Positions 1 through 64,000 of a stretch of 64,000 nucleotides of DNA are shown one piece after another; within the stretch, counting starts at the first letter, position 1; the number at the start of each line of letters is the position of its first letter. Source of the stretch: Kaistia soli DSM 19436 (GTDB lineage Bacteria > Pseudomonadota > Alphaproteobacteria > Rhizobiales > Kaistiaceae); NCBI RefSeq assembly GCF_900129325.1, contig NZ_FQUP01000004.1:248001-312000 (forward strand), read 5' to 3'. The position numbers and the translations under genes were made by a program. The notes under the pieces were generated by a model. The model was not told the DNA's origin. It made no database searches and saw only the letters and a list, made by a program, of their open reading frames with translations.

Positions 1-211
1 GCCGATCCCGGCCTGTGATCCACTCGCCATCCACGACGAGCTCTATCGCGACTATGGCATCGAAATTCCTGTCTTCGAATGGCAAGGACACCATATCGCG
101 CGATTGTCGTGCCAGGGCTATAATACCCGCGAACAGATGGATCTGCTGGTGCGCGCGCTCGGTGATTTGCTGGCGCAGCGACAGCCGCGCAGGAAGCAAA
201 GCCAAGGGTGA
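1..211 (+). CDS. Class V aminotransferase / isopenicillin-N epimerase-like, C-terminal fragment
   Basis: The open frame runs from the window edge (codons begin at base 2) to a TGA at 209-211 and gives about 69 residues. The end resembles the small C-terminal domain of PLP-dependent class V aminotransferases of the isopenicillin-N epimerase/cysteine desulfurase type, with the segment ARLSCQGYNTREQMDLLVRA, where a Ser/Asn-Thr turn is followed by an amphipathic helix. The catalytic lysine lies outside the window, so the substrate cannot be judged. The stop overlaps the GTG start of the next gene by four bases, which suggests translational coupling with the FadR-type regulator. The fold assignment is fairly safe; the exact enzyme is not. 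Confidence 0.7.
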   Translation, partial: PIPACDPLAIHDELYRDYGIEIPVFEWQGHHIARLSCQGYNTREQMDLLVRALGDLLAQRQPRRKQSQG

Positions 212-969
212 CTCCCATCGACGACCTCCTGATCGAGCCCGGCCGCCGCGATGCGGTCGAGTATCTCGAACGCATCAACACGACGACGCGTGGCGTCGCC
301 GTGCTCGATGCCCTGGCGGAGATGATCGAGCGCGCCGGCCTTGGGGTCGGCGATCGCATTCCGCCCGAGCTTTCGCTCGCCGAGAAGCTCGGGGTTGGCC
401 GCACGACGATCCGCGAGGCGCTGAACCGCTGGGAAGGTCTCGGCATCATCCGCCGCCGTCGTGGCGCCGGCACTTTCCTCGTGGCGCGCGTGCCCTCGTC
501 GCGGGGCCACGCCCCGACCATGATCCGCCTCGAAGGCGAGGCGCTGCTCCGTCTCATGGAGGTGCGGCGCGCGCTCGAACGCGAGGTCGTGCGCAAGGCA
601 ACGATGAATGCCCACACCGCGCAGCGGCGTCAGATCTCGCGCCTTTGCGATGTCCTGATCGACGATGTCGATGCACGCCGTCCGTGGCGCAAGGCCGACG
701 CCGCGTTTCATGGCGCGATCTACGAGGCGTCCGGCAACCCGATGTTCGGACAGATCCTGCTTAGCCTCGATCACGCGCTTGAGCGCTCGGCGGAGTCGCC
801 GTTCGGCCGCGACGGCTTCGGCATCGCGTCGTTCCCGCCGCACCGTACTCTGGCCGATGCCATCCTCGACAGCGACGTCGAGGCGGCCGTCGCGGCGATC
901 AACCAGATCCTCGACATCGTCGAGGGCGAGATCCGCGCCGTCATCGCGGGCGACCCGTCGCTCGCCTGA
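208..969 (+). CDS. GntR family (FadR-type) transcriptional regulator
   Basis: This 253-residue protein has a winged-helix GntR domain at about residues 30-92 (LAEKLGVGRTTIREALNRWE is the recognition region, GAGTFLV the wing) and an all-helical FCD ligand domain at about 105-240. FCD domains usually bind carboxylates or sugar acids at a metal site, so the regulator probably senses an organic acid. The start is a GTG inside the GTGA overlap with the upstream aminotransferase gene, so the two are likely co-transcribed. It converges on the GH38 operon. Its target is unknown: it could control the aminotransferase operon to the left or the enolase-superfamily sugar-acid enzyme to the right. Confidence 0.9.
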   Translation: MTPIDDLLIEPGRRDAVEYLERINTTTRGVAVLDALAEMIERAGLGVGDRIPPELSLAEKLGVGRTTIREALNRWEGLGIIRRRRGAGTFLVARVPSSRGHAPTMIRLEGEALLRLMEVRRALEREVVRKATMNAHTAQRRQISRLCDVLIDDVDARRPWRKADAAFHGAIYEASGNPMFGQILLSLDHALERSAESPFGRDGFGIASFPPHRTLADAILDSDVEAAVAAINQILDIVEGEIRAVIAGDPSLA

Positions 970-970
970 G

Positions 971-997
971 GCGCCCCCGCCTAAGCGGCGGGAGCGC
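971..997. terminator. Inverted repeat between convergent genes, possible terminator
   Basis: Arms at 971-981 and 987-997 pair with one mismatch (C975 against A993) around a 5-base loop. The hairpin sits just after the stop of the GntR gene and before the stop of the convergent GH38 gene. No T-run follows on either side, so it may act as a Rho-assisted or bidirectional terminator. Confidence 0.4.
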
Positions 998-1008
998 TCG
1001 TGCTTCGG

Positions 1009-3612
1009 TCAGGATGTCACGACGACACGCGTCCAGGCGCGCGGTCCGACCGTAAACCGCAGCTCGCCATTCGCCACTGCGACATCCTCGATCACCGCGC
1101 CCGAAAGCGATGTCCGCTTGGCCGCCGCTGGCGCCATGCGCCCGGCGCGGATGCGTGCCTCGGTGGCTTGATCGTCCGGATTGAGGAAGGTCAGCGCGAC
1201 GCCGCCGTCGGCCGGCTCGAGCCGTGTCAGCATGAGCGGACCGGCATCGATGTCGAGAAGCTGGCCGCGCTCCGCCGCCAGCGGGCCACGCTCGGCATAA
1301 ACATGCGCGGCAAGCGGTTGGGTATAGGCGAGTGCCGCCTGCACGGCAGCACCGAGCGGACGGCCGGACCCCGGCAGCAGCGTGAATCGGAAGCTGAAGC
1401 GGCCGCCCTGGTCGGCCTGGAAATTGGTCGACCAATAATTGTTGGTGAGCCAGGCATTCAGAATGGGCGCCGGCCGCACAACGCTGCCATCAGGTTCCCG
1501 CCAGCGCCCGAAGGTGAAGCCGCCGACCTGCCACAGCGGCGCGTCCGGCGTCGCCACGGTGAGGTCGGCGTTGCCGTCGGCGATGCGGATATAGCGCTGT
1601 GTGGTGATGTAGTGCCGGCTGGCGAAGGGAAGTTGTTCGTCGTCCAGCCGGACATTGGCGCCTGCCGTTTCATAGTCGCAGTGCCAGGCGCCGGCGAGGC
1701 GAACGGGAAGCGGCAGATAAATCCCGTGCGGCGACGCCAACGGCGCCTTGTCGACGATCGCCTCACATTCGAGCGCCGCCTGATCGGCGACCAGCCGCCA
1801 GACCACCGTGACGCGATCGCCGGTGGAAAAGGTGAAGCTCTGACGGATCTCAGCCCGGCCCTGCCCCGTGATCGCCTCAGCGTCCTCCGAGACCTTGCCC
1901 GCCTCCCGCACCGCGGACCAATCGGTATGCCAGGATTTGTTCCACTCGGCCGCTTCCACGTCGACACGGTCGAAGATCGCCTCACGTGTTCCGCCCTCCG
2001 GCCGCTCGAGCACCGGCACGCCGAAGGTGACACCCTCCGCCTTGCCGACATAATCGATACCGTCGAGCGTCAATGACGTCAGCCCGCCGGCCGGATCGAT
2101 CTCGGCGCGAAGACGCCCATTCGAAAGGACCATGCTGTCCGCAGTCGGCGAAGCGGCGGCTCGAACACTTGCCGCAGATACGCTGAGATAGCCGAGCGCC
2201 GGAAGCTCGAACGGCTCGGTCCAGATCGCATGCCGGTCGGGCAAGTCGGAAAAGATCACGTCCTGGCGCTGGACACGATGCGAGGACGGTCCATGGGGAA
2301 CGATCGCCTCGATCCCGAAGCCATCCCTGACCTCGCTGACGCCACCGACCGGCGGCAGAAGCGGCAGCTTCACCGACTGCCGCACGGCGAAGGGATGCGG
2401 ATTATAGACAAGGAGCCGCGGCTCTTCGCCGCCGATCTCGCCGGCCAGCCTCTCCAATCCGTCGCGACGGAGCATGCGGGCGATGCTCGCCCCCTCCGGC
2501 GCCAGAGCGAGCTTCAGAAGCTGCTGAGTCCGCGTCTCCGGCGAAAACGGCTGGTTGATCGATCGATCGGCCCCCCAGGTATGCTCGGCATAGAGCCCGA
2601 GCGCCCGCCGCGCCGCTTCGAACAATTCGTCCTCGCGCTTCAGCGTCGCGCCGGGCACGAAGGCGCGCAGCCCCTCGGCGGCGGCGAGGTCGCGCTGGCC
2701 TTGCAGCGCCTGGCGCGTTTCCTGCGCCGTGCTGCCGGCGCCGAAATTCCACCAGTCCGTCCAGTCGCCGCGCATCAGCGGCAAGGTGTCGAGCGGTTCG
2801 TCGCGCAGCCGGTCGAAGAACTCGGAGATGGTGACGAAGCGGAGGCGCACCGCCGGATCGGTCGCGTTGAAGCGGCGGATAAATTCCGGCAGGGCACGCT
2901 GCGGCGCGCCGTTGTCATGATAGCGGATATTGGTAATCTGCATCATCAGGAAGGGATGCGGATAGCCCCGCTCCTCCCAGCTCTTCGCCCATTGCGGCAC
3001 GCGGACCAGCGCCTCGTCGAAATCGACGGGAACGCGCATGCCACGGTCGCTGGTGACGCCATAGATGAAGCCATTATAGGCGATGATCTCGCGGCCAGCG
3101 GGCGACTGCCAGCGGAAAGCGCGCGGCCAGGGCCGCAGCGCATGGCCGAAATGCTCGTTGATCGCCATCGAAATGCCGCTGATGCCATGGTCGAGCAGCG
3201 CATCGACCATGCCCCAGGGCAGGCCGTTGACATCGGTATTCATCGCCGAGCGGACGGGAATGCCGAGGTCGCGGAAAAACTGGATCGGCTTCAGGACGTC
3301 GAGCGCCATGGAATGATCCATCAGCGGCGTCATGTGCCACTGCATGCCGGCCACCTCGAACTGACCGCGCCTGACGGCAGCAAGGAAGCGATCGCGGTCG
3401 CCGTTCGAGGCTCGGTTCCACCAGTCCATGGTCACGCCGGTAACCTCGCAGGTCCAGCGGAAGCGCGATTCATCGTCGAAATCGGCCGTGTCATCTGCGA
3501 TGTCGAGCGCCTCGTCGATGAAGCGCCGATGCAGCTCCATCACCACAGGCTGCGGGTGCGTGTAGCCAATGTCGGTGTGCGAATGATGGACGAACAGAAT
3601 TTCCCTGATCAT
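1009..3612 (-). CDS. Glycoside hydrolase family 38 (alpha-mannosidase-like)
   Basis: The 867-residue protein begins with the GH38 zinc motif HSHTDIG (His12, Asp14). Asp127 in SAMNTDVNGLPWG is placed as the catalytic nucleophile, and EHTWGADRS near residue 345 supplies the last zinc-ligand His. GH38 enzymes cleave alpha-mannosides with retention of configuration. No signal peptide is visible, so it acts in the cytoplasm, presumably on imported oligosaccharides. It is the last gene of the minus-strand operon that also holds the enolase-superfamily enzyme, a CUT1 importer and a second GH38 gene. The two GH38 proteins are paralogues with the same motif order, so they may split different linkages. 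The substrate need not be a simple mannoside. Confidence 0.85.
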   Translation of the reverse strand: MIREILFVHHSHTDIGYTHPQPVVMELHRRFIDEALDIADDTADFDDESRFRWTCEVTGVTMDWWNRASNGDRDRFLAAVRRGQFEVAGMQWHMTPLMDHSMALDVLKPIQFFRDLGIPVRSAMNTDVNGLPWGMVDALLDHGISGISMAINEHFGHALRPWPRAFRWQSPAGREIIAYNGFIYGVTSDRGMRVPVDFDEALVRVPQWAKSWEERGYPHPFLMMQITNIRYHDNGAPQRALPEFIRRFNATDPAVRLRFVTISEFFDRLRDEPLDTLPLMRGDWTDWWNFGAGSTAQETRQALQGQRDLAAAEGLRAFVPGATLKREDELFEAARRALGLYAEHTWGADRSINQPFSPETRTQQLLKLALAPEGASIARMLRRDGLERLAGEIGGEEPRLLVYNPHPFAVRQSVKLPLLPPVGGVSEVRDGFGIEAIVPHGPSSHRVQRQDVIFSDLPDRHAIWTEPFELPALGYLSVSAASVRAAASPTADSMVLSNGRLRAEIDPAGGLTSLTLDGIDYVGKAEGVTFGVPVLERPEGGTREAIFDRVDVEAAEWNKSWHTDWSAVREAGKVSEDAEAITGQGRAEIRQSFTFSTGDRVTVVWRLVADQAALECEAIVDKAPLASPHGIYLPLPVRLAGAWHCDYETAGANVRLDDEQLPFASRHYITTQRYIRIADGNADLTVATPDAPLWQVGGFTFGRWREPDGSVVRPAPILNAWLTNNYWSTNFQADQGGRFSFRFTLLPGSGRPLGAAVQAALAYTQPLAAHVYAERGPLAAERGQLLDIDAGPLMLTRLEPADGGVALTFLNPDDQATEARIRAGRMAPAAAKRTSLSGAVIEDVAVANGELRFTVGPRAWTRVVVTS

Positions 3613-3653
3613 CGGGCGCTCCGGTCAATCTAAGATGGAATGGATGTTCGATT

Positions 3654-4892
3654 TCAGCGCGGGAGACGGCCGCCCTTCCGGGGGTCGGCATAGTTCGTCT
3701 CGGGCATGACGCAGTACCAGTCAGGCCGCCCCGGATCGCGGTCGTAGAGATAGCCGCCCATCTCGCGATAATAGGCCGCGTATTGGGCGAGCTTGTCGCG
3801 ATCGAGTTCGACGCCGAGGCCCGGCCCCTTGGGCAATGCGATCTTGCCGTCCTTGTAGGCGAGCTTGCCACCCGCGATAACGTCATCGGTCAGGTGGTGG
3901 TAATGCGCGTCCGCGGCGAAGCCGAGATTGGGCAGCGCAGCGCCGAGATGCAGCATCGACGCGAGCTGGATGCCGAGTTCGCCCGAGGAATGCACCGAAG
4001 CGCCATACTGGAACGTCTCCAGCACCGTGCCCGCCTTATGCGCCTGCCGAAGACCACCCCAAAATGTCGTGTCGAGCAGCACGACATCGACCGCTTCGAG
4101 GCGAATATTGGCGGCGAGCTGTTCGAAATTCACGACCACCGTGTTGGTCGCGGTCGGGATATCGATCGCCTTGCGCAGCCGCCGCATGCCCTCGAGGCCC
4201 CAGGTCGGGTCCTCGAAATAGTCGTTGTTGAGGTTGCCGATCGCCTTGGCGACGCGAATTGCCTCCTCGACGGTCCAGACGCTGTTCGGGTCGAGCCTGA
4301 GCTTCGCTTCGGGAAAGGCCTCGCCAAGCGCCTGCATCACCTCGATGTCATGCCCGGGCGGGAAAACGCCGCCCTTCAGCTTGTGCACCGTGAAGCCGTA
4401 GCGCGCGACGAGATCCTTGGCGTGGGTCACGATCTCGTCCGGTGTCGTCTCGCCGCCGAGACCGGTCTTCTCGTCGCGGTAGCGATAGAAGATGTAGCTC
4501 GCGAACGGGATCTCCTCGCGCAGCGACCCGCCGATGAGATCGCAGGCGCGAATACCGAGAAACTTGCCCGCGACATCCATGCAGGCCATCTCGATCGCCG
4601 CATGCAGCTGCAGCCGGTTGTTATAGAGCGAGGCGGTCGGGTTCATGATCTTCCACCGCAGCTGTTCGAGCTGCAGCGGATCGTGCCCGACCAGATAGGG
4701 CTTGAGGCCCGCGATCGCGGCCTCGGCCGACTGCCCGCCGCCGCCGAGCTCGCCGAGGCCGATGAGCCCCGCGTCGGTCTCCACCTCGACGATGGTTCGC
4801 ACGAAACGGCCCCAATGCGCGCCATTCGAATGGCGCAGCGGTGCTTCGAGCGGGACGGCCACGGTCGTCGCCCTGAGATCGATGATCTTCAT
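3654..4892 (-). CDS. Enolase-superfamily sugar-acid dehydratase, glucarate dehydratase-like
   Basis: A 412-residue mandelate racemase/muconate lactonizing enzyme family member. The active-site order is visible: Lys171-x-Lys173 (HKLKGG), metal ligands Asp201, Glu227 and Asn250 (ATNTVV), and Asp274 with His301 ([10 protein letters not shown]) as a His-Asp dyad. This KxK plus His-Asp layout is that of the glucarate dehydratase subgroup, which removes water from aldaric or aldonic acids. I chose the ATG at 4892 over one nine codons upstream because GAGGGA lies at the right distance before it. Its place between the permeases and a GH38 gene suggests that the imported glycan contains an acidic sugar or is oxidised to one. 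The exact substrate is open. Confidence 0.85.
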
Positions 4893-4929
4893 GAATGCAT
4901 TTCCCTCGGAACGAAACACCCGCGCGACA

Positions 4930-5778
4930 TCACCGCTCTCCCATCCCGAGCGTCAGGCCGCGGACGAAATAGCGCTGCAGCGCAAGGAACAGGATCAGCG
5001 TCGGCGCACTGCCGACCAGCGTCGCGGCGATTACCGACGGACCGTCGCTGGCGCCATAGACGCCCTGCATGCCGGCCAGCGCGACCATGATCGGCCGAAC
5101 GCTTTCGGACTTCGTCAGCACCAGCCCAAACAAGAGGTCGTTCCAGATCCAGGTAAACTGGATGAGGATGAGCAGGATCAGCGGCGCCCGCGCCATCGGC
5201 ATCATGATGCGCCAGAAGGTCTGCCAGGAGTTGGCGCCATCGAGCGCGGCGGCTTCCTGGACCTGCCATGACACTGTCAGGAAGAAGCCTCGCATGACAA
5301 ACATGCAGAACGGGATGGTGATCGCGACATAGAAGGCGATGATGCCGATCCGCGTGTCGTAGAGCCCAGTGTCGAGATAGAGATTGAACAGCGGGATCAG
5401 ATACATTTGGAACGGGAAGATGGTGCCGCTATAGATCAGCAGGAACCAGAACATTCCCTGCGGGATGCGCAGCCGTACGATGCCATAGGCGGCCATCGCG
5501 GCGAGAATGACCGAGATCACCGAGGCGACGACGCCGTAGATCGCGCTGTTGACGAAGCCGGACGCCATGCCCTTCGCCCAAGCACGGGCAATGTTGTCGA
5601 AGAGGTGGAAAGACTGCGGCAGCGCCAGCGTCGAGGTGCTCGAGAATTCGATGGGCGTCTTGAACGCGCTCATGATCAAAAGAGCGATCGGCAATACCCA
5701 GAACACCGTGAGGATCAGCGCAGAGGTGAACCGCGCCTCACGGACGACGCCGGTCGTCTCGCCGATTTCAGCGCTCAT
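4930..5778 (-). CDS. CUT1 sugar ABC transporter permease, MalG-type
   Basis: The 282-residue inner-membrane protein has about six hydrophobic helices and the cytoplasmic EAA loop ([20 protein letters not shown]), which contacts the ATPase subunit. It resembles MalG/UgpE permeases, which pass sugars from a periplasmic binding protein into the cell. The ATG overlaps the stop of the upstream permease gene by four bases, so translation is coupled. The open frame continues far upstream of this ATG, but that extension runs antisense-like through the next gene and was rejected. No ATPase gene occurs in this operon. Confidence 0.93.
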
Positions 5779-6701
5779 TGACGTGCCTCCTGTTCGAGGA
5801 CGGAGCGGAGATAGAAGTAGGAGAAGGCAAGCGCAACGACCGAGATGACCACCGCTATGGCGGCGCTGTAGCCCTGCTTGAACAGGATGAAACCCTCGCG
5901 ATACATCGTGACGGCGAGCGTCTCGGAGGCGCGGCCGGGGCCGCCCTGCGTCATCACCCAAATCAGGTCGAACACCTTGAAGCCGTTGACGATGGCGAGC
6001 AGGGTCGTGATGACGACATAGGGCATCAGCATCGGCAGGATGATGCGTCGGACGAGGTTCCAGCCCGTGCAACCCTCGATTTTCGCCGCCTCGATCGGTT
6101 CGGGGGGGAGCCCCTGCAGGCCGACCAGGAACAGCATCATGTTGAGGCCGGTCTGCTGCCAGGTATAGGTCGCGATCATCGCGAATGTGTTGGTCGGCAC
6201 GTCGAACAGCCAGCGGCTTGCAAGGCCCGAAAGGCCGATGCCGCGCAGGATCATGTTCAGGATGCCGTTGTCGTAGTTGAAGACGAAGCTGAACAGGATG
6301 CCGGCTGCGGCAGCCGAGATCGTCGCCGGAAGATAAATCACCGTCTTGAAGAATCCGCCCCAGCGCACGCGACTGAAGGCGAGTGCGAAGACGAGGCCAA
6401 GCGTCACGGGGAAGATCACCGCCGCGACGGTCCAGATCACCGTGTTGCGCAGCGACAGCAGGAAATGCGGGTCGGCGAAGAGGTCGCGGAAGTTGTCGAG
6501 CCCGGCAAAGGTCGGGTCGGAGATGCCGTCGAAATGGGTGAGGCTCCGCCAGGCGGTCAGGACCATCGGATAGAGCAGGAACGCCGCCACGAACAGCGCT
6601 GCCGGCAGCACATAGAGATAGGGCACCACGAGTTGCCTGAGCGGTCGGCCGGCCGGGCGTCGGATGAGCGGCGCGGCGGTGTGGTCGAGGGTTGCGGTCA
6701 T
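5775..6701 (-). CDS. CUT1 sugar ABC transporter permease, MalF-type
   Basis: A 308-residue membrane protein with six predicted helices and an EAA loop (EAAKIEGCTGWNLVRRIILP), typical of MalF/UgpA permeases. The start at 6701 is supported by AGGAGA six to eleven bases upstream; an in-frame ATG 13 codons earlier has no comparable site. It pairs with the permease downstream through an ATGA overlap. The preceding binding-protein gene ends about 145 bases upstream, and the gap contains a strong hairpin (6789-6820), which may lower permease expression relative to the binding protein. Confidence 0.93.
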   Translation of the reverse strand: MTATLDHTAAPLIRRPAGRPLRQLVVPYLYVLPAALFVAAFLLYPMVLTAWRSLTHFDGISDPTFAGLDNFRDLFADPHFLLSLRNTVIWTVAAVIFPVTLGLVFALAFSRVRWGGFFKTVIYLPATISAAAAGILFSFVFNYDNGILNMILRGIGLSGLASRWLFDVPTNTFAMIATYTWQQTGLNMMLFLVGLQGLPPEPIEAAKIEGCTGWNLVRRIILPMLMPYVVITTLLAIVNGFKVFDLIWVMTQGGPGRASETLAVTMYREGFILFKQGYSAAIAVVISVVALAFSYFYLRSVLEQEARQ

Positions 6702-6788
6702 AACTTTCTCCTGCGCGTCCTCGCGACGGCGCGTCGTCATCGCAAAAGCCCACGCGCCGCGACCTGCGGCTGGCAGACTTGGCGAAGG

Positions 6789-6820
6789 GCCTCGCGCCGG
6801 CCGGACGACCGGCGCGAGGC
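6789..6820 (-). promoter_or_regulatory. Intercistronic hairpin after sugar-binding-protein gene
   Basis: Perfect 12-base arms (GCCTCGCGCCGG at 6789-6800, complement at 6809-6820) flank an 8-base loop. It starts 26 bases after the stop of the binding-protein gene and lies before the permease gene. There is no T-run, so partial termination or protection of the upstream mRNA end is more likely than full termination. Confidence 0.7.
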
Positions 6821-6846
6821 TTCAGGCACCACATGGCGCCGCGGAA

Positions 6847-8094
6847 CTACTGCGGATGGGCTGCCCAATACTTGTCGGCGAGCGCCTGCAGGTTCTGCTG
6901 GACCTGCGCCGCCGTGTCGGGGTGCAGCATGAAGTTGCCGAGCTCATCGACGGCGGCCTCGGCGATCTCCGGCGGCGTCGCCTCCCAGAACCGGTTGATC
7001 GAGGTGTAGCCGCCGTCATTGATCTCCTTGACGAGATTGGCGATCAGCGGCGACTTCGCCTTGACGTCCTTGTTGATCGGCGGGAAGTCCTGCGCATCGA
7101 CCCAGGCCTGCTGGGCCTTTGCCGACATCCAGTAATCCGCGACCTTGAGGGCGTCGTCCTTCTGCGAGGATGCCGAGGCGATGAGCAGCGGGCCGGCTTC
7201 GAAGATCACCGATTTCGACAAGTCCGGCTTCTCGTTCGGCATGATGAACGCGCCGAGATCATTGGCGTCGAGACCGGACTGGACGATCGTCGTCGCATAC
7301 CAGGTGCCGACGAGTATCATGCCGAGCTTGCCCTGCGCCAGTTGCCCGGCCATGGCGTTCGAGCCCGACGTGCCGAAGGCGATCGAGGGGTCGGTGAAAT
7401 AGCCCTTGCCAATCCAGTCGGCCCAGGTCTTGAGCACCGCCGTGACCTCCGGATCGGTGTATTTCGCCTTCCCGCTCATCAGCTTGGCATAGAATTCCGG
7501 ATTGCTGCGCACCAGCAGTTCCTGAAACCAGATGAAGCTCGGCCAACGACCCTCAACGGTCTGGCCGAAGGGCGTGATACCTTTTTCCTTGAGCGTCGCG
7601 GCGACCTTCTCGAGTTCCGCCCAGGTCGTCGGCGGGGTCAGCCCATTCTCGGCGAAGGTCTTCTTGTTGTAGAGAACGACCCAGTAGGCGACGAGGTTCG
7701 GGATGCCGTAGATCTTGCCGTCGAACGTAAAGGCCGAGGCAAGCGACGGGCTCACCAGCCCAGCGTCGGTGTATTTCTTCCAGACATCGCTGACATCGGT
7801 GACGAGCTTGGCGTCAACGAGATCCTTCATGCGATAGCCGGACCACCAGGCGAAGACGCCCGGCGCGCTCGACGTCCGGAGCGCGGCACGCACCGCGGCT
7901 TGGTAGGTGCTGGTGTCGGCATAGGGAACGGGGGTGACCTCGACGCCCGTCGCCTCCTTGGCCGGCCCGAGCACCGTCTTGTAGGCGTCGTTCCAGTTGC
8001 CCTTGTCGTGATAGAAATCGACGCTCTGTGCCAGTGCCGGCGTCGCCAGCATGGCCAGAGACAGGGCCATCAGGCCCAGTTTCCGGATCTTCAT
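6847..8094 (-). CDS. CUT1 extracellular sugar-binding protein
   Basis: This 415-residue family 1 solute-binding protein has a clear Sec signal peptide (MKIRKLGLMALSLAMLATPA followed by LAQ, cleavage after about residue 24). The body shows family features such as YNKKTFAENGL and PPTTWAEL, and the late WVDAQDFPP region. It should capture an oligosaccharide in the periplasm and hand it to the two permeases downstream. The start at 8094 follows GAGGAGGAC at ideal distance; the longer frame has an implausible arginine-rich lead. Flanking GH38 and sugar-acid genes suggest a mannoside-like or acidic glycan. Confidence 0.92.
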   Translation of the reverse strand: MKIRKLGLMALSLAMLATPALAQSVDFYHDKGNWNDAYKTVLGPAKEATGVEVTPVPYADTSTYQAAVRAALRTSSAPGVFAWWSGYRMKDLVDAKLVTDVSDVWKKYTDAGLVSPSLASAFTFDGKIYGIPNLVAYWVVLYNKKTFAENGLTPPTTWAELEKVAATLKEKGITPFGQTVEGRWPSFIWFQELLVRSNPEFYAKLMSGKAKYTDPEVTAVLKTWADWIGKGYFTDPSIAFGTSGSNAMAGQLAQGKLGMILVGTWYATTIVQSGLDANDLGAFIMPNEKPDLSKSVIFEAGPLLIASASSQKDDALKVADYWMSAKAQQAWVDAQDFPPINKDVKAKSPLIANLVKEINDGGYTSINRFWEATPPEIAEAAVDELGNFMLHPDTAAQVQQNLQALADKYWAAHPQ

Positions 8095-8123
8095 TCGACG
8101 TCCTCCTCGTCCTGTCCTGCATT

Positions 8124-8146
8124 CCGGTCCGGCGGTGCCGGATCGG
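8124..8146 (-). promoter_or_regulatory. Hairpin between second GH38 gene and binding-protein gene
   Basis: Ten-base arms at 8124-8133 and 8137-8146 pair with one mismatch or wobble around a 3-base loop. It lies 30 bases upstream of the binding-protein start codon and may be an mRNA processing or stabilising element. No function is proven. Confidence 0.4.
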
Positions 8147-8174
8147 TCCTCCACGTCTCCCGAGCCCTCCCGGC

Positions 8175-10808
8175 TCAGCCCTCGCCGAACCGCACCAGGA
8201 TGGTGGCGGTGGCGAGTGGATCGAGATCGATGGCGAGCGAAGTCCCCGATACGGCAAGCGGCTCGCCCGGATGCTCGATCGGATCGCTGCGCCGCGCCTC
8301 TGCTGGCGCCTTGGCAAAGCGGATGGTCGCCAGCGTGGGCGCCTTGGCGAGATTCTGCAGGCGAAGCGCGATCCAGCCGGGCGCCTCGCCAGACTTCGCG
8401 GTCGCCAGGATCGGCGCGGCGGGATCGATCGCGTAGAATGATCCGCTACGCGGCCCTGTCGGCGCGATGTCGCGCAGCACCACCGGCGGCATTGACGCCT
8501 CCGCCGCGAACCGAGCCGCGGTCGCGGGATCGACGTCGCCCTCATGCGTCGTCAGCCGATAGCGCAGCGGAATGCGGCCATCCTGGCTCGCTTTGAAATT
8601 GACCATCCAGTGATTGTTGAGCGCCCAAGACATGATCGTCGGGCCCTCCGGCGTGAGCGTCCGCGCCCATTTGCCGGTGGTGATGCCACCCAAATGGACG
8701 AGCGGCGCGTCGAGCGGAACGACGGTGACGCCGCGCGCGCCATCGCCTACATCGACCCAGCGCTGGACCGGATACCAGTCCTTGGCAGCGCCATCGAGCT
8801 GATCGATGTTGGGCTCCGAGGGAATGCCGTTCATGTCGAGCATGAAGCGCGGAGCGCCGAGATTGAACGGAAAGGCGATGAACACGGCCTCCGGCGCCTC
8901 ATGCGCCAGCTTGTCGAGCATCCAATCGACCGCAAGCTGCTTCACGCCGCTATCAAGCGCATAGGTGACCGCCGCGGACGCAACGCCTCCCGCCTGGATC
9001 CGAACCGTGATCGAGGCACGACCGTTCTCGACGACCGCCTCTTCGATCACGACCTCACTGGCGCGGCTCCGCCGCCAGGGCGTGTCCTTGAAGCCGGTGA
9101 AGAAATCGGGGTTCGAGAAGTCGAAGCTTGCGATCGCGTCGCGTCCCTTGTCGGATTCGACGACCTCATAGACATATTCGCCCGGCCGCCAGCCCTCATA
9201 ACGGCCGGCGAAATCATGCCCGAGATCCTTGTCGAGAAATCCCTTGAGTCCGCCGCCCTCGGGATCGATCTCGATCCGGTAATGCGCATTCTCGATAAAG
9301 CCAGGGCCGGCCCTCAGATCGGAGCCCGCCGGAGCCGTCGAGAGCGGCAGGAAGGCGAAGCCCATGGCGGGCACGCGGCCCGCGACGCGCCGGATGGGCG
9401 GAACCGGACGGTTCCCACCCCAACCGCTGCGCCTGTTGAAGAAGCAGTCGAGCATCCCGGCCGGCGCCGCCCCGCCTCGCGGTTCCGGTTCCTCGACGAT
9501 CACGTCGCGGTCCCAGGGCAGCGTGTTGATAACGAGTACGTCTTCGATGCCGGATGGCTTGAACGCCTCTTCCGGCGCTAGGTCGCCGAGATTGAAAACG
9601 CCTTCCGGGCCCGGCGTCCCGAGCGGGGCTGCAAGGGCACGCGCAGCGCCAGCGAGGCGGTCATGCCCCTCCATCACCGCGGTATAGGCAAAGCTCGCCT
9701 TGCGGTTCCACTGCGCCTTGGTGAACAGCGAATCCGGCGCCTCGATCGAGGAATAAGCCCCCCAGGTATGCTCATCGAAGAGGATCGCCTGCTCATAGTC
9801 ATGCGCTGCACGGACAGCGTCGTAACGGTCACGGTCCTCGCTGCGCAGCCAGGCCTCGATCGCCTCGGCGGCGCCGAGAATCTCGTGCGCCTGCCGGTTG
9901 ATGCCCGTCTCATAGGCGCTCGATCCTGGACCATCCATCCAGTGGTCGGTCCAGTCGCCGCGCTGCATGCCGAGCGTCGCGCCATGCTCCGCTTCAAGCA
10001 GGCGCCCGAATTCTGTGACGGTCTTGAAGGCCATGCGATAGGGACGGTCTTCCTCGTTCCAACGCTTGACGAAGTCAGCCATGCGCCGGTCGGGCGGACC
10101 GTTGTCGACGCGGACCGGATGCGTCGCCTCGCAATAGAGGAAGTCATAGGGATAGGTCGGGTCGGCTTCGAGGCCGCTCACCCAGCGCGGCAGCAGCCGG
10201 TCGACGAGTTCGAAATTGCCGAGGCCAGCCTGGCTACGGCCAAAGAGATAGTGATAGCCATTCCAGGCAAGCACCTCGCGTCCGCTCGGACCCTGCCAGC
10301 GGAAGGCGCCCGGAAACGGCTTCGGCCGCGCGCCGCGGATGGGATTGATGGCGGCCGAATAGAACCAGACGCCGAGCTCGGCGAGAAGATCGGCGAACAG
10401 CCATGAAATGCCGTTGACGTCGTCCTGCATCGCGCTCTCGACCGTGAGGCCGAATTCGTCGCGAAGCGCCCGAAGCGGATAGAGGCTGCGATGCATCTGC
10501 TCGACATTGAGCAGCGGCGTCAGATTGTAGTTCATCGCCGCGACGTCAATGCGGCCGGCGTGATGCCAATGTTGAAAGCGGCGGAGCTCATCCGGACCGG
10601 CGCTGCGCAGATAGCGGAGCAGCGGTCCAGTGGTCTCGCAGGTCCAGCTATACCGCGCCTCTTCCGGATAGTCCTCGGTCGCCTCGATGAGATCGAGCGC
10701 CTGGCGAATGAAGTCCGCGTGCTGCCGAAAGCAGACGTCCTGATAGTCCGTGAATCCGATATCGGTGTGCGAGTGATTGCACACATAGATCGTCTTGATC
10801 GCCGGCAT
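8175..10808 (-). CDS. Glycoside hydrolase family 38 (alpha-mannosidase-like), second copy
   Basis: The 877-residue protein carries the GH38 motifs: NHSHTDIGFT (His14, Asp16), SAMQDDVNGISW (nucleophile Asp130), and DEHTWGAYSS for the C-terminal zinc His. It lacks a signal peptide, so it is cytoplasmic. The ATG at 10808 is chosen because GGAGGAAGCG precedes it; an ATG 18 codons upstream would add a charged tail of no known use. It follows the GntR gene in the operon and precedes the sugar-binding-protein gene. Shared segments with the other GH38 copy (SWTCETTG versus RWTCEVTG, GREV and GREI, NG after FRWQ) show that they are paralogues. Confidence 0.85.
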   Translation of the reverse strand: MPAIKTIYVCNHSHTDIGFTDYQDVCFRQHADFIRQALDLIEATEDYPEEARYSWTCETTGPLLRYLRSAGPDELRRFQHWHHAGRIDVAAMNYNLTPLLNVEQMHRSLYPLRALRDEFGLTVESAMQDDVNGISWLFADLLAELGVWFYSAAINPIRGARPKPFPGAFRWQGPSGREVLAWNGYHYLFGRSQAGLGNFELVDRLLPRWVSGLEADPTYPYDFLYCEATHPVRVDNGPPDRRMADFVKRWNEEDRPYRMAFKTVTEFGRLLEAEHGATLGMQRGDWTDHWMDGPGSSAYETGINRQAHEILGAAEAIEAWLRSEDRDRYDAVRAAHDYEQAILFDEHTWGAYSSIEAPDSLFTKAQWNRKASFAYTAVMEGHDRLAGAARALAAPLGTPGPEGVFNLGDLAPEEAFKPSGIEDVLVINTLPWDRDVIVEEPEPRGGAAPAGMLDCFFNRRSGWGGNRPVPPIRRVAGRVPAMGFAFLPLSTAPAGSDLRAGPGFIENAHYRIEIDPEGGGLKGFLDKDLGHDFAGRYEGWRPGEYVYEVVESDKGRDAIASFDFSNPDFFTGFKDTPWRRSRASEVVIEEAVVENGRASITVRIQAGGVASAAVTYALDSGVKQLAVDWMLDKLAHEAPEAVFIAFPFNLGAPRFMLDMNGIPSEPNIDQLDGAAKDWYPVQRWVDVGDGARGVTVVPLDAPLVHLGGITTGKWARTLTPEGPTIMSWALNNHWMVNFKASQDGRIPLRYRLTTHEGDVDPATAARFAAEASMPPVVLRDIAPTGPRSGSFYAIDPAAPILATAKSGEAPGWIALRLQNLAKAPTLATIRFAKAPAEARRSDPIEHPGEPLAVSGTSLAIDLDPLATATILVRFGEG

Positions 10809-10889
10809 CGCTTCCTCCGCTTCCTCGCCTTTTTGCCCGCCGCTCTTCGTCGGCTCGGCCACGCCGCCGGACCGGCGGCCACCCCTCCA

Positions 10890-11579
10890 TCACATCGCGG
10901 GCACGGGATCGCCCTGCCCTTTGTCGATCGCTTCGAGAGCCTGCAGGATCGTCCTCAGATGCTGCGTCATTACGGCGGCGACCGCCGTCTCGTCGCGCGC
11001 GGCCATGCCCGCGACGATCCCGCCATGCTCGTCGAGAATGGTGCGCGTGCGGTTCGGCCAGTTGACCGTCACGAACCGCATCCGGTTGAGATGAACCTTG
11101 ACGTCCTCGAGTTCGTCGGCGACGGCGAGACAGTTGGCACTGGCGAAGATCCGGCGATGAAACGTCTCGTCGAGCTCGTAGAAGCGGCGGATGTCCAGGC
11201 GCCCGGCGGCGAACTGCTGCTCCTCGAAGATCGAGCGCAGCGCCGCGATATCAGCCTCGGTCGCCAGTCGCGTGGCCCGGCGGGCCACCTCGACCTCGAC
11301 CGCCTCGCGGATCAACTGCGCAGCCCGCACCTTGGCAACGCGGATCGGCGCCACGACGGTTCCGCTCTGCGGATAGATGTCGACGAGCCCGAGATTGGCG
11401 AGACGCAGCAGCGCCTCGCGCACCGGCGTGCGTGAAATCGACAACCGCTCAGAGATCGCCGCCTCGCGGATCGGCTGAAGCGGCTTCAGGATTCCAAGCA
11501 CGATCTCGCCACGCAGCAGCTCATAGACATTGAGCGCCGTCGATCGCGGCCGCACCACATTCTGCTCGATATCCGCCAT
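10890..11579 (-). CDS. GntR family (FCD-type) transcriptional regulator of the GH38 operon
   Basis: A 229-residue regulator with an N-terminal winged helix (AISERLSISRTPVREALLRL, about residues 40-60) and an FCD ligand domain from about residue 85 to 215. It is the first gene of the minus-strand glycan operon, ending 81 bases before the second GH38 gene, and its own promoter region holds a good sigma-70 promoter with AT-rich dyads. It therefore most likely regulates its own operon, with a sugar acid or similar carboxylate as inducer by analogy with the family. The ligand itself is inference. Confidence 0.92.
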   Translation of the reverse strand: MADIEQNVVRPRSTALNVYELLRGEIVLGILKPLQPIREAAISERLSISRTPVREALLRLANLGLVDIYPQSGTVVAPIRVAKVRAAQLIREAVEVEVARRATRLATEADIAALRSIFEEQQFAAGRLDIRRFYELDETFHRRIFASANCLAVADELEDVKVHLNRMRFVTVNWPNRTRTILDEHGGIVAGMAARDETAVAAVMTQHLRTILQALEAIDKGQGDPVPAM

Positions 11580-11600
11580 GCAGCGAGCCTTCGTTCGCGC

Positions 11601-11642
11601 TATACCGTACTAATATACTACTGGATGTGATTGGCCTGTCAA
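11601..11642 (-). promoter_or_regulatory. Sigma-70 promoter and candidate GntR operator of the GH38 operon
   Basis: Read on the minus strand, TTGACA (11637-11642) is followed after 16 bases by TAGTAT (11615-11620), or after 19 by TATATT (11612-11617). The AT-rich stretch 11601-11620, with GTAT/TATAC-like half-sites, overlaps the -10 and downstream region, a usual place for repression by a GntR protein. The start codon of the regulator lies at 11579. Confidence 0.55.
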
Positions 11643-11812
11643 CGCCGTCCCACCAAGCGGCCAGCGCGGTGCAGAGTCACGATCGATGGGTGTTGGGGAA
11701 TCAGCGGCCGACGCGTGGGCATACGCGGCAGCCATCAGCAGCCGACGACGTTCAGGCCGCGATCAGGCGCAATCGGCCATTCGCACCGATTTCCGCATCA
11801 ACAGCGCGAAGA

Positions 11813-12181
11813 TCAGGCGGTGGCGATGACCATCAGGCAATAGCCAACGAGGGCGCAATTCACGAGGGTGAAATAGAGATGCGGCTGCTGCGCCTCGCCG
11901 CGGAAGAGTGCGAAATTGTGGAAGAACGCCGTCGCCGCGATCAGGAACAGGATCAACCCGATGGCACCCCAGACGGTGAAAATGCCGGCCACCAAGGCCA
12001 GTCCGCCAAGCAACTGGACGGCAAAGCCGAGCGCCGTTGCGGCGGCCGGCAGCTTGAAGCCGTAATTCGTCTCCATCGCGCAGCGATCGGAAAAATGCAT
12101 GAAGTTGCGGATGCCGGCGATGACGAAGAAAAGGCCGAGCACCACCCGGCCGATCACGATCAATGTCGCTGCAGTTTCCAT
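11813..12181 (-). CDS. DoxX family membrane protein
   Basis: This 122-residue protein has four hydrophobic helices and the family pattern LGLFFVIAGIRNFMHF near the N-terminus, with LGFAVQLLGGLALVAG in the second helix. DoxX-like proteins are small inner-membrane proteins, some linked to quinone redox or oxidative-stress tolerance; the biochemical role is not settled. It lies next to a DUF4142 gene in a block of stress-type genes. No GGAAC-type promoter is visible in the 126 bases upstream, so its membership in that regulon is by position only. Confidence 0.85.
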   Translation of the reverse strand: METAATLIVIGRVVLGLFFVIAGIRNFMHFSDRCAMETNYGFKLPAAATALGFAVQLLGGLALVAGIFTVWGAIGLILFLIAATAFFHNFALFRGEAQQPHLYFTLVNCALVGYCLMVIATA

Positions 12182-12307
12182 CTCGCTCTCCCCCTGATGC
12201 CCTCCCTGCCTACCGGATCATCAGGGATTCGAGAAGAGCCTCTCGATGGAGAAAGCATCTTGGCCGGACGAGGCGCAGATGGGCCGCATCCGGCATGGCA
12301 CGCCGCA

Positions 12308-12811
12308 CTATTTGAGTTCGGACTTCAGCGTATTGGCCATTTCCTGGTGATGCTTCAGCACCGGGAGAGTCTTGGACGCGAAATCCTTCAGAGTCCCATC
12401 CGGCGCATCGTCTGCAAACTGCGAGAACAGCGTGACGGCGCCGTCATGGGCGGCGACCTGCTGGTCGACATAAAGAACGTCGAACGCCTGGCCTGAAGCT
12501 GCGGTCAGGGCGTCGAGCTTCGCCTGCGCTGCCTTGTCGACCGTCGCGGGGACCGCAACGGAACCGGCGCTCGCCTTGAGCGCAGCGGCGATCGCGGTGT
12601 GATCCTTCACCATCTCGGCCGCGAAGGCGCGGATGTCGTCTCGCGTCCCCTTGGACATCGCGATCCCCGCCGCATTGATCTCGTAGACGCCGGCAACACC
12701 GGCATCATGGACAAATGTCTGCGGTGTGATCGGCTCGGCTGCCACGGCAGCAGAGCATGCGATCAGGGCCGAAAGGCCGGTCGCCGCGAAGAAACCTGAT
12801 ACTGCGCGCAT
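12308..12811 (-). CDS. DUF4142 secreted protein
   Basis: A 167-residue protein with a Sec signal peptide (MRAVSGFFAATGLSALIACS, then AAVAAEP) and a ferritin-like all-helical DUF4142 domain. Typical features are the early FVHDAGVAGVYEINAAGIAM helix, FAAEMVKDHTAI with a conserved His, and the C-terminal LPVLKHHQEMA. DUF4142 proteins are periplasmic or exported and are often found in general-stress regulons of alphaproteobacteria; their function is unknown. The start at 12811 follows AGGAGGACAG. A GGAAC-N17-GTT element lies about 60 bases upstream, which supports EcfG control. Confidence 0.9.
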   Translation of the reverse strand: MRAVSGFFAATGLSALIACSAAVAAEPITPQTFVHDAGVAGVYEINAAGIAMSKGTRDDIRAFAAEMVKDHTAIAAALKASAGSVAVPATVDKAAQAKLDALTAASGQAFDVLYVDQQVAAHDGAVTLFSQFADDAPDGTLKDFASKTLPVLKHHQEMANTLKSELK

Positions 12812-12868
12812 GGATCGCTGTCCTCCTGTAGGGCATGGCCTTGCCCGAACGCCGACCGTCTTCGAAGC

Positions 12869-12893
12869 AACAAGCCTGGGCCCGGGATGTTCC
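12869..12893 (-). promoter_or_regulatory. Candidate EcfG general-stress promoter for the DUF4142 gene
   Basis: On the minus strand GGAAC (12893-12889) is separated by 17 bases from GTT (12871-12869). This fits the EcfG consensus GGAAC-N16/17-(C)GTT except for T in place of the C. It lies about 58 bases before the DUF4142 start codon and back to back with a matching element on the other strand. Confidence 0.65.
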
Positions 12894-12899
12894 GGCATC

Positions 12900-12924
12900 G
12901 GAACCGCCGCGGGCCAGAAAAGTT
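12900..12924 (+). promoter_or_regulatory. Candidate EcfG general-stress promoter for the small protein and Nudix genes
   Basis: GGAAC at 12900-12904 is followed after 17 bases by GTT at 12922-12924, with A instead of the usual C before GTT. The start codon of the small protein lies 35 bases downstream, behind CAGGAG. Confidence 0.65.
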
Positions 12925-12959
12925 GCATCCTGGCACACCAGACTGTCAGGAGATTGGCC

Positions 12960-13163
12960 ATGCCGCTCGCTCGCTATGAGATCGTCGGGAGGGAAGATCA
13001 CTTCGTCGTGCGTCACGATGAGGACGTGACCGGCCCCTATGTCACCAAGGAGGCGGCCTTCGAGGCGGCTGTCAGCACGGCGGGCCATGCCATGGCCGAA
13101 GGCTACGCCGTCGAGGTGATTGTCCCCGCCGGCGCGGAAGGGCGACGGTCTGGCAATGCTTGA
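12960..13163 (+). CDS. Small conserved-type hypothetical protein (67 residues)
   Basis: The 67-residue protein starts at an ATG preceded by CAGGAG at good distance. It reads MPLARYEIVGREDHF at the start, then GPYVTKEAAFEAAVSTAGHA. The pattern of a short beta hairpin, a GPY turn and an alanine-rich helix resembles small DUF2188-like proteins that occur as single stress-related genes. The name is uncertain and no function is known. It overlaps the Nudix gene by eight bases, so the two are probably translated from one mRNA, and a GGAAC-N17-GTT promoter lies just upstream. Confidence 0.8.
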   Translation: MPLARYEIVGREDHFVVRHDEDVTGPYVTKEAAFEAAVSTAGHAMAEGYAVEVIVPAGAEGRRSGNA

Positions 13164-13593
13164 CAAGGCATCACCGCGGACCTGCTGCGCCCTGCCCTAC
13201 CGGATCCGGTCGCCACACGTGGAGGTGCTGCTCGTCACCACTTCCTCCGGTCGGTGGGTACTGCCGAAGGGCCGCATGCTGCCATCGGAAGCCCCCTTCG
13301 AGGCGGCGGCGCGGGAGGCTTGGGAAGAGGCCGGCGTCCGCGGCAATATCGATGAATTGCCGTATGGCGGTTTCGATCACATCAGGAATGGCACGACCGA
13401 GCACATTCTCGTCTACCCCCTGGCGGTAGTGGACGAGGCGGCACGATGGCCGGAATCGTCTTGGCGCCAGCGGCGCTGGGCGACCGCCGCTGAGGTGGCG
13501 AAACTCGTCGATAGCGATCTGGCCGGGCTCGTCGGCGATTTCGCAGCCGAGGCAGATGCGATGATGGGAGATAGCGGCGTGCGTCAGGATTGA
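13156..13593 (+). CDS. Nudix hydrolase
   Basis: A 145-residue Nudix domain protein. The complete Nudix box G-x5-E-x7-REAWEEAG is present near residues 40-61 and supplies the metal-binding glutamates for cleaving a nucleoside diphosphate linked to another group. The LPKGRMLPSE lead-in resembles DIPP/diadenosine-polyphosphate subfamily members that hydrolyse inositol pyrophosphates or ApnA, but specificity cannot be read directly. The ATG at 13156 overlaps the end of the upstream small gene; a TTG 12 codons earlier is in frame but lacks a ribosome site. Co-transcription with the small gene from a candidate stress promoter is likely. Confidence 0.92.
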   Translation: MLDKASPRTCCALPYRIRSPHVEVLLVTTSSGRWVLPKGRMLPSEAPFEAAAREAWEEAGVRGNIDELPYGGFDHIRNGTTEHILVYPLAVVDEAARWPESSWRQRRWATAAEVAKLVDSDLAGLVGDFAAEADAMMGDSGVRQD

Positions 13594-13666
13594 ACTGACG
13601 GCGCCTTCGCGCGTTGCGCCTGCGCGATCCGACCCATCGGCCGGACCAGCCTGCACGAGGCAAGCT

Positions 13667-15190
13667 TTGTATTTCGACCATTGGCGCTCAGGACCAGCAG
13701 ATCTCCGCGACCGTTCGGGGGCCCTGTTCAAGCCGGGATATAATTGCTGGCGTGTCGACCAAGCGCCTCGCTCGGCCGTCATCATCGACGGCGCGGAGTA
13801 TTTTCGGCATCTCGACGACTCGCTCAGGCAGGCGCGCCGCTCGATCTGGATCATCGGCTGGGATTTCGACGGCTCGATCCGACTGAGCGATGATCCCGGC
13901 GCGCCCTCGCTCGGCCCCTTCCTCCGCAGTCTCGTCGACGCCCATCCGTTGCTCGAAGTTCGCGTGCTCGTCTGGAGCCTTGCGCTCGTGCATGCGCCGA
14001 GCCCGGCCTTGCCACTTCTCCTCGGAGAACCCTGGCAGCAGCATCCGCGCATCGCTGTGAAACTCGATACGCAGCATCCGATCTATGCGGCGCACCACCA
14101 GAAGATCGTCGTGATCGACGACAGCCTCGCCTTCGCGGGCGGGATCGACCTGACCGGAGGTCGGTGCGACACTTGCTGCCATCATGCGCATGAGCCGCTG
14201 CGCGCCAAGCCCGACGGAACCCCCTGCGAGCCGGTCCATGATGTCCAGATGGCGGTGACAGGACCGGCGGCAGCGTCTCTCGGCGCGGTCGCCCGCGAAC
14301 GCTGGGCGATTGCCACGGGCGCCCCCACGGTTCCCGTAGCGGCACGCGCCGAAGATGGCAGCGCGCCCTGGCCGTCCGATCTTCCCGTCGATTTTGCCGG
14401 CGAATGCATCGCGATCGCCCGCACCCTGCCGCGCTGGAAGGCGCGTCCGCCGGCGCTGGAGAGCCAGGCCATGATCCGCGACATGCTGATGTCGGCGAAG
14501 CGCCATCTCTATATCGAGGCGCAGTATGTGACGGCGCGCTATGTCCGGGCGGCGCTGCGCAAGCTGCTCCGCCGTCCGGAAGGCCCGGAAATCGTCATCA
14601 TCCTCAACAAGATGTCCGAGGTCCTCGTCGAGCGCATCGTGATGGGCGAGAACGGCGCTCGCATGATCCGCGCGCTGCGCCGCGCCGATCGCCATGGCCG
14701 TCTACGCATCTATTACCCCGTGGTGCCTTCCGAGACCGGCGAGGTGGCCGTTCATATCCATTCGAAGCTGATCATTGCCGATGATCGCCTGCTTCGCGTC
14801 GGCTCGGCCAACCTCAACAACCGCTCCGTGGGGCTCGATACCGAATGCGACCTCGCTGTCGAAGCTTCCGACGAGGCCGCGCGGGCAACGATCGCCGATT
14901 TCCGCAACCGCTTGGTGGCCGAACATATCGCGGCGTCGCCTGAAGCTGTGGCGGACGCGCTTTCGGCGACGGGCTCCCTGATTCGCACGATCGACACGCT
15001 GAACGACGGCCCGCGCGGCCTCAGGGCATTTCCGGCAAGCCCTGGCCCGGCGCATTTCGTCGCCGGGACGCGCTTTCTCGATCCCGAAGCCCCGTTTGAG
15101 CCCGGCTGGCTGCTGCGTCTTCGCCCCTATCGGCGTCACCCCGGCGCCTGGCGCGCCACTCCGCGCCCGCAAGCAGCGCGCATCCCATGA
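13667..15190 (+). CDS. Phospholipase D-family protein (two HKD motifs)
   Basis: The 507-residue protein has two catalytic HKD motifs: His144-x-Lys146-x4-Asp151 (HHQKIVVIDD) and His365-x-Lys367-x4-Asp372 (HIHSKLIIADD), followed by the GSANLNNRS signature. Such proteins hydrolyse phospholipids or act as cardiolipin-synthase-like phosphatidyltransferases; ClsB-type enzymes have this size and layout. The start is a TTG with GAGG six to seven bases upstream, the only plausible one in frame, so it is less certain. The last 170 bases overlap the convergent YbhN-like gene. With the neighbouring YbhN-like and endonuclease/phosphatase genes it recalls the ybhP-ybhO(clsB)-ybhN set of enterobacteria. Confidence 0.88.
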   Translation: MYFDHWRSGPADLRDRSGALFKPGYNCWRVDQAPRSAVIIDGAEYFRHLDDSLRQARRSIWIIGWDFDGSIRLSDDPGAPSLGPFLRSLVDAHPLLEVRVLVWSLALVHAPSPALPLLLGEPWQQHPRIAVKLDTQHPIYAAHHQKIVVIDDSLAFAGGIDLTGGRCDTCCHHAHEPLRAKPDGTPCEPVHDVQMAVTGPAAASLGAVARERWAIATGAPTVPVAARAEDGSAPWPSDLPVDFAGECIAIARTLPRWKARPPALESQAMIRDMLMSAKRHLYIEAQYVTARYVRAALRKLLRRPEGPEIVIILNKMSEVLVERIVMGENGARMIRALRRADRHGRLRIYYPVVPSETGEVAVHIHSKLIIADDRLLRVGSANLNNRSVGLDTECDLAVEASDEAARATIADFRNRLVAEHIAASPEAVADALSATGSLIRTIDTLNDGPRGLRAFPASPGPAHFVAGTRFLDPEAPFEPGWLLRLRPYRRHPGAWRATPRPQAARIP

Positions 15191-16136
15191 GAAGCGGCAG
15201 CAGGAAATAGACGAGCCGGAAGAGCAGCACGGGTCCGACCACCGCCTCTCCCGGCAGCAGCAGGATGACGACGCCCTCGATCACGCCGACACCGCCGGGC
15301 ACATGGGAGACAATGGTTGCGATATTGGCGATGACGAAGATCGCGACGAGATCGAGATAGGACACCGAGCCTGCGGTCCGGACCAGCACATAGAGGCAGG
15401 CCGAGACGATGGCGAAATTGACGGCGCCAACGACCGTCTGGCCAACGGCCATGCCGAGCGAGGGAACCTCAACCTGCCATCGCCACAGCGTCACGGGGCC
15501 GGTGCGCCACCAAGCGAGCAACCAGTAGCCAAGCACCAGGACCACCCCTGCCGCCGCGAGAGCATAGCCGAGCCCGGCGCTCCCGAGGAGGCGAGCCGTC
15601 AGCTCAGGCCGGCTTGCGAGCGGCAGAATGGCGAGCGCCACCAGCCCGAATGCCACGGTCATGCCGCACATCACGGTGAGCCGCGCGATTTCGGCAAGGT
15701 GAACGCCGCGCCTCCGATAGAACCGATAGCGGATTGCGCCGCTGCTGAGACCGGCGAGGCCGACACTGTGGCCAATCGAGAGACTGACGAACGAGGCAAG
15801 CGCGACCGCGCGATAAGGCAGGCGGTGGCCGATATAGCGCAGCGCGATCACGTCCGACAATGTGAGGCAGGCATAGCTCGCGGCTGCGAAGACAAGCGCG
15901 AAAAGGATGCTCCCGGCAGGAACCGCGGCGATCGCGCTGACGATGTCGGCCAGGCTGTGCTGACGCAACGTTAGCCAGATCAGCACCCCTGCAAGGCAAA
16001 GGCCGCCGAGCCAGAACATTCGGCTGATCCAGGGCTTCCATTTCCGCCAGAACGCTGTCCATCGGCCGGCGCCGTCGTCCGAACGCGGCCGATTCCGTTC
16101 TGAGGTCTCGATTGTCGGTGAGAATGTGCTTGTCAC
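15021..16136 (-). CDS. YbhN-like / lysylphosphatidylglycerol-synthase-type integral membrane protein
   Basis: The 371-residue protein has about eight hydrophobic helices and the UPF0104/YbhN pattern, including RYRFYRRRGVHLAEIARL and IVSHVPGGVGVIEGVVILLL. These proteins match the flippase-like membrane part of MprF but lack the aminoacyl-transferase domain; they are thought to handle lipids. The GTG at 16136 is chosen because GGGCGAAGGC precedes it and because a GGAAC-N17-GTT promoter lies 21 bases upstream; the longer frame would read into the endonuclease/phosphatase gene. The arginine-rich tail overlaps the phospholipase D gene by 170 bases in convergent orientation. Confidence 0.85.
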   Translation of the reverse strand: MTSTFSPTIETSERNRPRSDDGAGRWTAFWRKWKPWISRMFWLGGLCLAGVLIWLTLRQHSLADIVSAIAAVPAGSILFALVFAAASYACLTLSDVIALRYIGHRLPYRAVALASFVSLSIGHSVGLAGLSSGAIRYRFYRRRGVHLAEIARLTVMCGMTVAFGLVALAILPLASRPELTARLLGSAGLGYALAAAGVVLVLGYWLLAWWRTGPVTLWRWQVEVPSLGMAVGQTVVGAVNFAIVSACLYVLVRTAGSVSYLDLVAIFVIANIATIVSHVPGGVGVIEGVVILLLPGEAVVGPVLLFRLVYFLLPLLMGCALLAGAEWRARRRGDADRGEDAAASRAQTGLRDRESASRRRNAPGQGLPEMP

Positions 16137-16156
16137 GCCTTCGCCCTTTTTGCACG

Positions 16157-16181
16157 AACGGCGAAGCGGCGTGCCCGTTCC
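16157..16181 (-). promoter_or_regulatory. Candidate EcfG general-stress promoter for the YbhN-like gene
   Basis: On the minus strand GGAAC (16181-16177) is followed after 16 bases by CGTT (16160-16157), a full match to the EcfG consensus. The GTG start codon is 20 bases downstream, giving a very short leader. Confidence 0.65.
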
Positions 16182-16197
16182 CGGCCGCGACGCTGTG

Positions 16198-16947
16198 TCA
16201 GACGGCAAACTCGAAATCGGCAACGAGCGGCAGGTGATCGGAGGCACGGCGCGCCAGCGGCGAGGCGACGACAAACGCGTCGCTCACGCGAAGCGGGCCG
16301 CGAAACCACAGATGGTCGAGACGCAACCAGGGCCGAAGGCTCGGAAAGGTCGCGCCGCGCCCTCCCGCCGGCTTCCGGCGATAGGCATTGGTCCAGCCCT
16401 GCGCGATCCGGCGAAAGCTCGGCGTTCCGGGAAAGGCGTTGAAGTCGCCGCCAAGCACCACCGGGCCGACAAGCGCGGGATCGCCCGCCCAGAACGGCCC
16501 AAGGAGATCGCGGATCTGGGGCGCCTGCTCATGCGGCAGCAAGCCTAGATGCGTGTTGACGACGGTGAGCGCATGGCCCTCGACCTCGACCGAGACACGA
16601 AGCGCACCACGCGGCTCGCCGGCAAGACGGCGCGGACCCGTCAGGGCACCCGCCTTGACGAGGGTCATGGGCAGCCGTGTCAGAACGGCATCGCCATAGT
16701 GCTCCTCGGCGAGGCTGAGCGCCGGATGGAAATGCCGCTGCATCGCCAGCGCTTCTGCGATCTGATGCGCCTGGTCGAGCCCGCCGGTCCGCAGCCGCCC
16801 GACATCGACCTCCTGCAGGAGGACGATGTCGGGAGCGCTTTCGGCGATCACGGCCGCGATCCGCTCGGGTGCGAGCTGACCGTCCGTGCCGATGCAGCTG
16901 TGCACGTTGTAGGAGAGAATGCGGACCACGGGGCTCCCGGGCGTCAT
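16198..16947 (-). CDS. Endonuclease/exonuclease/phosphatase family protein
   Basis: This 249-residue protein has the EEP superfamily motifs in order: ILSYNVH at the start, LLQEVD (metal-binding Glu), VVNTHLGLL, LGGDFNAFPGT (Asp-x-Asn), RLDHLWF, and the closing SDHLPLVADF with the catalytic Asp-His. The family includes DNases, inositol-phosphate phosphatases and sphingomyelinases. Next to a phospholipase D and a YbhN-like gene it corresponds to YbhP, so a role in lipid turnover is as likely as one in nucleic acids. No signal peptide is visible. Confidence 0.9.
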   Translation of the reverse strand: MTPGSPVVRILSYNVHSCIGTDGQLAPERIAAVIAESAPDIVLLQEVDVGRLRTGGLDQAHQIAEALAMQRHFHPALSLAEEHYGDAVLTRLPMTLVKAGALTGPRRLAGEPRGALRVSVEVEGHALTVVNTHLGLLPHEQAPQIRDLLGPFWAGDPALVGPVVLGGDFNAFPGTPSFRRIAQGWTNAYRRKPAGGRGATFPSLRPWLRLDHLWFRGPLRVSDAFVVASPLARRASDHLPLVADFEFAV

Positions 16948-17009
16948 GGGCGATGCTGACCCAATGACCGGCGCCGAAATTGGATGCCGAGGACGCGCTA
17001 TGTGCCGCG

Positions 17010-18476
17010 TCAGTCCTCCGCCATGCCGAGTGCGGCGCGGATGCGCGACTCGATCCGGATGGAAGGCGGCCGCTCCCGCGCGAGGCTGGAGAGGATGCCG
17101 GCCTCCTGCTCGCGGAAGAGAAGGCCGGTGATCGCGCGCACCAGCCGCGGCAGGCCGAATTTATGGCTTGAGATCGACACCTGCGAAATCCCGCCCATGC
17201 TCATCGCGCCAAGCGCATTGAAGGCGAAGATACGCTCGATGCCCGGAGCCTCGCCGGGAATACGTGGCTGGAACTGATAGCTGCGATTGAGATAGGGAAA
17301 TCCGAGGCGACCCGGCGCCGGATCATCCGCCGGCGGCACGAAGCGGTCACGCCAAAGCGCGGCATGGGCCGCGATGCGCCGCAGCTCCGGCCTGAGCGCC
17401 ATGTCGACCGTGACTCCGGTGGCCGCCACGACATGATCGAAGCGGAACGTCGCCTTGGGCGTCGTCACGGTGATCGCGTCGCCGTCCATGCCGATCGTCT
17501 CCCAGGGCGAACCGAGATGCATGCGGAAATTGTCGAAGCTCCAGGCCTTGTTGAAGTGATGCTCGGCCGGCGACTGGCTGAGACCGCCGAGCAGGCTGGA
17601 GAGCGCCCATTTGGTTTCGTCGGAGAGTTCGTGCGCATGGCCGAGATGTCCGGCGGTTTCGAAATCGCGCACGAGATCGACGAGCGGCAGACGTGGCCGC
17701 CGCATGAACATGTCGACCGATGCAGCGCCCGCGACCAGCGCGGCCACCGCCATGTCGAACGCAGCCGCTCCGGCGCCGAGAATGCCGATCCGCTTCCCCA
17801 CCAGCGCCTTGACGTCGATGATGTCGCTGGTGTGGTTGTAGCGCGCCGGCGGCAACGCATTTTCGATGAAGCTCGGCACCGTCCAGCGGCCGCCGCCGTC
17901 CATCCCGGTCGCGAGCACGACGAGACGCGCCCGCACCTTGCCGACAGCCCCGGCCTTGCGTGTCTCGAGCGTCACGCCATCCGCATCGAAGTCGATGTCG
18001 GTGACAGCGATATCATTCTCGATGGGCACGTCGACGACGCTGCGATACCAGCGCAACCAGGCCATCCAATCGGTTCGAGGCACGCGCTCGATCGCGTCCC
18101 ATGCGGCGCGGCCATGGCGGGCGATGAACCAGCTTCGAACCGAGAGGCTCGGAATGGCGCCCTCCCCGCCGGAAACCTCCTTCGGCGACCGGATCTCGTG
18201 CATCCGCGCATAGGTCTCCCAGACGCCCTCATAGCCCTGCGGGCTGCGGTCGAGCACGGCGATGTTGTCGACGCCGGCCCGCGCCAGCGCGTGGCCGAGG
18301 AAGAGGCCGGACTGGCCGCCGCCGATGATGGCGACATCAGCGATCCTCTCGCTGTTCTCGTAGCGGGGCGTCACCCAGGGCTTGGTCGCGAAGGCGGTGG
18401 CGGCGAGTTCATCGCGCGCCCGTTCGGCAAGCGCGGCAAGCCGCGCCTCGGCGGCGGAATCGAATATGGCTGTCAT
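17010..18476 (-). CDS. FAD/NAD(P)-binding monooxygenase-like protein
   Basis: The 488-residue flavoprotein has an N-terminal FAD dinucleotide fold (VAIIGGGQSGLFLGHALARAG) and a second NAD(P) fold (RIGILGAGAAAFDMAVAAL) in mid-protein, the plan of flavin-containing and Baeyer-Villiger-type monooxygenases. The late VVAATGVTVD matches the ATG motif of this class. The start at 18476 follows AGGGA; a longer frame would run through the LysR tail. It is downstream of the LysR gene with a 133-base gap that carries its own regulatory signals, including a LysR-type box and a leader that can mask the ribosome site. It probably oxygenates the compound taken up by the nearby importer. Confidence 0.87.
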   Translation of the reverse strand: MTAIFDSAAEARLAALAERARDELAATAFATKPWVTPRYENSERIADVAIIGGGQSGLFLGHALARAGVDNIAVLDRSPQGYEGVWETYARMHEIRSPKEVSGGEGAIPSLSVRSWFIARHGRAAWDAIERVPRTDWMAWLRWYRSVVDVPIENDIAVTDIDFDADGVTLETRKAGAVGKVRARLVVLATGMDGGGRWTVPSFIENALPPARYNHTSDIIDVKALVGKRIGILGAGAAAFDMAVAALVAGAASVDMFMRRPRLPLVDLVRDFETAGHLGHAHELSDETKWALSSLLGGLSQSPAEHHFNKAWSFDNFRMHLGSPWETIGMDGDAITVTTPKATFRFDHVVAATGVTVDMALRPELRRIAAHAALWRDRFVPPADDPAPGRLGFPYLNRSYQFQPRIPGEAPGIERIFAFNALGAMSMGGISQVSISSHKFGLPRLVRAITGLLFREQEAGILSSLARERPPSIRIESRIRAALGMAED

Positions 18477-18479
18477 GTT

Positions 18480-18548
18480 GCGTCCCTGATCGGCGACCCC
18501 GCTCGAGCGAGGCAATGGCGGCGCGGGACGCCGAAGCGTCAGGGACGC
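18480..18548 (-). promoter_or_regulatory. Putative ribosome-site-masking leader of the monooxygenase gene
   Basis: Ten-base perfect arms, GCGTCCCTGA (18480-18489 on the plus strand) and its complement (18539-18548), are 49 bases apart. On the mRNA the downstream arm contains the AGGGA ribosome site of the gene starting at 18476. A separate UUCG hairpin (GACGC/GCGTC, 18527-18540) abuts and partly competes with the upstream arm. Regulation by RNA folding or translation is inferred. Confidence 0.4.
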
Positions 18549-18609
18549 GGTATTCCCGAACCATGCCGCCATTCTGCCCGCGGCAGGCTGAAGGAGAAGC
18601 GGCGAATAC

Positions 18610-19596
18610 TCAGCGATCCGTTGCCGAAGCGGCAACGATCGCTGCCTCGCCGCGGCCTGAGCCCGCCAGGACCTCGACGACTTCGGCAGCAAAGCTCTGC
18701 ATCGCCTTCTTGATCTCTTCCAGCATGATCGCGCCGGCTGTCGGCAGCGTCCGGCCGAGCTTGGCATAGACAGTCAGCAGCGGCGGCTCGATCACAGGGT
18801 CGTTGATCGGGATGAACACCAGTTCGCGGGCACGGATCTCGCGCATGATGCCGATCGGCGTGCGGACGCCGACGCCGAGCCCGGCCTTCACCAGATTGGT
18901 GACCGCATCGGAGGCATTGGTCTCGATGAACGAATGGCGCGAGGTCCAGCCATTGATCAGCGAATAGAGTAGCGTGCCGCCACCGCTGCCCTCGCGCATC
19001 TGCACCATCTGTTCCTGCACGAGGTCGGACATCTTGAGGCTCGTGCGTGCGGTGATCGGATGACCGGGCGCCGCGATCGCGCCGATCGGCATCGCAGCCT
19101 CCCGCTCGACGGCGATGTCGGTGCGACGCGGCGGCGCCATCGCGATGCCGATATCCGCCGTGCCGTCGACGACGCTGGCCATGACGCCGAGCGCCGCCAT
19201 CACATCGACGGAGAAGGTCACCATCGGGAAGTCGGCATGGAAGGCCGCGAGGATCGTGGGCAGGAAATCCCGGGCGATGCCGTCCTCGCAGGCGAGCGCG
19301 ACATGGCCGCGCCTGAGGCCGCGCAGGTCGTCGATCTCCGACATCGCGCGGTCGAGATCGCGCTCCAGCCTCAGAACATAGCGATAAAGCACTTCCCCGG
19401 CCGCCGTCAGCCGAACGCCCTCGGCAAGCCGCTCGAACAGCTTGCACTCCATCTGGTCCTCGAGCTTAAGGATCTGGCGGTTGATCGCCGACGCCGCGAC
19501 ATGGAGATGCTCGGCGGCCTGGCGCATCGACCCGCACCGCACCGTCTCGCGGAAATAGCGCAGCGCCACGAGATGGACATGCATGAATGCGGACAT
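18610..19596 (-). CDS. LysR family transcriptional regulator
   Basis: A 328-residue LysR protein: winged helix-turn-helix at about residues 8-65 (AAEHLHVAASAINRQILKLE is the HTH), then a two-lobed periplasmic-binding-like effector domain. The ATG at 19596 is used; another at 19584 is possible, and neither has a strong ribosome site. The gene lies between the importer/luciferase-like operon and the flavin monooxygenase gene. Both targets carry the 19-base box CGTTGC-N7-GCAACG, one of them inside the 3' end of this gene. The regulator thus very likely activates both units, with the imported compound or a breakdown product as effector. Confidence 0.92.
   Translation of the reverse strand: MSAFMHVHLVALRYFRETVRCGSMRQAAEHLHVAASAINRQILKLEDQMECKLFERLAEGVRLTAAGEVLYRYVLRLERDLDRAMSEIDDLRGLRRGHVALACEDGIARDFLPTILAAFHADFPMVTFSVDVMAALGVMASVVDGTADIGIAMAPPRRTDIAVEREAAMPIGAIAAPGHPITARTSLKMSDLVQEQMVQMREGSGGGTLLYSLINGWTSRHSFIETNASDAVTNLVKAGLGVGVRTPIGIMREIRARELVFIPINDPVIEPPLLTVYAKLGRTLPTAGAIMLEEIKKAMQSFAAEVVEVLAGSGRGEAAIVAASATDR
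18618..18636 (-). promoter_or_regulatory. LysR-type box upstream of the flavin monooxygenase gene
   Basis: CGTTGC (18618-18623), seven bases, GCAACG (18631-18636). It contains T-N11-A within a 15-base dyad, the classic LysR motif. It overlaps the last codons of the LysR gene and lies 142 bases upstream of the monooxygenase start. A GAATAC -10-like element sits 75 bases from its centre. Confidence 0.6.
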
Positions 19597-19770
19597 GGCG
19601 ACCAATACTGGCCGGCAGACCGGCCCGTTGGAGGGGCGTGCCACGACTTCTATGGCTGGTGGACCGCCCCCGCAAGGCGGCGTCCGCCGCCGTCCATCGG
19701 CTCGTCACGCAACTAGAGCCATCGGTGATCGATGACGACTTCGACGGCGGACCGCTGAGCCCGTGTTGGA

Positions 19771-20781
19771 TCAGGCGACGGAGCGCGTGAGGGCGGTTCT
19801 GTTGAGCGCGAGGCGCGGGCGAACCTCGTCCTGGACGAGCGACATCGACCGCCGCACATCCTCGGTCGCGAGGCCGGGGATCTGCACCATGACGTCGAGC
19901 TGGTCGATGCCGGTGGTCTCGACATAGGCGTCGAGTTCAGCCGCGACCTCCTCGGGCGACCCGATGATGAAGCTGGCGAGCCGCCGCTTTTCCTCGTCGG
20001 TCTGCGGAGCGGCGGACGCGGCGCCGCTCTCGACGGCCTGCTTGTGATAGCCCTTGCCGAGCATGAGGCGGAAATAGCTCTCGCCCGCCACGCGGCTGCG
20101 CTCGATGGCTTCGGCCCGCGTCGGAGCGACGAAGACGAGCCGAACGCCGCGTGTCAGCCCCTTGCCGCCAGAGGCACGGTAGCGCGCCACATAGGGCGCC
20201 TGGACATGCGGCATCTCGGCCTGTCCGATGACGAGATTGACGCCCCGCGCCGCGAGATGATCGATGCTGCCTTCATCCCGCGCGGCGGCCCAGATGTTGC
20301 GGAGGATCGAGGGATCGGGGCGCGGCGCGATCGCCGGCCCGATCTCCCCTGAAAGAATGCCGATCAGTTCGTCGAGCAAGGCGCGGAAACGCGCCGCCTT
20401 GGTGGCGCGGTCCTCCTCGACGATCTGGTTGGCGCCGAGCCCGACGCCGAATTCGACCCGGCCCTCGGTGAGGAGATGCAGCAGGCTCATTTCCTCGGCG
20501 GTGCGCTGGGCGCTGGTCGTCGAGAGCACGCGAACGCCAGTTCCAACGCGGATCCGCTTCGTGAGGGCCGCGATATGGGCCAGGAAGATTTCGGAGGCCG
20601 GGATACGGCCATAGAAGGGATTTTCGGGGCGCACATGATGATGCTCGCCGATCCAGACCGAGGAAAAGCCGAGCGCGTCGGCATGGACGATCTCGTCGAG
20701 CGCGGTGCGGATGGCGTCGCGATCGCTGACATCGTTCGCCGCCCACATCTGATTCATGATGCCCATCGGCGCGAAAGCCAT
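19771..20781 (-). CDS. Luciferase-like flavin-dependent monooxygenase
   Basis: The 336-residue TIM-barrel protein belongs to the bacterial luciferase-like (LLM) class. Visible features are DALGFSSVWIGEHHHV near residue 40, VGTGVRVLSTTSAQRTAEEM, and GRVEFGVGLGAN. These enzymes use reduced FMN, from a separate reductase, and O2 to cleave or oxygenate sulfonates, chelators, long-chain alkanes and other compounds. It is the last gene of an operon with an SsuABC/TauABC-type importer (14-base gap to the permease), which favours an organosulfur or similar small substrate. That substrate is inferred. No partner flavin reductase lies in the window. Confidence 0.9.
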   Translation of the reverse strand: MAFAPMGIMNQMWAANDVSDRDAIRTALDEIVHADALGFSSVWIGEHHHVRPENPFYGRIPASEIFLAHIAALTKRIRVGTGVRVLSTTSAQRTAEEMSLLHLLTEGRVEFGVGLGANQIVEEDRATKAARFRALLDELIGILSGEIGPAIAPRPDPSILRNIWAAARDEGSIDHLAARGVNLVIGQAEMPHVQAPYVARYRASGGKGLTRGVRLVFVAPTRAEAIERSRVAGESYFRLMLGKGYHKQAVESGAASAAPQTDEEKRRLASFIIGSPEEVAAELDAYVETTGIDQLDVMVQIPGLATEDVRRSMSLVQDEVRPRLALNRTALTRSVA

Positions 20782-20795
20782 GGCGTTCTCCTCTC

Positions 20796-21641
20796 CTAAT
20801 CTGAAATAGGGCGCTGCCGGGTCAGCCAGGGCGCGAGACGCGCTTCGGCGAGGACGACCAAGCCGTAGACGGCCATGCTGACGACGGTGCCGATCAGCAC
20901 CGCCGCCCAGACCTGCGGCATGCGGTACTGGCTGCCATAGAGCACGATGAGATGGCCGAGCCCGCGATCAGCCGCGATCCATTCCGCGACGATCGCCGCC
21001 ACGAAACAGGCGCAAGCCGAGATCTTCAGCGCGTTGAAAAGAAACGGCACGGAGGCCGGCAGGCGCACCATGACGAGTTCCTGACGGGGCGAGGCCGAGA
21101 GCGTGTAGAGCAGCTCCATCACCTCGGCATCGGCGCTTCGGAGGCCCCTGAGCGCATTCACCAGCATCGGGAAGAAAACGAGGAAGACGGTGACGAAAAC
21201 CTTTGGCGCCATGCCGTTGCCGAACCACAGGATCAGCGCTGGCGCGATGGCGACGATCGGCACGGCCTGCGCGGCCATCGCGAGGGGATAGACAGTGCGG
21301 CGCGAAAGATCCGAATAGAGGAACGCCACCGCGAGTGCGAGGCCCAGCAGATTGCCAAGCACGAAACCGCTCAGCGCCTCCATCGTGGTATAGGCGGCAT
21401 GGTAGAAGAGGTTGCCCCCATCAATCGCGAAGGCGCCGGCGATGGCGGTCGGAGACGGCAGGATCAGCGGCGAGATCGCGCCGGATGCCGCGAGACCCTG
21501 CCAGAGCGCCAGCACGATGATGAGCACGGCAAGCGGCGCCAGGACGGCGCGTGGCCGGCTCGACAGTGCCCGCGCGGTCGGCCCGAGCCCGGGCCATGAG
21601 AGACTGCCGGACTTGGCGATGGCTTCAGTTTGCAGGGCCAT
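20796..21641 (-). CDS. ABC transporter permease, SsuC/TauC type (second)
   Basis: A 281-residue inner-membrane protein with six helices and the BPD_transp_1 EAA-like region (ELLYTLSASPRQELVMVRLP). The N-terminal cytoplasmic lead of about 30 residues and the late AEWIAADRGLGHLIV match permeases for sulfonates, nitrate and pyrimidine precursors. It is 12 bases downstream of another permease gene, so the importer is probably built from two different permeases, unlike the usual homodimer of SsuC. The luciferase-like gene follows after 14 bases. Confidence 0.93.
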   Translation of the reverse strand: MALQTEAIAKSGSLSWPGLGPTARALSSRPRAVLAPLAVLIIVLALWQGLAASGAISPLILPSPTAIAGAFAIDGGNLFYHAAYTTMEALSGFVLGNLLGLALAVAFLYSDLSRRTVYPLAMAAQAVPIVAIAPALILWFGNGMAPKVFVTVFLVFFPMLVNALRGLRSADAEVMELLYTLSASPRQELVMVRLPASVPFLFNALKISACACFVAAIVAEWIAADRGLGHLIVLYGSQYRMPQVWAAVLIGTVVSMAVYGLVVLAEARLAPWLTRQRPISD

Positions 21642-21653
21642 GTGCCGCCTTCC

Positions 21654-22487
21654 CTAAAGCTCGGCCGCCGTCGCGGTCCAGCGATGCAACAACCGCTCGA
21701 GGATCACGACGATGGCAAGGAGAAGCAGTGTCAGCACCGCCGCGACGATGATCGCAGCCCAGAGCGTCGGCAGCTTGAAGTACTGGCTGGAGATAACGAC
21801 GAGATAGCCGAGCCCCTGATTGGCGCCGATCCACTCGGCGACCAGCGCGCTGATGAAGGCGATCGAGGCGCTGACCTTCAGCGCCGCGAAGAGATAGGGC
21901 AGCGATGCCGGCCAATCGACTATTCTGAGGCGCTGCCAGCGGCTCGCCGAAAGGGTGTGCAGCATCTCGTGATAGTCGACATCCGCCGAGGCCAGGCCAC
22001 GCATCATGTTGAGGAAGGCCGGGAAATACACGGCGATCGACACCACCGCGATCACCGGCGGCTGGCCGCGTCCGAGCACGATGACGAGAAGCGGCGTGAA
22101 GGCGATGATCGGGATGGCGCGCGAGATCAGCGCGAAGGGATAGAAGGCATCCTTCAGCAGCCCTGAATAGGAAAAGAGGATCGCCATCACGACGGCGACG
22201 ATATTGCCGATCAGGAACCCGGCGACCGCCTCGCCCATCGTCGCGAGCGCGTGCTTGGTGAGCACGGGGTAGTTGCGGATGAACTCGTTGAGGATCGCGT
22301 CCGGCGCCGGAAGGATATAGCGCGGGATGACGCCCGTGGCCGACAGCACGGCCCAGAGCCCGACAAGCGCGATGACGAACAGCGCCGGCGGCAGGATCAG
22401 CCCGAGAGGGACATTGATCTGCGGCCGCGTCCTCGCGCTTTCGCTTCGTTCAGTCGCTCCGGCATCGGCGAGCGAGAGAGAACTCAT
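21654..22487 (-). CDS. ABC transporter permease, SsuC/TauC type (first)
   Basis: A 277-residue paralogue of the downstream permease, with six hydrophobic helices and conserved segments ILPAPDAILNEFI, LHTLSASRWQRLRIVDWPAS and AEWIGANQGLGYLVV. Its start lies 100 bases after the end of the binding-protein gene; the gap contains a terminator-like hairpin with a T-run that may limit read-through. Two permease genes in one operon suggest a heterodimeric membrane channel. Confidence 0.93.
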   Translation of the reverse strand: MSSLSLADAGATERSESARTRPQINVPLGLILPPALFVIALVGLWAVLSATGVIPRYILPAPDAILNEFIRNYPVLTKHALATMGEAVAGFLIGNIVAVVMAILFSYSGLLKDAFYPFALISRAIPIIAFTPLLVIVLGRGQPPVIAVVSIAVYFPAFLNMMRGLASADVDYHEMLHTLSASRWQRLRIVDWPASLPYLFAALKVSASIAFISALVAEWIGANQGLGYLVVISSQYFKLPTLWAAIIVAAVLTLLLLAIVVILERLLHRWTATAAEL

Positions 22488-22536
22488 GATCCTGCTCCGC
22501 GGCTAAGGACATCGCGGCCGGCGGGCCGGCCCATGG

Positions 22537-22572
22537 AAAAGGTGCGCGAAGGTCAGTGAACGCTCGCGCACC
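22537..22572 (-). terminator. Terminator-like attenuator hairpin after the NMT1-type binding-protein gene
   Basis: On the minus strand a 9-base perfect stem (GGTGCGCGA at 22541-22549 pairing with 22564-22572) with a 14-base loop is followed directly by TTTT (22540-22537). It starts 15 bases after the stop codon of the binding-protein gene. Operon genes continue downstream, so it is likely a partial terminator. Confidence 0.65.
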
Positions 22573-22587
22573 CTGGCTGGACGCCGG

Positions 22588-23631
22588 CTACATCTTGGGC
22601 GGCGCGACCTTTTCGAGGATCTCCGTGGTCAGGAGCGGGGTCGGGTCGATCTTGGTATCCGTGACCTTGGACAGGAAGGTGTTCTCCGCCGTCTCGGCCC
22701 AGGTCTTCGGATTGATCCAGAAAATGCCCTTCTCGGCGGTCAGCGCGTCCTTCATGTAGAGCGCCTGCTTCTGCGCCTGGTAGGTCTGCTGATCGATATC
22801 GAGACCATCGGTGAAGCCGCCATCGACCATGAACTTGGCCGCGGCATCAGGATCCTTGAAGAAGGCTTCCCAGGCCTTGATCTCAGCGCGGAGATACTTG
22901 ACCAGCAATTCCTTCTTGGCCGGATCGTTGAAGAAGCTCTCCTGCACGAAATAGGAATCGTTCTGGGAGTTGAGGCCGAATTCGCCAAACGAGAACACGT
23001 TCACCGGAACGCCGGCGGCCTCGATGAGCCGAGGCTCGTTGAAGGCAAAGGTCGTGACCTCGCAGTCGATCCGGCCGGCGATCAGGACGGAAATGTCGTT
23101 CGGGCCGATCGTCGTGGTCTCGACCTTCGTCGGATCGATGCCGTTCTTGCTCATGAAAAGATCAGCGAAGGGCTTGGCCGGCGTCTTGATGCCGAGGCGT
23201 TTGCCCTCAAGGTCCTTGGCCTTCTCGACGCCAGAATCCTTGCGGCAGGTCATTGCGACCGGCGTCTTCTGGAATTCGGCTGCGAAGACCTTGAACTTAC
23301 CGCCCTGCGCGGTGCCGGCGAGGATCAACTCGGGATTGGAGATGCCGATATCGACGGTGCCGGCGGAGACCATCTGCACCTGGTCAACGCCCTGTCCCGC
23401 CGGAACGACGGCGACGTCGAGGCCCTCTTCCTTGAAGAAGCCCATCTTCAGCGCGTATTCGGGGCCGAAGGATTCGACATTCGGCACATAGCCGAGGACG
23501 ACGGAGAGCTTCTGCAGATCCTCCGCGTGGGCAGCGCCGCTCGCGAGCGCCATGAGGCCGAGGCCGAGCGCCGCGCCGGCGATGCGCCGAGGACGCTTGG
23601 TTTCGAGGAGCGGGGACAGTCCGGTAGTCAT
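22588..23631 (-). CDS. ABC substrate-binding protein, NMT1/SsuA-like
   Basis: The 347-residue protein has a twin-charged N-terminus, a hydrophobic core and an AHA-ED cleavage region near residue 36, so it is exported. Features of the NMT1/SsuA/TauA family include LGYVPNVESFGPEYALKMGF, FFKEEGLDVAVVPAGQGVD and the KDLEGKRLGIKTP strand. It should bind a small organic compound such as a sulfonate, a thiamine-precursor-like pyrimidine or another heterocycle. It is nine bases downstream of the ATPase gene. The gene is followed by a hairpin, consistent with higher expression than the permeases. Confidence 0.9.
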   Translation of the reverse strand: MTTGLSPLLETKRPRRIAGAALGLGLMALASGAAHAEDLQKLSVVLGYVPNVESFGPEYALKMGFFKEEGLDVAVVPAGQGVDQVQMVSAGTVDIGISNPELILAGTAQGGKFKVFAAEFQKTPVAMTCRKDSGVEKAKDLEGKRLGIKTPAKPFADLFMSKNGIDPTKVETTTIGPNDISVLIAGRIDCEVTTFAFNEPRLIEAAGVPVNVFSFGEFGLNSQNDSYFVQESFFNDPAKKELLVKYLRAEIKAWEAFFKDPDAAAKFMVDGGFTDGLDIDQQTYQAQKQALYMKDALTAEKGIFWINPKTWAETAENTFLSKVTDTKIDPTPLLTTEILEKVAPPKM

Positions 23632-23640
23632 CAGCGTCTC

Positions 23641-24471
23641 CTAGTGGATGGCAAAGGCGGGGATGGGATGGGATGCGGGGCGAGCGCTGCTGGCAGGCCC
23701 GTGCAGCGCATGGCGAAGCTCGGCCTCGTAGGCACCGAAAGCAGGATCATCGCGCATGGCGTTGGTGCGATCGTGGCCGAAGCCGATCTCGACCCGGTGC
23801 GAGATTCGTCCGGGCCGCGGCGACATCACGGCGACAGTGTCAGACAGGATGATGGCCTCACTGATCGAATGGGTGACCAGCAGGAGCGTCGCCGACGTCT
23901 CCTTCAGGATCCGCAGCAGCTCGAAATTGAGCTTCTCGCGCGTGATCTCGTCGAGCGCGCCGAACGGCTCGTCCATCAACAAGAAGCGCGGCTTCAGAGT
24001 CAGCGCTCGGGCAATGGCCGCGCGCTGGCGCATGCCGCCGGAAAGCTCCGACGGGAATGCCTGCTCGAAACCCTTGAGGCCCACGAGTTCGATGGCTTCC
24101 TCGGCGCTGCGGCGCCGCGCTGCCTTGTCGACGCCCGCGACCTCGAGCCCAAGTTCGACATTGGCGAGGATCTTGCGCCAGGGCAGCATCGTCGATTGCT
24201 GCGAGACGAGCGCAAAGGTGCGGGCCGACCGCGCCTCGGCCGGCGAGACGCCGCCGACGAGCGCAACGCCGCTTGTCGGCTTGACGATGTCAGCCAGAAT
24301 GCGAAGCAGAGTCGATTTACCACAGCCGGAGGCGCCGATCAGCGACGCCCATCCGCCTTCAGGAATATCGAGCGTGCAGCCGGTGAGCGCCGTTGTCACC
24401 TGGTCCCGCCGGCGATAGACCATGCCGACATCGCGGATCGTCAGGCCGCCGCTGCGCGAGGATGAACCCAT
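23641..24471 (-). CDS. ABC transporter ATPase, SsuB/TauB type
   Basis: A 276-residue ATPase with Walker A (GASGCGKSTLLRIL), Q-loop (SQQSTMLPWR), signature LSGGMRQRAAIARAL, Walker B (RFLLMDEPFGALDE) and the switch His (VTHSISEA). The MLPW segment is typical of nitrate/sulfonate/taurine importers. It is the first gene of the operon ATPase, binding protein, two permeases, luciferase-like monooxygenase. The ATG at 24471 is taken as the start, though one five codons upstream is possible. A LysR-type box with an extra dyad lies about 240 bases upstream. Confidence 0.94.
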   Translation of the reverse strand: MGSSSRSGGLTIRDVGMVYRRRDQVTTALTGCTLDIPEGGWASLIGASGCGKSTLLRILADIVKPTSGVALVGGVSPAEARSARTFALVSQQSTMLPWRKILANVELGLEVAGVDKAARRRSAEEAIELVGLKGFEQAFPSELSGGMRQRAAIARALTLKPRFLLMDEPFGALDEITREKLNFELLRILKETSATLLLVTHSISEAIILSDTVAVMSPRPGRISHRVEIGFGHDRTNAMRDDPAFGAYEAELRHALHGPASSARPASHPIPAFAIH

Positions 24472-24822
24472 CAGACTACACTCCATCGGGCCGTCTTGGC
24501 GGACGGTTCCGGCTGGACGTTCAGTGATGGCCCTCGAACGCCGTCTTCCGACGGAGATGGTCGTTTTTCCCTGCGCGGCCCTCGATCTTCTGGACCAGTC
24601 CGCTGTTCCCCTTCGGGACCAGCGGATTGACCGAGATCAATTATCGGGCTCGCGGGACGAACTCTGACGGGGGTGCAGCAAGGGCAGAAGAGCCGTTTTC
24701 GATACGGAGCGTTGCGATATCGGCAACGCCCCCGTTGCCGATAATTGAAGGCTGCGGATCATGGCGCGGCAATGCTCCGCGCAACCGCGGAGATCAGCGG
24801 CATGGCGCCGTCGGACGCCGTG
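24472..24822. other. 351-base intergenic region upstream of the SsuB-type operon
   Basis: No gene was seen in this stretch. On the minus strand it contains a GATAAT -10-like element (24640-24645) with a poor -35 at 17-base spacing, as expected of an activator-dependent promoter. About 76 bases upstream lies the LysR-type box, extended into a longer dyad. Smaller inverted repeats occur at 24488-24505 and 24533-24560 without a clear role. Confidence 0.5.
24710..24743 (-). promoter_or_regulatory. LysR-type box plus adjoining 10-base dyad upstream of the SsuB-type operon
   Basis: CGTTGC (24710-24715), seven bases, GCAACG (24723-24728) match the box at 18618 in half-sites and spacing. A second, perfect dyad, TATCGGCAAC (24718-24727) and its complement (24734-24743) around GCCCCC, shares the central half-site. 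Three GTTGC half-sites in a row could serve as the recognition and activation sites of a LysR tetramer. Confidence 0.65.
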
Positions 24823-25731
24823 TCAGTGCAGGCGCGGCTTCTTGAGGAAGTCGGCGCGGTTGGCGGACTTGATCCGGATCGTGAGGGGGCGATCGTCGCG
24901 TACGAGGTTGAATTCGACGTCCGTGCCAGCCGGTCCGCTAGCCCAAAGGGCTCGATAGAGATCGGCAAGACGCTCAACACTGCGGCCGCCAATGCCCGTG
25001 ACGATGTCGCCGGGCCTGACGCCGGCCTGCGCCGCCGGGCCATCATCGGCAAGGCTCACCACGACGATGCCGCCTTCATGCTCGGCCGAAAACATGCCGA
25101 GCCAGGGCCGCGGCGGCCGCCGCACTTGGCCATAGGCAAGAAGATCGTCGAGAATCGGCGGCAGCAGGTCGATCGGCACCACCATATTGGCGTCGCGGGC
25201 CTCGCCGTCTTCGTCCATCTGCTGGACCAGCAGCGAACCGATGCCGATCAGGCGTCCGTCAGCATCGATGACCCCTGCACCGCCCCAAAGCGGATGCGCC
25301 GGCGCCGTGAAAAGCGCCTCGTCCAGGAGATATTCCCAGTAGCCGGCAAAGGTCTGCTTGGCGACGATCTGGGCGCGGACATACTGGCCGGCCTCGCCGC
25401 CCGCGACGACGACCGGATCGCCGATCTCGGCATGTGCGGCCGAACCAAGCTCGAGCGCCGGAAGATCGAGCCGGCCGAGCGCCTGCACGAGGCCGAAGCC
25501 CGTGTCCTGATCATAGGCGAGTGCATGCCCCGGCGTCAGCCGGCCGTCCGAGCTGCGCAGCCAGATCCGGTCGGCTTCCGTGATCAGATAGCCGATCGTC
25601 AGCACGAGACCGTCGCGGATGACGACGCCGCTGCCGGCCCGCTCGGTTCCGAGCGCTCCGGCCGTGAAGGCATCGTCCGGCACCAGCGCATGAATGGCGA
25701 CGATGGATTTAAGCGTTTGCGCGAGGTCCAA
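24823..25731 (-). CDS. Trypsin-like/PDZ (DegP-type) protein with degenerate active site
   Basis: The 302-residue protein has a chymotrypsin-fold domain (about residues 5-190) followed by one PDZ domain (about 205-290, EGGIVVVSLADDGPAAQAGV). The expected catalytic His in VLTxxHV is replaced by Tyr (LVLTIGYLITEA), and the usual GNSGGP serine motif reads LWGGAGVID. The Asp strand (YDQDTGFGLVQA) remains. It is therefore probably not a protease but a binding or adaptor protein. No signal peptide is evident, so it may be cytoplasmic, unusual for this family. It lies alone, 107 bases from the next gene. Confidence 0.82.
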   Translation of the reverse strand: MDLAQTLKSIVAIHALVPDDAFTAGALGTERAGSGVVIRDGLVLTIGYLITEADRIWLRSSDGRLTPGHALAYDQDTGFGLVQALGRLDLPALELGSAAHAEIGDPVVVAGGEAGQYVRAQIVAKQTFAGYWEYLLDEALFTAPAHPLWGGAGVIDADGRLIGIGSLLVQQMDEDGEARDANMVVPIDLLPPILDDLLAYGQVRRPPRPWLGMFSAEHEGGIVVVSLADDGPAAQAGVRPGDIVTGIGGRSVERLADLYRALWASGPAGTDVEFNLVRDDRPLTIRIKSANRADFLKKPRLH

Positions 25732-25838
25732 TGATCACTCCCTGACATCGGCGACGGCGGCGTCTAGCCTCGTCCTGTCGCCTCGCTCTATAGCTAAAGC
25801 GATGCGGCGCCTTCGCAAGCCCGCGCATGCGACCGTGA

Positions 25839-26948
25839 TCATTCCTCGGGGTCGATCCGGATGCGAATTCCAGCCTCCAGCGCGCTTTCGACAGCCGCGC
25901 GACCAAGTCGCAGCGAGCGGAGATTGTCGCGTGCGGCATGGATCGGCGGCTCGCCGGTTTCGATGGCGACCAGCAGCGCGCCCATCGCACCCGCAAAGCC
26001 ATCATTGAACCATGTCCCCTCCAGCCGCGGCCGCGCCACGCCGGCTTCGGTGAAGAGGCTGACCTGCTGGTGTCCAAGATCGGGACCTGAGCTGCGCAGC
26101 GTCCCCTTCGTGCCGATGATCACGGTCTCGTCCCTCGCGCCGAACTTTGTGGCACCGTCGAAGACCAGCGAGGCCTGACCGCCCTGGAAGGCCACCAGCG
26201 CCTCGGCCAGGAGCGGCGCCCGCGCCGCCTGATCCGCCGCCTGTGCCGACCGGGCGATGACGGAGGTCGCGCGGTCGCCGATGATCGAAACCAGGAAATC
26301 GAACCAGTGAATGCCGAAATCCTCAAGGATCAGCTGGTCGATCTGGTCGAACGGCGTGCCGGCGACCCATCCGTGATCCCACTGGATCGAAACATGCACC
26401 CCGGTGACGTCGCCGACATATCCGGCGGCCACCGCTGCGCGCATCCAGGCCATATGCGGCGCGAAGCGGCCGTTCTGGTTGACAGCGAGCTGAAGTCGGC
26501 GCGCCGCCGCGAGATCGGCGAGCTCTGCCCCAAGCGCCAGGCTGCGCACGAACGGCTTCTGCGACAGCACATGCTGCCCCGCCTCCAGCGCGCGGCGCAT
26601 CAGCGGCGCGCGTCCCTCGGGATGCAGCGTGATGTCAAGCACGGCAATGTCCGGATTGCCGATCAGGTCATCGACGCGGTTCGTCGCCCGTGCGTGCGGA
26701 AAATGCTGGTCGCGCCGCATCATGGCCCGGTCGAGATGACGATCGGCAATCGCGACGACATTGAGACCGTAGCGGCGATAGGCCTCGAGATGGGCAAACG
26801 AGATGCCGCCAGCCCCGATCAGCCCGATCGGGATCGACCGATCGGCCGGCATTGGCGGCCGGTAGTCGAGGCTAGGCGCCGCGATTTCCGGCGCTTCTCG
26901 CGCCACCAGCGCGTAGGACTCCTCCGCCGGCAACTGGTCCGCGGTCAT
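25839..26948 (-). CDS. Gfo/Idh/MocA family oxidoreductase (first of a pair)
   Basis: A 369-residue NAD(P)-dependent dehydrogenase with a Rossmann start (IPIGLIGAGGISFAHLEAYR, from residue 40) and a C-terminal alpha/beta domain. The family's EKP catalytic motif reads QKP (VLSQKPFVRS); the lysine is kept. The first 37 residues lie before the fold and contain a stretch of acidic and alanine residues; a start near residue 33 (MPADRS) would remove most of it and is possible. It overlaps the upstream paralogue by four bases (ATGA). In an operon with a ribose-type importer it likely oxidises an imported polyol or sugar at C1 or C3. Confidence 0.88.
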   Translation of the reverse strand: MTADQLPAEESYALVAREAPEIAAPSLDYRPPMPADRSIPIGLIGAGGISFAHLEAYRRYGLNVVAIADRHLDRAMMRRDQHFPHARATNRVDDLIGNPDIAVLDITLHPEGRAPLMRRALEAGQHVLSQKPFVRSLALGAELADLAAARRLQLAVNQNGRFAPHMAWMRAAVAAGYVGDVTGVHVSIQWDHGWVAGTPFDQIDQLILEDFGIHWFDFLVSIIGDRATSVIARSAQAADQAARAPLLAEALVAFQGGQASLVFDGATKFGARDETVIIGTKGTLRSSGPDLGHQQVSLFTEAGVARPRLEGTWFNDGFAGAMGALLVAIETGEPPIHAARDNLRSLRLGRAAVESALEAGIRIRIDPEE

Positions 26949-28027
26949 GGCAGCAGTTCCAGAGTCCGCCCTTCATCGGCGGAGCGGCGGGCCGTATCGA
27001 CGATGCGCTGCCCGATGCGACTGAGCGCCGGCGACAGCGGCCCCTCGACATCGAGACCCGCGCGCCAGCGCGACAGCACATATTCAACCGGGCGGCGATG
27101 CGGCGCGACGAGGTCGTGCACCGGCATCGGGTGGATGGCGGGATGCTGACGCGTCTGCAGATGGACGTGATGCTCGAAGTCGTAACTCGACAGCGTTCCC
27201 TCGCTGCCGACGATGACGAAGCCGCATTTCGGCTGCGGCTGCATCACCCATGGGTCGGTGAAGGTTCCCCAGCGCGTCTCGAGCTTGGAGAGGCCCGTTT
27301 CGTATCGAAGAACGGTGATCGAATGCTCGTCGACCTCGAGCCCGGCGGGCCGGTCGACCGTGCTGGTGACGGAGAGCGGAGCGCGACCATTCATGAACCA
27401 GGTGCCGAGCGTCGCTCCGTAACCGAGATAGTCGAGCAGGCTGCCGCCGCCGCTGGCGCGCTTGTACCACCAGGAACCCGGCTTCTGCCGGTGCACCTCT
27501 GCGTCCGATACCTCGACCTTGTCGGCGAGGTGGTAGAGCGGACCGCGATTGCCGTCATAGAAATGCACCTCCAGCACATCGCCGATCGCGCCCTCGTCGA
27601 TGAGGCGCTTGGCGGTGACATGCGGCGGATACCAAGCGAGCGGCCAGTTGATCGCGAGCCGCACGCCGGCAGCCTTCGTCGCCGCGATCATCCGGTCTGC
27701 GTCCTCCAGCGAGGCCGCGAAAGGCTTCTCGACCAGGATATCAGCGCCATAGGGTGCGACTGCTTCCACGGCCGCCGCGTGATCAGCCGTCGCCGGGCAG
27801 AGGATCACGAGATCGGGCCGCGTCCTGGCGAGGCAGGTGGCGACATCGGTAAAGACGCGATCGCGGCCAATGCCGAACGAGCCGATCGCCGCGCTCATGC
27901 GCTCGGGCTGGACGTCGCAGATCGCGGCGATCTCGGCATCTGGATGTTCGTCCACCTCGCGCAGCAGATCGCCCATATGCATGTGATCGAAATTGATGCC
28001 CGCGATCCGCCAGCGTCGTCCTGCCAT
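26945..28027 (-). CDS. Gfo/Idh/MocA family oxidoreductase (second of a pair)
   Basis: The 360-residue protein has a Rossmann domain (WRIAGINFDHMHMGDLLREV start, unusual in lacking the plain GxGxxG) and the catalytic EKPF motif (ILVEKPFAAS). The C-terminal domain has GGGSLLDYLGYGATLG, a family turn near the substrate. It couples by ATGA to the next dehydrogenase. Two such enzymes in a row, with a sugar-phosphate-isomerase-type TIM barrel in the same operon, recall inositol- or 3-ketoglycoside-type pathways in which oxidation, epimerisation and reduction follow each other. The exact substrate is unknown. Confidence 0.88.
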   Translation of the reverse strand: MAGRRWRIAGINFDHMHMGDLLREVDEHPDAEIAAICDVQPERMSAAIGSFGIGRDRVFTDVATCLARTRPDLVILCPATADHAAAVEAVAPYGADILVEKPFAASLEDADRMIAATKAAGVRLAINWPLAWYPPHVTAKRLIDEGAIGDVLEVHFYDGNRGPLYHLADKVEVSDAEVHRQKPGSWWYKRASGGGSLLDYLGYGATLGTWFMNGRAPLSVTSTVDRPAGLEVDEHSITVLRYETGLSKLETRWGTFTDPWVMQPQPKCGFVIVGSEGTLSSYDFEHHVHLQTRQHPAIHPMPVHDLVAPHRRPVEYVLSRWRAGLDVEGPLSPALSRIGQRIVDTARRSADEGRTLELLP

Positions 28028-28057
28028 GGTCCCCTCCCGATCGTCCGCCAGGTTGGT

Positions 28058-29044
28058 TCAGCGATCCTCGATGATGCGGAGATAGGCCGCCGTCACCAGC
28101 AGCACGATCAGCCCGAACAGGATCCGCCTCGCGCCTTCGGGCATCTGCAGGATGGTGAGGAGCGTCGTCAGCACGGTGAGGATCAACGCGCCGACGATCG
28201 TGCCCGTATAGCCGCCACGCCCGCCGAAGATCGAGGTTCCGCCGATGACCGCCGCCGCCACGGAGGGCAGCATCAAGGGGTCGGCGAGCGATAGCGACGG
28301 TGCCTTGATCAGCCCGACATAAAGCAGCCCGGCGATGCCCGAGAGCAGGCCGGACAGCACATAGAGCGCGGTGATGACCTGCCAGTAGGCGACGCCGGCG
28401 AGCCGCGCCGCGCGCTCATTGTCGCCGACTGCATAGAGCAGGCGGCCGAAGCCGGTCCGATTGAGCAGGAACAGGATGAAGCCCGCGACAGGGACGAAGA
28501 GCAGCAGCGCGTTCGGCACGCCATAGGTCAGCCCCGTCCCGAGCCAAGCGAGACCTGGGGGAACTGACGTCCCGGTCGCGATCACGGTGCGCTGATAGAC
28601 CTGCAGGAAGCCGGAACCGATCAGGCTGGTGCCGAGCGTCATGATCAGCGGATGAACGCGGAAAACGCCGATGCCGATGCCGTTGGCAAGCCCGATCAGC
28701 ACTGGCGGAACCAGGGCGATGGCGATCGCGACCGAGGGATCGTGATTGACGACCTGCGTCGCCATGATGAATGCCGCCATGGTAGCGGAGGTCGACACCG
28801 AGAGATCGATGCCGCCGGTCAGCATCGCCATGGTCTGGCAGCCGGCGAGGATCGCCAGCGGAATGGCGAACTTGATCGTGTTGGCGATCCAGCGCTCGTT
28901 GACGATGCCGGGGCGCAGTATCTGCAGCACGACGACCAGCAGCACGAGAAGCAGAATGAGCGGAATGAGCGGACGGTCGCTCATCAGTCGCCTGAGGCGT
29001 CGCCCGAACGGAACCGGCGCATCGGCAGTGAGAGAGTTGCTCAT
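28058..29044 (-). CDS. Ribose-type ABC transporter permease (RbsC-like)
   Basis: A 328-residue membrane protein with 8-10 hydrophobic segments of the BPD_transp_2 family. The motif MLTGGIDLSVSTSATMAAFI and the GGTSIFGGRGGYTGTIVGAL loop are those of CUT2 permeases, where the latter contacts the ATPase. The ATG at 29044 is chosen since AAAGGA lies at the right distance; an ATG three codons upstream would put the site against the start. It follows a second permease gene by 13 bases, so the importer probably has a heterodimeric channel. Confidence 0.93.
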   Translation of the reverse strand: MSNSLTADAPVPFGRRLRRLMSDRPLIPLILLLVLLVVVLQILRPGIVNERWIANTIKFAIPLAILAGCQTMAMLTGGIDLSVSTSATMAAFIMATQVVNHDPSVAIAIALVPPVLIGLANGIGIGVFRVHPLIMTLGTSLIGSGFLQVYQRTVIATGTSVPPGLAWLGTGLTYGVPNALLLFVPVAGFILFLLNRTGFGRLLYAVGDNERAARLAGVAYWQVITALYVLSGLLSGIAGLLYVGLIKAPSLSLADPLMLPSVAAAVIGGTSIFGGRGGYTGTIVGALILTVLTTLLTILQMPEGARRILFGLIVLLVTAAYLRIIEDR

Positions 29045-29057
29045 GGCGACCATCCTT

Positions 29058-30032
29058 TCATGAGCGGCGTCCTTTCATGGCGAGGAAGGCGCCAAGCATC
29101 ACCACCACAACCATGATCACGCCCTCGATGATGGTCGTGACATTGGGGTCGAGCGCCATCAGCGTCAGGTCCGTGCGCACGAGGCGGAGCACGAAAACGG
29201 CGACGATGGGGCCCACTAACCCGCCGCGACCGCCGCCGAGTGTCACGCCGCCCAGCACCACCGCCGCGACGCTGGCCAGCAGATAGGGGCCGGGGATCGG
29301 CGCGCCGATGCCGGTGCTCATGGTGAGCGCCAGTCCGCCCATGGCGCCGAAAAGGCCGGAAAAGGCATAGGCGAGAATACGGGTCCGCGCGACCGGGACG
29401 CCGGAGCGGAACGCGGCGAGCTCGCTGGAGCCGATCGCATAGAGCGACAGGCCGAGCTTCGAGCGCTTCAGTGGGATCCAGACGATGCCGAGGCAAACGA
29501 CGAGCAGCAGCAGCGCCTTCGGAAACCAGGCGGTGACCGCTTCTGGCAACAGCGGCAGCGGCACCGTGCCGACGACCATCGCCTTCAGCCATTCCGCCGC
29601 CGAGCCGCCGGGGGCATTGAGCACCAGCAGCGCAGCCCCCTGCAGGATGAAGAGCGTCGCCAGCGTTACGACGATGTCGGGAACGCGGGTGACGATGATC
29701 AGGATGCCGTTGATCGCGCCGAGCACGAAGCCGAGCAGAAGCACGAAGGGCACCACGAACAGCGCGAATTCCGGGCTGGCGCCGTTCATCATCGCTGCCG
29801 CCGTGACGCTGGTCAGCGCCATCATCGCCGCGACGGAGAGATCGATGCCGCCCGCGATGACCACGACGGTCTGCGCCGCAACCGCGAAGGCATAGGGCAG
29901 CACGGCGCGCGAGAGCGAGGCGAAATCGCCGGCGCCATAGCCCGGCTGGATGATCTTGGTCGCGACGAAAAGCAGCGCAAGCAGGACGAAGAGGCCGGCA
30001 ACCCAGCCGCGGCGACGGAGGAAGCGGGTCAC
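29058..30032 (-). CDS. Ribose-type ABC transporter permease (RbsC-like)
   Basis: A 324-residue CUT2 permease with the motif VVIAGGIDLSVAAMMALTSV and the loop VVLGGVTLGGGRGGLVGPIV. It overlaps the stop of the ATPase gene by four bases and precedes the other permease gene by 13 bases. Its paralogue downstream has the same two landmarks, which shows an old duplication. Confidence 0.93.
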   Translation of the reverse strand: MTRFLRRRGWVAGLFVLLALLFVATKIIQPGYGAGDFASLSRAVLPYAFAVAAQTVVVIAGGIDLSVAAMMALTSVTAAAMMNGASPEFALFVVPFVLLLGFVLGAINGILIIVTRVPDIVVTLATLFILQGAALLVLNAPGGSAAEWLKAMVVGTVPLPLLPEAVTAWFPKALLLLVVCLGIVWIPLKRSKLGLSLYAIGSSELAAFRSGVPVARTRILAYAFSGLFGAMGGLALTMSTGIGAPIPGPYLLASVAAVVLGGVTLGGGRGGLVGPIVAVFVLRLVRTDLTLMALDPNVTTIIEGVIMVVVVMLGAFLAMKGRRS

Positions 30033-31561
30033 GGCGCGGCGGCTCCATCTTGCGTCCCAGCCAGCACCCCGGCAGGCGCGGCGTCGCGCGGCAGGCCATA
30101 GGCGGCCCGCGTCAACGCCGCCTCGTCGGCAAGTGCGACCGGCAAAACGTCGACGACCCGGCCACCGAAGATGACAATGGCGCGATCACAGACGAGCTGA
30201 ACCTCCTCAAGCTCCGAGGTGTAGTAGAGGACCGAGTGGCCCTGCCCCGCGAGTTCGCGCATCAGTTGATAGATCTGCCGCTTGGTGCCGACATCGATGC
30301 CGCGCGTCGGGTCGAAACAGAGGATCGTGCGCGCCCCGGCCGCCACCCAGCGGGCGATCGTGACCTTTTGCTGGTTGCCGCCCGAGAGCCGCTGGACCTC
30401 GCGCTGCGCGCGGGTATCGATCTGCAGCCGCTCGATGGCCTTCAGAACGGTCTGCTGCTCGCGGCGCATGTCGATCGGCCCCCAATTGCGCAGCCGCGCA
30501 CTGAAGGGCAGCGCGATATTCTCGCGCACGGAACGATGGCCGAGCAGCGCCTCGCTGCGATCGCCCGGCACATAGGCAATGCCAGCCTGGATCGCGTCGG
30601 CAGGATGGGCGAACGCAACGCGCGCGCCATCGACCAGCACCTCGCCGCCACTGGGCCGGATCGAACCGGAGAGCACAGCGAAGAGTTCGTCCTGTCCCTG
30701 CCCTTCGAGCGCCACCACGCCAGCGACTTCACCATTGGCGAGATCGAATGAGACATCGTTGAGCTTGGTGCCGACCTGGAGGTGGCGGACGGCCAGCCGC
30801 GCCGGCCCGGCCGCGATCGGGGACGCGCCCGTTGTGGCAGCCGCCCGGATCCTCGTCTTCTCGACCTTCGCCCCCAGCATCAGCTCGACGATCCGCTCCT
30901 CGATGCGGGGCACGATGTCGACAACCCCGACCGTCTCGCCGTCGCGCAATATGGTCGCGCGATCGCACAGCGCCTGAATCTCGATGAAGCGGTGGGAGAT
31001 AAAGATGACCGAGCGGCCGCTGCGGCTCTGCCGCTTGACGACATCGAGCACCCGCTCGGCCAGATTGGCCGGCAGAGCGGCGGTCATCTCGTCGAGCAGC
31101 AGCACGTCCGGCTCGATAGCGAGCGCGCGTGCGAGATCGAGAACCCGAAGCACGGCGAGCGGAATGTCGCGCGCGGTCTCGGAGAGATCGAGATCGGGGA
31201 CGCCGAGTTCCTCGACAAAGGCCCGGAACGGCTCGACTGGCGTATCGGTGAGACGGAGATTGGCAAGGACATCGAGATCGGGGATCAGCGATGGTTCCTG
31301 ATAGACCGAGACCAGCCCGGCGCGCCGCGCCTCGGCCGGCGAACGAACGGTATGTTCGCGACCCCGGATGCGAATGCTGCCCGCGCTCGGCCGCACTGCG
31401 CCGGTCAGGATCTTGACCAGTGTCGACTTGCCGGCGCCGTTGGCGCCCATCAGCGCATGCACCTCGCCCGGCAGGACCGAAAGCGAAGCATCGCGGAGCG
31501 CCGCGACGGCGCCATAATGCTTGGCGACGCCAGTGGCGATGAGGATCGGATCGGTCGTCAC
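30029..31561 (-). CDS. Ribose-type sugar ABC transporter ATPase (RbsA-like, two domains)
   Basis: The 510-residue protein has two ABC domains. The first has Walker A (GANGAGKSTLVKILTG) and Walker B (VLLLDEMTAAL), but its signature, expected as LSxxQ, reads IPLAVLRVLDLARAL. The second has the usual degenerate Walker A of CUT2 ATPases (EGQGQDELFAVLSG), an intact signature LSGGNQQKVTIAR and the Walker B TILCFDPTRGID. The GTG at 31561 is chosen as the first codon of the domain; the frame is open further upstream but passes through a hairpin. No strong ribosome site is seen. It follows the binding-protein gene. Confidence 0.9.
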   Translation of the reverse strand: MTTDPILIATGVAKHYGAVAALRDASLSVLPGEVHALMGANGAGKSTLVKILTGAVRPSAGSIRIRGREHTVRSPAEARRAGLVSVYQEPSLIPDLDVLANLRLTDTPVEPFRAFVEELGVPDLDLSETARDIPLAVLRVLDLARALAIEPDVLLLDEMTAALPANLAERVLDVVKRQSRSGRSVIFISHRFIEIQALCDRATILRDGETVGVVDIVPRIEERIVELMLGAKVEKTRIRAAATTGASPIAAGPARLAVRHLQVGTKLNDVSFDLANGEVAGVVALEGQGQDELFAVLSGSIRPSGGEVLVDGARVAFAHPADAIQAGIAYVPGDRSEALLGHRSVRENIALPFSARLRNWGPIDMRREQQTVLKAIERLQIDTRAQREVQRLSGGNQQKVTIARWVAAGARTILCFDPTRGIDVGTKRQIYQLMRELAGQGHSVLYYTSELEEVQLVCDRAIVIFGGRVVDVLPVALADEAALTRAAYGLPRDAAPAGVLAGTQDGAAAP

Positions 31562-31604
31562 AGGCTTGCCGCGGCTCTTGCTGGTCGGATCGACTAAAGG
31601 GTGA

Positions 31605-31630
31605 TGGAGCGCCGGCAAACCGGCGCTCCA
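31605..31630 (-). promoter_or_regulatory. Intercistronic hairpin after the ribose-type binding-protein gene
   Basis: Perfect 11-base arms, TGGAGCGCCGG (31605-31615) and its complement (31620-31630), enclose a 4-base loop. It starts 19 bases after the stop of the binding-protein gene and ends 43 bases before the ATPase start. Without a T-run, it is more likely an mRNA stabiliser or partial terminator. Confidence 0.7.
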
Positions 31631-31649
31631 CGTCTCATCTCCGGGCGCG

Positions 31650-32687
31650 CTATTCGCCGGGGCCCTTGCAGGCGACGATCTGTTCCTTCGTGTAGTCGGT
31701 CCAGCCTGGGATCGAGATGGAGACAGGCCATTCCGGCGAGAGAGAAGGATCGGCCGCCGCCTTGAGCTTGGCCTTGCCCTCTTCAGTCGCGTTTTCCCAA
31801 AGCTGAGGATCGACCAGCACGGTCTGTGTCGCCGGCTTCTTGCCATCGAGGATCTGCAGCGCCAGCGTGACGCCGGCCGCCCCGATCGAGCCCGGATTGG
31901 TCACGGCGGCGCCGGTGAAGTTCGGCACCGTGTTGAGCTGGCCGACAAAGCCGGCATTGTCAGCGCCGACGACCGGGACCAGTGGCGTCTGAGACTCGAC
32001 CAGCGCGTCGACGATCACATTGTCGATGCCGGAGGTCCAGATGCCGTTGAACGGCGTGCCGGTGGCGATGAAGTCGAGGATCTGCTGCTTGCCCTGATCC
32101 TGTTGCCAGCCGGTGAACACCTCATGCACGACCTTGACGTCGGGGAACTCGGCCAGCGCCTTCTTGAAGCCCTTGTCGCGGTCGCTATCGGCCGAAGCGC
32201 CGGCGGCGCCGCGCATATAGACGACGTCGCCCTTGCCGCCTATCTGCTGGAACAGCCATTTGGCGCCGAGATAGGCGTACTGCTCCTGGTTGTTGGAAAC
32301 GACATAGGCCGACGGCTCCGTCACGGCCTGGTCGACGGCAACGACAACGATGCCCTTGTCGGTCGCTTCCTTGAGGGCTGCATTGACGCCCGAGGGATCG
32401 GCCGGGTTGACGACGATGGCGTTGACGCCGGCGCTGATCAGATTGCGGATATCCTCGGACTGTCCGGCCGCATCCGTGTTGCGATGGGCGATGTTGAGCT
32501 TCGCGACCTTGCCGGAGGCGAGCGCCTCGGCCTTGATCGCGCAGATCATTTCCTCGCGCCAGCCATTGCCCTGCACGGTGTTGGAAACACCGATCGTATA
32601 AGTGCCCTGCGCCCAGGATCCGGCGACCGAGGCGAGAAGCGCGGCGCCGGCCAAAAGTCCGGTCCGCAATGCATGTGTCTTCGTCAT
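31650..32687 (-). CDS. Ribose-type periplasmic sugar-binding protein
   Basis: A 345-residue type 1 periplasmic binding protein of the RbsB/Peripla_BP_4 family. The signal peptide (MTKTHALRTGLLAGAALLAS, then VAGSWAQG) is clear. Landmarks are YTIGVSNTVQGNGWREEMIC, the LISAGVNAIVVNPADPSGVN strand and the hinge VYMRGAAGASADSDRDKGF. These proteins bind pentoses, hexoses or cyclitols. The start at 32687 follows GGAGGAA. It is preceded by a sugar-isomerase-type gene and followed by the transporter ATPase gene. Confidence 0.93.
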   Translation of the reverse strand: MTKTHALRTGLLAGAALLASVAGSWAQGTYTIGVSNTVQGNGWREEMICAIKAEALASGKVAKLNIAHRNTDAAGQSEDIRNLISAGVNAIVVNPADPSGVNAALKEATDKGIVVVAVDQAVTEPSAYVVSNNQEQYAYLGAKWLFQQIGGKGDVVYMRGAAGASADSDRDKGFKKALAEFPDVKVVHEVFTGWQQDQGKQQILDFIATGTPFNGIWTSGIDNVIVDALVESQTPLVPVVGADNAGFVGQLNTVPNFTGAAVTNPGSIGAAGVTLALQILDGKKPATQTVLVDPQLWENATEEGKAKLKAAADPSLSPEWPVSISIPGWTDYTKEQIVACKGPGE

Positions 32688-32787
32688 GAACGATTCCTCC
32701 ACTGTTGTGTCGTTTCGACTTGGTCTTTTCACGGACCGGGTCGGTCTTGTTGCTCTTGTCGGCCCGATCACTGTCGCCTGCCGCCGG

Positions 32788-33702
32788 TCATTTGACCAGC
32801 GGGCTTAGAACGTCTCGTGCGAGCAGGAACCCGCGCTTGACCTTCTCGTCGCTGCCCTCGAACTGCCGGTCCTCATGCTCGATCACGATCGGCCCGTCAT
32901 AGCCGGCGCGATAGAGGCCGGAGAAGAACCCCGGCCAGTCGACCTCGCCGAGCCCCGGCATGCGCGGCACCTGCCAGCCGATGCCAGCCGACAGCACGCC
33001 GTTCTCATAAAGACCGTCGCGATCGATCATCAGGTCCTTGGCATGCACATGCGCCATATGCGGGCCGAACTCCCGGATGAAGCGCGCCTGGTCGATCATC
33101 TGCCAGACGAGATGCGAGGGATCGAAATTCATCCCGATCTCGCCGCGAAATTCCTCGATGATCCGCCGCCAGATCCGCGGCGCATAGGCGATGTTATGCC
33201 CGCCCGGCCATTCGTCATGGCTGAAGATCATCGGGCAGTTCTCAATAGCGAGCCGCACGCCATGATCGCGCGCATGGGCGACGATTTGCGGCCAGACGGC
33301 GAGCGCATCCTCCCAGTTGGCGTCGACCGACTTGGCCGCATCGCCGCCGAGGAATGTGTTGACCAGCGGTACGCCGATGCGCCCGGCGGCTTCAATGACC
33401 GTCTTCAGATGCTCGATGACGGCTTGGCGATGGGCGGGATCCGGGTGCAGCGGGTTCGGATAATAGCCGAGCGCCGAGATCGTAACGCCCTTCTCGCCGA
33501 GCGCCGCGATGAGCTCTTTCCCTTCCGAGGCCGTGATGGCGGCGACGTCGATATGTGCCGTGCCGGCATAGCGGCGGGTCGGGCCAGAACTCTTGGGCCA
33601 GCAGGCGACTTCCAGCACGCTGAAGCCGCTTTTACCGGCCCAATCGGCGACATCGACCAGGGACAGATCCGGAAAGGGTGCGGTCAGAAATCCGAGCTTC
33701 AT
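32788..33702 (-). CDS. Sugar phosphate isomerase/epimerase-type TIM-barrel protein
   Basis: The 304-residue protein belongs to the xylose-isomerase-like TIM-barrel family. Metal-site motifs are visible: LAIENCPM (Glu), GMNFDPSHLVW (Asp-x-x-His), MAHVHAKDLM (His-x-Lys) and the closing IVIEHEDRQF (Glu). Members act as 2-keto-myo-inositol dehydratases (IolE), sugar isomerases or epimerases. Near two or three Gfo/Idh dehydrogenases it fits an inositol-like or ketosugar pathway. The start at 33702 (MKLGFLTAP) is the natural N-terminus of the barrel, though no strong ribosome site was confirmed. Confidence 0.88.
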   Translation of the reverse strand: MKLGFLTAPFPDLSLVDVADWAGKSGFSVLEVACWPKSSGPTRRYAGTAHIDVAAITASEGKELIAALGEKGVTISALGYYPNPLHPDPAHRQAVIEHLKTVIEAAGRIGVPLVNTFLGGDAAKSVDANWEDALAVWPQIVAHARDHGVRLAIENCPMIFSHDEWPGGHNIAYAPRIWRRIIEEFRGEIGMNFDPSHLVWQMIDQARFIREFGPHMAHVHAKDLMIDRDGLYENGVLSAGIGWQVPRMPGLGEVDWPGFFSGLYRAGYDGPIVIEHEDRQFEGSDEKVKRGFLLARDVLSPLVK

Positions 33703-33721
33703 ATCTTCAGTTCCTCCACCA

Positions 33722-35230
33722 TCATGCGCCCTCCAACTCCCCCTGCCCCATGACGCGGCGGACATGCTGCATCGGATCGTCCGCCAGCAGCCCACCGAGA
33801 TGACCCGTCACCGCCGTGCGAAACCGCGCATCGGCGGCGAGAGCCGGTGCGAAAATCGCGTCGATCGCGACGATGCCTTCGACGAGGCGCGCGGGGTCCG
33901 AACCGATGCGATCGGCGATCGCCGCGACGCGGCCGGCATAAGGGTCGTCGGCTGACCAGGCGCGACCGAACCGATCCGAAGCGCGGACGAGATAGGCCAT
34001 CCATCCGGCCACCGCGAGCGCGAGAAGATCGATGCCCGCACCCGCCGCGAGGCGGTCGCGGATCGGATTCAGCAGGCGCTGGACGATCTTCTGCGAGCCG
34101 TCGGTGGCGATCTGGTGATTGCGATGCCGGATCGCCGTATTGCGGAGCCGCGCAAGGCTCTGCTCGACATAGACCTCTGGGACGATCCCCGGTACCGGCG
34201 CCAATGTCGGGAGGCTTTCCTCGAGCAGCATCCGTCGCGCGAAATGCGCAAGCAGCGGGTCGGCCATGTCGTCGAAGGTGTGCTCATGGCCAGCGAGGAC
34301 GCCGAGATAGCAAAGTGCGGTCTGTGCGCCGTTGAGGATTCGCATCTTCAGATGCTCGAATGCCGTGACGTCGTCGACAAAGGCCGCACCAACACGGTCA
34401 TAGGGCGGGAACGGCCCAGCAAAGCGGTTCTCGATCACCCATTGCCGGAACGGCTCGCCGACCACGACAGCCCTGTCCCGATAGCCGAACTGGTTCTCGA
34501 CAAAGGCATAATCCGCCTCGGATGTCGCCGGAGCGATCCGGTCGACCATCGTGCCGGGGAAGGCGACATTGGCCTCGATCCAGCCCGCGATCCCGCCGCC
34601 GCGCCGCGCCGCCAGCTCCCGAACGACAGCGCCGAGAATGTCCCCATTCGCCGGGATGTTGTCGCAGCTGACCACGGTCACCGGCCGGCCGTGGCTCTGC
34701 ATGCGCAGTTCCAGCGCGCGCAGGATCAGTCCCGGCAGGCTGGTCGGCGCCTCCGGATGTGCGAGGTCATGGACGATCTCCGGCCGAGATGCGTCGAGGG
34801 CGCCGGTCGCGGGGGTGTGGCAATAGCCCTTCTCGGTCACCGTCATTGTAATGACGTCGATCTCAGACGCGGACAGGACGGCAAGCGCTGGTGCCGCGCT
34901 GTCCTGGCTGTCGACAACCGAGACGATGCTGCCGATCACCCGCGCCGCGACGCTCTGATCCTCCCGGATCAGCCGCGTATAGAGCCCACCCTGACGGCCG
35001 AGCGTCTCGCCGAGCTCCGGCGGGCGAATATTGATGCCGGTGATGCCCCAGCGCGTGGAACCGCCAGCCAGAACATCGTCGGTGAATTCGGCCTGATGGG
35101 CGCGATGGAAGGCGCCGACGCCGATATGGGCAATACCCGGCGTCACGGCAGCACGGTCATAGGCTGGCCGTGCCACGCTGTCCGGCAAGCGCGCCAGCAG
35201 TGCCGGCCGCAACGCCTCGGCTGCGCTCAT
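33722..35230 (-). CDS. Mannitol dehydrogenase/fructuronate reductase family oxidoreductase
   Basis: A 502-residue long-chain polyol dehydrogenase with an N-terminal Rossmann domain (IAHIGVGAFHRAHQAEFTDD) and a helical C-terminal domain. The motif KMRILNGAQTALCYLGVLAG holds the catalytic Lys-x5-Asn of mannitol 2-dehydrogenases and UxuB-type fructuronate reductases. It oxidises or reduces a polyol/ketose or a hexuronate pair using NAD. The ATG at 35230 is supported by GGGAGG; an ATG six codons upstream is poorer. It begins the operon below the RpiR gene and a clear promoter lies in the gap. Confidence 0.93.
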   Translation of the reverse strand: MSAAEALRPALLARLPDSVARPAYDRAAVTPGIAHIGVGAFHRAHQAEFTDDVLAGGSTRWGITGINIRPPELGETLGRQGGLYTRLIREDQSVAARVIGSIVSVVDSQDSAAPALAVLSASEIDVITMTVTEKGYCHTPATGALDASRPEIVHDLAHPEAPTSLPGLILRALELRMQSHGRPVTVVSCDNIPANGDILGAVVRELAARRGGGIAGWIEANVAFPGTMVDRIAPATSEADYAFVENQFGYRDRAVVVGEPFRQWVIENRFAGPFPPYDRVGAAFVDDVTAFEHLKMRILNGAQTALCYLGVLAGHEHTFDDMADPLLAHFARRMLLEESLPTLAPVPGIVPEVYVEQSLARLRNTAIRHRNHQIATDGSQKIVQRLLNPIRDRLAAGAGIDLLALAVAGWMAYLVRASDRFGRAWSADDPYAGRVAAIADRIGSDPARLVEGIVAIDAIFAPALAADARFRTAVTGHLGGLLADDPMQHVRRVMGQGELEGA

Positions 35231-35341
35231 AGCAGCCTCCCGACCCAAGCCAAAGCGGCTGCGCTCCGGAACCGCCTAAGCGTTCCGCGCCCCTTGAAAT
35301 GCACGACTCTCCTCCCAGAGAACGCAATTTCTATTTTCTAG

Positions 35342-35370
35342 AATATGGAACGATAATTTCCGGCCGTCAA
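35342..35370 (-). promoter_or_regulatory. Promoter of the polyol/ribose-type operon with possible RpiR half-site
   Basis: On the minus strand TTGACG (35370-35365) and CATATT (35347-35342) are separated by 17 bases. The spacer includes ACGATAATTTC (plus strand 35350-35360), which resembles half of the dyad at 36352-36374 (ACGATCATTTC). The -35 overlaps the RpiR stop codon. The region is strikingly AT-rich for this genome. Confidence 0.5.
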
Positions 35371-36308
35371 CCGCCTTGCCGGCGGCCGGCGCTTCGCCGC
35401 GCGGCGACGCCGTGCACCAGCGCCATGCCGACCGAAAGCGATGCGGCGAGCGATCGAAAACCGGCAAAATCCGACTCGATGACCTCGATCCAGCGCCTGG
35501 ATAGAGGGATCAACGGCGAGAACGTGCTGTCGGTGATGGTCACGATCTGCGCCTCGCGCTCATGTGCAACCGCGACGAGGTCGGGCGTGATCGAATTGTA
35601 GGGACTGAAGCTGACCGCCAGCAGCGCGTCGCCCCGGCCGATGCAGCCGATCTGGTCGAAGGCCGTCGAGCCGACATTGTCGACGAGCACATTGCGTACG
35701 CCCTGCTGCGACAGCGTCAGCGACAGATAGGCCGTGACCGGGAACGCACGCTTGCTGCCGACGAGATAGATGAGGTCCGCGCCGGCGAGCACATCGATCA
35801 TCGCTTCGAACGAAGCGACGTCGAAGCTTTCGCCGATCCGGTCGAGCGAAGCGCGGGCGGCCGCGACGATCCCACCGAGAAAATGCAGCTCGGCGCGGGT
35901 TTCGGCCTTAGGGGATGGCTCGGCCCGCCCGCGCGCCTCCGGCCACGAGCCCTTCACATGGTCCTTGAACAGGCCCTGCAGATCGGAGAAGCCGGCAAAG
36001 CCGAACGTCTTGGCGAAGCGCACCAGCGTCGACGGCTGCACGCCCGCCTGCTCAGCGACCTGAACGATCGTACCAAGCGCGACATCGTCGGGATGCTGCC
36101 ACAGGAAGATGGCCACCTGGCGCAGCCGTTTCGGAAAATGCACCGTACCGGAGGCGAGGACGGCGCGCAGTTCCTCATAGGTTCGCGGCCTGGTGTAGCC
36201 GAGTGCCGATTTGCGGCCCGGAGCCTCGCCGTCGGTCTCGTCGAGGGTCGGCTGTGACGAAGCTGGGCCCTCGCCCGCCTTCGCGCCGGCTTCCTTGCGA
36301 TCCGCCAT
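35367..36308 (-). CDS. RpiR/MurR family transcriptional regulator
   Basis: A 313-residue regulator: after a low-complexity lead of about 40 residues it has an HTH_6 domain (AEQAGVQPSTLVRFAKTFGF is the recognition region, about residues 84-103) and a SIS sugar-phosphate-binding domain (about 150-285, DLIYLVGSKRAFPVTAYLSL and DALLAVSFSPYN). RpiR proteins sense phosphorylated sugars or sugar acids. It sits between the divergent Gfo/Idh gene and the mannitol-dehydrogenase operon, both with candidate operator sequences, so it probably controls both and itself. Confidence 0.93.
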   Translation of the reverse strand: MADRKEAGAKAGEGPASSQPTLDETDGEAPGRKSALGYTRPRTYEELRAVLASGTVHFPKRLRQVAIFLWQHPDDVALGTIVQVAEQAGVQPSTLVRFAKTFGFAGFSDLQGLFKDHVKGSWPEARGRAEPSPKAETRAELHFLGGIVAAARASLDRIGESFDVASFEAMIDVLAGADLIYLVGSKRAFPVTAYLSLTLSQQGVRNVLVDNVGSTAFDQIGCIGRGDALLAVSFSPYNSITPDLVAVAHEREAQIVTITDSTFSPLIPLSRRWIEVIESDFAGFRSLAASLSVGMALVHGVAARRSAGRRQGG

Positions 36309-36351
36309 GCGATCTCTCCTTTCGGCCGAAGGATCGGCCTGGGCGAGCCCA

Positions 36352-36374
36352 AAATGATCGCGACACGATCATTT
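36352..36374. promoter_or_regulatory. Palindromic candidate RpiR operator
   Basis: Nine-base perfect arms AAATGATCG (36352-36360) and CGATCATTT (36366-36374) flank CGACA. The dyad lies in the 149-base divergent region between the RpiR and Gfo/Idh genes, 44 bases from the RpiR start. Its right half (ACGATCATTTC) recurs in slightly changed form in the promoter at 35350-35360. Confidence 0.55.
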
Positions 36375-36457
36375 CGCAATCTGCAAAATGGAAATCCTCT
36401 TCGAAATTTCGGCGGCCCCGGCTATCCTTCCCCAAACAGACACGAGGGAGGTTGAAC

Positions 36458-37648
36458 ATGGTCTACGCCACCGCAGATGGCTCTGAGCGGGATCGGCTTC
36501 GCGTCGGCATGGTCGGCGGCGGGCGGGGCGCCTTCATTGGTGCGGTCCATCGGCTCGCCATGCGGCTCAATGACAGGATCGCGCTCGTCGCCGGCGCGCT
36601 CTCCTCTGACCCGGTCAACGCCACCGCCTCGGCCGCCGAACTCGGCATTGCGCCGGACCGCGCCTATGCCGACTACCGCGCCATGGCGTCGGCCGAGGCG
36701 GCCCGGCCCGACGGCATCGAGGCCGTCGTGATCGTCACGCCAAACCATCTGCACGCGCCCATCGCCACCGCCTTCCTCGAAGCCGGCATCGACATCATTT
36801 GCGACAAGCCGCTGTCGACGACGATGGCCGAGGCGGAAGCGCTGGTCGCGCTGACGGCCGCCCGCAAGCGCAAGTTCATAGTGACTCTCAACAATACCGG
36901 CTATGCGATGGTCCGCCAGGCGCGCGAGATGGTGGCGGCAGGCGAACTCGGCGAGATCGTTGCCATCCACGCCGCCTATATCCAGGACTGGCTGACGCTG
37001 CCGATCGATGCCGAGGGCCAGAAGCAGGCCGAATGGCGCACCGATCCGTCGCGGGCGGGCGAATCCGCCGTCCTCGCCGATATCGGCGTGCACGCCTTCA
37101 ATCTCGCCGCCTTCATCTCAGGACGGCAAGCCGAATCCGTCTCCGCCGATCTGTTCACCGCGGTGCCAGGCCGGCGCCTGGACGACAACGCCCATCTGCT
37201 GGTCCGCTGGGTGGATGGCGCGCGCGGCACGCTGATCGCGAGCCAGACCTCGCCCGGTCACTACAACGATCTCTCCGTGCGCATCCATGGCTCGAAGGCC
37301 AGCCTCGAATGGCGCGGCACGGCGCCGGAAGAGCTCCGCCATGCTCGCTATGGCGAGGAAGCGCGGACCATCATTCGCGGCGGTTTCGGGTCGGCAGGCG
37401 AGGCGCAGCGCGTCTCGCGCATGCCGGCCGCCCATCCCGAGGGCTATATCGAGGCCTTCGCAAACCTCTATCGCGATGCAGCCGAGATCATCCGCGCCCA
37501 TCGGGATGAGGTGGAGCTCGCGGCCGGCCGCGCCGCCTTCGTGCCGGACGTCGTCGATGGCGCCCGCGGCGTCAAATTCGTCGCCGCCGCGGTCGCTTCG
37601 GCCAAAAACGGCGGCGCCTGGACGCCGGCCGCCTTCGACCAAACCTGA
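36458..37648 (+). CDS. Gfo/Idh/MocA family oxidoreductase, divergent from rpiR-type gene
   Basis: The 396-residue dehydrogenase has a Rossmann motif (RVGMVGGGRGAFIGAVHRLA, residues 15-34) and a DKP version of the catalytic motif (IICDKPLSTT). The late ESAVLADIGVHAFNLAAFIS gives the His near the substrate. Proteins of this length with this start resemble those acting on 3-keto-glycosides or inositols. The ATG follows GAGGGAGG, an excellent ribosome site. It stands alone, divergent from the RpiR gene, and probably belongs to the same regulon as the ribose-type operon. Confidence 0.92.
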   Translation: MVYATADGSERDRLRVGMVGGGRGAFIGAVHRLAMRLNDRIALVAGALSSDPVNATASAAELGIAPDRAYADYRAMASAEAARPDGIEAVVIVTPNHLHAPIATAFLEAGIDIICDKPLSTTMAEAEALVALTAARKRKFIVTLNNTGYAMVRQAREMVAAGELGEIVAIHAAYIQDWLTLPIDAEGQKQAEWRTDPSRAGESAVLADIGVHAFNLAAFISGRQAESVSADLFTAVPGRRLDDNAHLLVRWVDGARGTLIASQTSPGHYNDLSVRIHGSKASLEWRGTAPEELRHARYGEEARTIIRGGFGSAGEAQRVSRMPAAHPEGYIEAFANLYRDAAEIIRAHRDEVELAAGRAAFVPDVVDGARGVKFVAAAVASAKNGGAWTPAAFDQT

Positions 37649-37756
37649 ACGCATGCCGCCGTCTGGACGGCTTAACGCGCCATCCTCCAGCCATGTCCTC
37701 GACGAGGCCGAGCCGTCAACAGCGTCCCACTTCGATTTCTCCGCCAGTGGCAACGC

Positions 37757-38464
37757 TCAGCGTGACAACGATCTGCGGTTGACGACGGCAAATGCCGACA
37801 CGAGATCGTTGTCGTCGGCGCGCCAGGCGGCCTGATAGGCCGTCCTGACCGCCGCGAGCCAAGCGAGGCCCGCGACGTCGCCGGCGCCGCGATAGGAGGT
37901 GAACTGCTCCCGTGTCGTGCCGGCGATCCGTGCGAATTTGCGGGCAGCGGTCGGCGCGGCAGTGAGCCCTGCCTCGGTCTCCGCAGGCGTCGGCGGGCCC
38001 GCCTTGCCGTTGGTGACGCCAGGAACAACCGCCGTCACACCATCGCGGAAGGCGAACTGGTTGGGGACGCCGTCGCCATCCATATCCTCCAGCACGATGC
38101 CGGCCACCGGAAACTGCGCCCCGCTCTGGTCACGGATCTGGCGGGCAAGTTTTCGCGCGCAGAAGATCAGATCATTGGTGCGGGCCGCGCGACAGGCGGA
38201 AGCAATCCATCGTGACAGTTGCGCGTCATCGGCATCGAGCAGGACCACCTGGGCCGGACGGCTGGCACCTCTGACGCTGTAGGTGCACAATCTGGTCGGA
38301 TATCCTGACCATCCGGGTACGGCATGGTCAACGCAGGCACCTTCCATATAGCGTCCGAAGTCAAAACCCCTCAATGCGCCGCGCACCGTGTCGACATCCC
38401 CGGCCACGGCATGCCCCGCAGTGAGGAAAAAGGCTGCGACGGCGATCGTGCGAAGTCCGATCAT
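37757..38464 (-). CDS. Secreted hypothetical protein with calcium-loop-like motif
   Basis: A 235-residue protein with a Sec signal peptide (MIGLRTIAVAAFFLTAGHAV then AGD). The first domain has four cysteines (about residues 43-105: EGACVDHAV, TRLCTYSV, ASACRAA, IFCARK). Then comes EDMDGDGVPNQF, a D-x-D-x-D-G loop typical of EF-hand or thrombospondin-type calcium sites. I do not recognise the family. The gene follows the amidase/GH75-like gene by 16 bases and starts behind CAGGTGG, so the two are co-transcribed. It may be a partner or inhibitor of the secreted enzyme; that is inference. Confidence 0.75.
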   Translation of the reverse strand: MIGLRTIAVAAFFLTAGHAVAGDVDTVRGALRGFDFGRYMEGACVDHAVPGWSGYPTRLCTYSVRGASRPAQVVLLDADDAQLSRWIASACRAARTNDLIFCARKLARQIRDQSGAQFPVAGIVLEDMDGDGVPNQFAFRDGVTAVVPGVTNGKAGPPTPAETEAGLTAAPTAARKFARIAGTTREQFTSYRGAGDVAGLAWLAAVRTAYQAAWRADDNDLVSAFAVVNRRSLSR

Positions 38465-38480
38465 GTTGTCCACCTGACGT

Positions 38481-40139
38481 TCAACGGCTGTTGGCCGCAA
38501 GGAAGCCTGCCGCCTTCGCCGCGCCCTCGCGGGCCGCGACCTCCGCCGCCGTCTGGCTCAACAGGGGGCGTGGCCTCGTTTTCGGAAAGACGACATAGGT
38601 AACGCCGGCTGCGATACCGATGCCTGAGCCACCGCGCAGTCTCTTGCAGGGATGTTCGTCCTGACGGGCGCATTGCGGATTGCCGAGATCGGCTTGAGTC
38701 CGCATCGAGGCCTCGCCGATCCGGAACCACGGGCCGGAGTCGCCGACCACGCCGAACGAGCATTTGTCACCCTTGATTGCGATGGCAAGATCCCCCGGCC
38801 CGATGCCGGTGTCGCGTTGGAACGAAATCTGCCGGTCAGGCGTCCTTTGCGGGACGACAATGAACGGGATTTCCTCCGCGTTGGCGAAGATGAACTCCGA
38901 GCCGCGATCGAAATTCAGCCAGGTTTGCACCTGGTTCGGCCAGCCCGAGCCGCCGATGACTGGTGAGCCGTCTGCATCGACCGACGCCTTGGCGGTGAAC
39001 ACAACGGTGCCGTCGCCCCATGTCTTGAGCGCAGCGAGGTTGTTCGGGTCCGTCGAGCATTTGAGCCGACGTCCGTTATAGGTCGGCAACGACCGGCCAC
39101 CGAAGAGGTTCGTCCGGTCGCAGTCGGCATAGAGCTGCCTGAACGTCTCGCCGCCGCTGTTCGCCGCCACCAGTTCTCTGCCACCCGAAAGCGACGGCAG
39201 CCCCGCGACGAGGCGGCGGCACACCGCCTCGGGATCGGCGCCGGTTGCGCCCGTGGTCATCGGATCGACGGCAATGGCCGCCGGAGCCGCGTCGGCGTGC
39301 TGCGCGATTGCGGCCTGGACGGAAACGAGGGCCGCCGCGAAGGCCGCCATGTCGAATTTCTGGGGATCATCATGCGCGTCGCTGAGGCCCTCGTCGATGG
39401 CGGCATGAAAAGCCGGCACCAGCCAATTGCCCCGGCGCGCGCTCGCCACAGTATAGAGAAGCGCCAGCCGCTCATATTGAACCGGCGTGAAGCCGGGGTC
39501 GGGCGCGTCGGCGTCGATCAATGCGCGGCCAATGCGGATGGTCTTGCGCGGCTGCAGCAATTCGATATGCAGGAACAATCCCTTGGATGGCGTGCCGACC
39601 ACCCGGCTCTCCAGCTTGGTGGCCCGCATCGGCACAGCGAAGCTGTTGGGCGCCTTCAGCGTGCCAATCCGGCCGACAAAGACATGCGCAGCCGTGCTGG
39701 AGATGGTGTCGACGGCGCGATCCTCGGGCCAGGGATCGGCCTGCGAAAGCGTCGGCGCGGACGTATCATGGATGACGAAATAGCGCGCCTGCGGCGCGCG
39801 GACATCGCCCGCACGCGCATGCGACAACGGATCGGCGAGCGGTCCGCCGACCTCCGTCTCGGTGATATTGCTGCGCGCCAGATAGGCTGCGATATCGGTC
39901 TTCGAAAGCGTCGCGGGCTGGCCGATCAGTCCCGCCAGCGATGCCGGAAGCACGGCCGGCGCCGGAGAGACTGCGCCGAGGCGACCAACCTTGCGCAGCA
40001 GGCACGCGGCCTGCTGGCTGTCGGTCCCCTGAAACGAAAGTGTCGCGGTATCGAAATGACATTTGCCGACGTTTGCGGCGACGGACGGGACCGGGCAGAG
40101 CCCTGCCGCGACCGCTCCGGCTAGAAGCAGCTGTCGCAT
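38481..40139 (-). CDS. Secreted two-domain protein: amidase-like plus GH75 chitosanase-like
   Basis: The 552-residue protein has a signal peptide (MRQLLLAGAVAAGLCPVPSV then AA). Residues about 115-270 resemble N-acetylmuramoyl-L-alanine amidases of the Amidase_2 type: RYFVIHDTSAP (His124), AAHVFVGRIG (His152), LHIELLQP (Glu193) and a late His-Asp-rich segment AIDEGLSDAHDDPQKFD. Residues about 340-520 resemble fungal-type GH75 chitosanases, with FIVVPQR, GPGDLAIAIKGDKCSFGVVG and DSGPWFRIGEAS, where Asp467 and Glu476 are placed like the catalytic pair. It would cleave peptidoglycan or chitosan-like glycans in the periplasm or outside. The ribosome site GGGGG can pair with CTCCC just upstream. 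Both domain calls rest on motif reading. Confidence 0.68.
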   Translation of the reverse strand: MRQLLLAGAVAAGLCPVPSVAANVGKCHFDTATLSFQGTDSQQAACLLRKVGRLGAVSPAPAVLPASLAGLIGQPATLSKTDIAAYLARSNITETEVGGPLADPLSHARAGDVRAPQARYFVIHDTSAPTLSQADPWPEDRAVDTISSTAAHVFVGRIGTLKAPNSFAVPMRATKLESRVVGTPSKGLFLHIELLQPRKTIRIGRALIDADAPDPGFTPVQYERLALLYTVASARRGNWLVPAFHAAIDEGLSDAHDDPQKFDMAAFAAALVSVQAAIAQHADAAPAAIAVDPMTTGATGADPEAVCRRLVAGLPSLSGGRELVAANSGGETFRQLYADCDRTNLFGGRSLPTYNGRRLKCSTDPNNLAALKTWGDGTVVFTAKASVDADGSPVIGGSGWPNQVQTWLNFDRGSEFIFANAEEIPFIVVPQRTPDRQISFQRDTGIGPGDLAIAIKGDKCSFGVVGDSGPWFRIGEASMRTQADLGNPQCARQDEHPCKRLRGGSGIGIAAGVTYVVFPKTRPRPLLSQTAAEVAAREGAAKAAGFLAANSR

Positions 40140-40477
40140 GGCATTCCCCCAAAAGGGAGGCGCCGCCCCTCGCCCCGTTGCGAGACGTCACGGTACCTCG
40201 CGACGCCGATCATGGCATATCCGCAAAGTCCCGCAATAGACGAAATGCCACCACGGCCACCGCCTTGAGTATCTTCGTCGTGACCCCAGTGTCGACGGGA
40301 AGGACTATCCCGCCGTGATCTTTCTGGAGCGGCGCGCAGTCCGCAGTCGTTCTTCAGTCGGATCAGTTATCGCTAGACTATCGCTGGAAATTCCGGCCGT
40401 GCGCCGGGCAAAATTGCTAAGGAACGCAAAGGAATGTCGCCGCGGGCTTAAATCGTCGCCCGCGGCATGCCGCTCAT
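40140..40477. other. 338-base intergenic region between the GH75-like and ThuA genes
   Basis: No gene was seen. The first bases hold the ribosome site of the GH75-like gene with a CTCCC-TTTT-GGGGG fold on the minus strand. The far end holds an inverted repeat after the ThuA stop (40439-40466). The middle shows short AT-richer patches but no convincing sigma-70 or GGAAC promoter. Confidence 0.4.
40439..40466 (-). terminator. Probable terminator hairpin after the ThuA gene
   Basis: Nine-base perfect arms, GCCGCGGGC (40439-40447) and its complement (40458-40466), with a 10-base loop lie 11 bases after the ThuA stop. The sequence behind it on the minus strand (GACATTCCTTTG) is only weakly T-rich. 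Confidence 0.55.
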
Positions 40478-41122
40478 TCAGCGCGCGGCCCAGAGCAGGC
40501 CGCGCCGCACGATCGTCTTCATCTCTGGTACTTCGAACTCGCTCGCGACATGGCCGAGCGAGGAATAGAACACGCGTCCCTCGCCATAACGCCGCTTCCA
40601 GACCACCGGCATTACAGTGCCGTCGATCCAGGACGCATGGTCGCCGTTGAACGTTGTCGTCGCGAGCACCTCGTTCGAGGGATCGACATGCATGTAGTAC
40701 TGCTCGGAGCGATAGGGGAAACGCTTCGGAATGCCTTCCATGATCGGATCATCGGGCTTCACCACGTCGACATGGTAGTCGATGATGTTGCCGGGATGAG
40801 CGACCCACTGGCCGCCGACCATGAACTGGTATTCGGTCGCATCCCGGAACGCGTCGCCCATGCCGCCATGATAGCCGCCGAGGCCGACGCCGCCCTTGAT
40901 CGCGCGGGTGAGGTTCTCGAGCTCTTCCTTCTCGATCTTCGACATGGTGAAGATCGGGACGATCAGCGAAAGATCGGCAATCGAAGGATCCGCGAAGGCT
41001 TCGGTCGTGTTTTCCACATAGACCTTGAAACCCTCCTCCTCCAGCATTCCCGAAATCACCTTGGCGCCCTGCTCGGGCTCGTGCCCGCTCCAGCCGCCCC
41101 AGACGATCAGTGCCTCGCGCAT
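40478..41122 (-). CDS. ThuA domain protein (trehalose utilisation type)
   Basis: The 214-residue protein shows the ThuA fold, a class I glutamine-amidotransferase-like domain without the catalytic Cys: LIVWGGWSGHEPEQGAKVIS at the start, VGLGGYHGGMGDAF, FMVGGQWVAHPG, and GRVFYSSLGH near the end. ThuA in rhizobia works with ThuB, a Gfo/Idh dehydrogenase, in conversion of disaccharides to 3-keto sugars. Here too a Gfo/Idh gene is directly upstream (41149). The start at 41122 follows AGGAAGGACA. The pair suggests a ThuAB-like function, with a ROK regulator and a CUT1 importer next door. Confidence 0.9.
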   Translation of the reverse strand: MREALIVWGGWSGHEPEQGAKVISGMLEEEGFKVYVENTTEAFADPSIADLSLIVPIFTMSKIEKEELENLTRAIKGGVGLGGYHGGMGDAFRDATEYQFMVGGQWVAHPGNIIDYHVDVVKPDDPIMEGIPKRFPYRSEQYYMHVDPSNEVLATTTFNGDHASWIDGTVMPVVWKRRYGEGRVFYSSLGHVASEFEVPEMKTIVRRGLLWAAR

Positions 41123-41148
41123 GGTCTTGTCCTTCCTGTCCGAATCCG

Positions 41149-42243
41149 TCATCCGAAAATTCCGGGGCCGACCGGCAGCGGTGCAGGCCGCTCCGGCCGG
41201 GTCGTCATGGCGATGTGCCGACCCTCGTCCGAGGAGCGCTGGAACGCCTCCATCACCTCGAGCACATGGAACGCCAGATCGCCGCTCGCACGATGCGGCC
41301 GGCCGGTGCGGATCGCATCCGCCATGTCCGCGACGCCGATGACGCGGAAATTGCCGTCCGCATAGGCATGCTCGGTCGGAACCGCTTTCCAGTCATCCGA
41401 CGCCGTCGCCAGCATGATCTCGCCGCCAAAATGGTTCGGATCGGGCACCAGCAGCGAGGCGTCCGAGCCATAGAGTTCGATCGGGCTGTGACGATGGCGC
41501 GGCACGTCGAAGCTCATGGCGATCGAGACCACGGCACCCGAAACGAACTTCATCGTACCGGCGACATGGGTCGCGACCTCGACGGGGATCTTCGTGCCCT
41601 TCAGCGGCTCAGAGGTCACGAGGCGCTCGTCGCGCAGCTTGGTGGCGACGCCCGCGACGCTCTCGACGGGCCCCAGAAGATTGACGAGGCTCGTCACATA
41701 ATAGGGGCCCATGTCGAGCATTGGCCCGCCGCCATCGAGATAATAGAAGGCGGGATTGGGATGCCAGCGCTCATGGCCAGGGCACATGAAGAACGCTGTG
41801 CCGCCGAGCGGCGTTCCGATGGCGCCCTCATCGACCAGCTTGCGCGAGGTCTGCTGGGCGCCGCCGAAGAAGGTGTCGGGAGCTGCGCCGATGCGAACGC
41901 CCTTGGCCTTGGCGGCCTCGACCAGCGTCTTCGCCTCGGCCGTGGCGATGCCGAGCGGCTTTTCGGAATGGACATGCTTGCCGGCGGCGACAGCCCGAAG
42001 GCCGACCTCGACATGTGCCTTGGGAATGGTGAGATTGACGATAATCTCGATCGACGGATCAGCCAGCATTGCGTCGATCGACATGGCCGTCAGGCCGAAT
42101 TCCGACGCACGGGCTTCTGCCGCCGCGCTGTTGAGATCGGCGACGCCCCGCACATCGAGCAGCGGAAAGCCGCGCGCCGCCTTGAGATAGGCGGCGCTGA
42201 TATTGCCGCAGCCGATGAAGCCGATCCCGACCCGATCCGTCAT
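41149..42243 (-). CDS. Gfo/Idh/MocA family oxidoreductase (ThuB-like)
   Basis: A 364-residue dehydrogenase with Rossmann start VGIGFIGCGNISAAYLKAAR and the catalytic EKP motif (KHVHSEKPLGIA). The C-terminal domain contains GGGPMLDMGPYYVTSLVNLL, with the substrate-facing Asp and Tyr. It lies 26 bases from the ThuA gene and 39 bases after the ROK gene, all on the minus strand, so it is probably in one operon ROK, Gfo/Idh, ThuA. Its likely role is oxidation of an imported disaccharide or glycoside at C3, by analogy with ThuB; the substrate is unproven. Confidence 0.9.
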   Translation of the reverse strand: MTDRVGIGFIGCGNISAAYLKAARGFPLLDVRGVADLNSAAAEARASEFGLTAMSIDAMLADPSIEIIVNLTIPKAHVEVGLRAVAAGKHVHSEKPLGIATAEAKTLVEAAKAKGVRIGAAPDTFFGGAQQTSRKLVDEGAIGTPLGGTAFFMCPGHERWHPNPAFYYLDGGGPMLDMGPYYVTSLVNLLGPVESVAGVATKLRDERLVTSEPLKGTKIPVEVATHVAGTMKFVSGAVVSIAMSFDVPRHRHSPIELYGSDASLLVPDPNHFGGEIMLATASDDWKAVPTEHAYADGNFRVIGVADMADAIRTGRPHRASGDLAFHVLEVMEAFQRSSDEGRHIAMTTRPERPAPLPVGPGIFG

Positions 42244-42282
42244 ATCCTATTCCTCCCTCACAAATTCTATCGGCCGGCCGCT

Positions 42283-43500
42283 CTATCGATGCGGCGCAGG
42301 CCCGGTCGTTCCCCAGGGCGCGCCATAGAGATCACGCAGCGTCATCGCCGCCGCTCCCCGCGCCCAGATATCCTCAGTCCATTCATGCACCACCAGATCG
42401 GCGACATCGGCAAGGCTCGGCGGCAGCAGCGCCGCCACCGTCTCGCGTAGCGGGCCGACCAGCGCATCGCCGGCAGCAAGCGCCGGCCCGGCCAGGATCA
42501 CCTTCGGCGGCGCGAACAGGACGATCAGATTGGCAATGGCGAAGCCAAGCGCCTCGCCGGCCGCGCGCAGCAGCGCAACGATCGCCGGATCGCCGGCCTT
42601 GGCGCGTTCCAGCACTTTTTCCATGCCGCGGCCGAGGCGGAAGGCATGCTCATGCTCGGTCCCCGCGAGCGCAGCACGCGCATCGGAGAGAAGGCTCTCT
42701 TCCGACGCGATCGACGCGAGCCGGACAAGGCCGTTGCCGTTTGGCGGCCGCGCGAGAAGGTCGCCGAGATCCGGGCCGAGCCCGTTGGCGCCACGAAACA
42801 GCTCACCCTTGTGAAGAATGCCGAGTCCGAGGCCGAGCTCGACCGAAACCACGAGGAAATCATCGAGACCCCGCGCCTGTCCGAACCAGTGCTCGGCCAG
42901 CGTCACCAGATTGACGTCGCTGTCGATGGTCGCGACCACGCCGTCCAGCCGCCGCGTCAGCTCGGCCGCCAGCGGAATGTCGCGCTCGCCGAACAGCGGG
43001 CTGGCGCGGCAGATGCCGGCGCCGCGCTCGACGACGCCGGGAAGCCCGACACAGACGCCCGAAATCTGGCTGAGTTCGAGGCCAGCATCGGCGACGCAGC
43101 GGCGGATGCCGTCCTCGATGAGGTCGACCGCCACCGGGACCGCATGACGTCCGACGCGCACGGGAAGCGTCAGGCTCGCGCGGACATCGGCACGAAAATT
43201 GGTCGTCGCGATCGTAATGCGGTCGGGTGCGATGCGAGCCCCTACGACATGGGCGGCGTCAGGATTGAGGTCGAGCAGTACCCGCGGCCGCCCCCGCGCG
43301 GCATCGCGGATGCCGCCGAGCTGTTGCGTGATCACGAGGCCGTCATCGAGCAGAGCGCCTGTGATCGCCGAAACGGTCGTCGCCGACAGATCCGTCCGGT
43401 CGCAGATCTCGACACGCGCAATCGGCCCGAAACGACGAATCGCGTCCATCACATGGAAGCGATTGATCGCACGCATCAATTCGGGATCGGCGGTTTTCAT
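42283..43500 (-). CDS. ROK family transcriptional repressor (NagC/XylR type)
   Basis: This 405-residue regulator has an N-terminal winged helix (ARVEICDRTDLSATTVSAIT, about residues 28-47) and a ROK kinase-like domain (SGVCVGLPGVVERGAG, VATIDSDVNLVTLAEHWFG). The zinc cluster CxCGxxGC found in many ROK proteins is missing: the expected place reads GLGPDLGDLLARPPNGNG. It may thus bind a sugar without zinc-aided folding. It is divergent from a CUT1 sugar importer. Ten-base repeats ATTTAATCCG at both edges of the shared intergenic region are candidate operators. Confidence 0.92.
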   Translation of the reverse strand: MKTADPELMRAINRFHVMDAIRRFGPIARVEICDRTDLSATTVSAITGALLDDGLVITQQLGGIRDAARGRPRVLLDLNPDAAHVVGARIAPDRITIATTNFRADVRASLTLPVRVGRHAVPVAVDLIEDGIRRCVADAGLELSQISGVCVGLPGVVERGAGICRASPLFGERDIPLAAELTRRLDGVVATIDSDVNLVTLAEHWFGQARGLDDFLVVSVELGLGLGILHKGELFRGANGLGPDLGDLLARPPNGNGLVRLASIASEESLLSDARAALAGTEHEHAFRLGRGMEKVLERAKAGDPAIVALLRAAGEALGFAIANLIVLFAPPKVILAGPALAAGDALVGPLRETVAALLPPSLADVADLVVHEWTEDIWARGAAAMTLRDLYGAPWGTTGPAPHR

Positions 43501-43512
43501 CGGGCGGGTGTC

Positions 43513-43522
43513 ATTTAATCCG
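43513..43522. promoter_or_regulatory. Candidate ROK operator half-site near the ROK gene
   Basis: ATTTAATCCG, 13 bases before the ROK start codon. The identical ten bases recur at 43631-43640 on the other side of the divergent region. A site this close to the start would suit autoregulation. Confidence 0.5.
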
Positions 43523-43603
43523 GGTCAGGCAGTTATTCTCATCCCGCCACGAACGTGTCAACGGCGCATTGCCTTGTTGCAGGGCAGCATTTTGCACCTC
43601 CCC

Positions 43604-43660
43604 TTGACAGCTTGCGGCAAACCAGCACAGATTTAATCCGCATCATTTATTTAAGTGACG
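43604..43660 (+). promoter_or_regulatory. Promoter of the CUT1 importer with overlapping ROK operator
   Basis: TTGACA (43604-43609) is followed after 18 bases by CAGATT (43628-43633). The repeat ATTTAATCCG (43631-43640) overlaps the -10, and TTTATTTAAGTG (43645-43656) adds a mirrored TTAA half-site. The layout fits repression by the divergently encoded ROK protein. The first gene starts at 43699. Confidence 0.6.
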
Positions 43661-43698
43661 CCCGGGTTGAGGAGCCCGGCCAGTCTGGGAGGACCTGC

Positions 43699-44967
43699 AT
43701 GAAGCTCAAGAGCCTTTTGGGCGCGTCCGTCGCGCTTGCCATCTCGGCGTCGTCGGCAATGGCCGACGTGACCGTGAAGTGGATGCATCTGAATACCGAT
43801 CCCGGCATCGGCGCGGCCTGGGACGAAATCGTCAAGAACTACGAGGCGGCGCATCCCGGCGTGAAGATCGAGATGCAGTTCCTCGAGAACGAAGCGTTCA
43901 AGGCCAAGCTGCCGACGCTGTTGCAGTCGAACGATCCGCCACATCTGTTCTACACCTGGGGCGGCGGCGTTCTGGCCGCCCAGGCGGCGACTGGCGCGAT
44001 CAAGGACGTTACCGAGGCGATGGATGCCGACGGCGGCAAGCTGAAGGCCGTCTACAGCCCGGCGCTGGTGAACGGCCTCACCGTCGACGGCAAGATCTAC
44101 GCCGTCCCCTACCAGACGGGTCTCGTCAGCTTCTATTACAACAAGAAGCTGTTCGAAAAGGCCGGCGTCGATGCCGCTTCGATCAAGACCTGGGACGATT
44201 TCCTGGCCGCGGTGAAGAAGCTCAAGGACGCGGGCATCACGCCGATCGCCGGTGGTGGCGGCGACAAGTGGCCGATCCATTTCTACTGGGGCTATCTCGC
44301 CATGCGCGAGGGCGGCAAGGCAGCGTTCGACGCGGCCAAGGCCAGCGAGGGTGACGGCTTCAAGTCTGAAGCGTTCGTCAAGGCCGGCGCGGATCTCGCG
44401 GCGCTCGGCAAGCTCGAGCCGTTCCAGCAGGGCTATCTCGGCACCAAGTGGCCGGTTCCGGTCGGCATGTTCGCCGATGGCAAGGCGGCGATGCTGCTCG
44501 GCTTCGACTCGACGGCCGTCCAGCAGCACACGCTCGCTGCGGATGGCAAGGGTCTCGACGAGAACGATATCGGCATGTTCCCCTTCCCGACCGTTGCGGG
44601 TGGCGCGGGCCAGCTGACCGACACGATGGGCGGCATCAATGGCTGGGTTCTGACCAAGAACGCCCCGCCTGAGGCGCTCGACTTCGCGGCTTTCCTGACC
44701 AACAAGGAAAACCAGACGATGATGGCGGGCAAGAACCTCATCATCCCGGCTGCGGTCGGCGCCGGCTCTGCGATCGAGCAGCCGCTGGTCAAGTCCGCCG
44801 CCGAGCAGCTTGCGGCCTCGACCTGGCACCAGAACTTCCTCGACCAGGATCTCGGTCCGGCGGTTGGTCGCGTCGTCAACGATGTCTCGGTTGAGATCGT
44901 TTCGGGCCAGATGTCGCCCGAAGATGCGGCGCAGCAGATCCAGGACGCCTGGGCGCTGGACCACTGA
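43699..44967 (+). CDS. CUT1 extracellular sugar-binding protein
   Basis: A 422-residue family 1 solute-binding protein with a Sec signal peptide (MKLKSLLGASVALAISASSA then MAD). Landmarks are TVKWMHLNTDPGIGAAWDEI, VSFYYNKKLFEKAGVD and the WGGGVLAAQAATGAIKDVT loop. It begins behind GGGAGGACC. It feeds the two permeases downstream and is the first gene of the operon. Codon use is noticeably biased to GGC, AAG and CTG, suggesting high expression. The substrate is probably a disaccharide or glycoside, given the ThuA and Gfo/Idh genes across the shared promoter region. Confidence 0.94.
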   Translation: MKLKSLLGASVALAISASSAMADVTVKWMHLNTDPGIGAAWDEIVKNYEAAHPGVKIEMQFLENEAFKAKLPTLLQSNDPPHLFYTWGGGVLAAQAATGAIKDVTEAMDADGGKLKAVYSPALVNGLTVDGKIYAVPYQTGLVSFYYNKKLFEKAGVDAASIKTWDDFLAAVKKLKDAGITPIAGGGGDKWPIHFYWGYLAMREGGKAAFDAAKASEGDGFKSEAFVKAGADLAALGKLEPFQQGYLGTKWPVPVGMFADGKAAMLLGFDSTAVQQHTLAADGKGLDENDIGMFPFPTVAGGAGQLTDTMGGINGWVLTKNAPPEALDFAAFLTNKENQTMMAGKNLIIPAAVGAGSAIEQPLVKSAAEQLAASTWHQNFLDQDLGPAVGRVVNDVSVEIVSGQMSPEDAAQQIQDAWALDH

Positions 44968-44985
44968 CGGGCACACCGTCCTCGC

Positions 44986-45013
44986 GGGCGCCGCGCCTTC
45001 GGGTCCGGCGCCC
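44986..45013 (+). promoter_or_regulatory. Intercistronic hairpin after CUT1 binding-protein gene
   Basis: Eight-base perfect arms GGGCGCCG (44986-44993) and CGGCGCCC (45006-45013), with an inner CC-TTCG-GG fold, lie 18 bases after the stop of the binding-protein gene and 30 before the permease start. A pyrimidine-rich CTTCTCCCCT follows, not a real T-run. Confidence 0.65.
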
Positions 45014-45043
45014 CTTCTCCCCTCATGTGGAGGTGGCGCCTCG

Positions 45044-45949
45044 ATGAGCTCCGCAATCAGTGCCGTATCGACCGGGCGGCGCATGGGCATCCAGGGCAAA
45101 CTGCCCGTTCTGATCCTGTTCCTGCCACCCGCCCTTTTGCTGTTCACGCTCTTCGTGATCCTGCCGATGGGCGAGGCAGCGTGGTATTCGTTCTATGACT
45201 GGAACGGCTACGGCATTCCGGAGAAGTTCATCGGGTTCAAGAATTTCGAGACGCTGTGGCGCACCTCCGCCTTCGCGACGGCGCTCGGCAACAATTTCCT
45301 GATCATTCTCGTCTCCATCGTGATCCAGCTGCCGCTTGCGCTCTGGCTCGCGACGATGGTCTCCAATCGCATTCCAGGCGCAGTTGTCTTCCGCCTGATC
45401 TTCTTCATGCCCTATGTGCTGGCCGACGTTGCGGCGGGCCTTATCTGGCGCTTCGTCTATGATGGCGATTATGGTCTCTTCGCCGCCATCGCCAGCATGT
45501 TCAACGTCGCCGCGCCCTATGTTCTGGCCGATCGTCACCTTGCAATCTACGCCGTGCTCGCGGTGATCGTCTGGAAGTATTTCGGCTTCCACATGATGCT
45601 GTTCATCGCCGGACTGCAGAACATCGATAAGAGCTACTATGAGGCCGCCGAGATTGACGGGGCTTCGCGCTGGCAGCGCTTCCGCAATATTACATTGCCG
45701 CTGCTTGCCCCGACGATCCGCCTTTCGGTGTTCTTCTCGGTTGTCGGCTCGCTGCAGCTCTTCGACATGATCATGCCGCTGACCGGGGGCGGGCCATCGA
45801 ACTCGACCCAGACAATGGTGACGTTTCTTTACTCCTACGGCATCACGCGCATGAAGGTCGGCTTCGGCAGCGCCATTGGCGTCGTGCTCTTCATCATCTG
45901 CGTGACTCTGGCCTTCGGCTACAGACGGATCTTCATGCGCAATGACTGA
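45044..45949 (+). CDS. CUT1 sugar ABC transporter permease, MalF-type
   Basis: The 301-residue membrane protein has six helices and an EAA loop (EAAEIDGASRWQRFRNITLP). The N-terminal region LPVLILFLPPALLLFTLFVI is typical of MalF/UgpA permeases. The ATG at 45044 follows GGAGGTGG. It overlaps the next permease gene by eight bases. No ATPase gene accompanies the operon. Confidence 0.93.
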   Translation: MSSAISAVSTGRRMGIQGKLPVLILFLPPALLLFTLFVILPMGEAAWYSFYDWNGYGIPEKFIGFKNFETLWRTSAFATALGNNFLIILVSIVIQLPLALWLATMVSNRIPGAVVFRLIFFMPYVLADVAAGLIWRFVYDGDYGLFAAIASMFNVAAPYVLADRHLAIYAVLAVIVWKYFGFHMMLFIAGLQNIDKSYYEAAEIDGASRWQRFRNITLPLLAPTIRLSVFFSVVGSLQLFDMIMPLTGGGPSNSTQTMVTFLYSYGITRMKVGFGSAIGVVLFIICVTLAFGYRRIFMRND

Positions 45950-46859
45950 CCGGACCCTCGCCCCCGCCGCGCCGAGCGCTCTCGGCGAGCCTGTGACCAA
46001 GCCCGCGCGCCGTGGCTCGGCCTTCTCGGCCCACCGGATGAGCTTCGTTACCTGGCTCTATCTCTATGTCAGCCTGTTCTTCGTGGCGGCCATCGTGCTG
46101 CTGCCGCTGATCACCACGGCGCTCGGCGGCTTCAAGACGCTCGGCGACCTGCGCGTCCATCCCTTCGGCCTGCCGGGCGAATGGCAGTGGGCCAACTATA
46201 CGGACATCCTGCTGAGCGGCCGCTATTGGCAGATGCTCGGAAACTCATTCCTGATCGCCACGCTGACAGTGGCGCTGACGCTGGCCGTCGCCGCAATGGC
46301 CGCGTTCACCTTCGCGCATGTCACGTTTTTCGGATCGAGCTTCCTGCTCAACTACTTCCTGATCGGGCTGATGTTCCCGGTCGCAACGGCGATCCTGCCG
46401 CTGTTCATCCGCATCCGAGATCTCGGACTGCTCGATACCTATTGGGGCGTTGTGCTGCCGCAGGTCGCGTTCGGGCTCGGCATGAGCATCCTGCTGTTCC
46501 GCCGCTTCTTCCAGAACGTTCCGAAGGAGCTTTTCGACGCGGCCTTCGTCGATGGCTGCGGCTATCTAGGTTACTTCTGGCACATCACGCTGCCGCTCTC
46601 GCGGCCGATCCTCGCCACCGTCGGCATCGTCTCGTTCGTCGGCAGCTGGAACAGCTATCTGCTGCCGCTGATCCTGCTCAATTCCGACGCGAAGTATCCG
46701 TGGCCGCTCGGCATCATGGTCTATCAGGGCGAGTATTCGAGCGACTGGCAGCTCATCCTGGCCTTCATCACTCTGACGATCCTGCCGACGATCATCGTGT
46801 TCTTCGCGGCGCAGAAGCACATTGTCGCCGGCCTGACGGCCGGCGCGGTCAAGGGCTGA
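45942..46859 (+). CDS. CUT1 sugar ABC transporter permease, MalG-type
   Basis: A 305-residue permease with six helices and the EAA-like region FDAAFVDGCGYLGYFWHITL. The hydrophilic lead of about 32 residues is longer than in most MalG proteins. It is the last gene of the operon; the next gene ends 10 bases beyond on the other strand. With the MalF-type partner it forms the membrane channel for the binding protein at 43699. Confidence 0.93.
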   Translation: MTDRTLAPAAPSALGEPVTKPARRGSAFSAHRMSFVTWLYLYVSLFFVAAIVLLPLITTALGGFKTLGDLRVHPFGLPGEWQWANYTDILLSGRYWQMLGNSFLIATLTVALTLAVAAMAAFTFAHVTFFGSSFLLNYFLIGLMFPVATAILPLFIRIRDLGLLDTYWGVVLPQVAFGLGMSILLFRRFFQNVPKELFDAAFVDGCGYLGYFWHITLPLSRPILATVGIVSFVGSWNSYLLPLILLNSDAKYPWPLGIMVYQGEYSSDWQLILAFITLTILPTIIVFFAAQKHIVAGLTAGAVKG

Positions 46860-46869
46860 CCGGCGTTCC

Positions 46870-47148
46870 TCAGCCGAGCAGGAGATCGTCGCGGACGCGG
46901 AGCGCCCGCGCGAGACAACGCAGGACGGCGGGTGACGTTTCATAACGCCGCTCAGCGCGCGCGATCTGCGTAATCGCGACGCCGGAGCGATCCGCAAGCT
47001 CGATCTGGCTGAGACCGCGCCACTCGCGGAGCACCTTCACGGGCGCTTCGCCGCCAGAAACCTTGGCTTCGACATGCGGCGGCAGCGCCCCGATATCGCG
47101 GGGACCGAGATTGCCCATATCGCGGACGGTCTGACCCTGGATGGACAT
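46870..47148 (-). CDS. Small XRE-family HTH protein (antitoxin-like)
   Basis: The 92-residue protein ends in an HTH_3 domain (LSQIELADRSGVAITQIARA, about residues 46-65), preceded by an acidic stretch PPHVEAKVSGGEAPVKVLRE. This lead-in (GGExPVKVxRExRGLSQ) is typical of standalone antitoxin-like regulators related to HigA and MqsA partners. No toxin gene lies next to it, so it may be an orphan antitoxin or a simple repressor. The ATG at 47148 follows GGGAGGAA; an upstream ATG at 47175 is weaker. It is divergent from the autotransporter gene, which it might control. Confidence 0.82.
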   Translation of the reverse strand: MSIQGQTVRDMGNLGPRDIGALPPHVEAKVSGGEAPVKVLREWRGLSQIELADRSGVAITQIARAERRYETSPAVLRCLARALRVRDDLLLG

Positions 47149-47336
47149 AAGGCGTTCCTCCCTCGCTGTGTGCATTGAAGGAGAATGACCGAAGCCGCGT
47201 GCGGTTCCTTATTCCATATCAATCATTCGCGCCCGCTACATGCCGGATCACCCGGTGCAAGGCCCAACGCTCTGGACCATCGGCGGGCCCTGTGTTGACT
47301 GGGGAGGGCCGTGATTCGGATCGGGGGCGACACGAC

Positions 47337-49331
47337 ATGCGAGCGACAAAGCGCTTGACGCAGCTTGGCGCCGCTGTTGCGGCGCTTCTGGGCCTATCAC
47401 CACCTGACATGGCGTCGGCGCAATCACAGTGGGATGCGACGATCTCCAATACGAACTGGTATGTCCCGGTGCCGCAACTGCTGGCCTATGGGTCCTCCAG
47501 TACCAGCTTCGCGAACCCCATCCCGCTGGGTGACCAGACCTTGTGGACACTTGGAACGGCCACCAATGGCGCCTTCACCGGCGCGTCGTCGGCGCAGCTG
47601 TCTCTGGGAAAAGCAATCACCACCTCGAGTCTGGCGATGTCCGGGCAAGTCGCGCCAGACGGGTCCGTCGTCATCGTATTCAGCAACCCTGACGGCTCGG
47701 ACCCCGTCGTCGGTCTCGGCCAGATGAAGACGGTCGACGGCGAGCCGGCAATGCTCATGCAGATGATTACCGGGTCGGAACTGCTGGTCTCGCACTGGGC
47801 CTATATGCTGACTTACGACCCCGCGACATTCACGCCGCCTGCCCCACAGGCCATACCGGTCACTTTGTCGTCGTTCCAGTGGACGTGGACGGCAGGAACG
47901 CCCTGGCGGATTGTGGATCCCGCGCTTTTCGGGAGTAAAGCGCCGGGAACCTTCGTCATCACCAACTACACCAACGGCTATTTCTGGGGCAAAGGCATCG
48001 GCCCCGATGGCGATGCCGGTGTGACCTACACCCTGCTCGGCTCCATCACCCCGGATGGCAAGGTGCTGTACAACACGCTTCTCGATGGCAATCTCTCGAG
48101 CCTCTATGGCGACATCGAGGGTGACGCCTCAGCCGCCGAAATGATCCTGTCCGGCTATGGCGTCAACGGCGTGGATGCGATCCCATCCGCCTTCCTGTCG
48201 CTCGTTCGGCCCTATGCCGACACGGTGGCGGCAGCCGGCCTTACCGCGGCTGTGCCCGCCGCCCGGACGCTGTATGAGGTCGCGGGAACCGAGGCCGGCC
48301 TCACCGGCCCGCTGTCGCCGGCCATCCTCACGCTTAACGATCTCTCCGGCGCAGCTCTGGTCGCGGCCGTCGGCGAAACACTGCCCGTGCTTGCCGGTGC
48401 CGGCCCGCGCATCACCGCCGACAACCAGCGCATGCTGCAGCAGATCATCGCCGACCGGCTCGGCGGGATCGCCGGCGGCGCGGGGGATACGGCGCGCATG
48501 GGATCGTGGAATGCGTGGCTGCGTCCGCTTGGAGGCGGGCTCGCCCAATCAGGCCGCGACGGCGTTCCGGGCTACAGTGCGAGCACCGGCGGTGTGGCGA
48601 TTGGATTCGATAAGTCTGTCGCCGCAGGCGTCTCGCTCGGCTCGGCCTTCGCCTATTCGCGTTCCAACGCTTCCGGCGACGCGGTCGATGCACCCGGCAG
48701 TCTCTCCATCGACAGCTACGTGTTCGGCCTCTATGGCAGCATGGCGCTGACGCCGTCGCTCGGTCTCGACCTGCAATTGAACGCCGGCATCAACGACAAC
48801 AGCGCCACCCGCGCCATCAGCTTCATGGGCAGCACGGCCTCAGCCGATTATTCGGGATACACGTTCGAGGCCGGCATGCGGCTGAAGCAGCGCATCGACC
48901 TGTCGCCAAAGCTCGTCGTGACGCCCGCCCTCACCGCCAGCTATCTCCATGTCGCCGATGATGCCTATTCCGAGACAGGTGCGGACGGCCTCAACCTCCA
49001 CGTTGCCTATCAAGCCTATGATGAGCTGCCCGTCGGGGCGGAGGTCGCACTAAGCTATGCGATCGCAACTGACATAGCGATCAACGCACATGGCGGCCTG
49101 ACCTATAACCCGCTCGATACGGGGACGGCGATCACCGCGAGCTACGAAGGCGGAGGCGACGCCTTCTTGACCGAGGGCGACGATGTCTCGCGCTGGCTCA
49201 TTTCCGCAGGCCTCGGGCTCGTCGGCCAGCCACGACCGGGATCGAGCCTCGGTCTCTACTATGACATGCAGGCCAGCCCGACCGGCTTTCTCAGCCAGGC
49301 CGGCTCGGTGGCGCTGCAGTTGAGCTTCTAG
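47337..49331 (+). CDS. Autotransporter-type outer-membrane beta-barrel protein
   Basis: A 664-residue protein with a signal peptide (MRATKRLTQLGAAVAALLGL then SPPDMASAQ) and a C-terminal autotransporter barrel of about 260 residues that ends in the aromatic residue of LQLSF. The barrel starts near GSWNAWLRPLGGGLAQSG and shows alternating strands with GFDKSVAAGVSLGSAFAYSR. The passenger of about 370 residues is a beta-rich domain with no repeats (TPWRIVDPALFGSKAPGTFV, TNGYFWGKGIG), rather like a calycin or lipocalin fold; I do not recognise its ligand. The helical linker (about residues 300-380) leads to the barrel. Upstream open frame was ignored since no ribosome site was seen. Confidence 0.85.
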   Translation: MRATKRLTQLGAAVAALLGLSPPDMASAQSQWDATISNTNWYVPVPQLLAYGSSSTSFANPIPLGDQTLWTLGTATNGAFTGASSAQLSLGKAITTSSLAMSGQVAPDGSVVIVFSNPDGSDPVVGLGQMKTVDGEPAMLMQMITGSELLVSHWAYMLTYDPATFTPPAPQAIPVTLSSFQWTWTAGTPWRIVDPALFGSKAPGTFVITNYTNGYFWGKGIGPDGDAGVTYTLLGSITPDGKVLYNTLLDGNLSSLYGDIEGDASAAEMILSGYGVNGVDAIPSAFLSLVRPYADTVAAAGLTAAVPAARTLYEVAGTEAGLTGPLSPAILTLNDLSGAALVAAVGETLPVLAGAGPRITADNQRMLQQIIADRLGGIAGGAGDTARMGSWNAWLRPLGGGLAQSGRDGVPGYSASTGGVAIGFDKSVAAGVSLGSAFAYSRSNASGDAVDAPGSLSIDSYVFGLYGSMALTPSLGLDLQLNAGINDNSATRAISFMGSTASADYSGYTFEAGMRLKQRIDLSPKLVVTPALTASYLHVADDAYSETGADGLNLHVAYQAYDELPVGAEVALSYAIATDIAINAHGGLTYNPLDTGTAITASYEGGGDAFLTEGDDVSRWLISAGLGLVGQPRPGSSLGLYYDMQASPTGFLSQAGSVALQLSF

Positions 49332-51079
49332 GATCGTCTCAGGCGCGGCTCGCCTGGCACGTCGATGCGGTGCGGCGGGTGCAGCAGGATGCCGCCCGAC
49401 GTATCGCGGCCGATCTCGTGGATATAGAAATAAGTGGGCTCTTCGTCGGTGGCGTTCATGACCGGCGACGGCGCCGAAACCACGACGAGGCCGCCGCTTC
49501 GGCCGATCCAGTCGATATGGCGATGTCCGTGCATCGCAATGGCGGTTCGCGATATTCCCTGCAGCCGTCGCGTGAACCACGAGCCATTGACCAGCGCCGT
49601 ACCAATCCGCTCCGACAGCGCCTTGGCAGCACGCGGATATTCGACGACATGATGGTGCAGCGCCACGATCCAGATCGCGTCCGGCGTCTCGGCGACGAGC
49701 CGCGCCATGGCGGCTTCCTGCTCGCGAGGCACGAAGCCGAGCGCGTTGGTGAAGGAGAAATGCGTCTCGGCGTTTGAATTCAGCATCAGGACGCCGAGCC
49801 CGCCCGTTGCCTCGGGCGGCAGCACCATCGGAAAAGCGGCTGCGAAGACGCTGCCGAGCTTCGCGCCGAGCCGCAGGGTGCCGGTGTCGGCGAAGGTTGC
49901 GATCTCCGAGGCATGAGGCGCAAGCGCTGCGGAGAGCGTCTGCCCGCGCATCCCCGTTGCAGTATCGACGACATGCACCCGGTCCCCCTGCAGCGCATCG
50001 AGCGCCGCCAGCAGCCGCATCTGGCGCAGCCGCTTGTTCGGGCTCATCGGCAGATCGAGACGTGCCGGGTTCGCGCGGTCGACAACATTCAGATCATGAT
50101 TGCCAGGAATGCCGACCATCTTCCCGGCGAGTTCGGGGAATGCCGCGATAGCGTCGAAGAACTCCGCCCATTCGGCAGCGCGGCCCGCATCGGTCAGGTC
50201 GCCGCTGATCAGGATGAGATCGAGGCCCTCGGCCTTGTCGAACGCGTCGAGCGCGACGAGAAGCTGCGTCAGCCGGCCATTGCCGCGCGGGCCGGAGCGG
50301 CCGCTCTCGATGCGGAAGCCGTAGCGCTCACCGACGATATGGATGTCTGAAAGATGGGCGACGCGCCAGGTCCGGCCGCCTGGAACCTTGGGGGCGAAGG
50401 CGCCGAGATCACGCGGCTGGTCCATGGTCGCGTCCGCGACACCCCAGACGAGCGCCGCAACGGCCACATAGCAGCCGATGAGCACGATACAGTTGAAGAG
50501 CCCCGCCAATGCCAGACGGCCCGGCTCGGCAAGATCGCCGAGCGTTCCCGTCCAATGGGTATGCGGAAGGGCGAGCACGACGAACAGCATCGAGAGCCCG
50601 CAGACGAGCAACCCCGCCGCCGCGGCCGAGACGGCGCGAATGCGGTCGCGCCGGTCATCGCTCGTTGTCTCGGGCAGGTTGCGCTCGGCCAAATGGCGCA
50701 GCCCCTCGCGGGCAAGGGCATAGCCGGGCTGTACGGCCAGCGCGTTCAGCGACCAGAAATTCGCTTCGACGAGACGCAGGAATGGCCGGCCGCCGAACCA
50801 TGCGGCCGCCACAAGCGCGGCCGCCACCACGAGTGGGATCAGGCCGTTGAAGAGGCGCTCCGCCGACGTCGAGGCGGCGCTGACCCAGATCGAGACCATC
50901 AGCGGTCCCAGCCCCAGCACGATCACCGGCAGCGCGACGAGGCTGACCCAGGCCGCGATGAGCTTCGGCAGGCTGATCTCGGCGAGCAGGCTGCCGGCCA
51001 GCGATGTCAGCGTGCGCCGCTTGGTGCTGGAGGCATCGTCCTCGATATCGCCACGGCGGGGGTCGAGGATCGGGAACAC
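49328..51079 (-). CDS. Membrane-anchored calcineurin-like metallophosphoesterase
   Basis: The 583-residue protein has an N-terminal half with four to six hydrophobic helices and a C-terminal metallophosphoesterase domain. Metal motifs in order are AHLSDIHIVG (Asp-x-His), ISGDLTDAG (Gly-Asp), GIPGNHDLN (Gly-Asn-His-Asp), ALHHHVVEY and MHGHRHIDW. Such proteins hydrolyse phosphodiesters or lipid-linked phosphates. The GTG at 51079 is chosen because GGAG stands seven bases before it; a TTG at 51112 has no such site. Its stop shares CTAG with the stop of the convergent autotransporter gene. Confidence 0.88.
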   Translation of the reverse strand: MFPILDPRRGDIEDDASSTKRRTLTSLAGSLLAEISLPKLIAAWVSLVALPVIVLGLGPLMVSIWVSAASTSAERLFNGLIPLVVAAALVAAAWFGGRPFLRLVEANFWSLNALAVQPGYALAREGLRHLAERNLPETTSDDRRDRIRAVSAAAAGLLVCGLSMLFVVLALPHTHWTGTLGDLAEPGRLALAGLFNCIVLIGCYVAVAALVWGVADATMDQPRDLGAFAPKVPGGRTWRVAHLSDIHIVGERYGFRIESGRSGPRGNGRLTQLLVALDAFDKAEGLDLILISGDLTDAGRAAEWAEFFDAIAAFPELAGKMVGIPGNHDLNVVDRANPARLDLPMSPNKRLRQMRLLAALDALQGDRVHVVDTATGMRGQTLSAALAPHASEIATFADTGTLRLGAKLGSVFAAAFPMVLPPEATGGLGVLMLNSNAETHFSFTNALGFVPREQEAAMARLVAETPDAIWIVALHHHVVEYPRAAKALSERIGTALVNGSWFTRRLQGISRTAIAMHGHRHIDWIGRSGGLVVVSAPSPVMNATDEEPTYFYIHEIGRDTSGGILLHPPHRIDVPGEPRLRRS

Positions 51080-51177
51080 GCGATGACTCCGGCTGGTCGA
51101 GAACGCCGACAATCAGCTGGCAGGCGCGCCGAAGCAAGGGGTGCACCGGCGCGGATAGCGCCGATGCACTGTCGATA

Positions 51178-53298
51178 TCAGGCAAGGGCCGAGATGCGGA
51201 CCGTGTTGCTGGAGAGCGCCCCCTCATGCACGAGAAGGCCGATGCCGCCGTCGTGCAACGCCTCGGGGCTTTCGTCCGCGGCTGTCAGGCTGGTGTCGCC
51301 GATCCGGCAGCGCAGCGTCGTGCCGTCGGCCTCGACTTCCATGTCGTAGAGCGTTTCGAGCGTCCAATCGAAGGGCATTTCGGCGAGGACCGTGCGCGTC
51401 TCATCGCGCTGGCGGACGAGGCGGAGCTTGCCGTCGCGGGACAGCAGCGCCGCATAATAGCGCCGCAAGCCTTGCACCCGAACCGCGACGCCGGCCTCGT
51501 TGCCGAGATGGACCATCGCATCGGCCGCGACCTTGTAGTCCGTCCATTCGCGCGTGCCATGGATGATGATGCCTTCGCCGCGGTCCTGCGACAGGCGGAA
51601 GGATTGCGGGAAGCGCTTCGAGAAGAAACTCGCCCCATTGACCCAGGCCATGCGCCAGAAGTCGCTCGGCTCGTCCGGCCGGCGCAGTTGCAGCTCTGGC
51701 GTGCCGCCATAGCGCACATGATCGACAAGCACGGCGCCATCGGCCCGGCTGCCCTCGGCGCGGATGACGAAGCCGATCTCGGCGATCGGCTGGCCGCCGA
51801 AATCGGGCAGCACCCAGTCGAGGTGGCCCTCGGCACCGGGCGCGAGGCGGATGGTCGGCCCGTCGACGGTCTGGAGTACATCTTCGGCGCCATAGACCTT
51901 GAGACGGAAGCCGACATCGACGGCGCCTAGATTGCCGGCATCAGTGGCGACGGCCGCCTGCAGCTTCTGGCCCGGATAGACGAGCGGCGTCGCCATCAAT
52001 TCGTAGGTGCGCATGGCAAGCACCTCGGGCGGCGAGAAGGTCGGCGTCGTCGCGGCGGCGATCTGGCCGGGCCCGAGACCGCGATAGGCGATGGCGAGCG
52101 CACGGCCGCCCGGCACCACGCGGTTCTCGAGCTCTGTCCGCTCGGCGAGGCCGTGGCCACGCTCTGGCCGGAAGCCCTGCACGCTACCCGGCAGCGAGAA
52201 GTGGAACTGCGCGCCGCCTTTCGGCGCCGCGGGCGCCTTGGAGCCGGCAAGGCTGTGCCCGAGCGCTGCCAGCCGGTAGCTGGTCCGCACCGCATCGTTG
52301 ATGGCATTGCCGCCATCGGCCGAGGAGATCAGCAGCCGGTCGGCAACCGGCCCGCGCCAGTCGGGACCGGCATCGATGCCCTCAAGGCCGAGCTTGATGC
52401 CGAGCAGGCAGCCGACATTGCCGGCATTGCAGTCGGTGTCCCAGCCTGACGTATTGACGATCATCTGGGCGCGCTGGAAATCGTCGGGCGCGTAGAGGAT
52501 CGCCATGATCATCAGCGCATGGTTGGGCACGACATGGCAGTTGCCCGGATATTTGTCATAGCCGTAATGGTCCTCGATCTTCTGCCGCGTGTCGCGCCAG
52601 TCCGGGAATTCTTTGTGCCAGCCGCGGATGTCGGCGATCAGCTTCGCAATCAGGCAATCCGCCGGGATGGCCGCGAGGCCGGTTTCGATGAGATGCTCGA
52701 TATCGCCTGAGACGAAGGCCTCGGCTTCCATCGCGGCCCAGAGCATCGCGGCATAAACGGATTCTCCGTCATGGCTGACAAGGCCCGCCTGCTCGGCGAG
52801 CTTCGCCGCAAGCTTCGGCTGGCCCGGCGCCACCATCGCCCAGCCGTCGATGAAGATCTGCGCGCCGATCTGCTCCGCGACCGTCGATCCATTGACCGCG
52901 ATCGAGCCGGAGGCCGGCGCGGGAACGCCGCGCTTCAGATTCAGCCATGCGGTGTGCTCGGTCGAATTGCCGTTGCCGCCCCACCACAGCACCGTCCGCT
53001 GCTCGACGAGATAATTAAGCCAGGCGCGACCGATATCCTCGGCCGAGAGATCTTCCGAGATGCCGTAATCCTCAAGCGCGCGCACGAAGGTGAAGGTGCC
53101 GGCGACATCGTCATCGGTGACGACGAGCGGCACGCCGAGACGGTCATGAACGTAATAGTCGACCTCGCCGAGCTCGCTCATGATCTTCTGGTAAGTCCAG
53201 CCCTCGAAGGGGCGGCCGACATAGACGCCGATCAGCTTTCCGAGCACGCCGGCATAGACGCGTTCGAGATAATCGTTCGGAAGGGGGGCGTTGCTCAT
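51178..53298 (-). CDS. ADP-ribosylglycohydrolase-fold enzyme with C-terminal beta-sandwich
   Basis: The 706-residue protein has an N-terminal ADP-ribosylglycohydrolase domain (about residues 8-350). Both metal-binding motifs are intact: VVTDDDVAGT (Thr61-Asp62-Asp63-Asp64) and NTSGWDTDCNAGNVGCLLG near residue 300. Residues about 420-706 form beta-rich sheets (WTDYKVAADAMVHLGNEAGV, DMEVEADGTTLRC) like concanavalin-type carbohydrate-binding domains. The family cleaves N- or O-glycosidic bonds to ribose in ADP-ribosyl or nucleoside-like compounds. No signal peptide. It ends a LacI-controlled importer operon, divergent from a PfkB sugar kinase, which points to use of an imported N-glycoside. The ATG at 53298 starts the domain. 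Confidence 0.85.
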   Translation of the reverse strand: MSNAPLPNDYLERVYAGVLGKLIGVYVGRPFEGWTYQKIMSELGEVDYYVHDRLGVPLVVTDDDVAGTFTFVRALEDYGISEDLSAEDIGRAWLNYLVEQRTVLWWGGNGNSTEHTAWLNLKRGVPAPASGSIAVNGSTVAEQIGAQIFIDGWAMVAPGQPKLAAKLAEQAGLVSHDGESVYAAMLWAAMEAEAFVSGDIEHLIETGLAAIPADCLIAKLIADIRGWHKEFPDWRDTRQKIEDHYGYDKYPGNCHVVPNHALMIMAILYAPDDFQRAQMIVNTSGWDTDCNAGNVGCLLGIKLGLEGIDAGPDWRGPVADRLLISSADGGNAINDAVRTSYRLAALGHSLAGSKAPAAPKGGAQFHFSLPGSVQGFRPERGHGLAERTELENRVVPGGRALAIAYRGLGPGQIAAATTPTFSPPEVLAMRTYELMATPLVYPGQKLQAAVATDAGNLGAVDVGFRLKVYGAEDVLQTVDGPTIRLAPGAEGHLDWVLPDFGGQPIAEIGFVIRAEGSRADGAVLVDHVRYGGTPELQLRRPDEPSDFWRMAWVNGASFFSKRFPQSFRLSQDRGEGIIIHGTREWTDYKVAADAMVHLGNEAGVAVRVQGLRRYYAALLSRDGKLRLVRQRDETRTVLAEMPFDWTLETLYDMEVEADGTTLRCRIGDTSLTAADESPEALHDGGIGLLVHEGALSSNTVRISALA

Positions 53299-53348
53299 GA
53301 TGGACCCTTGGTTCCTCGGGATTTTCTTCGGATTTGGCGGGGCGCGGC

Positions 53349-54182
53349 TCAGCCCTTGACCGAGCCGCCGGCCATGCCCTCGATGAAGCGGCGCTGCAGG
53401 AAGACGAAAAGGACGACGATCGGCAGCACGATGATCAGCGCCGCGGCCATGATCTCCCCCCAGTCGGACGAGTACTGGCCGGAGAGCAGGAAGAACGAGA
53501 CGACGGCGGTCAGCTTGTCCTGCCGTTGCAGGAAGGTCGTGGCGATCAGGAACTCGTTCCACGAATAGAGACCGATGATCAGCGCCACGGTCAGGATGCC
53601 CGGCGAGACGATCGGCAGCATCACCCGCGTGAACACCTGCCACGACGAGGCGCCGTCGATGATCGCGGCTTCCTCGATCTCTTTCGGCACGGCAAGGAAA
53701 TAGGTTCGAAGCAGCATGATCGCGAAGGGCGAGTAGATCGCCGTGTAGACAAGCGAAACGGCGAAGACGTTGTTGATCAGGCCGAGCTTGGCGAAACCGA
53801 AATAAAGCGGAAACAGGAAGAGCTGGATCGGCGCGGTCGTGGTCGCCAGCAGGTAGAACGTGACCACCTTCCAGGCCTTGATCTTCTTGCGCGCGAGCAC
53901 GAAAGCGGCGGCCGAACCGGTGCTGCAGACGAGGATGATCGTGAGCGCCGTCAGCATCGCCGAGTTCCAGAACGTCGTGCTGAAGCGGGCGTCCTTCCAG
54001 GCGCGGGCGAAATTGTCGAAGCGTATGACCTGCGGCAGCGCCAGCGGGTTCTGGACGATCTCCTGCGCGGATTTCAGCGAATTGAGGACGAGCAACACGA
54101 TCGGGAACAGCGCCGTGAACAGGCCGATGCCGAGCACGACATAGGTGATCGTCAGCGTGGCGCGGCTTTCGACGAGCCTCAT
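53349..54182 (-). CDS. CUT1 sugar ABC transporter permease, MalG-type
   Basis: The 277-residue protein has six helices and an EAA loop (EEAAIIDGASSWQVFTRVML). It shares one base (54182) with the stop of the upstream permease gene. It ends 50 bases before the ADP-ribosylglycohydrolase-like gene. With the MalF-type partner it should pass the substrate that the enzyme then splits. No ATPase gene is present in this operon. Confidence 0.93.
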   Translation of the reverse strand: MRLVESRATLTITYVVLGIGLFTALFPIVLLVLNSLKSAQEIVQNPLALPQVIRFDNFARAWKDARFSTTFWNSAMLTALTIILVCSTGSAAAFVLARKKIKAWKVVTFYLLATTTAPIQLFLFPLYFGFAKLGLINNVFAVSLVYTAIYSPFAIMLLRTYFLAVPKEIEEAAIIDGASSWQVFTRVMLPIVSPGILTVALIIGLYSWNEFLIATTFLQRQDKLTAVVSFFLLSGQYSSDWGEIMAAALIIVLPIVVLFVFLQRRFIEGMAGGSVKG

Positions 54183-55024
54183 CAGACGCTCTCCCTCGAC
54201 TGGATGCGGATATAGAAGAACGTTGCGACAAGGCCGAACAGGCTGATCACCAGCGCCGTTGCGGCCGCCTGGCCGACATTCAGGTCATAAAAGGCCTTGC
54301 GATAGGCGAGCGTCGAAAGGACCTCGCTTGAGAAGGCCGGTCCGCCCTGCGTCAGGATGTAGACGAAGTCGAAAACGAGGAACGACCAGATGACCGTCAT
54401 GATCATCATGAGCATGATGGTCGGCCGGATGCCCGGCAGCAGCACATAACGCATCATCTGCCAGAAGCTGGCGCCCTCGATGCGCGCCGCTTCGATCTGC
54501 TCCTGCGGCACCTGGCGGAGCGCGGCGAAGAAGATCACGCAGAGGAAGCCCCACCAGTGCCAGAGATCGACGGTGGCGACGCCGAACAGCGCCGTCGAGG
54601 TCTGCGACAGCGGATTGACGATCGGCAGGCCGAGCTTCTGCAGATAGCCAAAGACACCGGTAACGGGGCTGTAGATCATGCCCTGCCAGACCCGCGCGGT
54701 GATCGCAGTCGCGATGATCACGGGCAGGAAATAGACGACCTGGAACAGCGTGGAACCGCGCCGGGGCACGACGAGCAGGAGGCTCGCCGCAAGAAGACCC
54801 ATCCCGATCGGCACGGTCAGGAAAAGCGCCGTCCAGATCAGGTTGTTCTGAAGCGCCGTCCAGAACGGCCCGTCGCTCCAGAGCGCCGCGAAATTGCCGA
54901 GGCCGATAAAGACCGGCGCCGAGATGCCGTCCCACTGGAAAAAGGCCAGGGCGACCGTCAGAAGCGCCGGGATCAGGATGATCACGACATTGATGGCGAG
55001 CGTCGGCACGAGATAGAGCCACAT
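54182..55024 (-). CDS. CUT1 sugar ABC transporter permease, MalF-type
   Basis: A 280-residue permease with six helices and an EAA-like loop (QIEAARIEGASFWQMMRYVL). The N-terminus is short (MWLYLVPTLAINVVIILIPA) and is at the first helix, so the start could lie slightly further upstream, though no better ATG was seen. It lies 145 bases after the binding-protein gene, and that gap contains two hairpins. Confidence 0.9.
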   Translation of the reverse strand: MWLYLVPTLAINVVIILIPALLTVALAFFQWDGISAPVFIGLGNFAALWSDGPFWTALQNNLIWTALFLTVPIGMGLLAASLLLVVPRRGSTLFQVVYFLPVIIATAITARVWQGMIYSPVTGVFGYLQKLGLPIVNPLSQTSTALFGVATVDLWHWWGFLCVIFFAALRQVPQEQIEAARIEGASFWQMMRYVLLPGIRPTIMLMMIMTVIWSFLVFDFVYILTQGGPAFSSEVLSTLAYRKAFYDLNVGQAAATALVISLFGLVATFFYIRIQSRESV

Positions 55025-55084
55025 GGCCGGTGTCCTTGCGGGAAGGAAGGCGTCTTGCGATGCGCGACGGGCTTCGGCCGGTCA

Positions 55085-55105
55085 TCGCCGGAATGGATCC
55101 GGCGA
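55085..55105 (-). promoter_or_regulatory. Second hairpin between binding-protein and permease genes
   Basis: Seven-base arms TCGCCGG (55085-55091) and CCGGCGA (55099-55105) around a 7-base loop. It lies between the stronger hairpin at 55134-55161 and the permease start at 55024. Confidence 0.45.
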
Positions 55106-55133
55106 CGACGTGCCAAGCGCACCGTGTCGCGAA

Positions 55134-55161
55134 GCGCCCCTCCCCGCGCGGAGAAGGGCGC
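55134..55161 (-). promoter_or_regulatory. Intercistronic hairpin after CUT1 binding-protein gene
   Basis: On the minus strand GCGCCCTTCTCC pairs with GGGGAGGGGCGC across a GCGC loop, with one bulge. It begins eight bases after the stop codon of the binding-protein gene. There is no T-run. Confidence 0.6.
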
Positions 55162-55169
55162 CCAGAACG

Positions 55170-56501
55170 TCAGCGCTTCGGAACGGCGGGCACCTTGCCG
55201 GCCGCCTTTTCTTCCTTGAAGGTCGCGTCAAGCTTCTCGAGGAACTGCGCCGTGGTGATCTTGCCGAGCCAGACCTCCTCCATGCCCGAGACGAGATAGG
55301 TGTCCGTCGCTGGCGGGAGGAACGTCCAGGTGGTGTAGCCATACTGGCCGTCGCTGACCGAGGCGGCGAGATTCTTCATCGTCTCGCCATAGAGCGGCAG
55401 GACGTCGGCGCCGATCTGCACCTTAGAAAGGTCTTTCAGCGGCGTGTTCCACTCGCCCTGCCAGACGGTGTTCATGTCGCCATAGAACTTGTCGCTGAAG
55501 ACGTAGTCGATCACCTCGGCCGCCCCGTCGGGGTTCTGCGAGGAATTGGCGATCGAGAAGGTCGAGCCGATGCCGAGCGCATAGATCGGATAAGGCACGC
55601 CCTCAGCGCTTGGGAAGCCAACAAAACCGGGCACCGCGTTGTTCTGCGGGAAGTAGCGCGGCACGTTCTGGAAGTTCCAGGTGCCCGTCGGCGCCATGCC
55701 GGCCTGCCCTGTCGCGACCTGCGCAAAGGCCTGCTCGCCGGTCAGCGAGAAGTAGTTCGGGCCGAAATAGCCCTTCTGCCACCAGTTGTTGAGCGTATCG
55801 ATCGCCTTGACGAAGGGCTCCGCCGTCCAGGGAATCTCGCCGTTCAGAGCCTTGTAGACATTCTCGGGTCCGGCGATCGAGTTGAGCACGATCGAGACAT
55901 AGTGCTCGTTGCTCGGGCGCCAGTCGGCATTGCCAGCCGCGAAGGGAACGAGGCCTTTCGCCTTCATTGCGTCGGCGAGCGTTTCGAGCTCGGCGATCGT
56001 CTTCGGCGGCTGCCAGCCATTCTTCTCGAACAGCGTCTTGTTGTAGAAGAGGCCAAGCGTCTCGTAGGTCTTCGGCAGCGCGTAAAGCTTGCCGTTATAT
56101 TTGCCGAGCTCCAGGAACACCGGCAGGACGCGGTCGTTCCAGCCGAGCTTCGCCGCATAGTCGTCGAGCGGCAGCAACTGGCCGGCCTGCGCCATCGAGG
56201 CGACATAGCTTGGACCTGCCGTATAGACGACATCCGGCCCGGAACCCGAGAGCATCGCGATGCGGAGCTGCTTGTCGAGCTCGGCGCCGCGGAAATCGAT
56301 CGAGAGGCTCTCGCCCGGATGCGCCGCATTGAACGGCTCGACCAGCAGCTTTTGCAGCGCCTCCTGGTTTTCCGGTGCGGCGGTCTCATACCACCACGTG
56401 ATCGGCTTCTTTTCCTCGGCCATGGCAGCGGTGACACTGGCCGATGCGCCGAGAGCAACCAGCGCGGCGCCTGCCAGAGCGATTTTTGCTCGATAACCCA
56501 T
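55170..56501 (-). CDS. CUT1 extracellular sugar-binding protein
   Basis: A 443-residue family 1 solute-binding protein with a signal peptide (MGYRAKIALAGAALVALGAS then ASVTAAMAEE). Landmarks are ITWWYETAAPENQEALQKLL, LGLFYNKTLFEKNGWQPPKT and AGMAPTGTWNFQNVP. It follows the LacI gene by 34 bases, so it is probably made from the LacI promoter or a weak one between. It is the receptor for the importer whose operon includes the ADP-ribosylglycohydrolase-like enzyme. Confidence 0.93.
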   Translation of the reverse strand: MGYRAKIALAGAALVALGASASVTAAMAEEKKPITWWYETAAPENQEALQKLLVEPFNAAHPGESLSIDFRGAELDKQLRIAMLSGSGPDVVYTAGPSYVASMAQAGQLLPLDDYAAKLGWNDRVLPVFLELGKYNGKLYALPKTYETLGLFYNKTLFEKNGWQPPKTIAELETLADAMKAKGLVPFAAGNADWRPSNEHYVSIVLNSIAGPENVYKALNGEIPWTAEPFVKAIDTLNNWWQKGYFGPNYFSLTGEQAFAQVATGQAGMAPTGTWNFQNVPRYFPQNNAVPGFVGFPSAEGVPYPIYALGIGSTFSIANSSQNPDGAAEVIDYVFSDKFYGDMNTVWQGEWNTPLKDLSKVQIGADVLPLYGETMKNLAASVSDGQYGYTTWTFLPPATDTYLVSGMEEVWLGKITTAQFLEKLDATFKEEKAAGKVPAVPKR

Positions 56502-56535
56502 TATTTTCCTCCTCCCGTTGGTTCAGCTCGATCGA

Positions 56536-57552
56536 TCAGGTTGAACTGCGCTCGATCAGACGGAACGGCATTGCCTGGCTCGTTCCGGGTCCCGCATTGC
56601 CGCGCTGGAGCCGATCGAGCAGGACCCCGGCCGCCGTCGTGCCGAGGTCGTGTTGAAACTGCGAAATGGTCGTGAGCGCCGGCGTCACCAGCCGCGCAGC
56701 GAAGATGTCGTCGAAGCCGGCGATCGCAACGTCGCCGGGAACGGCAAGCCCGGCCTCGCGCGCTGCCGCCATGGCGCCGATCGCCATCATGTCGTTGGCC
56801 GCGAAGATGGCATCGGGCCGCGCGGACAGCGCGAACAATTGCTGGGCGGCGCGAAAGCCGCCCTCTTCGTTGAAGGCTTCGTCGGCCACGATCAGAGGCT
56901 TGCGGCCGGCTTCGAGAAGCGCTGCCTCATAGCCGTTGAGACGGCCTTCCTGCGGGCCGCCAAGGCCGGCGATCATGGCGATGCGGCGATAGCCGCGCCG
57001 GATCAGATAGCGCGTGACCTCGCCTGCAGCCGCCTCGTTGTCGATATAGAGATTGTCGACCGGCAGCGGACCGACCTTCTTCTTCGACGATTCGATCCTG
57101 ACCACGCCGATCCCAGCATCGGTCAGCGGCTGGAAATCGGCGACGCGCAGCGTGAAGAACACCCCGACGACCCCATCGACGCGGCCTTCGAGGCTCCAGT
57201 TGAGGAAGCGCTGCTCGCGCTCGGCGGCGCCGTCGGTATTGATCGTGATTACATCATAGCCGGCGTGATCGGCGGCTGACTGCATGCCGCGCAACAGCGA
57301 GGGATAGAACGGGTTGGCAATATCCGGAACGACACAGGCGAGCGTCATCGTCTTGTTGGTCTTGAGCGCGCGTGCCCACCGGTTCGGCACATACCCAAGC
57401 TCGCGCATCGCTGCCTGCACGCGCTCCAGCGTCTCCGCTGGAATCTGGCTCGTCGGCGCGCCGGAAAGAACCAGCGAAACCGTGGTCTGCGACACGCTCG
57501 CCAAGCGCGCGACATCGCGCTGCGTGACCCTGCGAGGCCGTTCGACAGTCAT
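56536..57552 (-). CDS. LacI family transcriptional regulator
   Basis: The 338-residue regulator has a LacI HTH (VTQRDVARLASVSQTTVSLV, residues 9-28), the hinge helix, and a periplasmic-binding-like ligand domain (LACVVPDIANPFYPSLLRGM, GFDDIFAARLVTPALTTISQ). The ATG at 57552 follows AGGAAA; longer frames add an unneeded lead. It is the first gene of the importer/ADP-ribosylglycohydrolase operon. Tandem TGATACGTA sequences just upstream, each with a central CG typical of LacI operators, indicate autoregulation and joint control of the divergent PfkB operon. Confidence 0.93.
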   Translation of the reverse strand: MTVERPRRVTQRDVARLASVSQTTVSLVLSGAPTSQIPAETLERVQAAMRELGYVPNRWARALKTNKTMTLACVVPDIANPFYPSLLRGMQSAADHAGYDVITINTDGAAEREQRFLNWSLEGRVDGVVGVFFTLRVADFQPLTDAGIGVVRIESSKKKVGPLPVDNLYIDNEAAAGEVTRYLIRRGYRRIAMIAGLGGPQEGRLNGYEAALLEAGRKPLIVADEAFNEEGGFRAAQQLFALSARPDAIFAANDMMAIGAMAAAREAGLAVPGDVAIAGFDDIFAARLVTPALTTISQFQHDLGTTAAGVLLDRLQRGNAGPGTSQAMPFRLIERSST

Positions 57553-57565
57553 GCCGGGAGTTTCC

Positions 57566-57605
57566 TGATACGTATTACTGATACGTACCTCTAGCTGATA
57601 CCTCT
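57566..57605. promoter_or_regulatory. Tandem LacI-type operators in the divergent region
   Basis: TGATACGTATTA (57566-57577) and TGATACGTACCT (57579-57590) are two near-palindromic copies with a central CG, 13 bases apart. A third partial copy, TGATACCTCT, lies at 57596-57605. They lie 14-53 bases upstream of the LacI start. Confidence 0.6.
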
Positions 57606-57656
57606 CCGGTTGGCAACGTCTCCGATGCTCGTCCACAGGGCACCCAAGTCAGGCGC

Positions 57657-57687
57657 TTGGCGAAGGCGATGCAGCGCGCGCTATAGT
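57657..57687 (+). promoter_or_regulatory. Weak sigma-70 promoter for the PfkB operon
   Basis: TTGGCG (57657-57662) and TATAGT (57682-57687) are separated by 19 bases, longer than ideal. The start codon of the kinase gene lies 30 bases downstream. Confidence 0.35.
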
Positions 57688-57717
57688 CGTCCGGTCAAAA
57701 ACGAAGCGGAGCCCTTC

Positions 57718-58617
57718 ATGCGCGTTCTCGTCCTCGGCGCGGTCATGATCGACGAAGCCATGACGGTTGCGACCTTCCCGAACCCCGGCGCCACGGTCAT
57801 CGCCGGCGCCCCGCAGCGCGACCTCGGCGGCAAGGGCGCCAACCAGGCGATCGTGCTGAAGCGTGCCGCGGTCGATGTCCGCCTGGTCGCGCCGGTCGGC
57901 GAGGACGCCGATGCGGAATGGGTAGCCGAGGCGCTGACCTCCGAAGGTATCGAGGTGGCGGACCTCGTTCCGCTCGGCCGGTCGACGGATCGATCGCTGA
58001 TCTTCGTTGGCCCCGGCGGCGAGAACGCGATCGCCTCCATCATCGGCGCCGCCGAAGCGGTCGATGAACGGCTGGCGCGCGAAAGCGTGGACTTGCTCGG
58101 CCCGGGCGACCTTCTGGTCATGCAGGGCAATCTGACGCTCGATGCAACCCGGGCCGCGCTGGACGCCGCACGCGCTCAGGGCGCGGCGACGCTGCTCAAC
58201 CCCTCGCCGATCCGCGCCGAGATGGCGGCGCTGTTTCCGCTGGTCGACTGCCTCATCGTCAATGAGGGCGAAGCACGGCTCCTCAGCGGCAAGGACACGC
58301 CACTCGAGGCCGCCATCGAACTGCGCGAAGACGGCCCCGGAACGGTCGTCGTCACGCTCGGCCGTCTCGGCGCCCTGGCGCTCGGCGACGACGGTCCGGT
58401 CGAGATCGCAGGCGAACCGGTGAAGGCGGTCGACAGCACCGGCGCCGGCGACACCTTCGCTGCCGTCTTTGCCGCCGCGCGCTATGACCGTGGCCTTTCG
58501 CTTGGCGACAGCCTCGCGGCGGCGACCCGCGCCGCGGCCATCACGGTCTCGCGCAAGGGAACGCGCGCCGCATTTCCGACGCGCGATGAACTAGCCGCGA
58601 TCCTGCCGGGACGATGA
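57718..58617 (+). CDS. PfkB family sugar kinase (ribokinase-like)
   Basis: A 299-residue PfkB kinase. The first signature, GGKGANQAIVLKRA (from residue 37), and the second, DSTGAGDTFAAVFAAARYDR (near residue 240), with the catalytic Asp in GAGD, are both complete. It resembles ribokinase more than fructokinases, so it probably phosphorylates ribose or a similar pentose, or a nucleoside. The ATG at 57718 follows CGGAG. It is divergent from the LacI/ADP-ribosylglycohydrolase operon and heads an operon with an AtzH-like gene and two amidases. Confidence 0.92.
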   Translation: MRVLVLGAVMIDEAMTVATFPNPGATVIAGAPQRDLGGKGANQAIVLKRAAVDVRLVAPVGEDADAEWVAEALTSEGIEVADLVPLGRSTDRSLIFVGPGGENAIASIIGAAEAVDERLARESVDLLGPGDLLVMQGNLTLDATRAALDAARAQGAATLLNPSPIRAEMAALFPLVDCLIVNEGEARLLSGKDTPLEAAIELREDGPGTVVVTLGRLGALALGDDGPVEIAGEPVKAVDSTGAGDTFAAVFAAARYDRGLSLGDSLAAATRAAAITVSRKGTRAAFPTRDELAAILPGR

Positions 58618-58725
58618 GCGGCCCTGCCGCACCTTTGCGCAGCCTGCCGCTTCAAGCGCGTTTACAGGGTGAGCCGAATACCCCGATCATGCGCGCCGAA
58701 AAGCTGTCGAGTGAGGAGTGAGAGC

Positions 58726-59127
58726 GTGGTCATCAATGATCCCGAAACCGTCGCCGAGGTGACGGAAGCCTTCGGCCGTTACGAACAGGGGTTGATCGAC
58801 GCCGATGGGCCGGCGCTCGACCACCTTTTCTGGGACAGCCCCTATACGGTCCGCTACGGCGACGGCCAGATCCAGCACGGCCATGCTCCTATCAAGGCCT
58901 TCAATGCAAAGCGCCGCAAGACAGGACCCGATCGCGCCTTGACGGAGACGATCGTCACCACCTTCGGCCGCGAATTCGCGACGGTCTCGACGCTCTATGT
59001 CGACGTTCCCCCCGGCAAGATCGGGCGCCAGCAGCAGAGCTGGGCCAAAATCGACGGCGACTGGCATGTGGTTGCGGCGCATGTCAGCGTCGTCGACCAG
59101 GTCGAGATCGAGCGGCAGCAGGCCTGA
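58726..59127 (+). CDS. AtzH-like (DUF3225, HpxZ-type) protein
   Basis: The 133-residue protein has an NTF2-like fold with the AtzH/HpxZ pattern: VAEVTEAFGRYEQGLIDADG, LDHLFWDSPYTVRYGDGQ, TIVTTFGREFATVSTLY, and the closing WHVVAAHVSVVDQ. AtzH-like proteins act in ureide or cyanuric-acid breakdown next to amidases, and HpxZ in oxalurate use. The GTG at 58726 follows GAGGAG. It precedes the first amidase gene by 11 bases. A role in processing a urea- or amide-like compound is inferred from family and neighbours. Confidence 0.88.
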   Translation: MVINDPETVAEVTEAFGRYEQGLIDADGPALDHLFWDSPYTVRYGDGQIQHGHAPIKAFNAKRRKTGPDRALTETIVTTFGREFATVSTLYVDVPPGKIGRQQQSWAKIDGDWHVVAAHVSVVDQVEIERQQA

Positions 59128-59138
59128 GGAACGAAACC

Positions 59139-60311
59139 ATGCCCATCCATGATCCCTACGGCGCCTTCGTGCCCGGAACCGATATTGTCCTGCCGGCAAC
59201 GGGCAGCGGTCTGCTCGACGGGCTGACCTTCGCCGCCAAGGACCTCTTCGACATCGCCGGCCATGTGACCGGCTGCGGCAATCCCGACTGGGCGCGAACA
59301 CATCCGCCGGCCCGCCGCTCGGCAAAGGTCGTCGAACAGCTTCTCGCCGCCGGTGCGACACTCGCCGGAAAGACCATCACCGACGAAATCTCGCTCGGCC
59401 TGCTCGGGCGCAACCAATTTGACGGCACGCCGATCAATCCGCGCGCCCGCGACCGCTTTCCAGGCGGCTCGTCGAGCGGCTCCGCCGCGGCGGTTGCCGG
59501 CGGCCTGGTCGATTTCGCGCTCGGCACCGATTCCGGTGGCTCGGTGCGCGTGCCGTCAAGCTTCTGCGGCCTCTACGGCCTCCGACCGACGCATGGCGCC
59601 ATCTCGGTCGAAGGGCTGATGATGCAGTCCGCGTCGTTCGACACGGCCGGCTTCTTCGCCGATGACGCCACGATCTTCGGAAAGGTCGGTATCGTGCTGA
59701 CGCCAGACGCAGCGCCAGCAGCGCCGATCGAGGAGATCCTGATCGCGACGGACGCCTTCGCGATCGCCGACGAGGCGGTGCGCGCGGCGATCGAGCCCGC
59801 CCTTGCGCGCCTCGGCGCCATCGCGCCTGTCCGCGAGATCACGCTGGCGCAGGAGGGCCTCAAAACCTGGAACCAGTGCCAGATCACCGCGCAATGCAGC
59901 GAGTTCTCGGCAACGTTCCGCGACTGGGTGGACGCCGTCAATCCGCGCTTTTCCTTCGAGGTCGGCGCGACGCTCGCCCATGCCGCCCTGATTTCCGACA
60001 GCGCGCGCGCTGACGCCCTGCACTTCCGCGCCGATCTCAGCGCGCGGCTGGACGCCCTGCTCGAAGGCCGCCGCGTCGTGGTCTATCCGGCGGTGCCGAT
60101 CCTGCCCCCGCATCGCGACGCGCCACTCTCGGTCATGGGCGCCGCCGGCGATCGCATTGTCGATCTGACCTGCATCGCCGGCCTCAGCGGCCTGCCCCAG
60201 GCCGGCCTGCCGCTTGGAACTGCGGGCACGATCCCTGTCGGACTCGCCGTGCTCGGCTGGCGCGGCGCCGATCGCACGCTGCTCGCCCTCGCCAAGAAGC
60301 TTGCAGCATGA
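59139..60311 (+). CDS. Amidase signature enzyme (short form)
   Basis: A 390-residue amidase-signature protein with the catalytic Lys in FAAKDLFDIAG, the cis-Ser region FPGGSSSGSAAAVAGG and the nucleophile Ser in TDSGGSVRVPSSFCG. It is shorter than most family members (450-500), lacking part of the N-terminal helices. It hydrolyses an amide or carbamoyl bond. Its stop overlaps the start of a second amidase gene by four bases, so the two may act in sequence or form a complex with the AtzH-like protein. Confidence 0.92.
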   Translation: MPIHDPYGAFVPGTDIVLPATGSGLLDGLTFAAKDLFDIAGHVTGCGNPDWARTHPPARRSAKVVEQLLAAGATLAGKTITDEISLGLLGRNQFDGTPINPRARDRFPGGSSSGSAAAVAGGLVDFALGTDSGGSVRVPSSFCGLYGLRPTHGAISVEGLMMQSASFDTAGFFADDATIFGKVGIVLTPDAAPAAPIEEILIATDAFAIADEAVRAAIEPALARLGAIAPVREITLAQEGLKTWNQCQITAQCSEFSATFRDWVDAVNPRFSFEVGATLAHAALISDSARADALHFRADLSARLDALLEGRRVVVYPAVPILPPHRDAPLSVMGAAGDRIVDLTCIAGLSGLPQAGLPLGTAGTIPVGLAVLGWRGADRTLLALAKKLAA

Positions 60312-61735
60312 CGGATGTCTCCGACGATGCCTTGAGCGGGCTCGACGCGATCGGGATCGCCGAGCAGATCCGCGCCGGGGTTCTGACGCCCGACGAGGCG
60401 CTGGACGCCGCGATCGCCCGTGTCGACGCGCTCAACCCGGCGCTGAACGCCGTCGTGCACCGGCATGACGATCTTGGGCGGCGCGCCATTGCCGAGGGCC
60501 TTCCGGACGGTCCGTTTCGCGGCGTGCCGTTCCTCCTGAAGGATCTCGACCTCCGCCTCGCCGACAGCGTAACGACCAGCGGCAGCCATCTCTTCGACGG
60601 CATCGTCGCGGCGCGGGATTCGACGCTGACGGCGCGCTACAAGGCCGCCGGGCTCGTCATCTTCGGCAAGACGAATGCCGCCGAACTAGGACTGTCCTCG
60701 GCAACCGAACCGGCCGCCTTCGGCCCGACGCGGCATCCGCTCGATCCGGCGCTGTCACCGGGCGGCTCGAGCGGCGGCAGCGCTGCCGCGGTCGCCTCGG
60801 GGATGGTGACCATGGCCCATGCAACCGATGGCGCCGGCTCGATCCGCATGCCGGCATCGCTCACCGGCATCTTCGGCATGAAGCCGAGCCGGGGCCGCAC
60901 GCCACCTGGCCCAGATGCCAGCGAGATCTTCTTCGGCATGTCGGTGAACCACGCCCTCACCGTGACGGTCCGCGACAGCGCCGCTCTGCTCGACGCGACC
61001 AGTGGGCCGGAACCCGGCGCGCGGCACAGCCTCGCGGCGGATGACCTGTCCTTCCTGGAGCAATCGCGCCGCGATCCGGCACCGCTGCGCATCGCGCTGA
61101 TGACGGAAGCCTTTGGCGGCGAGCCGGTCGAAGCCGCCTGCTGCGACGCCGCGATCGCGGCGGCCCATCTTGCGGCCGGGCTCGGACACCATGTCGAGGA
61201 AGCGCGGCCTTCGCTGGACGGGATCGATCCGGCGCATTGCTTCCGCCGTCTTGCCGCGGCCCTCACCCTCGTCTTCGTCGAGGATGTTGCGGCGGCGCAT
61301 GGCATCGCTGATCCCCGTTCACTGCTGGAGCCGGTGAATGTCGCCTGGATGGACGAGGCGAAGGGCCTGACGGCCGGCGACCAGATCCGCGCCATCGGCG
61401 AGATGCATGCGATGGGGCGCGCCCTCGCCCGCTTCTTCGAGCGCTATGACGTCCTGATCACGCCGGTGACTGCGACGAGCCGGCTGGCGCACGGCCATTT
61501 CAACGGGACGGAGACTGACGTCACCCGCTTTGTCGATCGCCTGACGGCCTTCGGGCCCTTCACCTTTCCGTTCAACGCCGCGGGCGCGCCGGCCATGAGC
61601 CTGCCTGTCTCACGCGTCGACGGCCTGCCGATCGGAGCCCAGTTCGCATCGGCGCTCGGCCGCGACGGGACATTGTTCGCGCTGGCGGGGCAGATCGAAC
61701 GCGCGCGGCCCTGGCATCGGCTGACGCGCAGCTGA
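60308..61735 (+). CDS. Amidase signature enzyme (long form)
   Basis: The 475-residue amidase has the usual N-terminal helices (IAEQIRAGVLTPDEALDAAI), the catalytic Lys (PFLLKDLDLR), the cis-Ser region SPGGSSGGSAAAVASGM and the nucleophile Ser in ATDGAGSIRMPASL. It resembles aryl- or aliphatic amidases and glutamyl-tRNA amidotransferase A-type folds. It is the last gene of the PfkB, AtzH-like, amidase, amidase operon. The two amidases are distant paralogues, which suggests two different amide bonds in the substrate. Confidence 0.92.
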   Translation: MTDVSDDALSGLDAIGIAEQIRAGVLTPDEALDAAIARVDALNPALNAVVHRHDDLGRRAIAEGLPDGPFRGVPFLLKDLDLRLADSVTTSGSHLFDGIVAARDSTLTARYKAAGLVIFGKTNAAELGLSSATEPAAFGPTRHPLDPALSPGGSSGGSAAAVASGMVTMAHATDGAGSIRMPASLTGIFGMKPSRGRTPPGPDASEIFFGMSVNHALTVTVRDSAALLDATSGPEPGARHSLAADDLSFLEQSRRDPAPLRIALMTEAFGGEPVEAACCDAAIAAAHLAAGLGHHVEEARPSLDGIDPAHCFRRLAAALTLVFVEDVAAAHGIADPRSLLEPVNVAWMDEAKGLTAGDQIRAIGEMHAMGRALARFFERYDVLITPVTATSRLAHGHFNGTETDVTRFVDRLTAFGPFTFPFNAAGAPAMSLPVSRVDGLPIGAQFASALGRDGTLFALAGQIERARPWHRLTRS

Positions 61736-61764
61736 GCTACGGTGCTTTTCGCCCTGTGGATATC

Positions 61765-61793
61765 TTGACAGTGAGGCCAAAGAGAACAAAATA
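61765..61793 (+). promoter_or_regulatory. Sigma-70-like promoter upstream of small hypothetical gene
   Basis: TTGACA (61765-61770) is followed after 17 bases by AAAATA (61788-61793) within an A-rich stretch. The start codon of the small gene lies 27 bases downstream. Confidence 0.45.
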
Positions 61794-61820
61794 AGAACAG
61801 AACGAAAGCAGAGGACGCCG

Positions 61821-62102
61821 ATGATGGAAACCGTCCGGGAAATGATCGCGCGGATCGACGCCGAGATGCAGGCTGCAGCCGGCTGGCTGGAGATCGAGCG
61901 CCTTGAGGACGGGCCTCATCTGGCAAGCAGCGGCGTGCGCTGCCAGGCCGATGCCGTCGAGTTCGATGACGACGCAGGGTTCACGACGCGGATCCCCTAT
62001 GGCTCCGTGGTGGCCATTCGCTTCGGCCGTCAGGGCGAGGCGATGCCGCTGGCGACCCTTGCCGCGCCGCGGGTCGTTGTCCCGTTGCGCGCCACGGGCT
62101 GA
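61821..62102 (+). CDS. Small hypothetical protein (93 residues)
   Basis: The protein begins with an amphipathic helix (METVREMIARIDAEMQAAAG) and continues with four or five short strands (RCQADAVEFDDDAGFTTRIP). It has no signal peptide or membrane segment. The start may be the second ATG. I do not recognise the family. It has its own promoter-like sequence, AGAGGA near the start, and normal codon use, so it is probably a real gene between the amidase and response-regulator genes. Confidence 0.6.
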   Translation: MMETVREMIARIDAEMQAAAGWLEIERLEDGPHLASSGVRCQADAVEFDDDAGFTTRIPYGSVVAIRFGRQGEAMPLATLAAPRVVVPLRATG

Positions 62103-62259
62103 CGCCTTGGCGAATGGTCTGATAGGCGACGCTTCCCCCGTTTGGGCATTGCTGTAGGATGCACCCGTCCCGCACCAGTTTGATTGGGGACGTACCACGC
62201 CCTATGTGGCATGCGACAACAATCTACGCGCGGATCCTTCCGCCTGAGCGAGGCTGAAG

Positions 62260-62607
62260 ATGCGGCTGCTGGTCTGCGAGGACGACTTCCTGATCCTGAT
62301 GAACACGGCCGAGATGTTGCGCGAGCTCGGACACGAGGTCGAGGAAGCGGCCGATGGCCGCTCCGCGCTGGCCGCTCTGGCAGACGATGCCTTCGACGTC
62401 CTCTTGACCGATGTCGGCCTGCCCGACATGAACGGCGTCGAACTCGCGCACCGAGTCCGCGCCACAACCCCGGACCTGCCGATCATCTTTGCCTCGGGCC
62501 TCGGCGACGTCGAGGGATTTGGCGACGATGCCTCTGTCGCCTTCGTGCAGAAGCCCTATACGATGCCGGCGCTGGAAATGGCCCTCGCTGCAGTCACCCG
62601 GCGCTAG
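62260..62607 (+). CDS. Single-domain response regulator (receiver only)
   Basis: The 115-residue protein is a lone CheY-like receiver: acidic pocket CEDDFLI (Asp8, Asp9), phosphoryl acceptor Asp51 in LLTDVGLPDMNG, the Ser/Thr strand IIFASG and Lys in VQKPYT. It has no output domain, so it must act through a partner, for example in a phosphorelay. No histidine kinase gene lies nearby. It is convergent with the treZ-like gene, 21 bases apart. Confidence 0.92.
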   Translation: MRLLVCEDDFLILMNTAEMLRELGHEVEEAADGRSALAALADDAFDVLLTDVGLPDMNGVELAHRVRATTPDLPIIFASGLGDVEGFGDDASVAFVQKPYTMPALEMALAAVTRR

Positions 62608-62628
62608 GTCCTCTCCGAACGCCTGCGG

Positions 62629-64000
62629 TCACGCCTCGGCAGGCAGAACTGCGATCGCCGCCGACCACGGGCCGAGCACCATCCGCTCGCCTTCGCGCCG
62701 GTGTATTCCCGTCGTTGCCATCGGCGCGAAGGCCGGCACTTCGATCGAGCCCTCGTCCGGCGCGGCATTCATCACCATCACAAGCCTTCCGCCGGCGTAG
62801 GTCCAGGAGACGGCCACGACCCGGCCGTCCTGATGCGCCTCTGCGCCCTGATAAGGCGCATCGGTCAACGGCCACAGATGCTCCCGGCGCAGCCGCGCCA
62901 GTTCGCGGAACCGGTCCAGCGCTTCCGCCCGCTCCGGAGCGGCAAATTCGTTCCAGTCGAGCTTCGCCATCGCCATGGTCTCCGGCGCCATGGGGTCGGG
63001 CACCAGTTCGTCAGCATGGTCGGATTCAAAGAACTCCTTCGCCTGCTGCGCCCGCCCCTCCCGGATCTCGGCGCTAAATTCTCCCTTGAGATCGCCGAAG
63101 AAGGGGAACGGCGCGCGGATATGCGCCTCCTCTCCCATGAAGAACATCGGAATCTGCGGCGACAGCATGATCACGAAATGCAGGAAATCGAGCCGCTCCG
63201 CATCGAGATCCTCGGCAAGCCGCCGCCCGTCTGGCTGGTTGCCGATCTGATCGTGGTTCTGGATGAAGGACACGAAAGCCGAGGGCGGCAGATGCGCCGA
63301 CGGCTCGCCGCGCTCGATATCGCCGCGCCGCGGTACGGCTTCTCCCTGATAGGCGAAACCTTCGGCCAGCACCCGCCGCGCCTTCTCCACGGTCTCGTCT
63401 GCGAAGTCGCGGTAATAGCCGCTCCGCTGGTCGGTCGCGATCACATGCAGGACATGATGGATGTCATCGTTCCACTGCGCGTCAAAATAACGGGGGCGAC
63501 CCGACGCATCTCGTTCGAGCCAACTGGCTTCATTGTCGAGATTCTCAAGAATCAGCATCGCGTTCGGCTTGATGGCGCGCGCCATCGCCGCCATCTCGCG
63601 CTTCATCTGCTGAGCGCCCGACGTGCCGAACTCATGCACCGCGTCGAAGCGGAGCCCGTCCATGTCGTAATCCTCGATCCACATGCGGACATTCTCAAGG
63701 AAGAACAGGCGGACCAGGGGATCGGCAAAATTGAGCCCGGCGCCCCAAGGCGTATGGACGTTTTCGTCGAAGAACGGCGCTGCGTAGAGGGGGAGATAGT
63801 TATCGACCGGGCCGAAATGATTGTAGACGACGTCCAGGATCACCGCGAGCCCATGCGCATGGGCAGCATCGACCAACGCCCGCAGGTCTTCCGGAGTGCC
63901 ATAGCTCCGCTCCGGCGCGAAAACCAATACGCCGTCATAGCCCCAATTGTGCGAGCCCGGAAAATCGCCGAGCGGCATCAGTTCGATCGCGGTATAGCCG
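62629..64000 (-). CDS. treZ: Malto-oligosyltrehalose trehalohydrolase-like GH13 enzyme, 5'-truncated by the window
   Basis: The frame runs from the window edge to a stop at 62629, giving about 457 residues of a GH13 alpha-amylase-fold enzyme. The catalytic segments are present: DGLRFDAVHE (nucleophile Asp), LILENLDN (acid Glu) and FIQNHDQIGNQ (transition-state Asp). The VVYNHFGP and the QIPMFFMGEEAH turn match TreZ, which releases trehalose from maltooligosyl-trehalose. GlgB-type branching enzymes are a less likely alternative. The N-terminal domain lies beyond the window, so neighbours such as treY cannot be seen. Confidence 0.85.
   Translation of the reverse strand, partial: GYTAIELMPLGDFPGSHNWGYDGVLVFAPERSYGTPEDLRALVDAAHAHGLAVILDVVYNHFGPVDNYLPLYAAPFFDENVHTPWGAGLNFADPLVRLFFLENVRMWIEDYDMDGLRFDAVHEFGTSGAQQMKREMAAMARAIKPNAMLILENLDNEASWLERDASGRPRYFDAQWNDDIHHVLHVIATDQRSGYYRDFADETVEKARRVLAEGFAYQGEAVPRRGDIERGEPSAHLPPSAFVSFIQNHDQIGNQPDGRRLAEDLDAERLDFLHFVIMLSPQIPMFFMGEEAHIRAPFPFFGDLKGEFSAEIREGRAQQAKEFFESDHADELVPDPMAPETMAMAKLDWNEFAAPERAEALDRFRELARLRREHLWPLTDAPYQGAEAHQDGRVVAVSWTYAGGRLVMVMNAAPDEGSIEVPAFAPMATTGIHRREGERMVLGPWSAAIAVLPAEA

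Follow-up and report, generated by a model that had tools for sequence, protein, structure and literature searches.

The genes between positions 51178 and 61735 of the window, by which we mean the whole 64,000-nucleotide stretch of Kaistia soli DNA analysed, raise the question of whether their two divergent arms form one catabolic route. The original prediction was that they do: an imported N-glycoside would be split by a hydrolase, a ribokinase-like enzyme would take the freed sugar, and an AtzH-like protein with two amidases would take apart an amide- or urea-like remainder. All of the genes named lie within this interval, which runs from the hydrolase stop codon (51178) to that of the second amidase (61735), and the inventory was confirmed by Pfam matches for every family (ADP_ribosyl_GH, two BPD_transp_1, SBP_bac_1, LacI, PfkB, AtzH-like and two Amidase). 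The features are as follows.

51178..53298, minus strand: hydrolase, 706 aa; ARH/DraG-fold domain at about residues 1–363, beta-sandwich at about 376–545, CBM66-like beta-sandwich at about 546–706
53349..54182, minus strand: CUT1-type ABC permease, MalG-like (Pfam BPD_transp_1, NCBIfam)
54182..55024, minus strand: CUT1-type ABC permease, MalF/UgpA-like (Pfam BPD_transp_1, NCBIfam)
55170..56501, minus strand: extracellular solute-binding protein (Pfam SBP_bac_1)
56536..57552, minus strand: LacI-family regulator, first gene of the left operon (Pfam LacI)
57566..57590, strand not applicable: two predicted LacI operator sites, 13 bp apart, at 57566–57577 (TGATACGTATTA) and 57579–57590 (TGATACGTACCT)
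57718..58617, plus strand: PfkB-family sugar kinase (Pfam PfkB); QGN replaces ribokinase QLE(143)
58726..59127 (predicted start), plus strand: AtzH/HpxZ-like protein (Pfam AtzH-like)
59139..60311, plus strand: amidase 1, NCBIfam PRK08310 type, over cut-off (Pfam Amidase)
60308..61735, plus strand: amidase 2 (Pfam Amidase); nearest solved structure 6-aminohexanoate cyclic dimer hydrolase

The lacI gene lies 34 bp upstream of the binding-protein gene. The locus is divergent, as predicted, but since lacI is itself the first gene of the left operon the divergence is between a lacI operon and a kinase operon. The two modules are separable, the left one comprising lacI, binding protein, permeases and hydrolase and the right one kinase, AtzH, amidase and amidase. 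They are probably two catabolic modules placed back to back, the left for import and cleavage of a furanoside and the right a ureide/hydantoin-related set of kinase, AtzH and amidases.

The left module is a conserved operon, and the set of lacI, binding protein, two CUT1 permeases and hydrolase occurs in many Hyphomicrobiales. Fetching 104 hydrolase loci (L034–L137), discarding 12 duplicates and 5 loci without the long hydrolase and adding the window gave 88 loci. Within 6 kb of the hydrolase, homologues of the permeases were found in 74 of these, lacI in 65, the binding protein in 63 and the ATPase in 60, counts which paralogues may inflate. The binding protein and two permeases expected of a CUT1 ABC importer are present in the left operon. 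A search of window positions 40001–64000 gave no homologue of the ABC ATPase that usually belongs to the operon, and it is assumed that the importer would use a shared ATPase encoded elsewhere. All NCBIfam matches of the binding protein fell below cut-off, the best being NgcE, and its homology search did not fix a substrate. The characterised families nearest to it take chito-, xylo- or malto-oligosaccharides as ligands, so a disaccharide would suit it better than a nucleoside.

A predicted operator with a TACGTA core was found upstream in 62 of 62 distinct lacI orthologue upstream stretches, the window included, while among 12400 stretches taken at random from these loci the core occurred in 0.6%. 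Counted in the window by itself, the pattern does not reach significance (two matches are reached in 17 of 100 shuffles) and the case is made by conservation. The predicted operator is separated from lacI by 13 bp and from the start of the kinase gene by 127 bp. As it is placed identically in genomes without the right arm, the expectation that the right arm would be co-regulated is not supported. A promoter and terminator scan of 57400–57900 found neither.

The hydrolase matched ADP_ribosyl_GH (PF03747) over residues 17–310 with 187.4 bits against a cut-off of 26.2, and NCBIfam assigned it to no family. A single-sequence search against solved structures gave no match at E 0.01 and a profile was needed. 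Foldseek matches of the fold included MJ1187 (1t5j, TM 0.74), DraG (0.75) and ARH3 (up to 0.73), all TM values being by target length. The metal motifs, T61-D62-D63-D64 and D287-T288-D289-C290, have their acid residues intact as originally claimed, and all 40 of the homologues aligned have the same residues at D62–D64 and D287–C290. The roles of these acids are presumably those of ARH3 and DraG. The enzyme is like the ARH/DraG family (ARH3, DraG, MJ1187) in the fold and acid residues of its catalytic domain. It is unlike the family in having a conserved stretch, WWGG-x-GNSTEHTA, in having Cys for Thr at DTD-T (Cys290, where E. coli YegU has Thr in GGDTDT), and in having two added beta-sandwiches where the prediction had counted one. 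The last of these domains resembles CBM66 4azz with a TM of 0.83 (by target length) and 1.9 Å, and the hydrolase profile also matched the levanase CBM66 at 1.1e-6. A Pfam scan of the C-terminal part of 40 homologues gave only weak scattered matches, the best being PF21708 in 8 of 40 at 0.001. The domain shares its fold with CBM66 of Bacillus subtilis levanase and with the galactocerebrosidase lectin domain; unlike CBM66 of levanase it is carried by a cytosolic ARH-fold enzyme, and its sugar binding is putative.

The long hydrolase was found in Hyphomicrobiales, Enterobacteriaceae, Chloroflexi and Deinococcus, and a kinase adjoins it in 13 of the 88 loci (10 by neighbour count plus L054–L056). 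The Deinococcus kinase stands beside the hydrolase together with a second ARH-fold gene, and the Chloroflexi kinases beside it are 44–46% identical to E. coli RbsK. In L054–L056 a nucleoside hydrolase, present in 3 of 88 loci, and a uridine-phosphorylase-like gene lie near the hydrolase. A DUF2961/GH172 gene occurs in L049, L104 and L110 and adjoins the hydrolase in the last two. For GH172, PMC8605356 and PMC10115798 describe demonstrated alpha-D-fructo- and D-arabinofuranosidase activity. These neighbours, namely ribokinase-like kinases, nucleoside hydrolase and GH172, suggest that the hydrolase is a cytosolic furanosidase; its substrate is likely to be a furanoside, in agreement with the predicted role in splitting a sugar bond.

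A possible, if somewhat doubtful, alternative has the hydrolase acting as an O-glycosidase on a furanosyl oligosaccharide (a fructo-, arabino- or ribofuranoside) that lacks a nitrogenous aglycone, and treats the right arm as unrelated. The CUT1 importer, oligosaccharide-type binding protein, CBM66-like domain and DUF2961/GH172 neighbours agree with such an enzyme. In L110 and L104 it could fill the GH32 place of the characterised Bifidobacterium dentium GH172 locus, which contains LacI, an ABC importer and a second fructosidase, GH32 (PMC8605356). The likeness to that locus lies in the LacI-ABC furanoside arrangement and in the DUF2961 genes of L104 and L110; the window, unlike it, has no GH172 gene. 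However, GH172 is present in only 3 of 88 loci, and L054–L056 carry nucleoside-type genes instead. A further objection is that the activity known for ARH-fold enzymes is the cleavage of ADP-ribosyl bonds. The fold and metal residues would also suit an ARH/DraG function, in which the hydrolase would take ADP-ribose off proteins or nucleotides and its position in a sugar operon is incidental. This is very improbable given the sugar importer in the same operon in most loci, the lectin-like domain on the enzyme, and the lack of any ADP-ribosyltransferase family among the subset of neighbours that were annotated.

The kinase of the right module scored below the NCBIfam equivalog cut-off for RbsK, TIGR02152 giving 209.7 against 299.65. 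It has QGN where ribokinase has QLE, which places Asn at the position of RbsK Glu143, a residue we take to contact ribose. QGN was present in all 12 of the BtpA-locus kinases sampled, and in 16 of 16 when the window group and the stand-alone module were counted with them. A tree of 26 rows, with the kinases of L052, L054 and L056 left out, groups the window kinase with the BtpA-locus kinases at a support of 90/82, which is under the tool's starred level, with six forks open. This tree places the window kinase at a distance from the ribokinases that adjoin the hydrolase elsewhere. This distance and the missing Glu143 make a ribokinase role for freed ribose doubtful. The predicted pairing of such a hydrolase with a sugar kinase holds in other lineages, but ribose as the substrate here gains no support.

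The AtzH-like protein scored 133 bits against a cut-off of 27 for Pfam AtzH-like and 130.4 against 135 for NCBIfam HpxZ. At aligned places it has a Tyr and an Arg with a spacing of 24 residues, by which they were matched to Tyr22 and Arg46, the catalytic residues of AtzH (PMC6219798). As in the AtzE-AtzG-AtzH and HpxXYZ systems, it adjoins an amidase. Unlike these, amidase 1 fits PRK08310, with an AtzE score of 166.8 against a cut-off of 461, and the gap that separates AtzH from amidase 1 is too short to hold an AtzG gene.

The right module is related to PTE-BtpA/ureide loci. In G334 and G087, from different families, the AtzH-amidase part adjoins a ureide-type locus with an RbsB-type ABC importer, PTE, kinase, BtpA, hydantoinase, ureidoglycine aminohydrolase and allantoate amidohydrolase, which supports the earlier hint of an amide- or urea-like substrate. 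PTE, BtpA, hydantoinase and an RbsB-type importer were not found at the window locus. The same genome does have a PTE-BtpA ureide locus (C9:81000–100999, L143), which is without AtzH and amidases. BtpA matches were found in 41 genomes, and the loci of 12 of these were inspected. The long hydrolase and a BtpA match occur together in 16 of 397 genomes where about 3 were expected, mostly within two genera (genus level, 3/8 versus 15/142, p 0.04); because it is confined mainly to these genera, the co-occurrence was dropped as evidence.

The left operon is conserved, but AtzH appears in only 4 of 88 hydrolase loci and the right-arm amidases in 2. The remaining 84 have the left operon without the right arm. 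Three congeners have a partial right arm at the locus, one without the kinase and two without both amidases, and a further congener (G278) has a complete right arm standing alone and no long hydrolase. These distributions argue against all parts forming one route. It is unlikely, therefore, that an N-glycosylated ureide or amide is imported, cleaved by the hydrolase, its sugar phosphorylated and the remainder degraded by AtzH and the amidases; the operator placement and the kinase grouping also stand against this. In its favour are the intergenic region common to lacI and the kinase, and the combination of hydantoinase, ureidoglycine aminohydrolase, allantoate amidohydrolase, RbsB-type importer and sugar kinase with the right module elsewhere, which is how a glycosylated-ureide route would be expected to look. 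Furthermore, four genomes of the genus retain AtzH and at least one right-arm gene next to lacI, with synteny on the lacI side kept, which speaks for some functional link. For G205 and G099 the hydrolase locus is the only place of the kinase and AtzH, and no ureide-type BtpA orthologue (76% class) was found, so the kinase may serve the left module there. Joint action of both modules within the genus is possible. An undescribed glycosylated ureide/hydantoin route spread over two loci of one genome, with the lectin-bearing ARH-fold furanosidase and non-ribokinase PfkB at the sugar end and AtzH, the two amidases and a separate hydantoinase/ureidoglycine aminohydrolase/allantoate amidohydrolase locus at the nitrogen end, seems rather improbable.

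Under the preferred reading of two modules, LacI would repress the left operon through the TACGTA-cored operator, and the CUT1-type importer would bring in a small glycoside. The CBM66-like lectin domain may hold this while the binuclear-metal ARH-fold domain splits the furanosyl bond (ribofuranosyl-like, N- or O-linked) in the cytosol; in other lineages the freed sugar would be taken by the ribokinase adjoining the hydrolase. The right module would derive from, or work with, a ureide/hydantoin-type pathway (RbsB-type ABC, PTE, kinase, BtpA), to which the fullest loci add hydantoinase, ureidoglycine aminohydrolase and allantoate amidohydrolase. The substrate of its kinase may be a sugar different from plain ribose, or one still linked to its aglycone, and AtzH and the amidases would dismantle a carbamoyl or amide remainder. 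If so, the ARH fold, known for ADP-ribose removal, has a dedicated sugar-catabolic branch with a lectin domain, its own importer and regulator, and the PTE-kinase-BtpA locus, to which the right arm leads, would be a second undescribed system. The ureide enzymes beside a sugar kinase and ribose-type importer suggest glycosylated purine breakdown products as nutrients, and both modules give concrete substrates for testing.

No description of this gene set was found in the open-licence literature, outside which most subscription journals lie. The ribose scavenging (rus) locus of Bacteroides thetaiotaomicron pairs an ADP-ribosylglycohydrolase with a nucleoside hydrolase and ribokinases. E. coli yegTUV places an ARH-fold protein (YegU), a PfkB kinase (YegV) and an importer (YegT, a putative nucleoside symporter) under one regulator, its function being still unknown according to PMC10819704. 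Its importer is of the MFS type whereas that of the window is ABC, and YegU lacks the C-terminal sandwiches. Membership of the window pair in YegU/YegV was rejected, as the alignment of YegU with the hydrolase covers just 39 residues (28 bits) and YegV is 26% identical to the kinase. A closer YegU-like/PfkB pair is present elsewhere in the same genome.

Gene coordinates and Pfam and NCBIfam profile searches confirmed the gene positions and identities of the original prediction. The left operon, on the minus strand, starts with lacI, with the binding-protein gene 34 bp downstream, and also encodes two CUT1 permeases and a long hydrolase. The divergent plus-strand arm begins with the kinase gene, followed by AtzH and two amidases. 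Two modules that met in one genus, both suggestive of sugar-linked compounds, fit the evidence best. The suggestion of ureides as possible substrates is better founded than when it was made, given the right arm's kin; a single route through both arms is a less likely possibility. The analysis establishes gene content, conservation of the genes and the operator, the fold, and the kinship of the kinase and amidases.

A whole-genome search found hydrolase matches in 36 of 397 genomes of the order, near full-length in 29 of the 36 by our own count, and a near full-length hydrolase was present in 8 of the 11 genomes of the genus. Scanning named genomes yielded 69 hydrolase loci, including Enterobacteriaceae, Chloroflexi and marine proteobacteria (49–72% identity). 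At 88 non-duplicate loci, the window included, genes up to 6 kb from the hydrolase were screened for homologues. Each permease was found at 74 loci, lacI at 65, the binding protein at 63 and an ATPase at 60; kinases were near the hydrolase at 13. The complete rhizobial-type operon in a record titled Superficieibacter sp., an enterobacterium (L102), is either a recent transfer or a mislabelled contig. A search listing also gave a hydrolase of 58% identity on the 518 kb Enterobacter hormaechei plasmid CP103578.1.

Upstream stretches were taken from lacI genes sharing 40% identity or more with that of the window. A TACGTA-cored palindrome, the predicted LacI operator, was found in all 62 distinct stretches, with paired palindromes 13 bp apart in 39; the core occurred in 0.6% of random stretches from the same loci. 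The exact site is present at a single place, adjoining lacI, in the window's own genome and in each of G261, G205 and G099, and as a pair in G371. In G278 and G334, which carry no long hydrolase, a genome scan found no exact site. The right arm's regulation is presumptive.

Among the hydrolase loci compared, AtzH was found beside lacI in only four (window, G261, G205 and G099), and just two of these, the window and G261, have the pair of amidases; at this locus G261 lacks the kinase and G205 and G099 lack the amidases. In the congener G278 the kinase-AtzH-amidase-amidase module stands alone (51, 73, 72 and 63% identity in gene order). Close relatives of the first amidase occur in 8 genomes: by the hydrolase in 2, at a ureide locus in 2, with the kinase alone in 1 and elsewhere in 3, where AtzH was not detected.

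The ureide locus is seen in G334, where AtzH-amidase-amidase diverges from the lacI of a BtpA-type locus encoding an RbsB-type ABC importer, PTE, kinase, BtpA and a TenA-like protein, together with dihydropyrimidinase, (S)-ureidoglycine aminohydrolase and allantoate amidohydrolase, each over cut-off. The arrangement is the same in G087, from a different family. BtpA loci were examined in 12 of the 41 genomes with a BtpA match: all 12 had a kinase and an RbsB-like gene, while a PTE gene was present in 11, hydantoinase plus ureidoglycine aminohydrolase in 4 and the AtzH-amidase pair in 2. The window's own genome (C9:81000-100999, L143) and G261 (L142) carry such a second locus without AtzH or amidases. 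L143 encodes the same importer, PTE, kinase, BtpA, TenA-like and three ureide-type enzymes as G334, its dihydropyrimidinase exceeding the TIGR02033 cut-off; a second kinase-BtpA pair lies immediately to its left.

The window kinase groups with BtpA-locus kinases (support 90/82). At the position where E. coli RbsK has QLE(143), each of the 16 kinases from the window group, the stand-alone module and the sampled BtpA loci carries QGN; the tree holds 7 further kinases from beside the hydrolase, of which 6 retain the Glu. Among solved structures the window kinase scored highest against 3i3y (183.9 bits), with RbsK at 131.8. About 17 kb past the window's right end in its own genome, C9:328711-332419 (L065:9712-13420) holds consecutive genes for a YegU-like ARH-fold protein, a PfkB kinase and, over cut-off, an adenine deaminase; BPD_transp_2 importer genes lie roughly 7 kb off. 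This row is a second ARH-kinase set, nucleoside-like.

The AlphaFold2 model of the hydrolase, from a 40-row alignment (pLDDT 93.3, pTM 0.94), predicts an ARH-type helical domain followed by two beta-sandwiches. In Foldseek the first domain matched MJ1187, ARH3 and DraG and the last levanase CBM66; the best E-value was for galactocerebrosidase, spanning both sandwiches at low TM (0.21/0.23). Inspection of the N-terminus by eye revealed no secretion signal. Elsewhere the hydrolase neighbours a nucleoside hydrolase and a uridine-phosphorylase-like gene (L054-L056), a short ARH-fold gene, CoA-transferase and HpcH-type lyase (L057-L062), or DUF2961/GH172 (L049, L104 and L110, directly adjoining in the last two). 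The order in Deinococcus aetherius is LacI, two permeases, binding protein, hypothetical, ARH-fold, ribokinase, hydrolase. The thread common to these neighbours is a furanose ring, and hence the hydrolase is probably a furanosidase, N- or O-; the substrate class and each enzyme's reaction are likewise putative. In L057-L062 and a Sinorhizobium sp. B11 plasmid (L196), two consecutive ARH-fold genes share one LacI-ABC operon with the lyase and a family III CoA-transferase.

Two other genes of the window were noted.
47175-49331, plus strand: long ORF, outer-membrane autotransporter-like by eye
49328-51112, minus strand: N-terminally extended metallophosphoesterase
The latter matched an anti-phage phosphoesterase model weakly (62 bits, cut-off 420).
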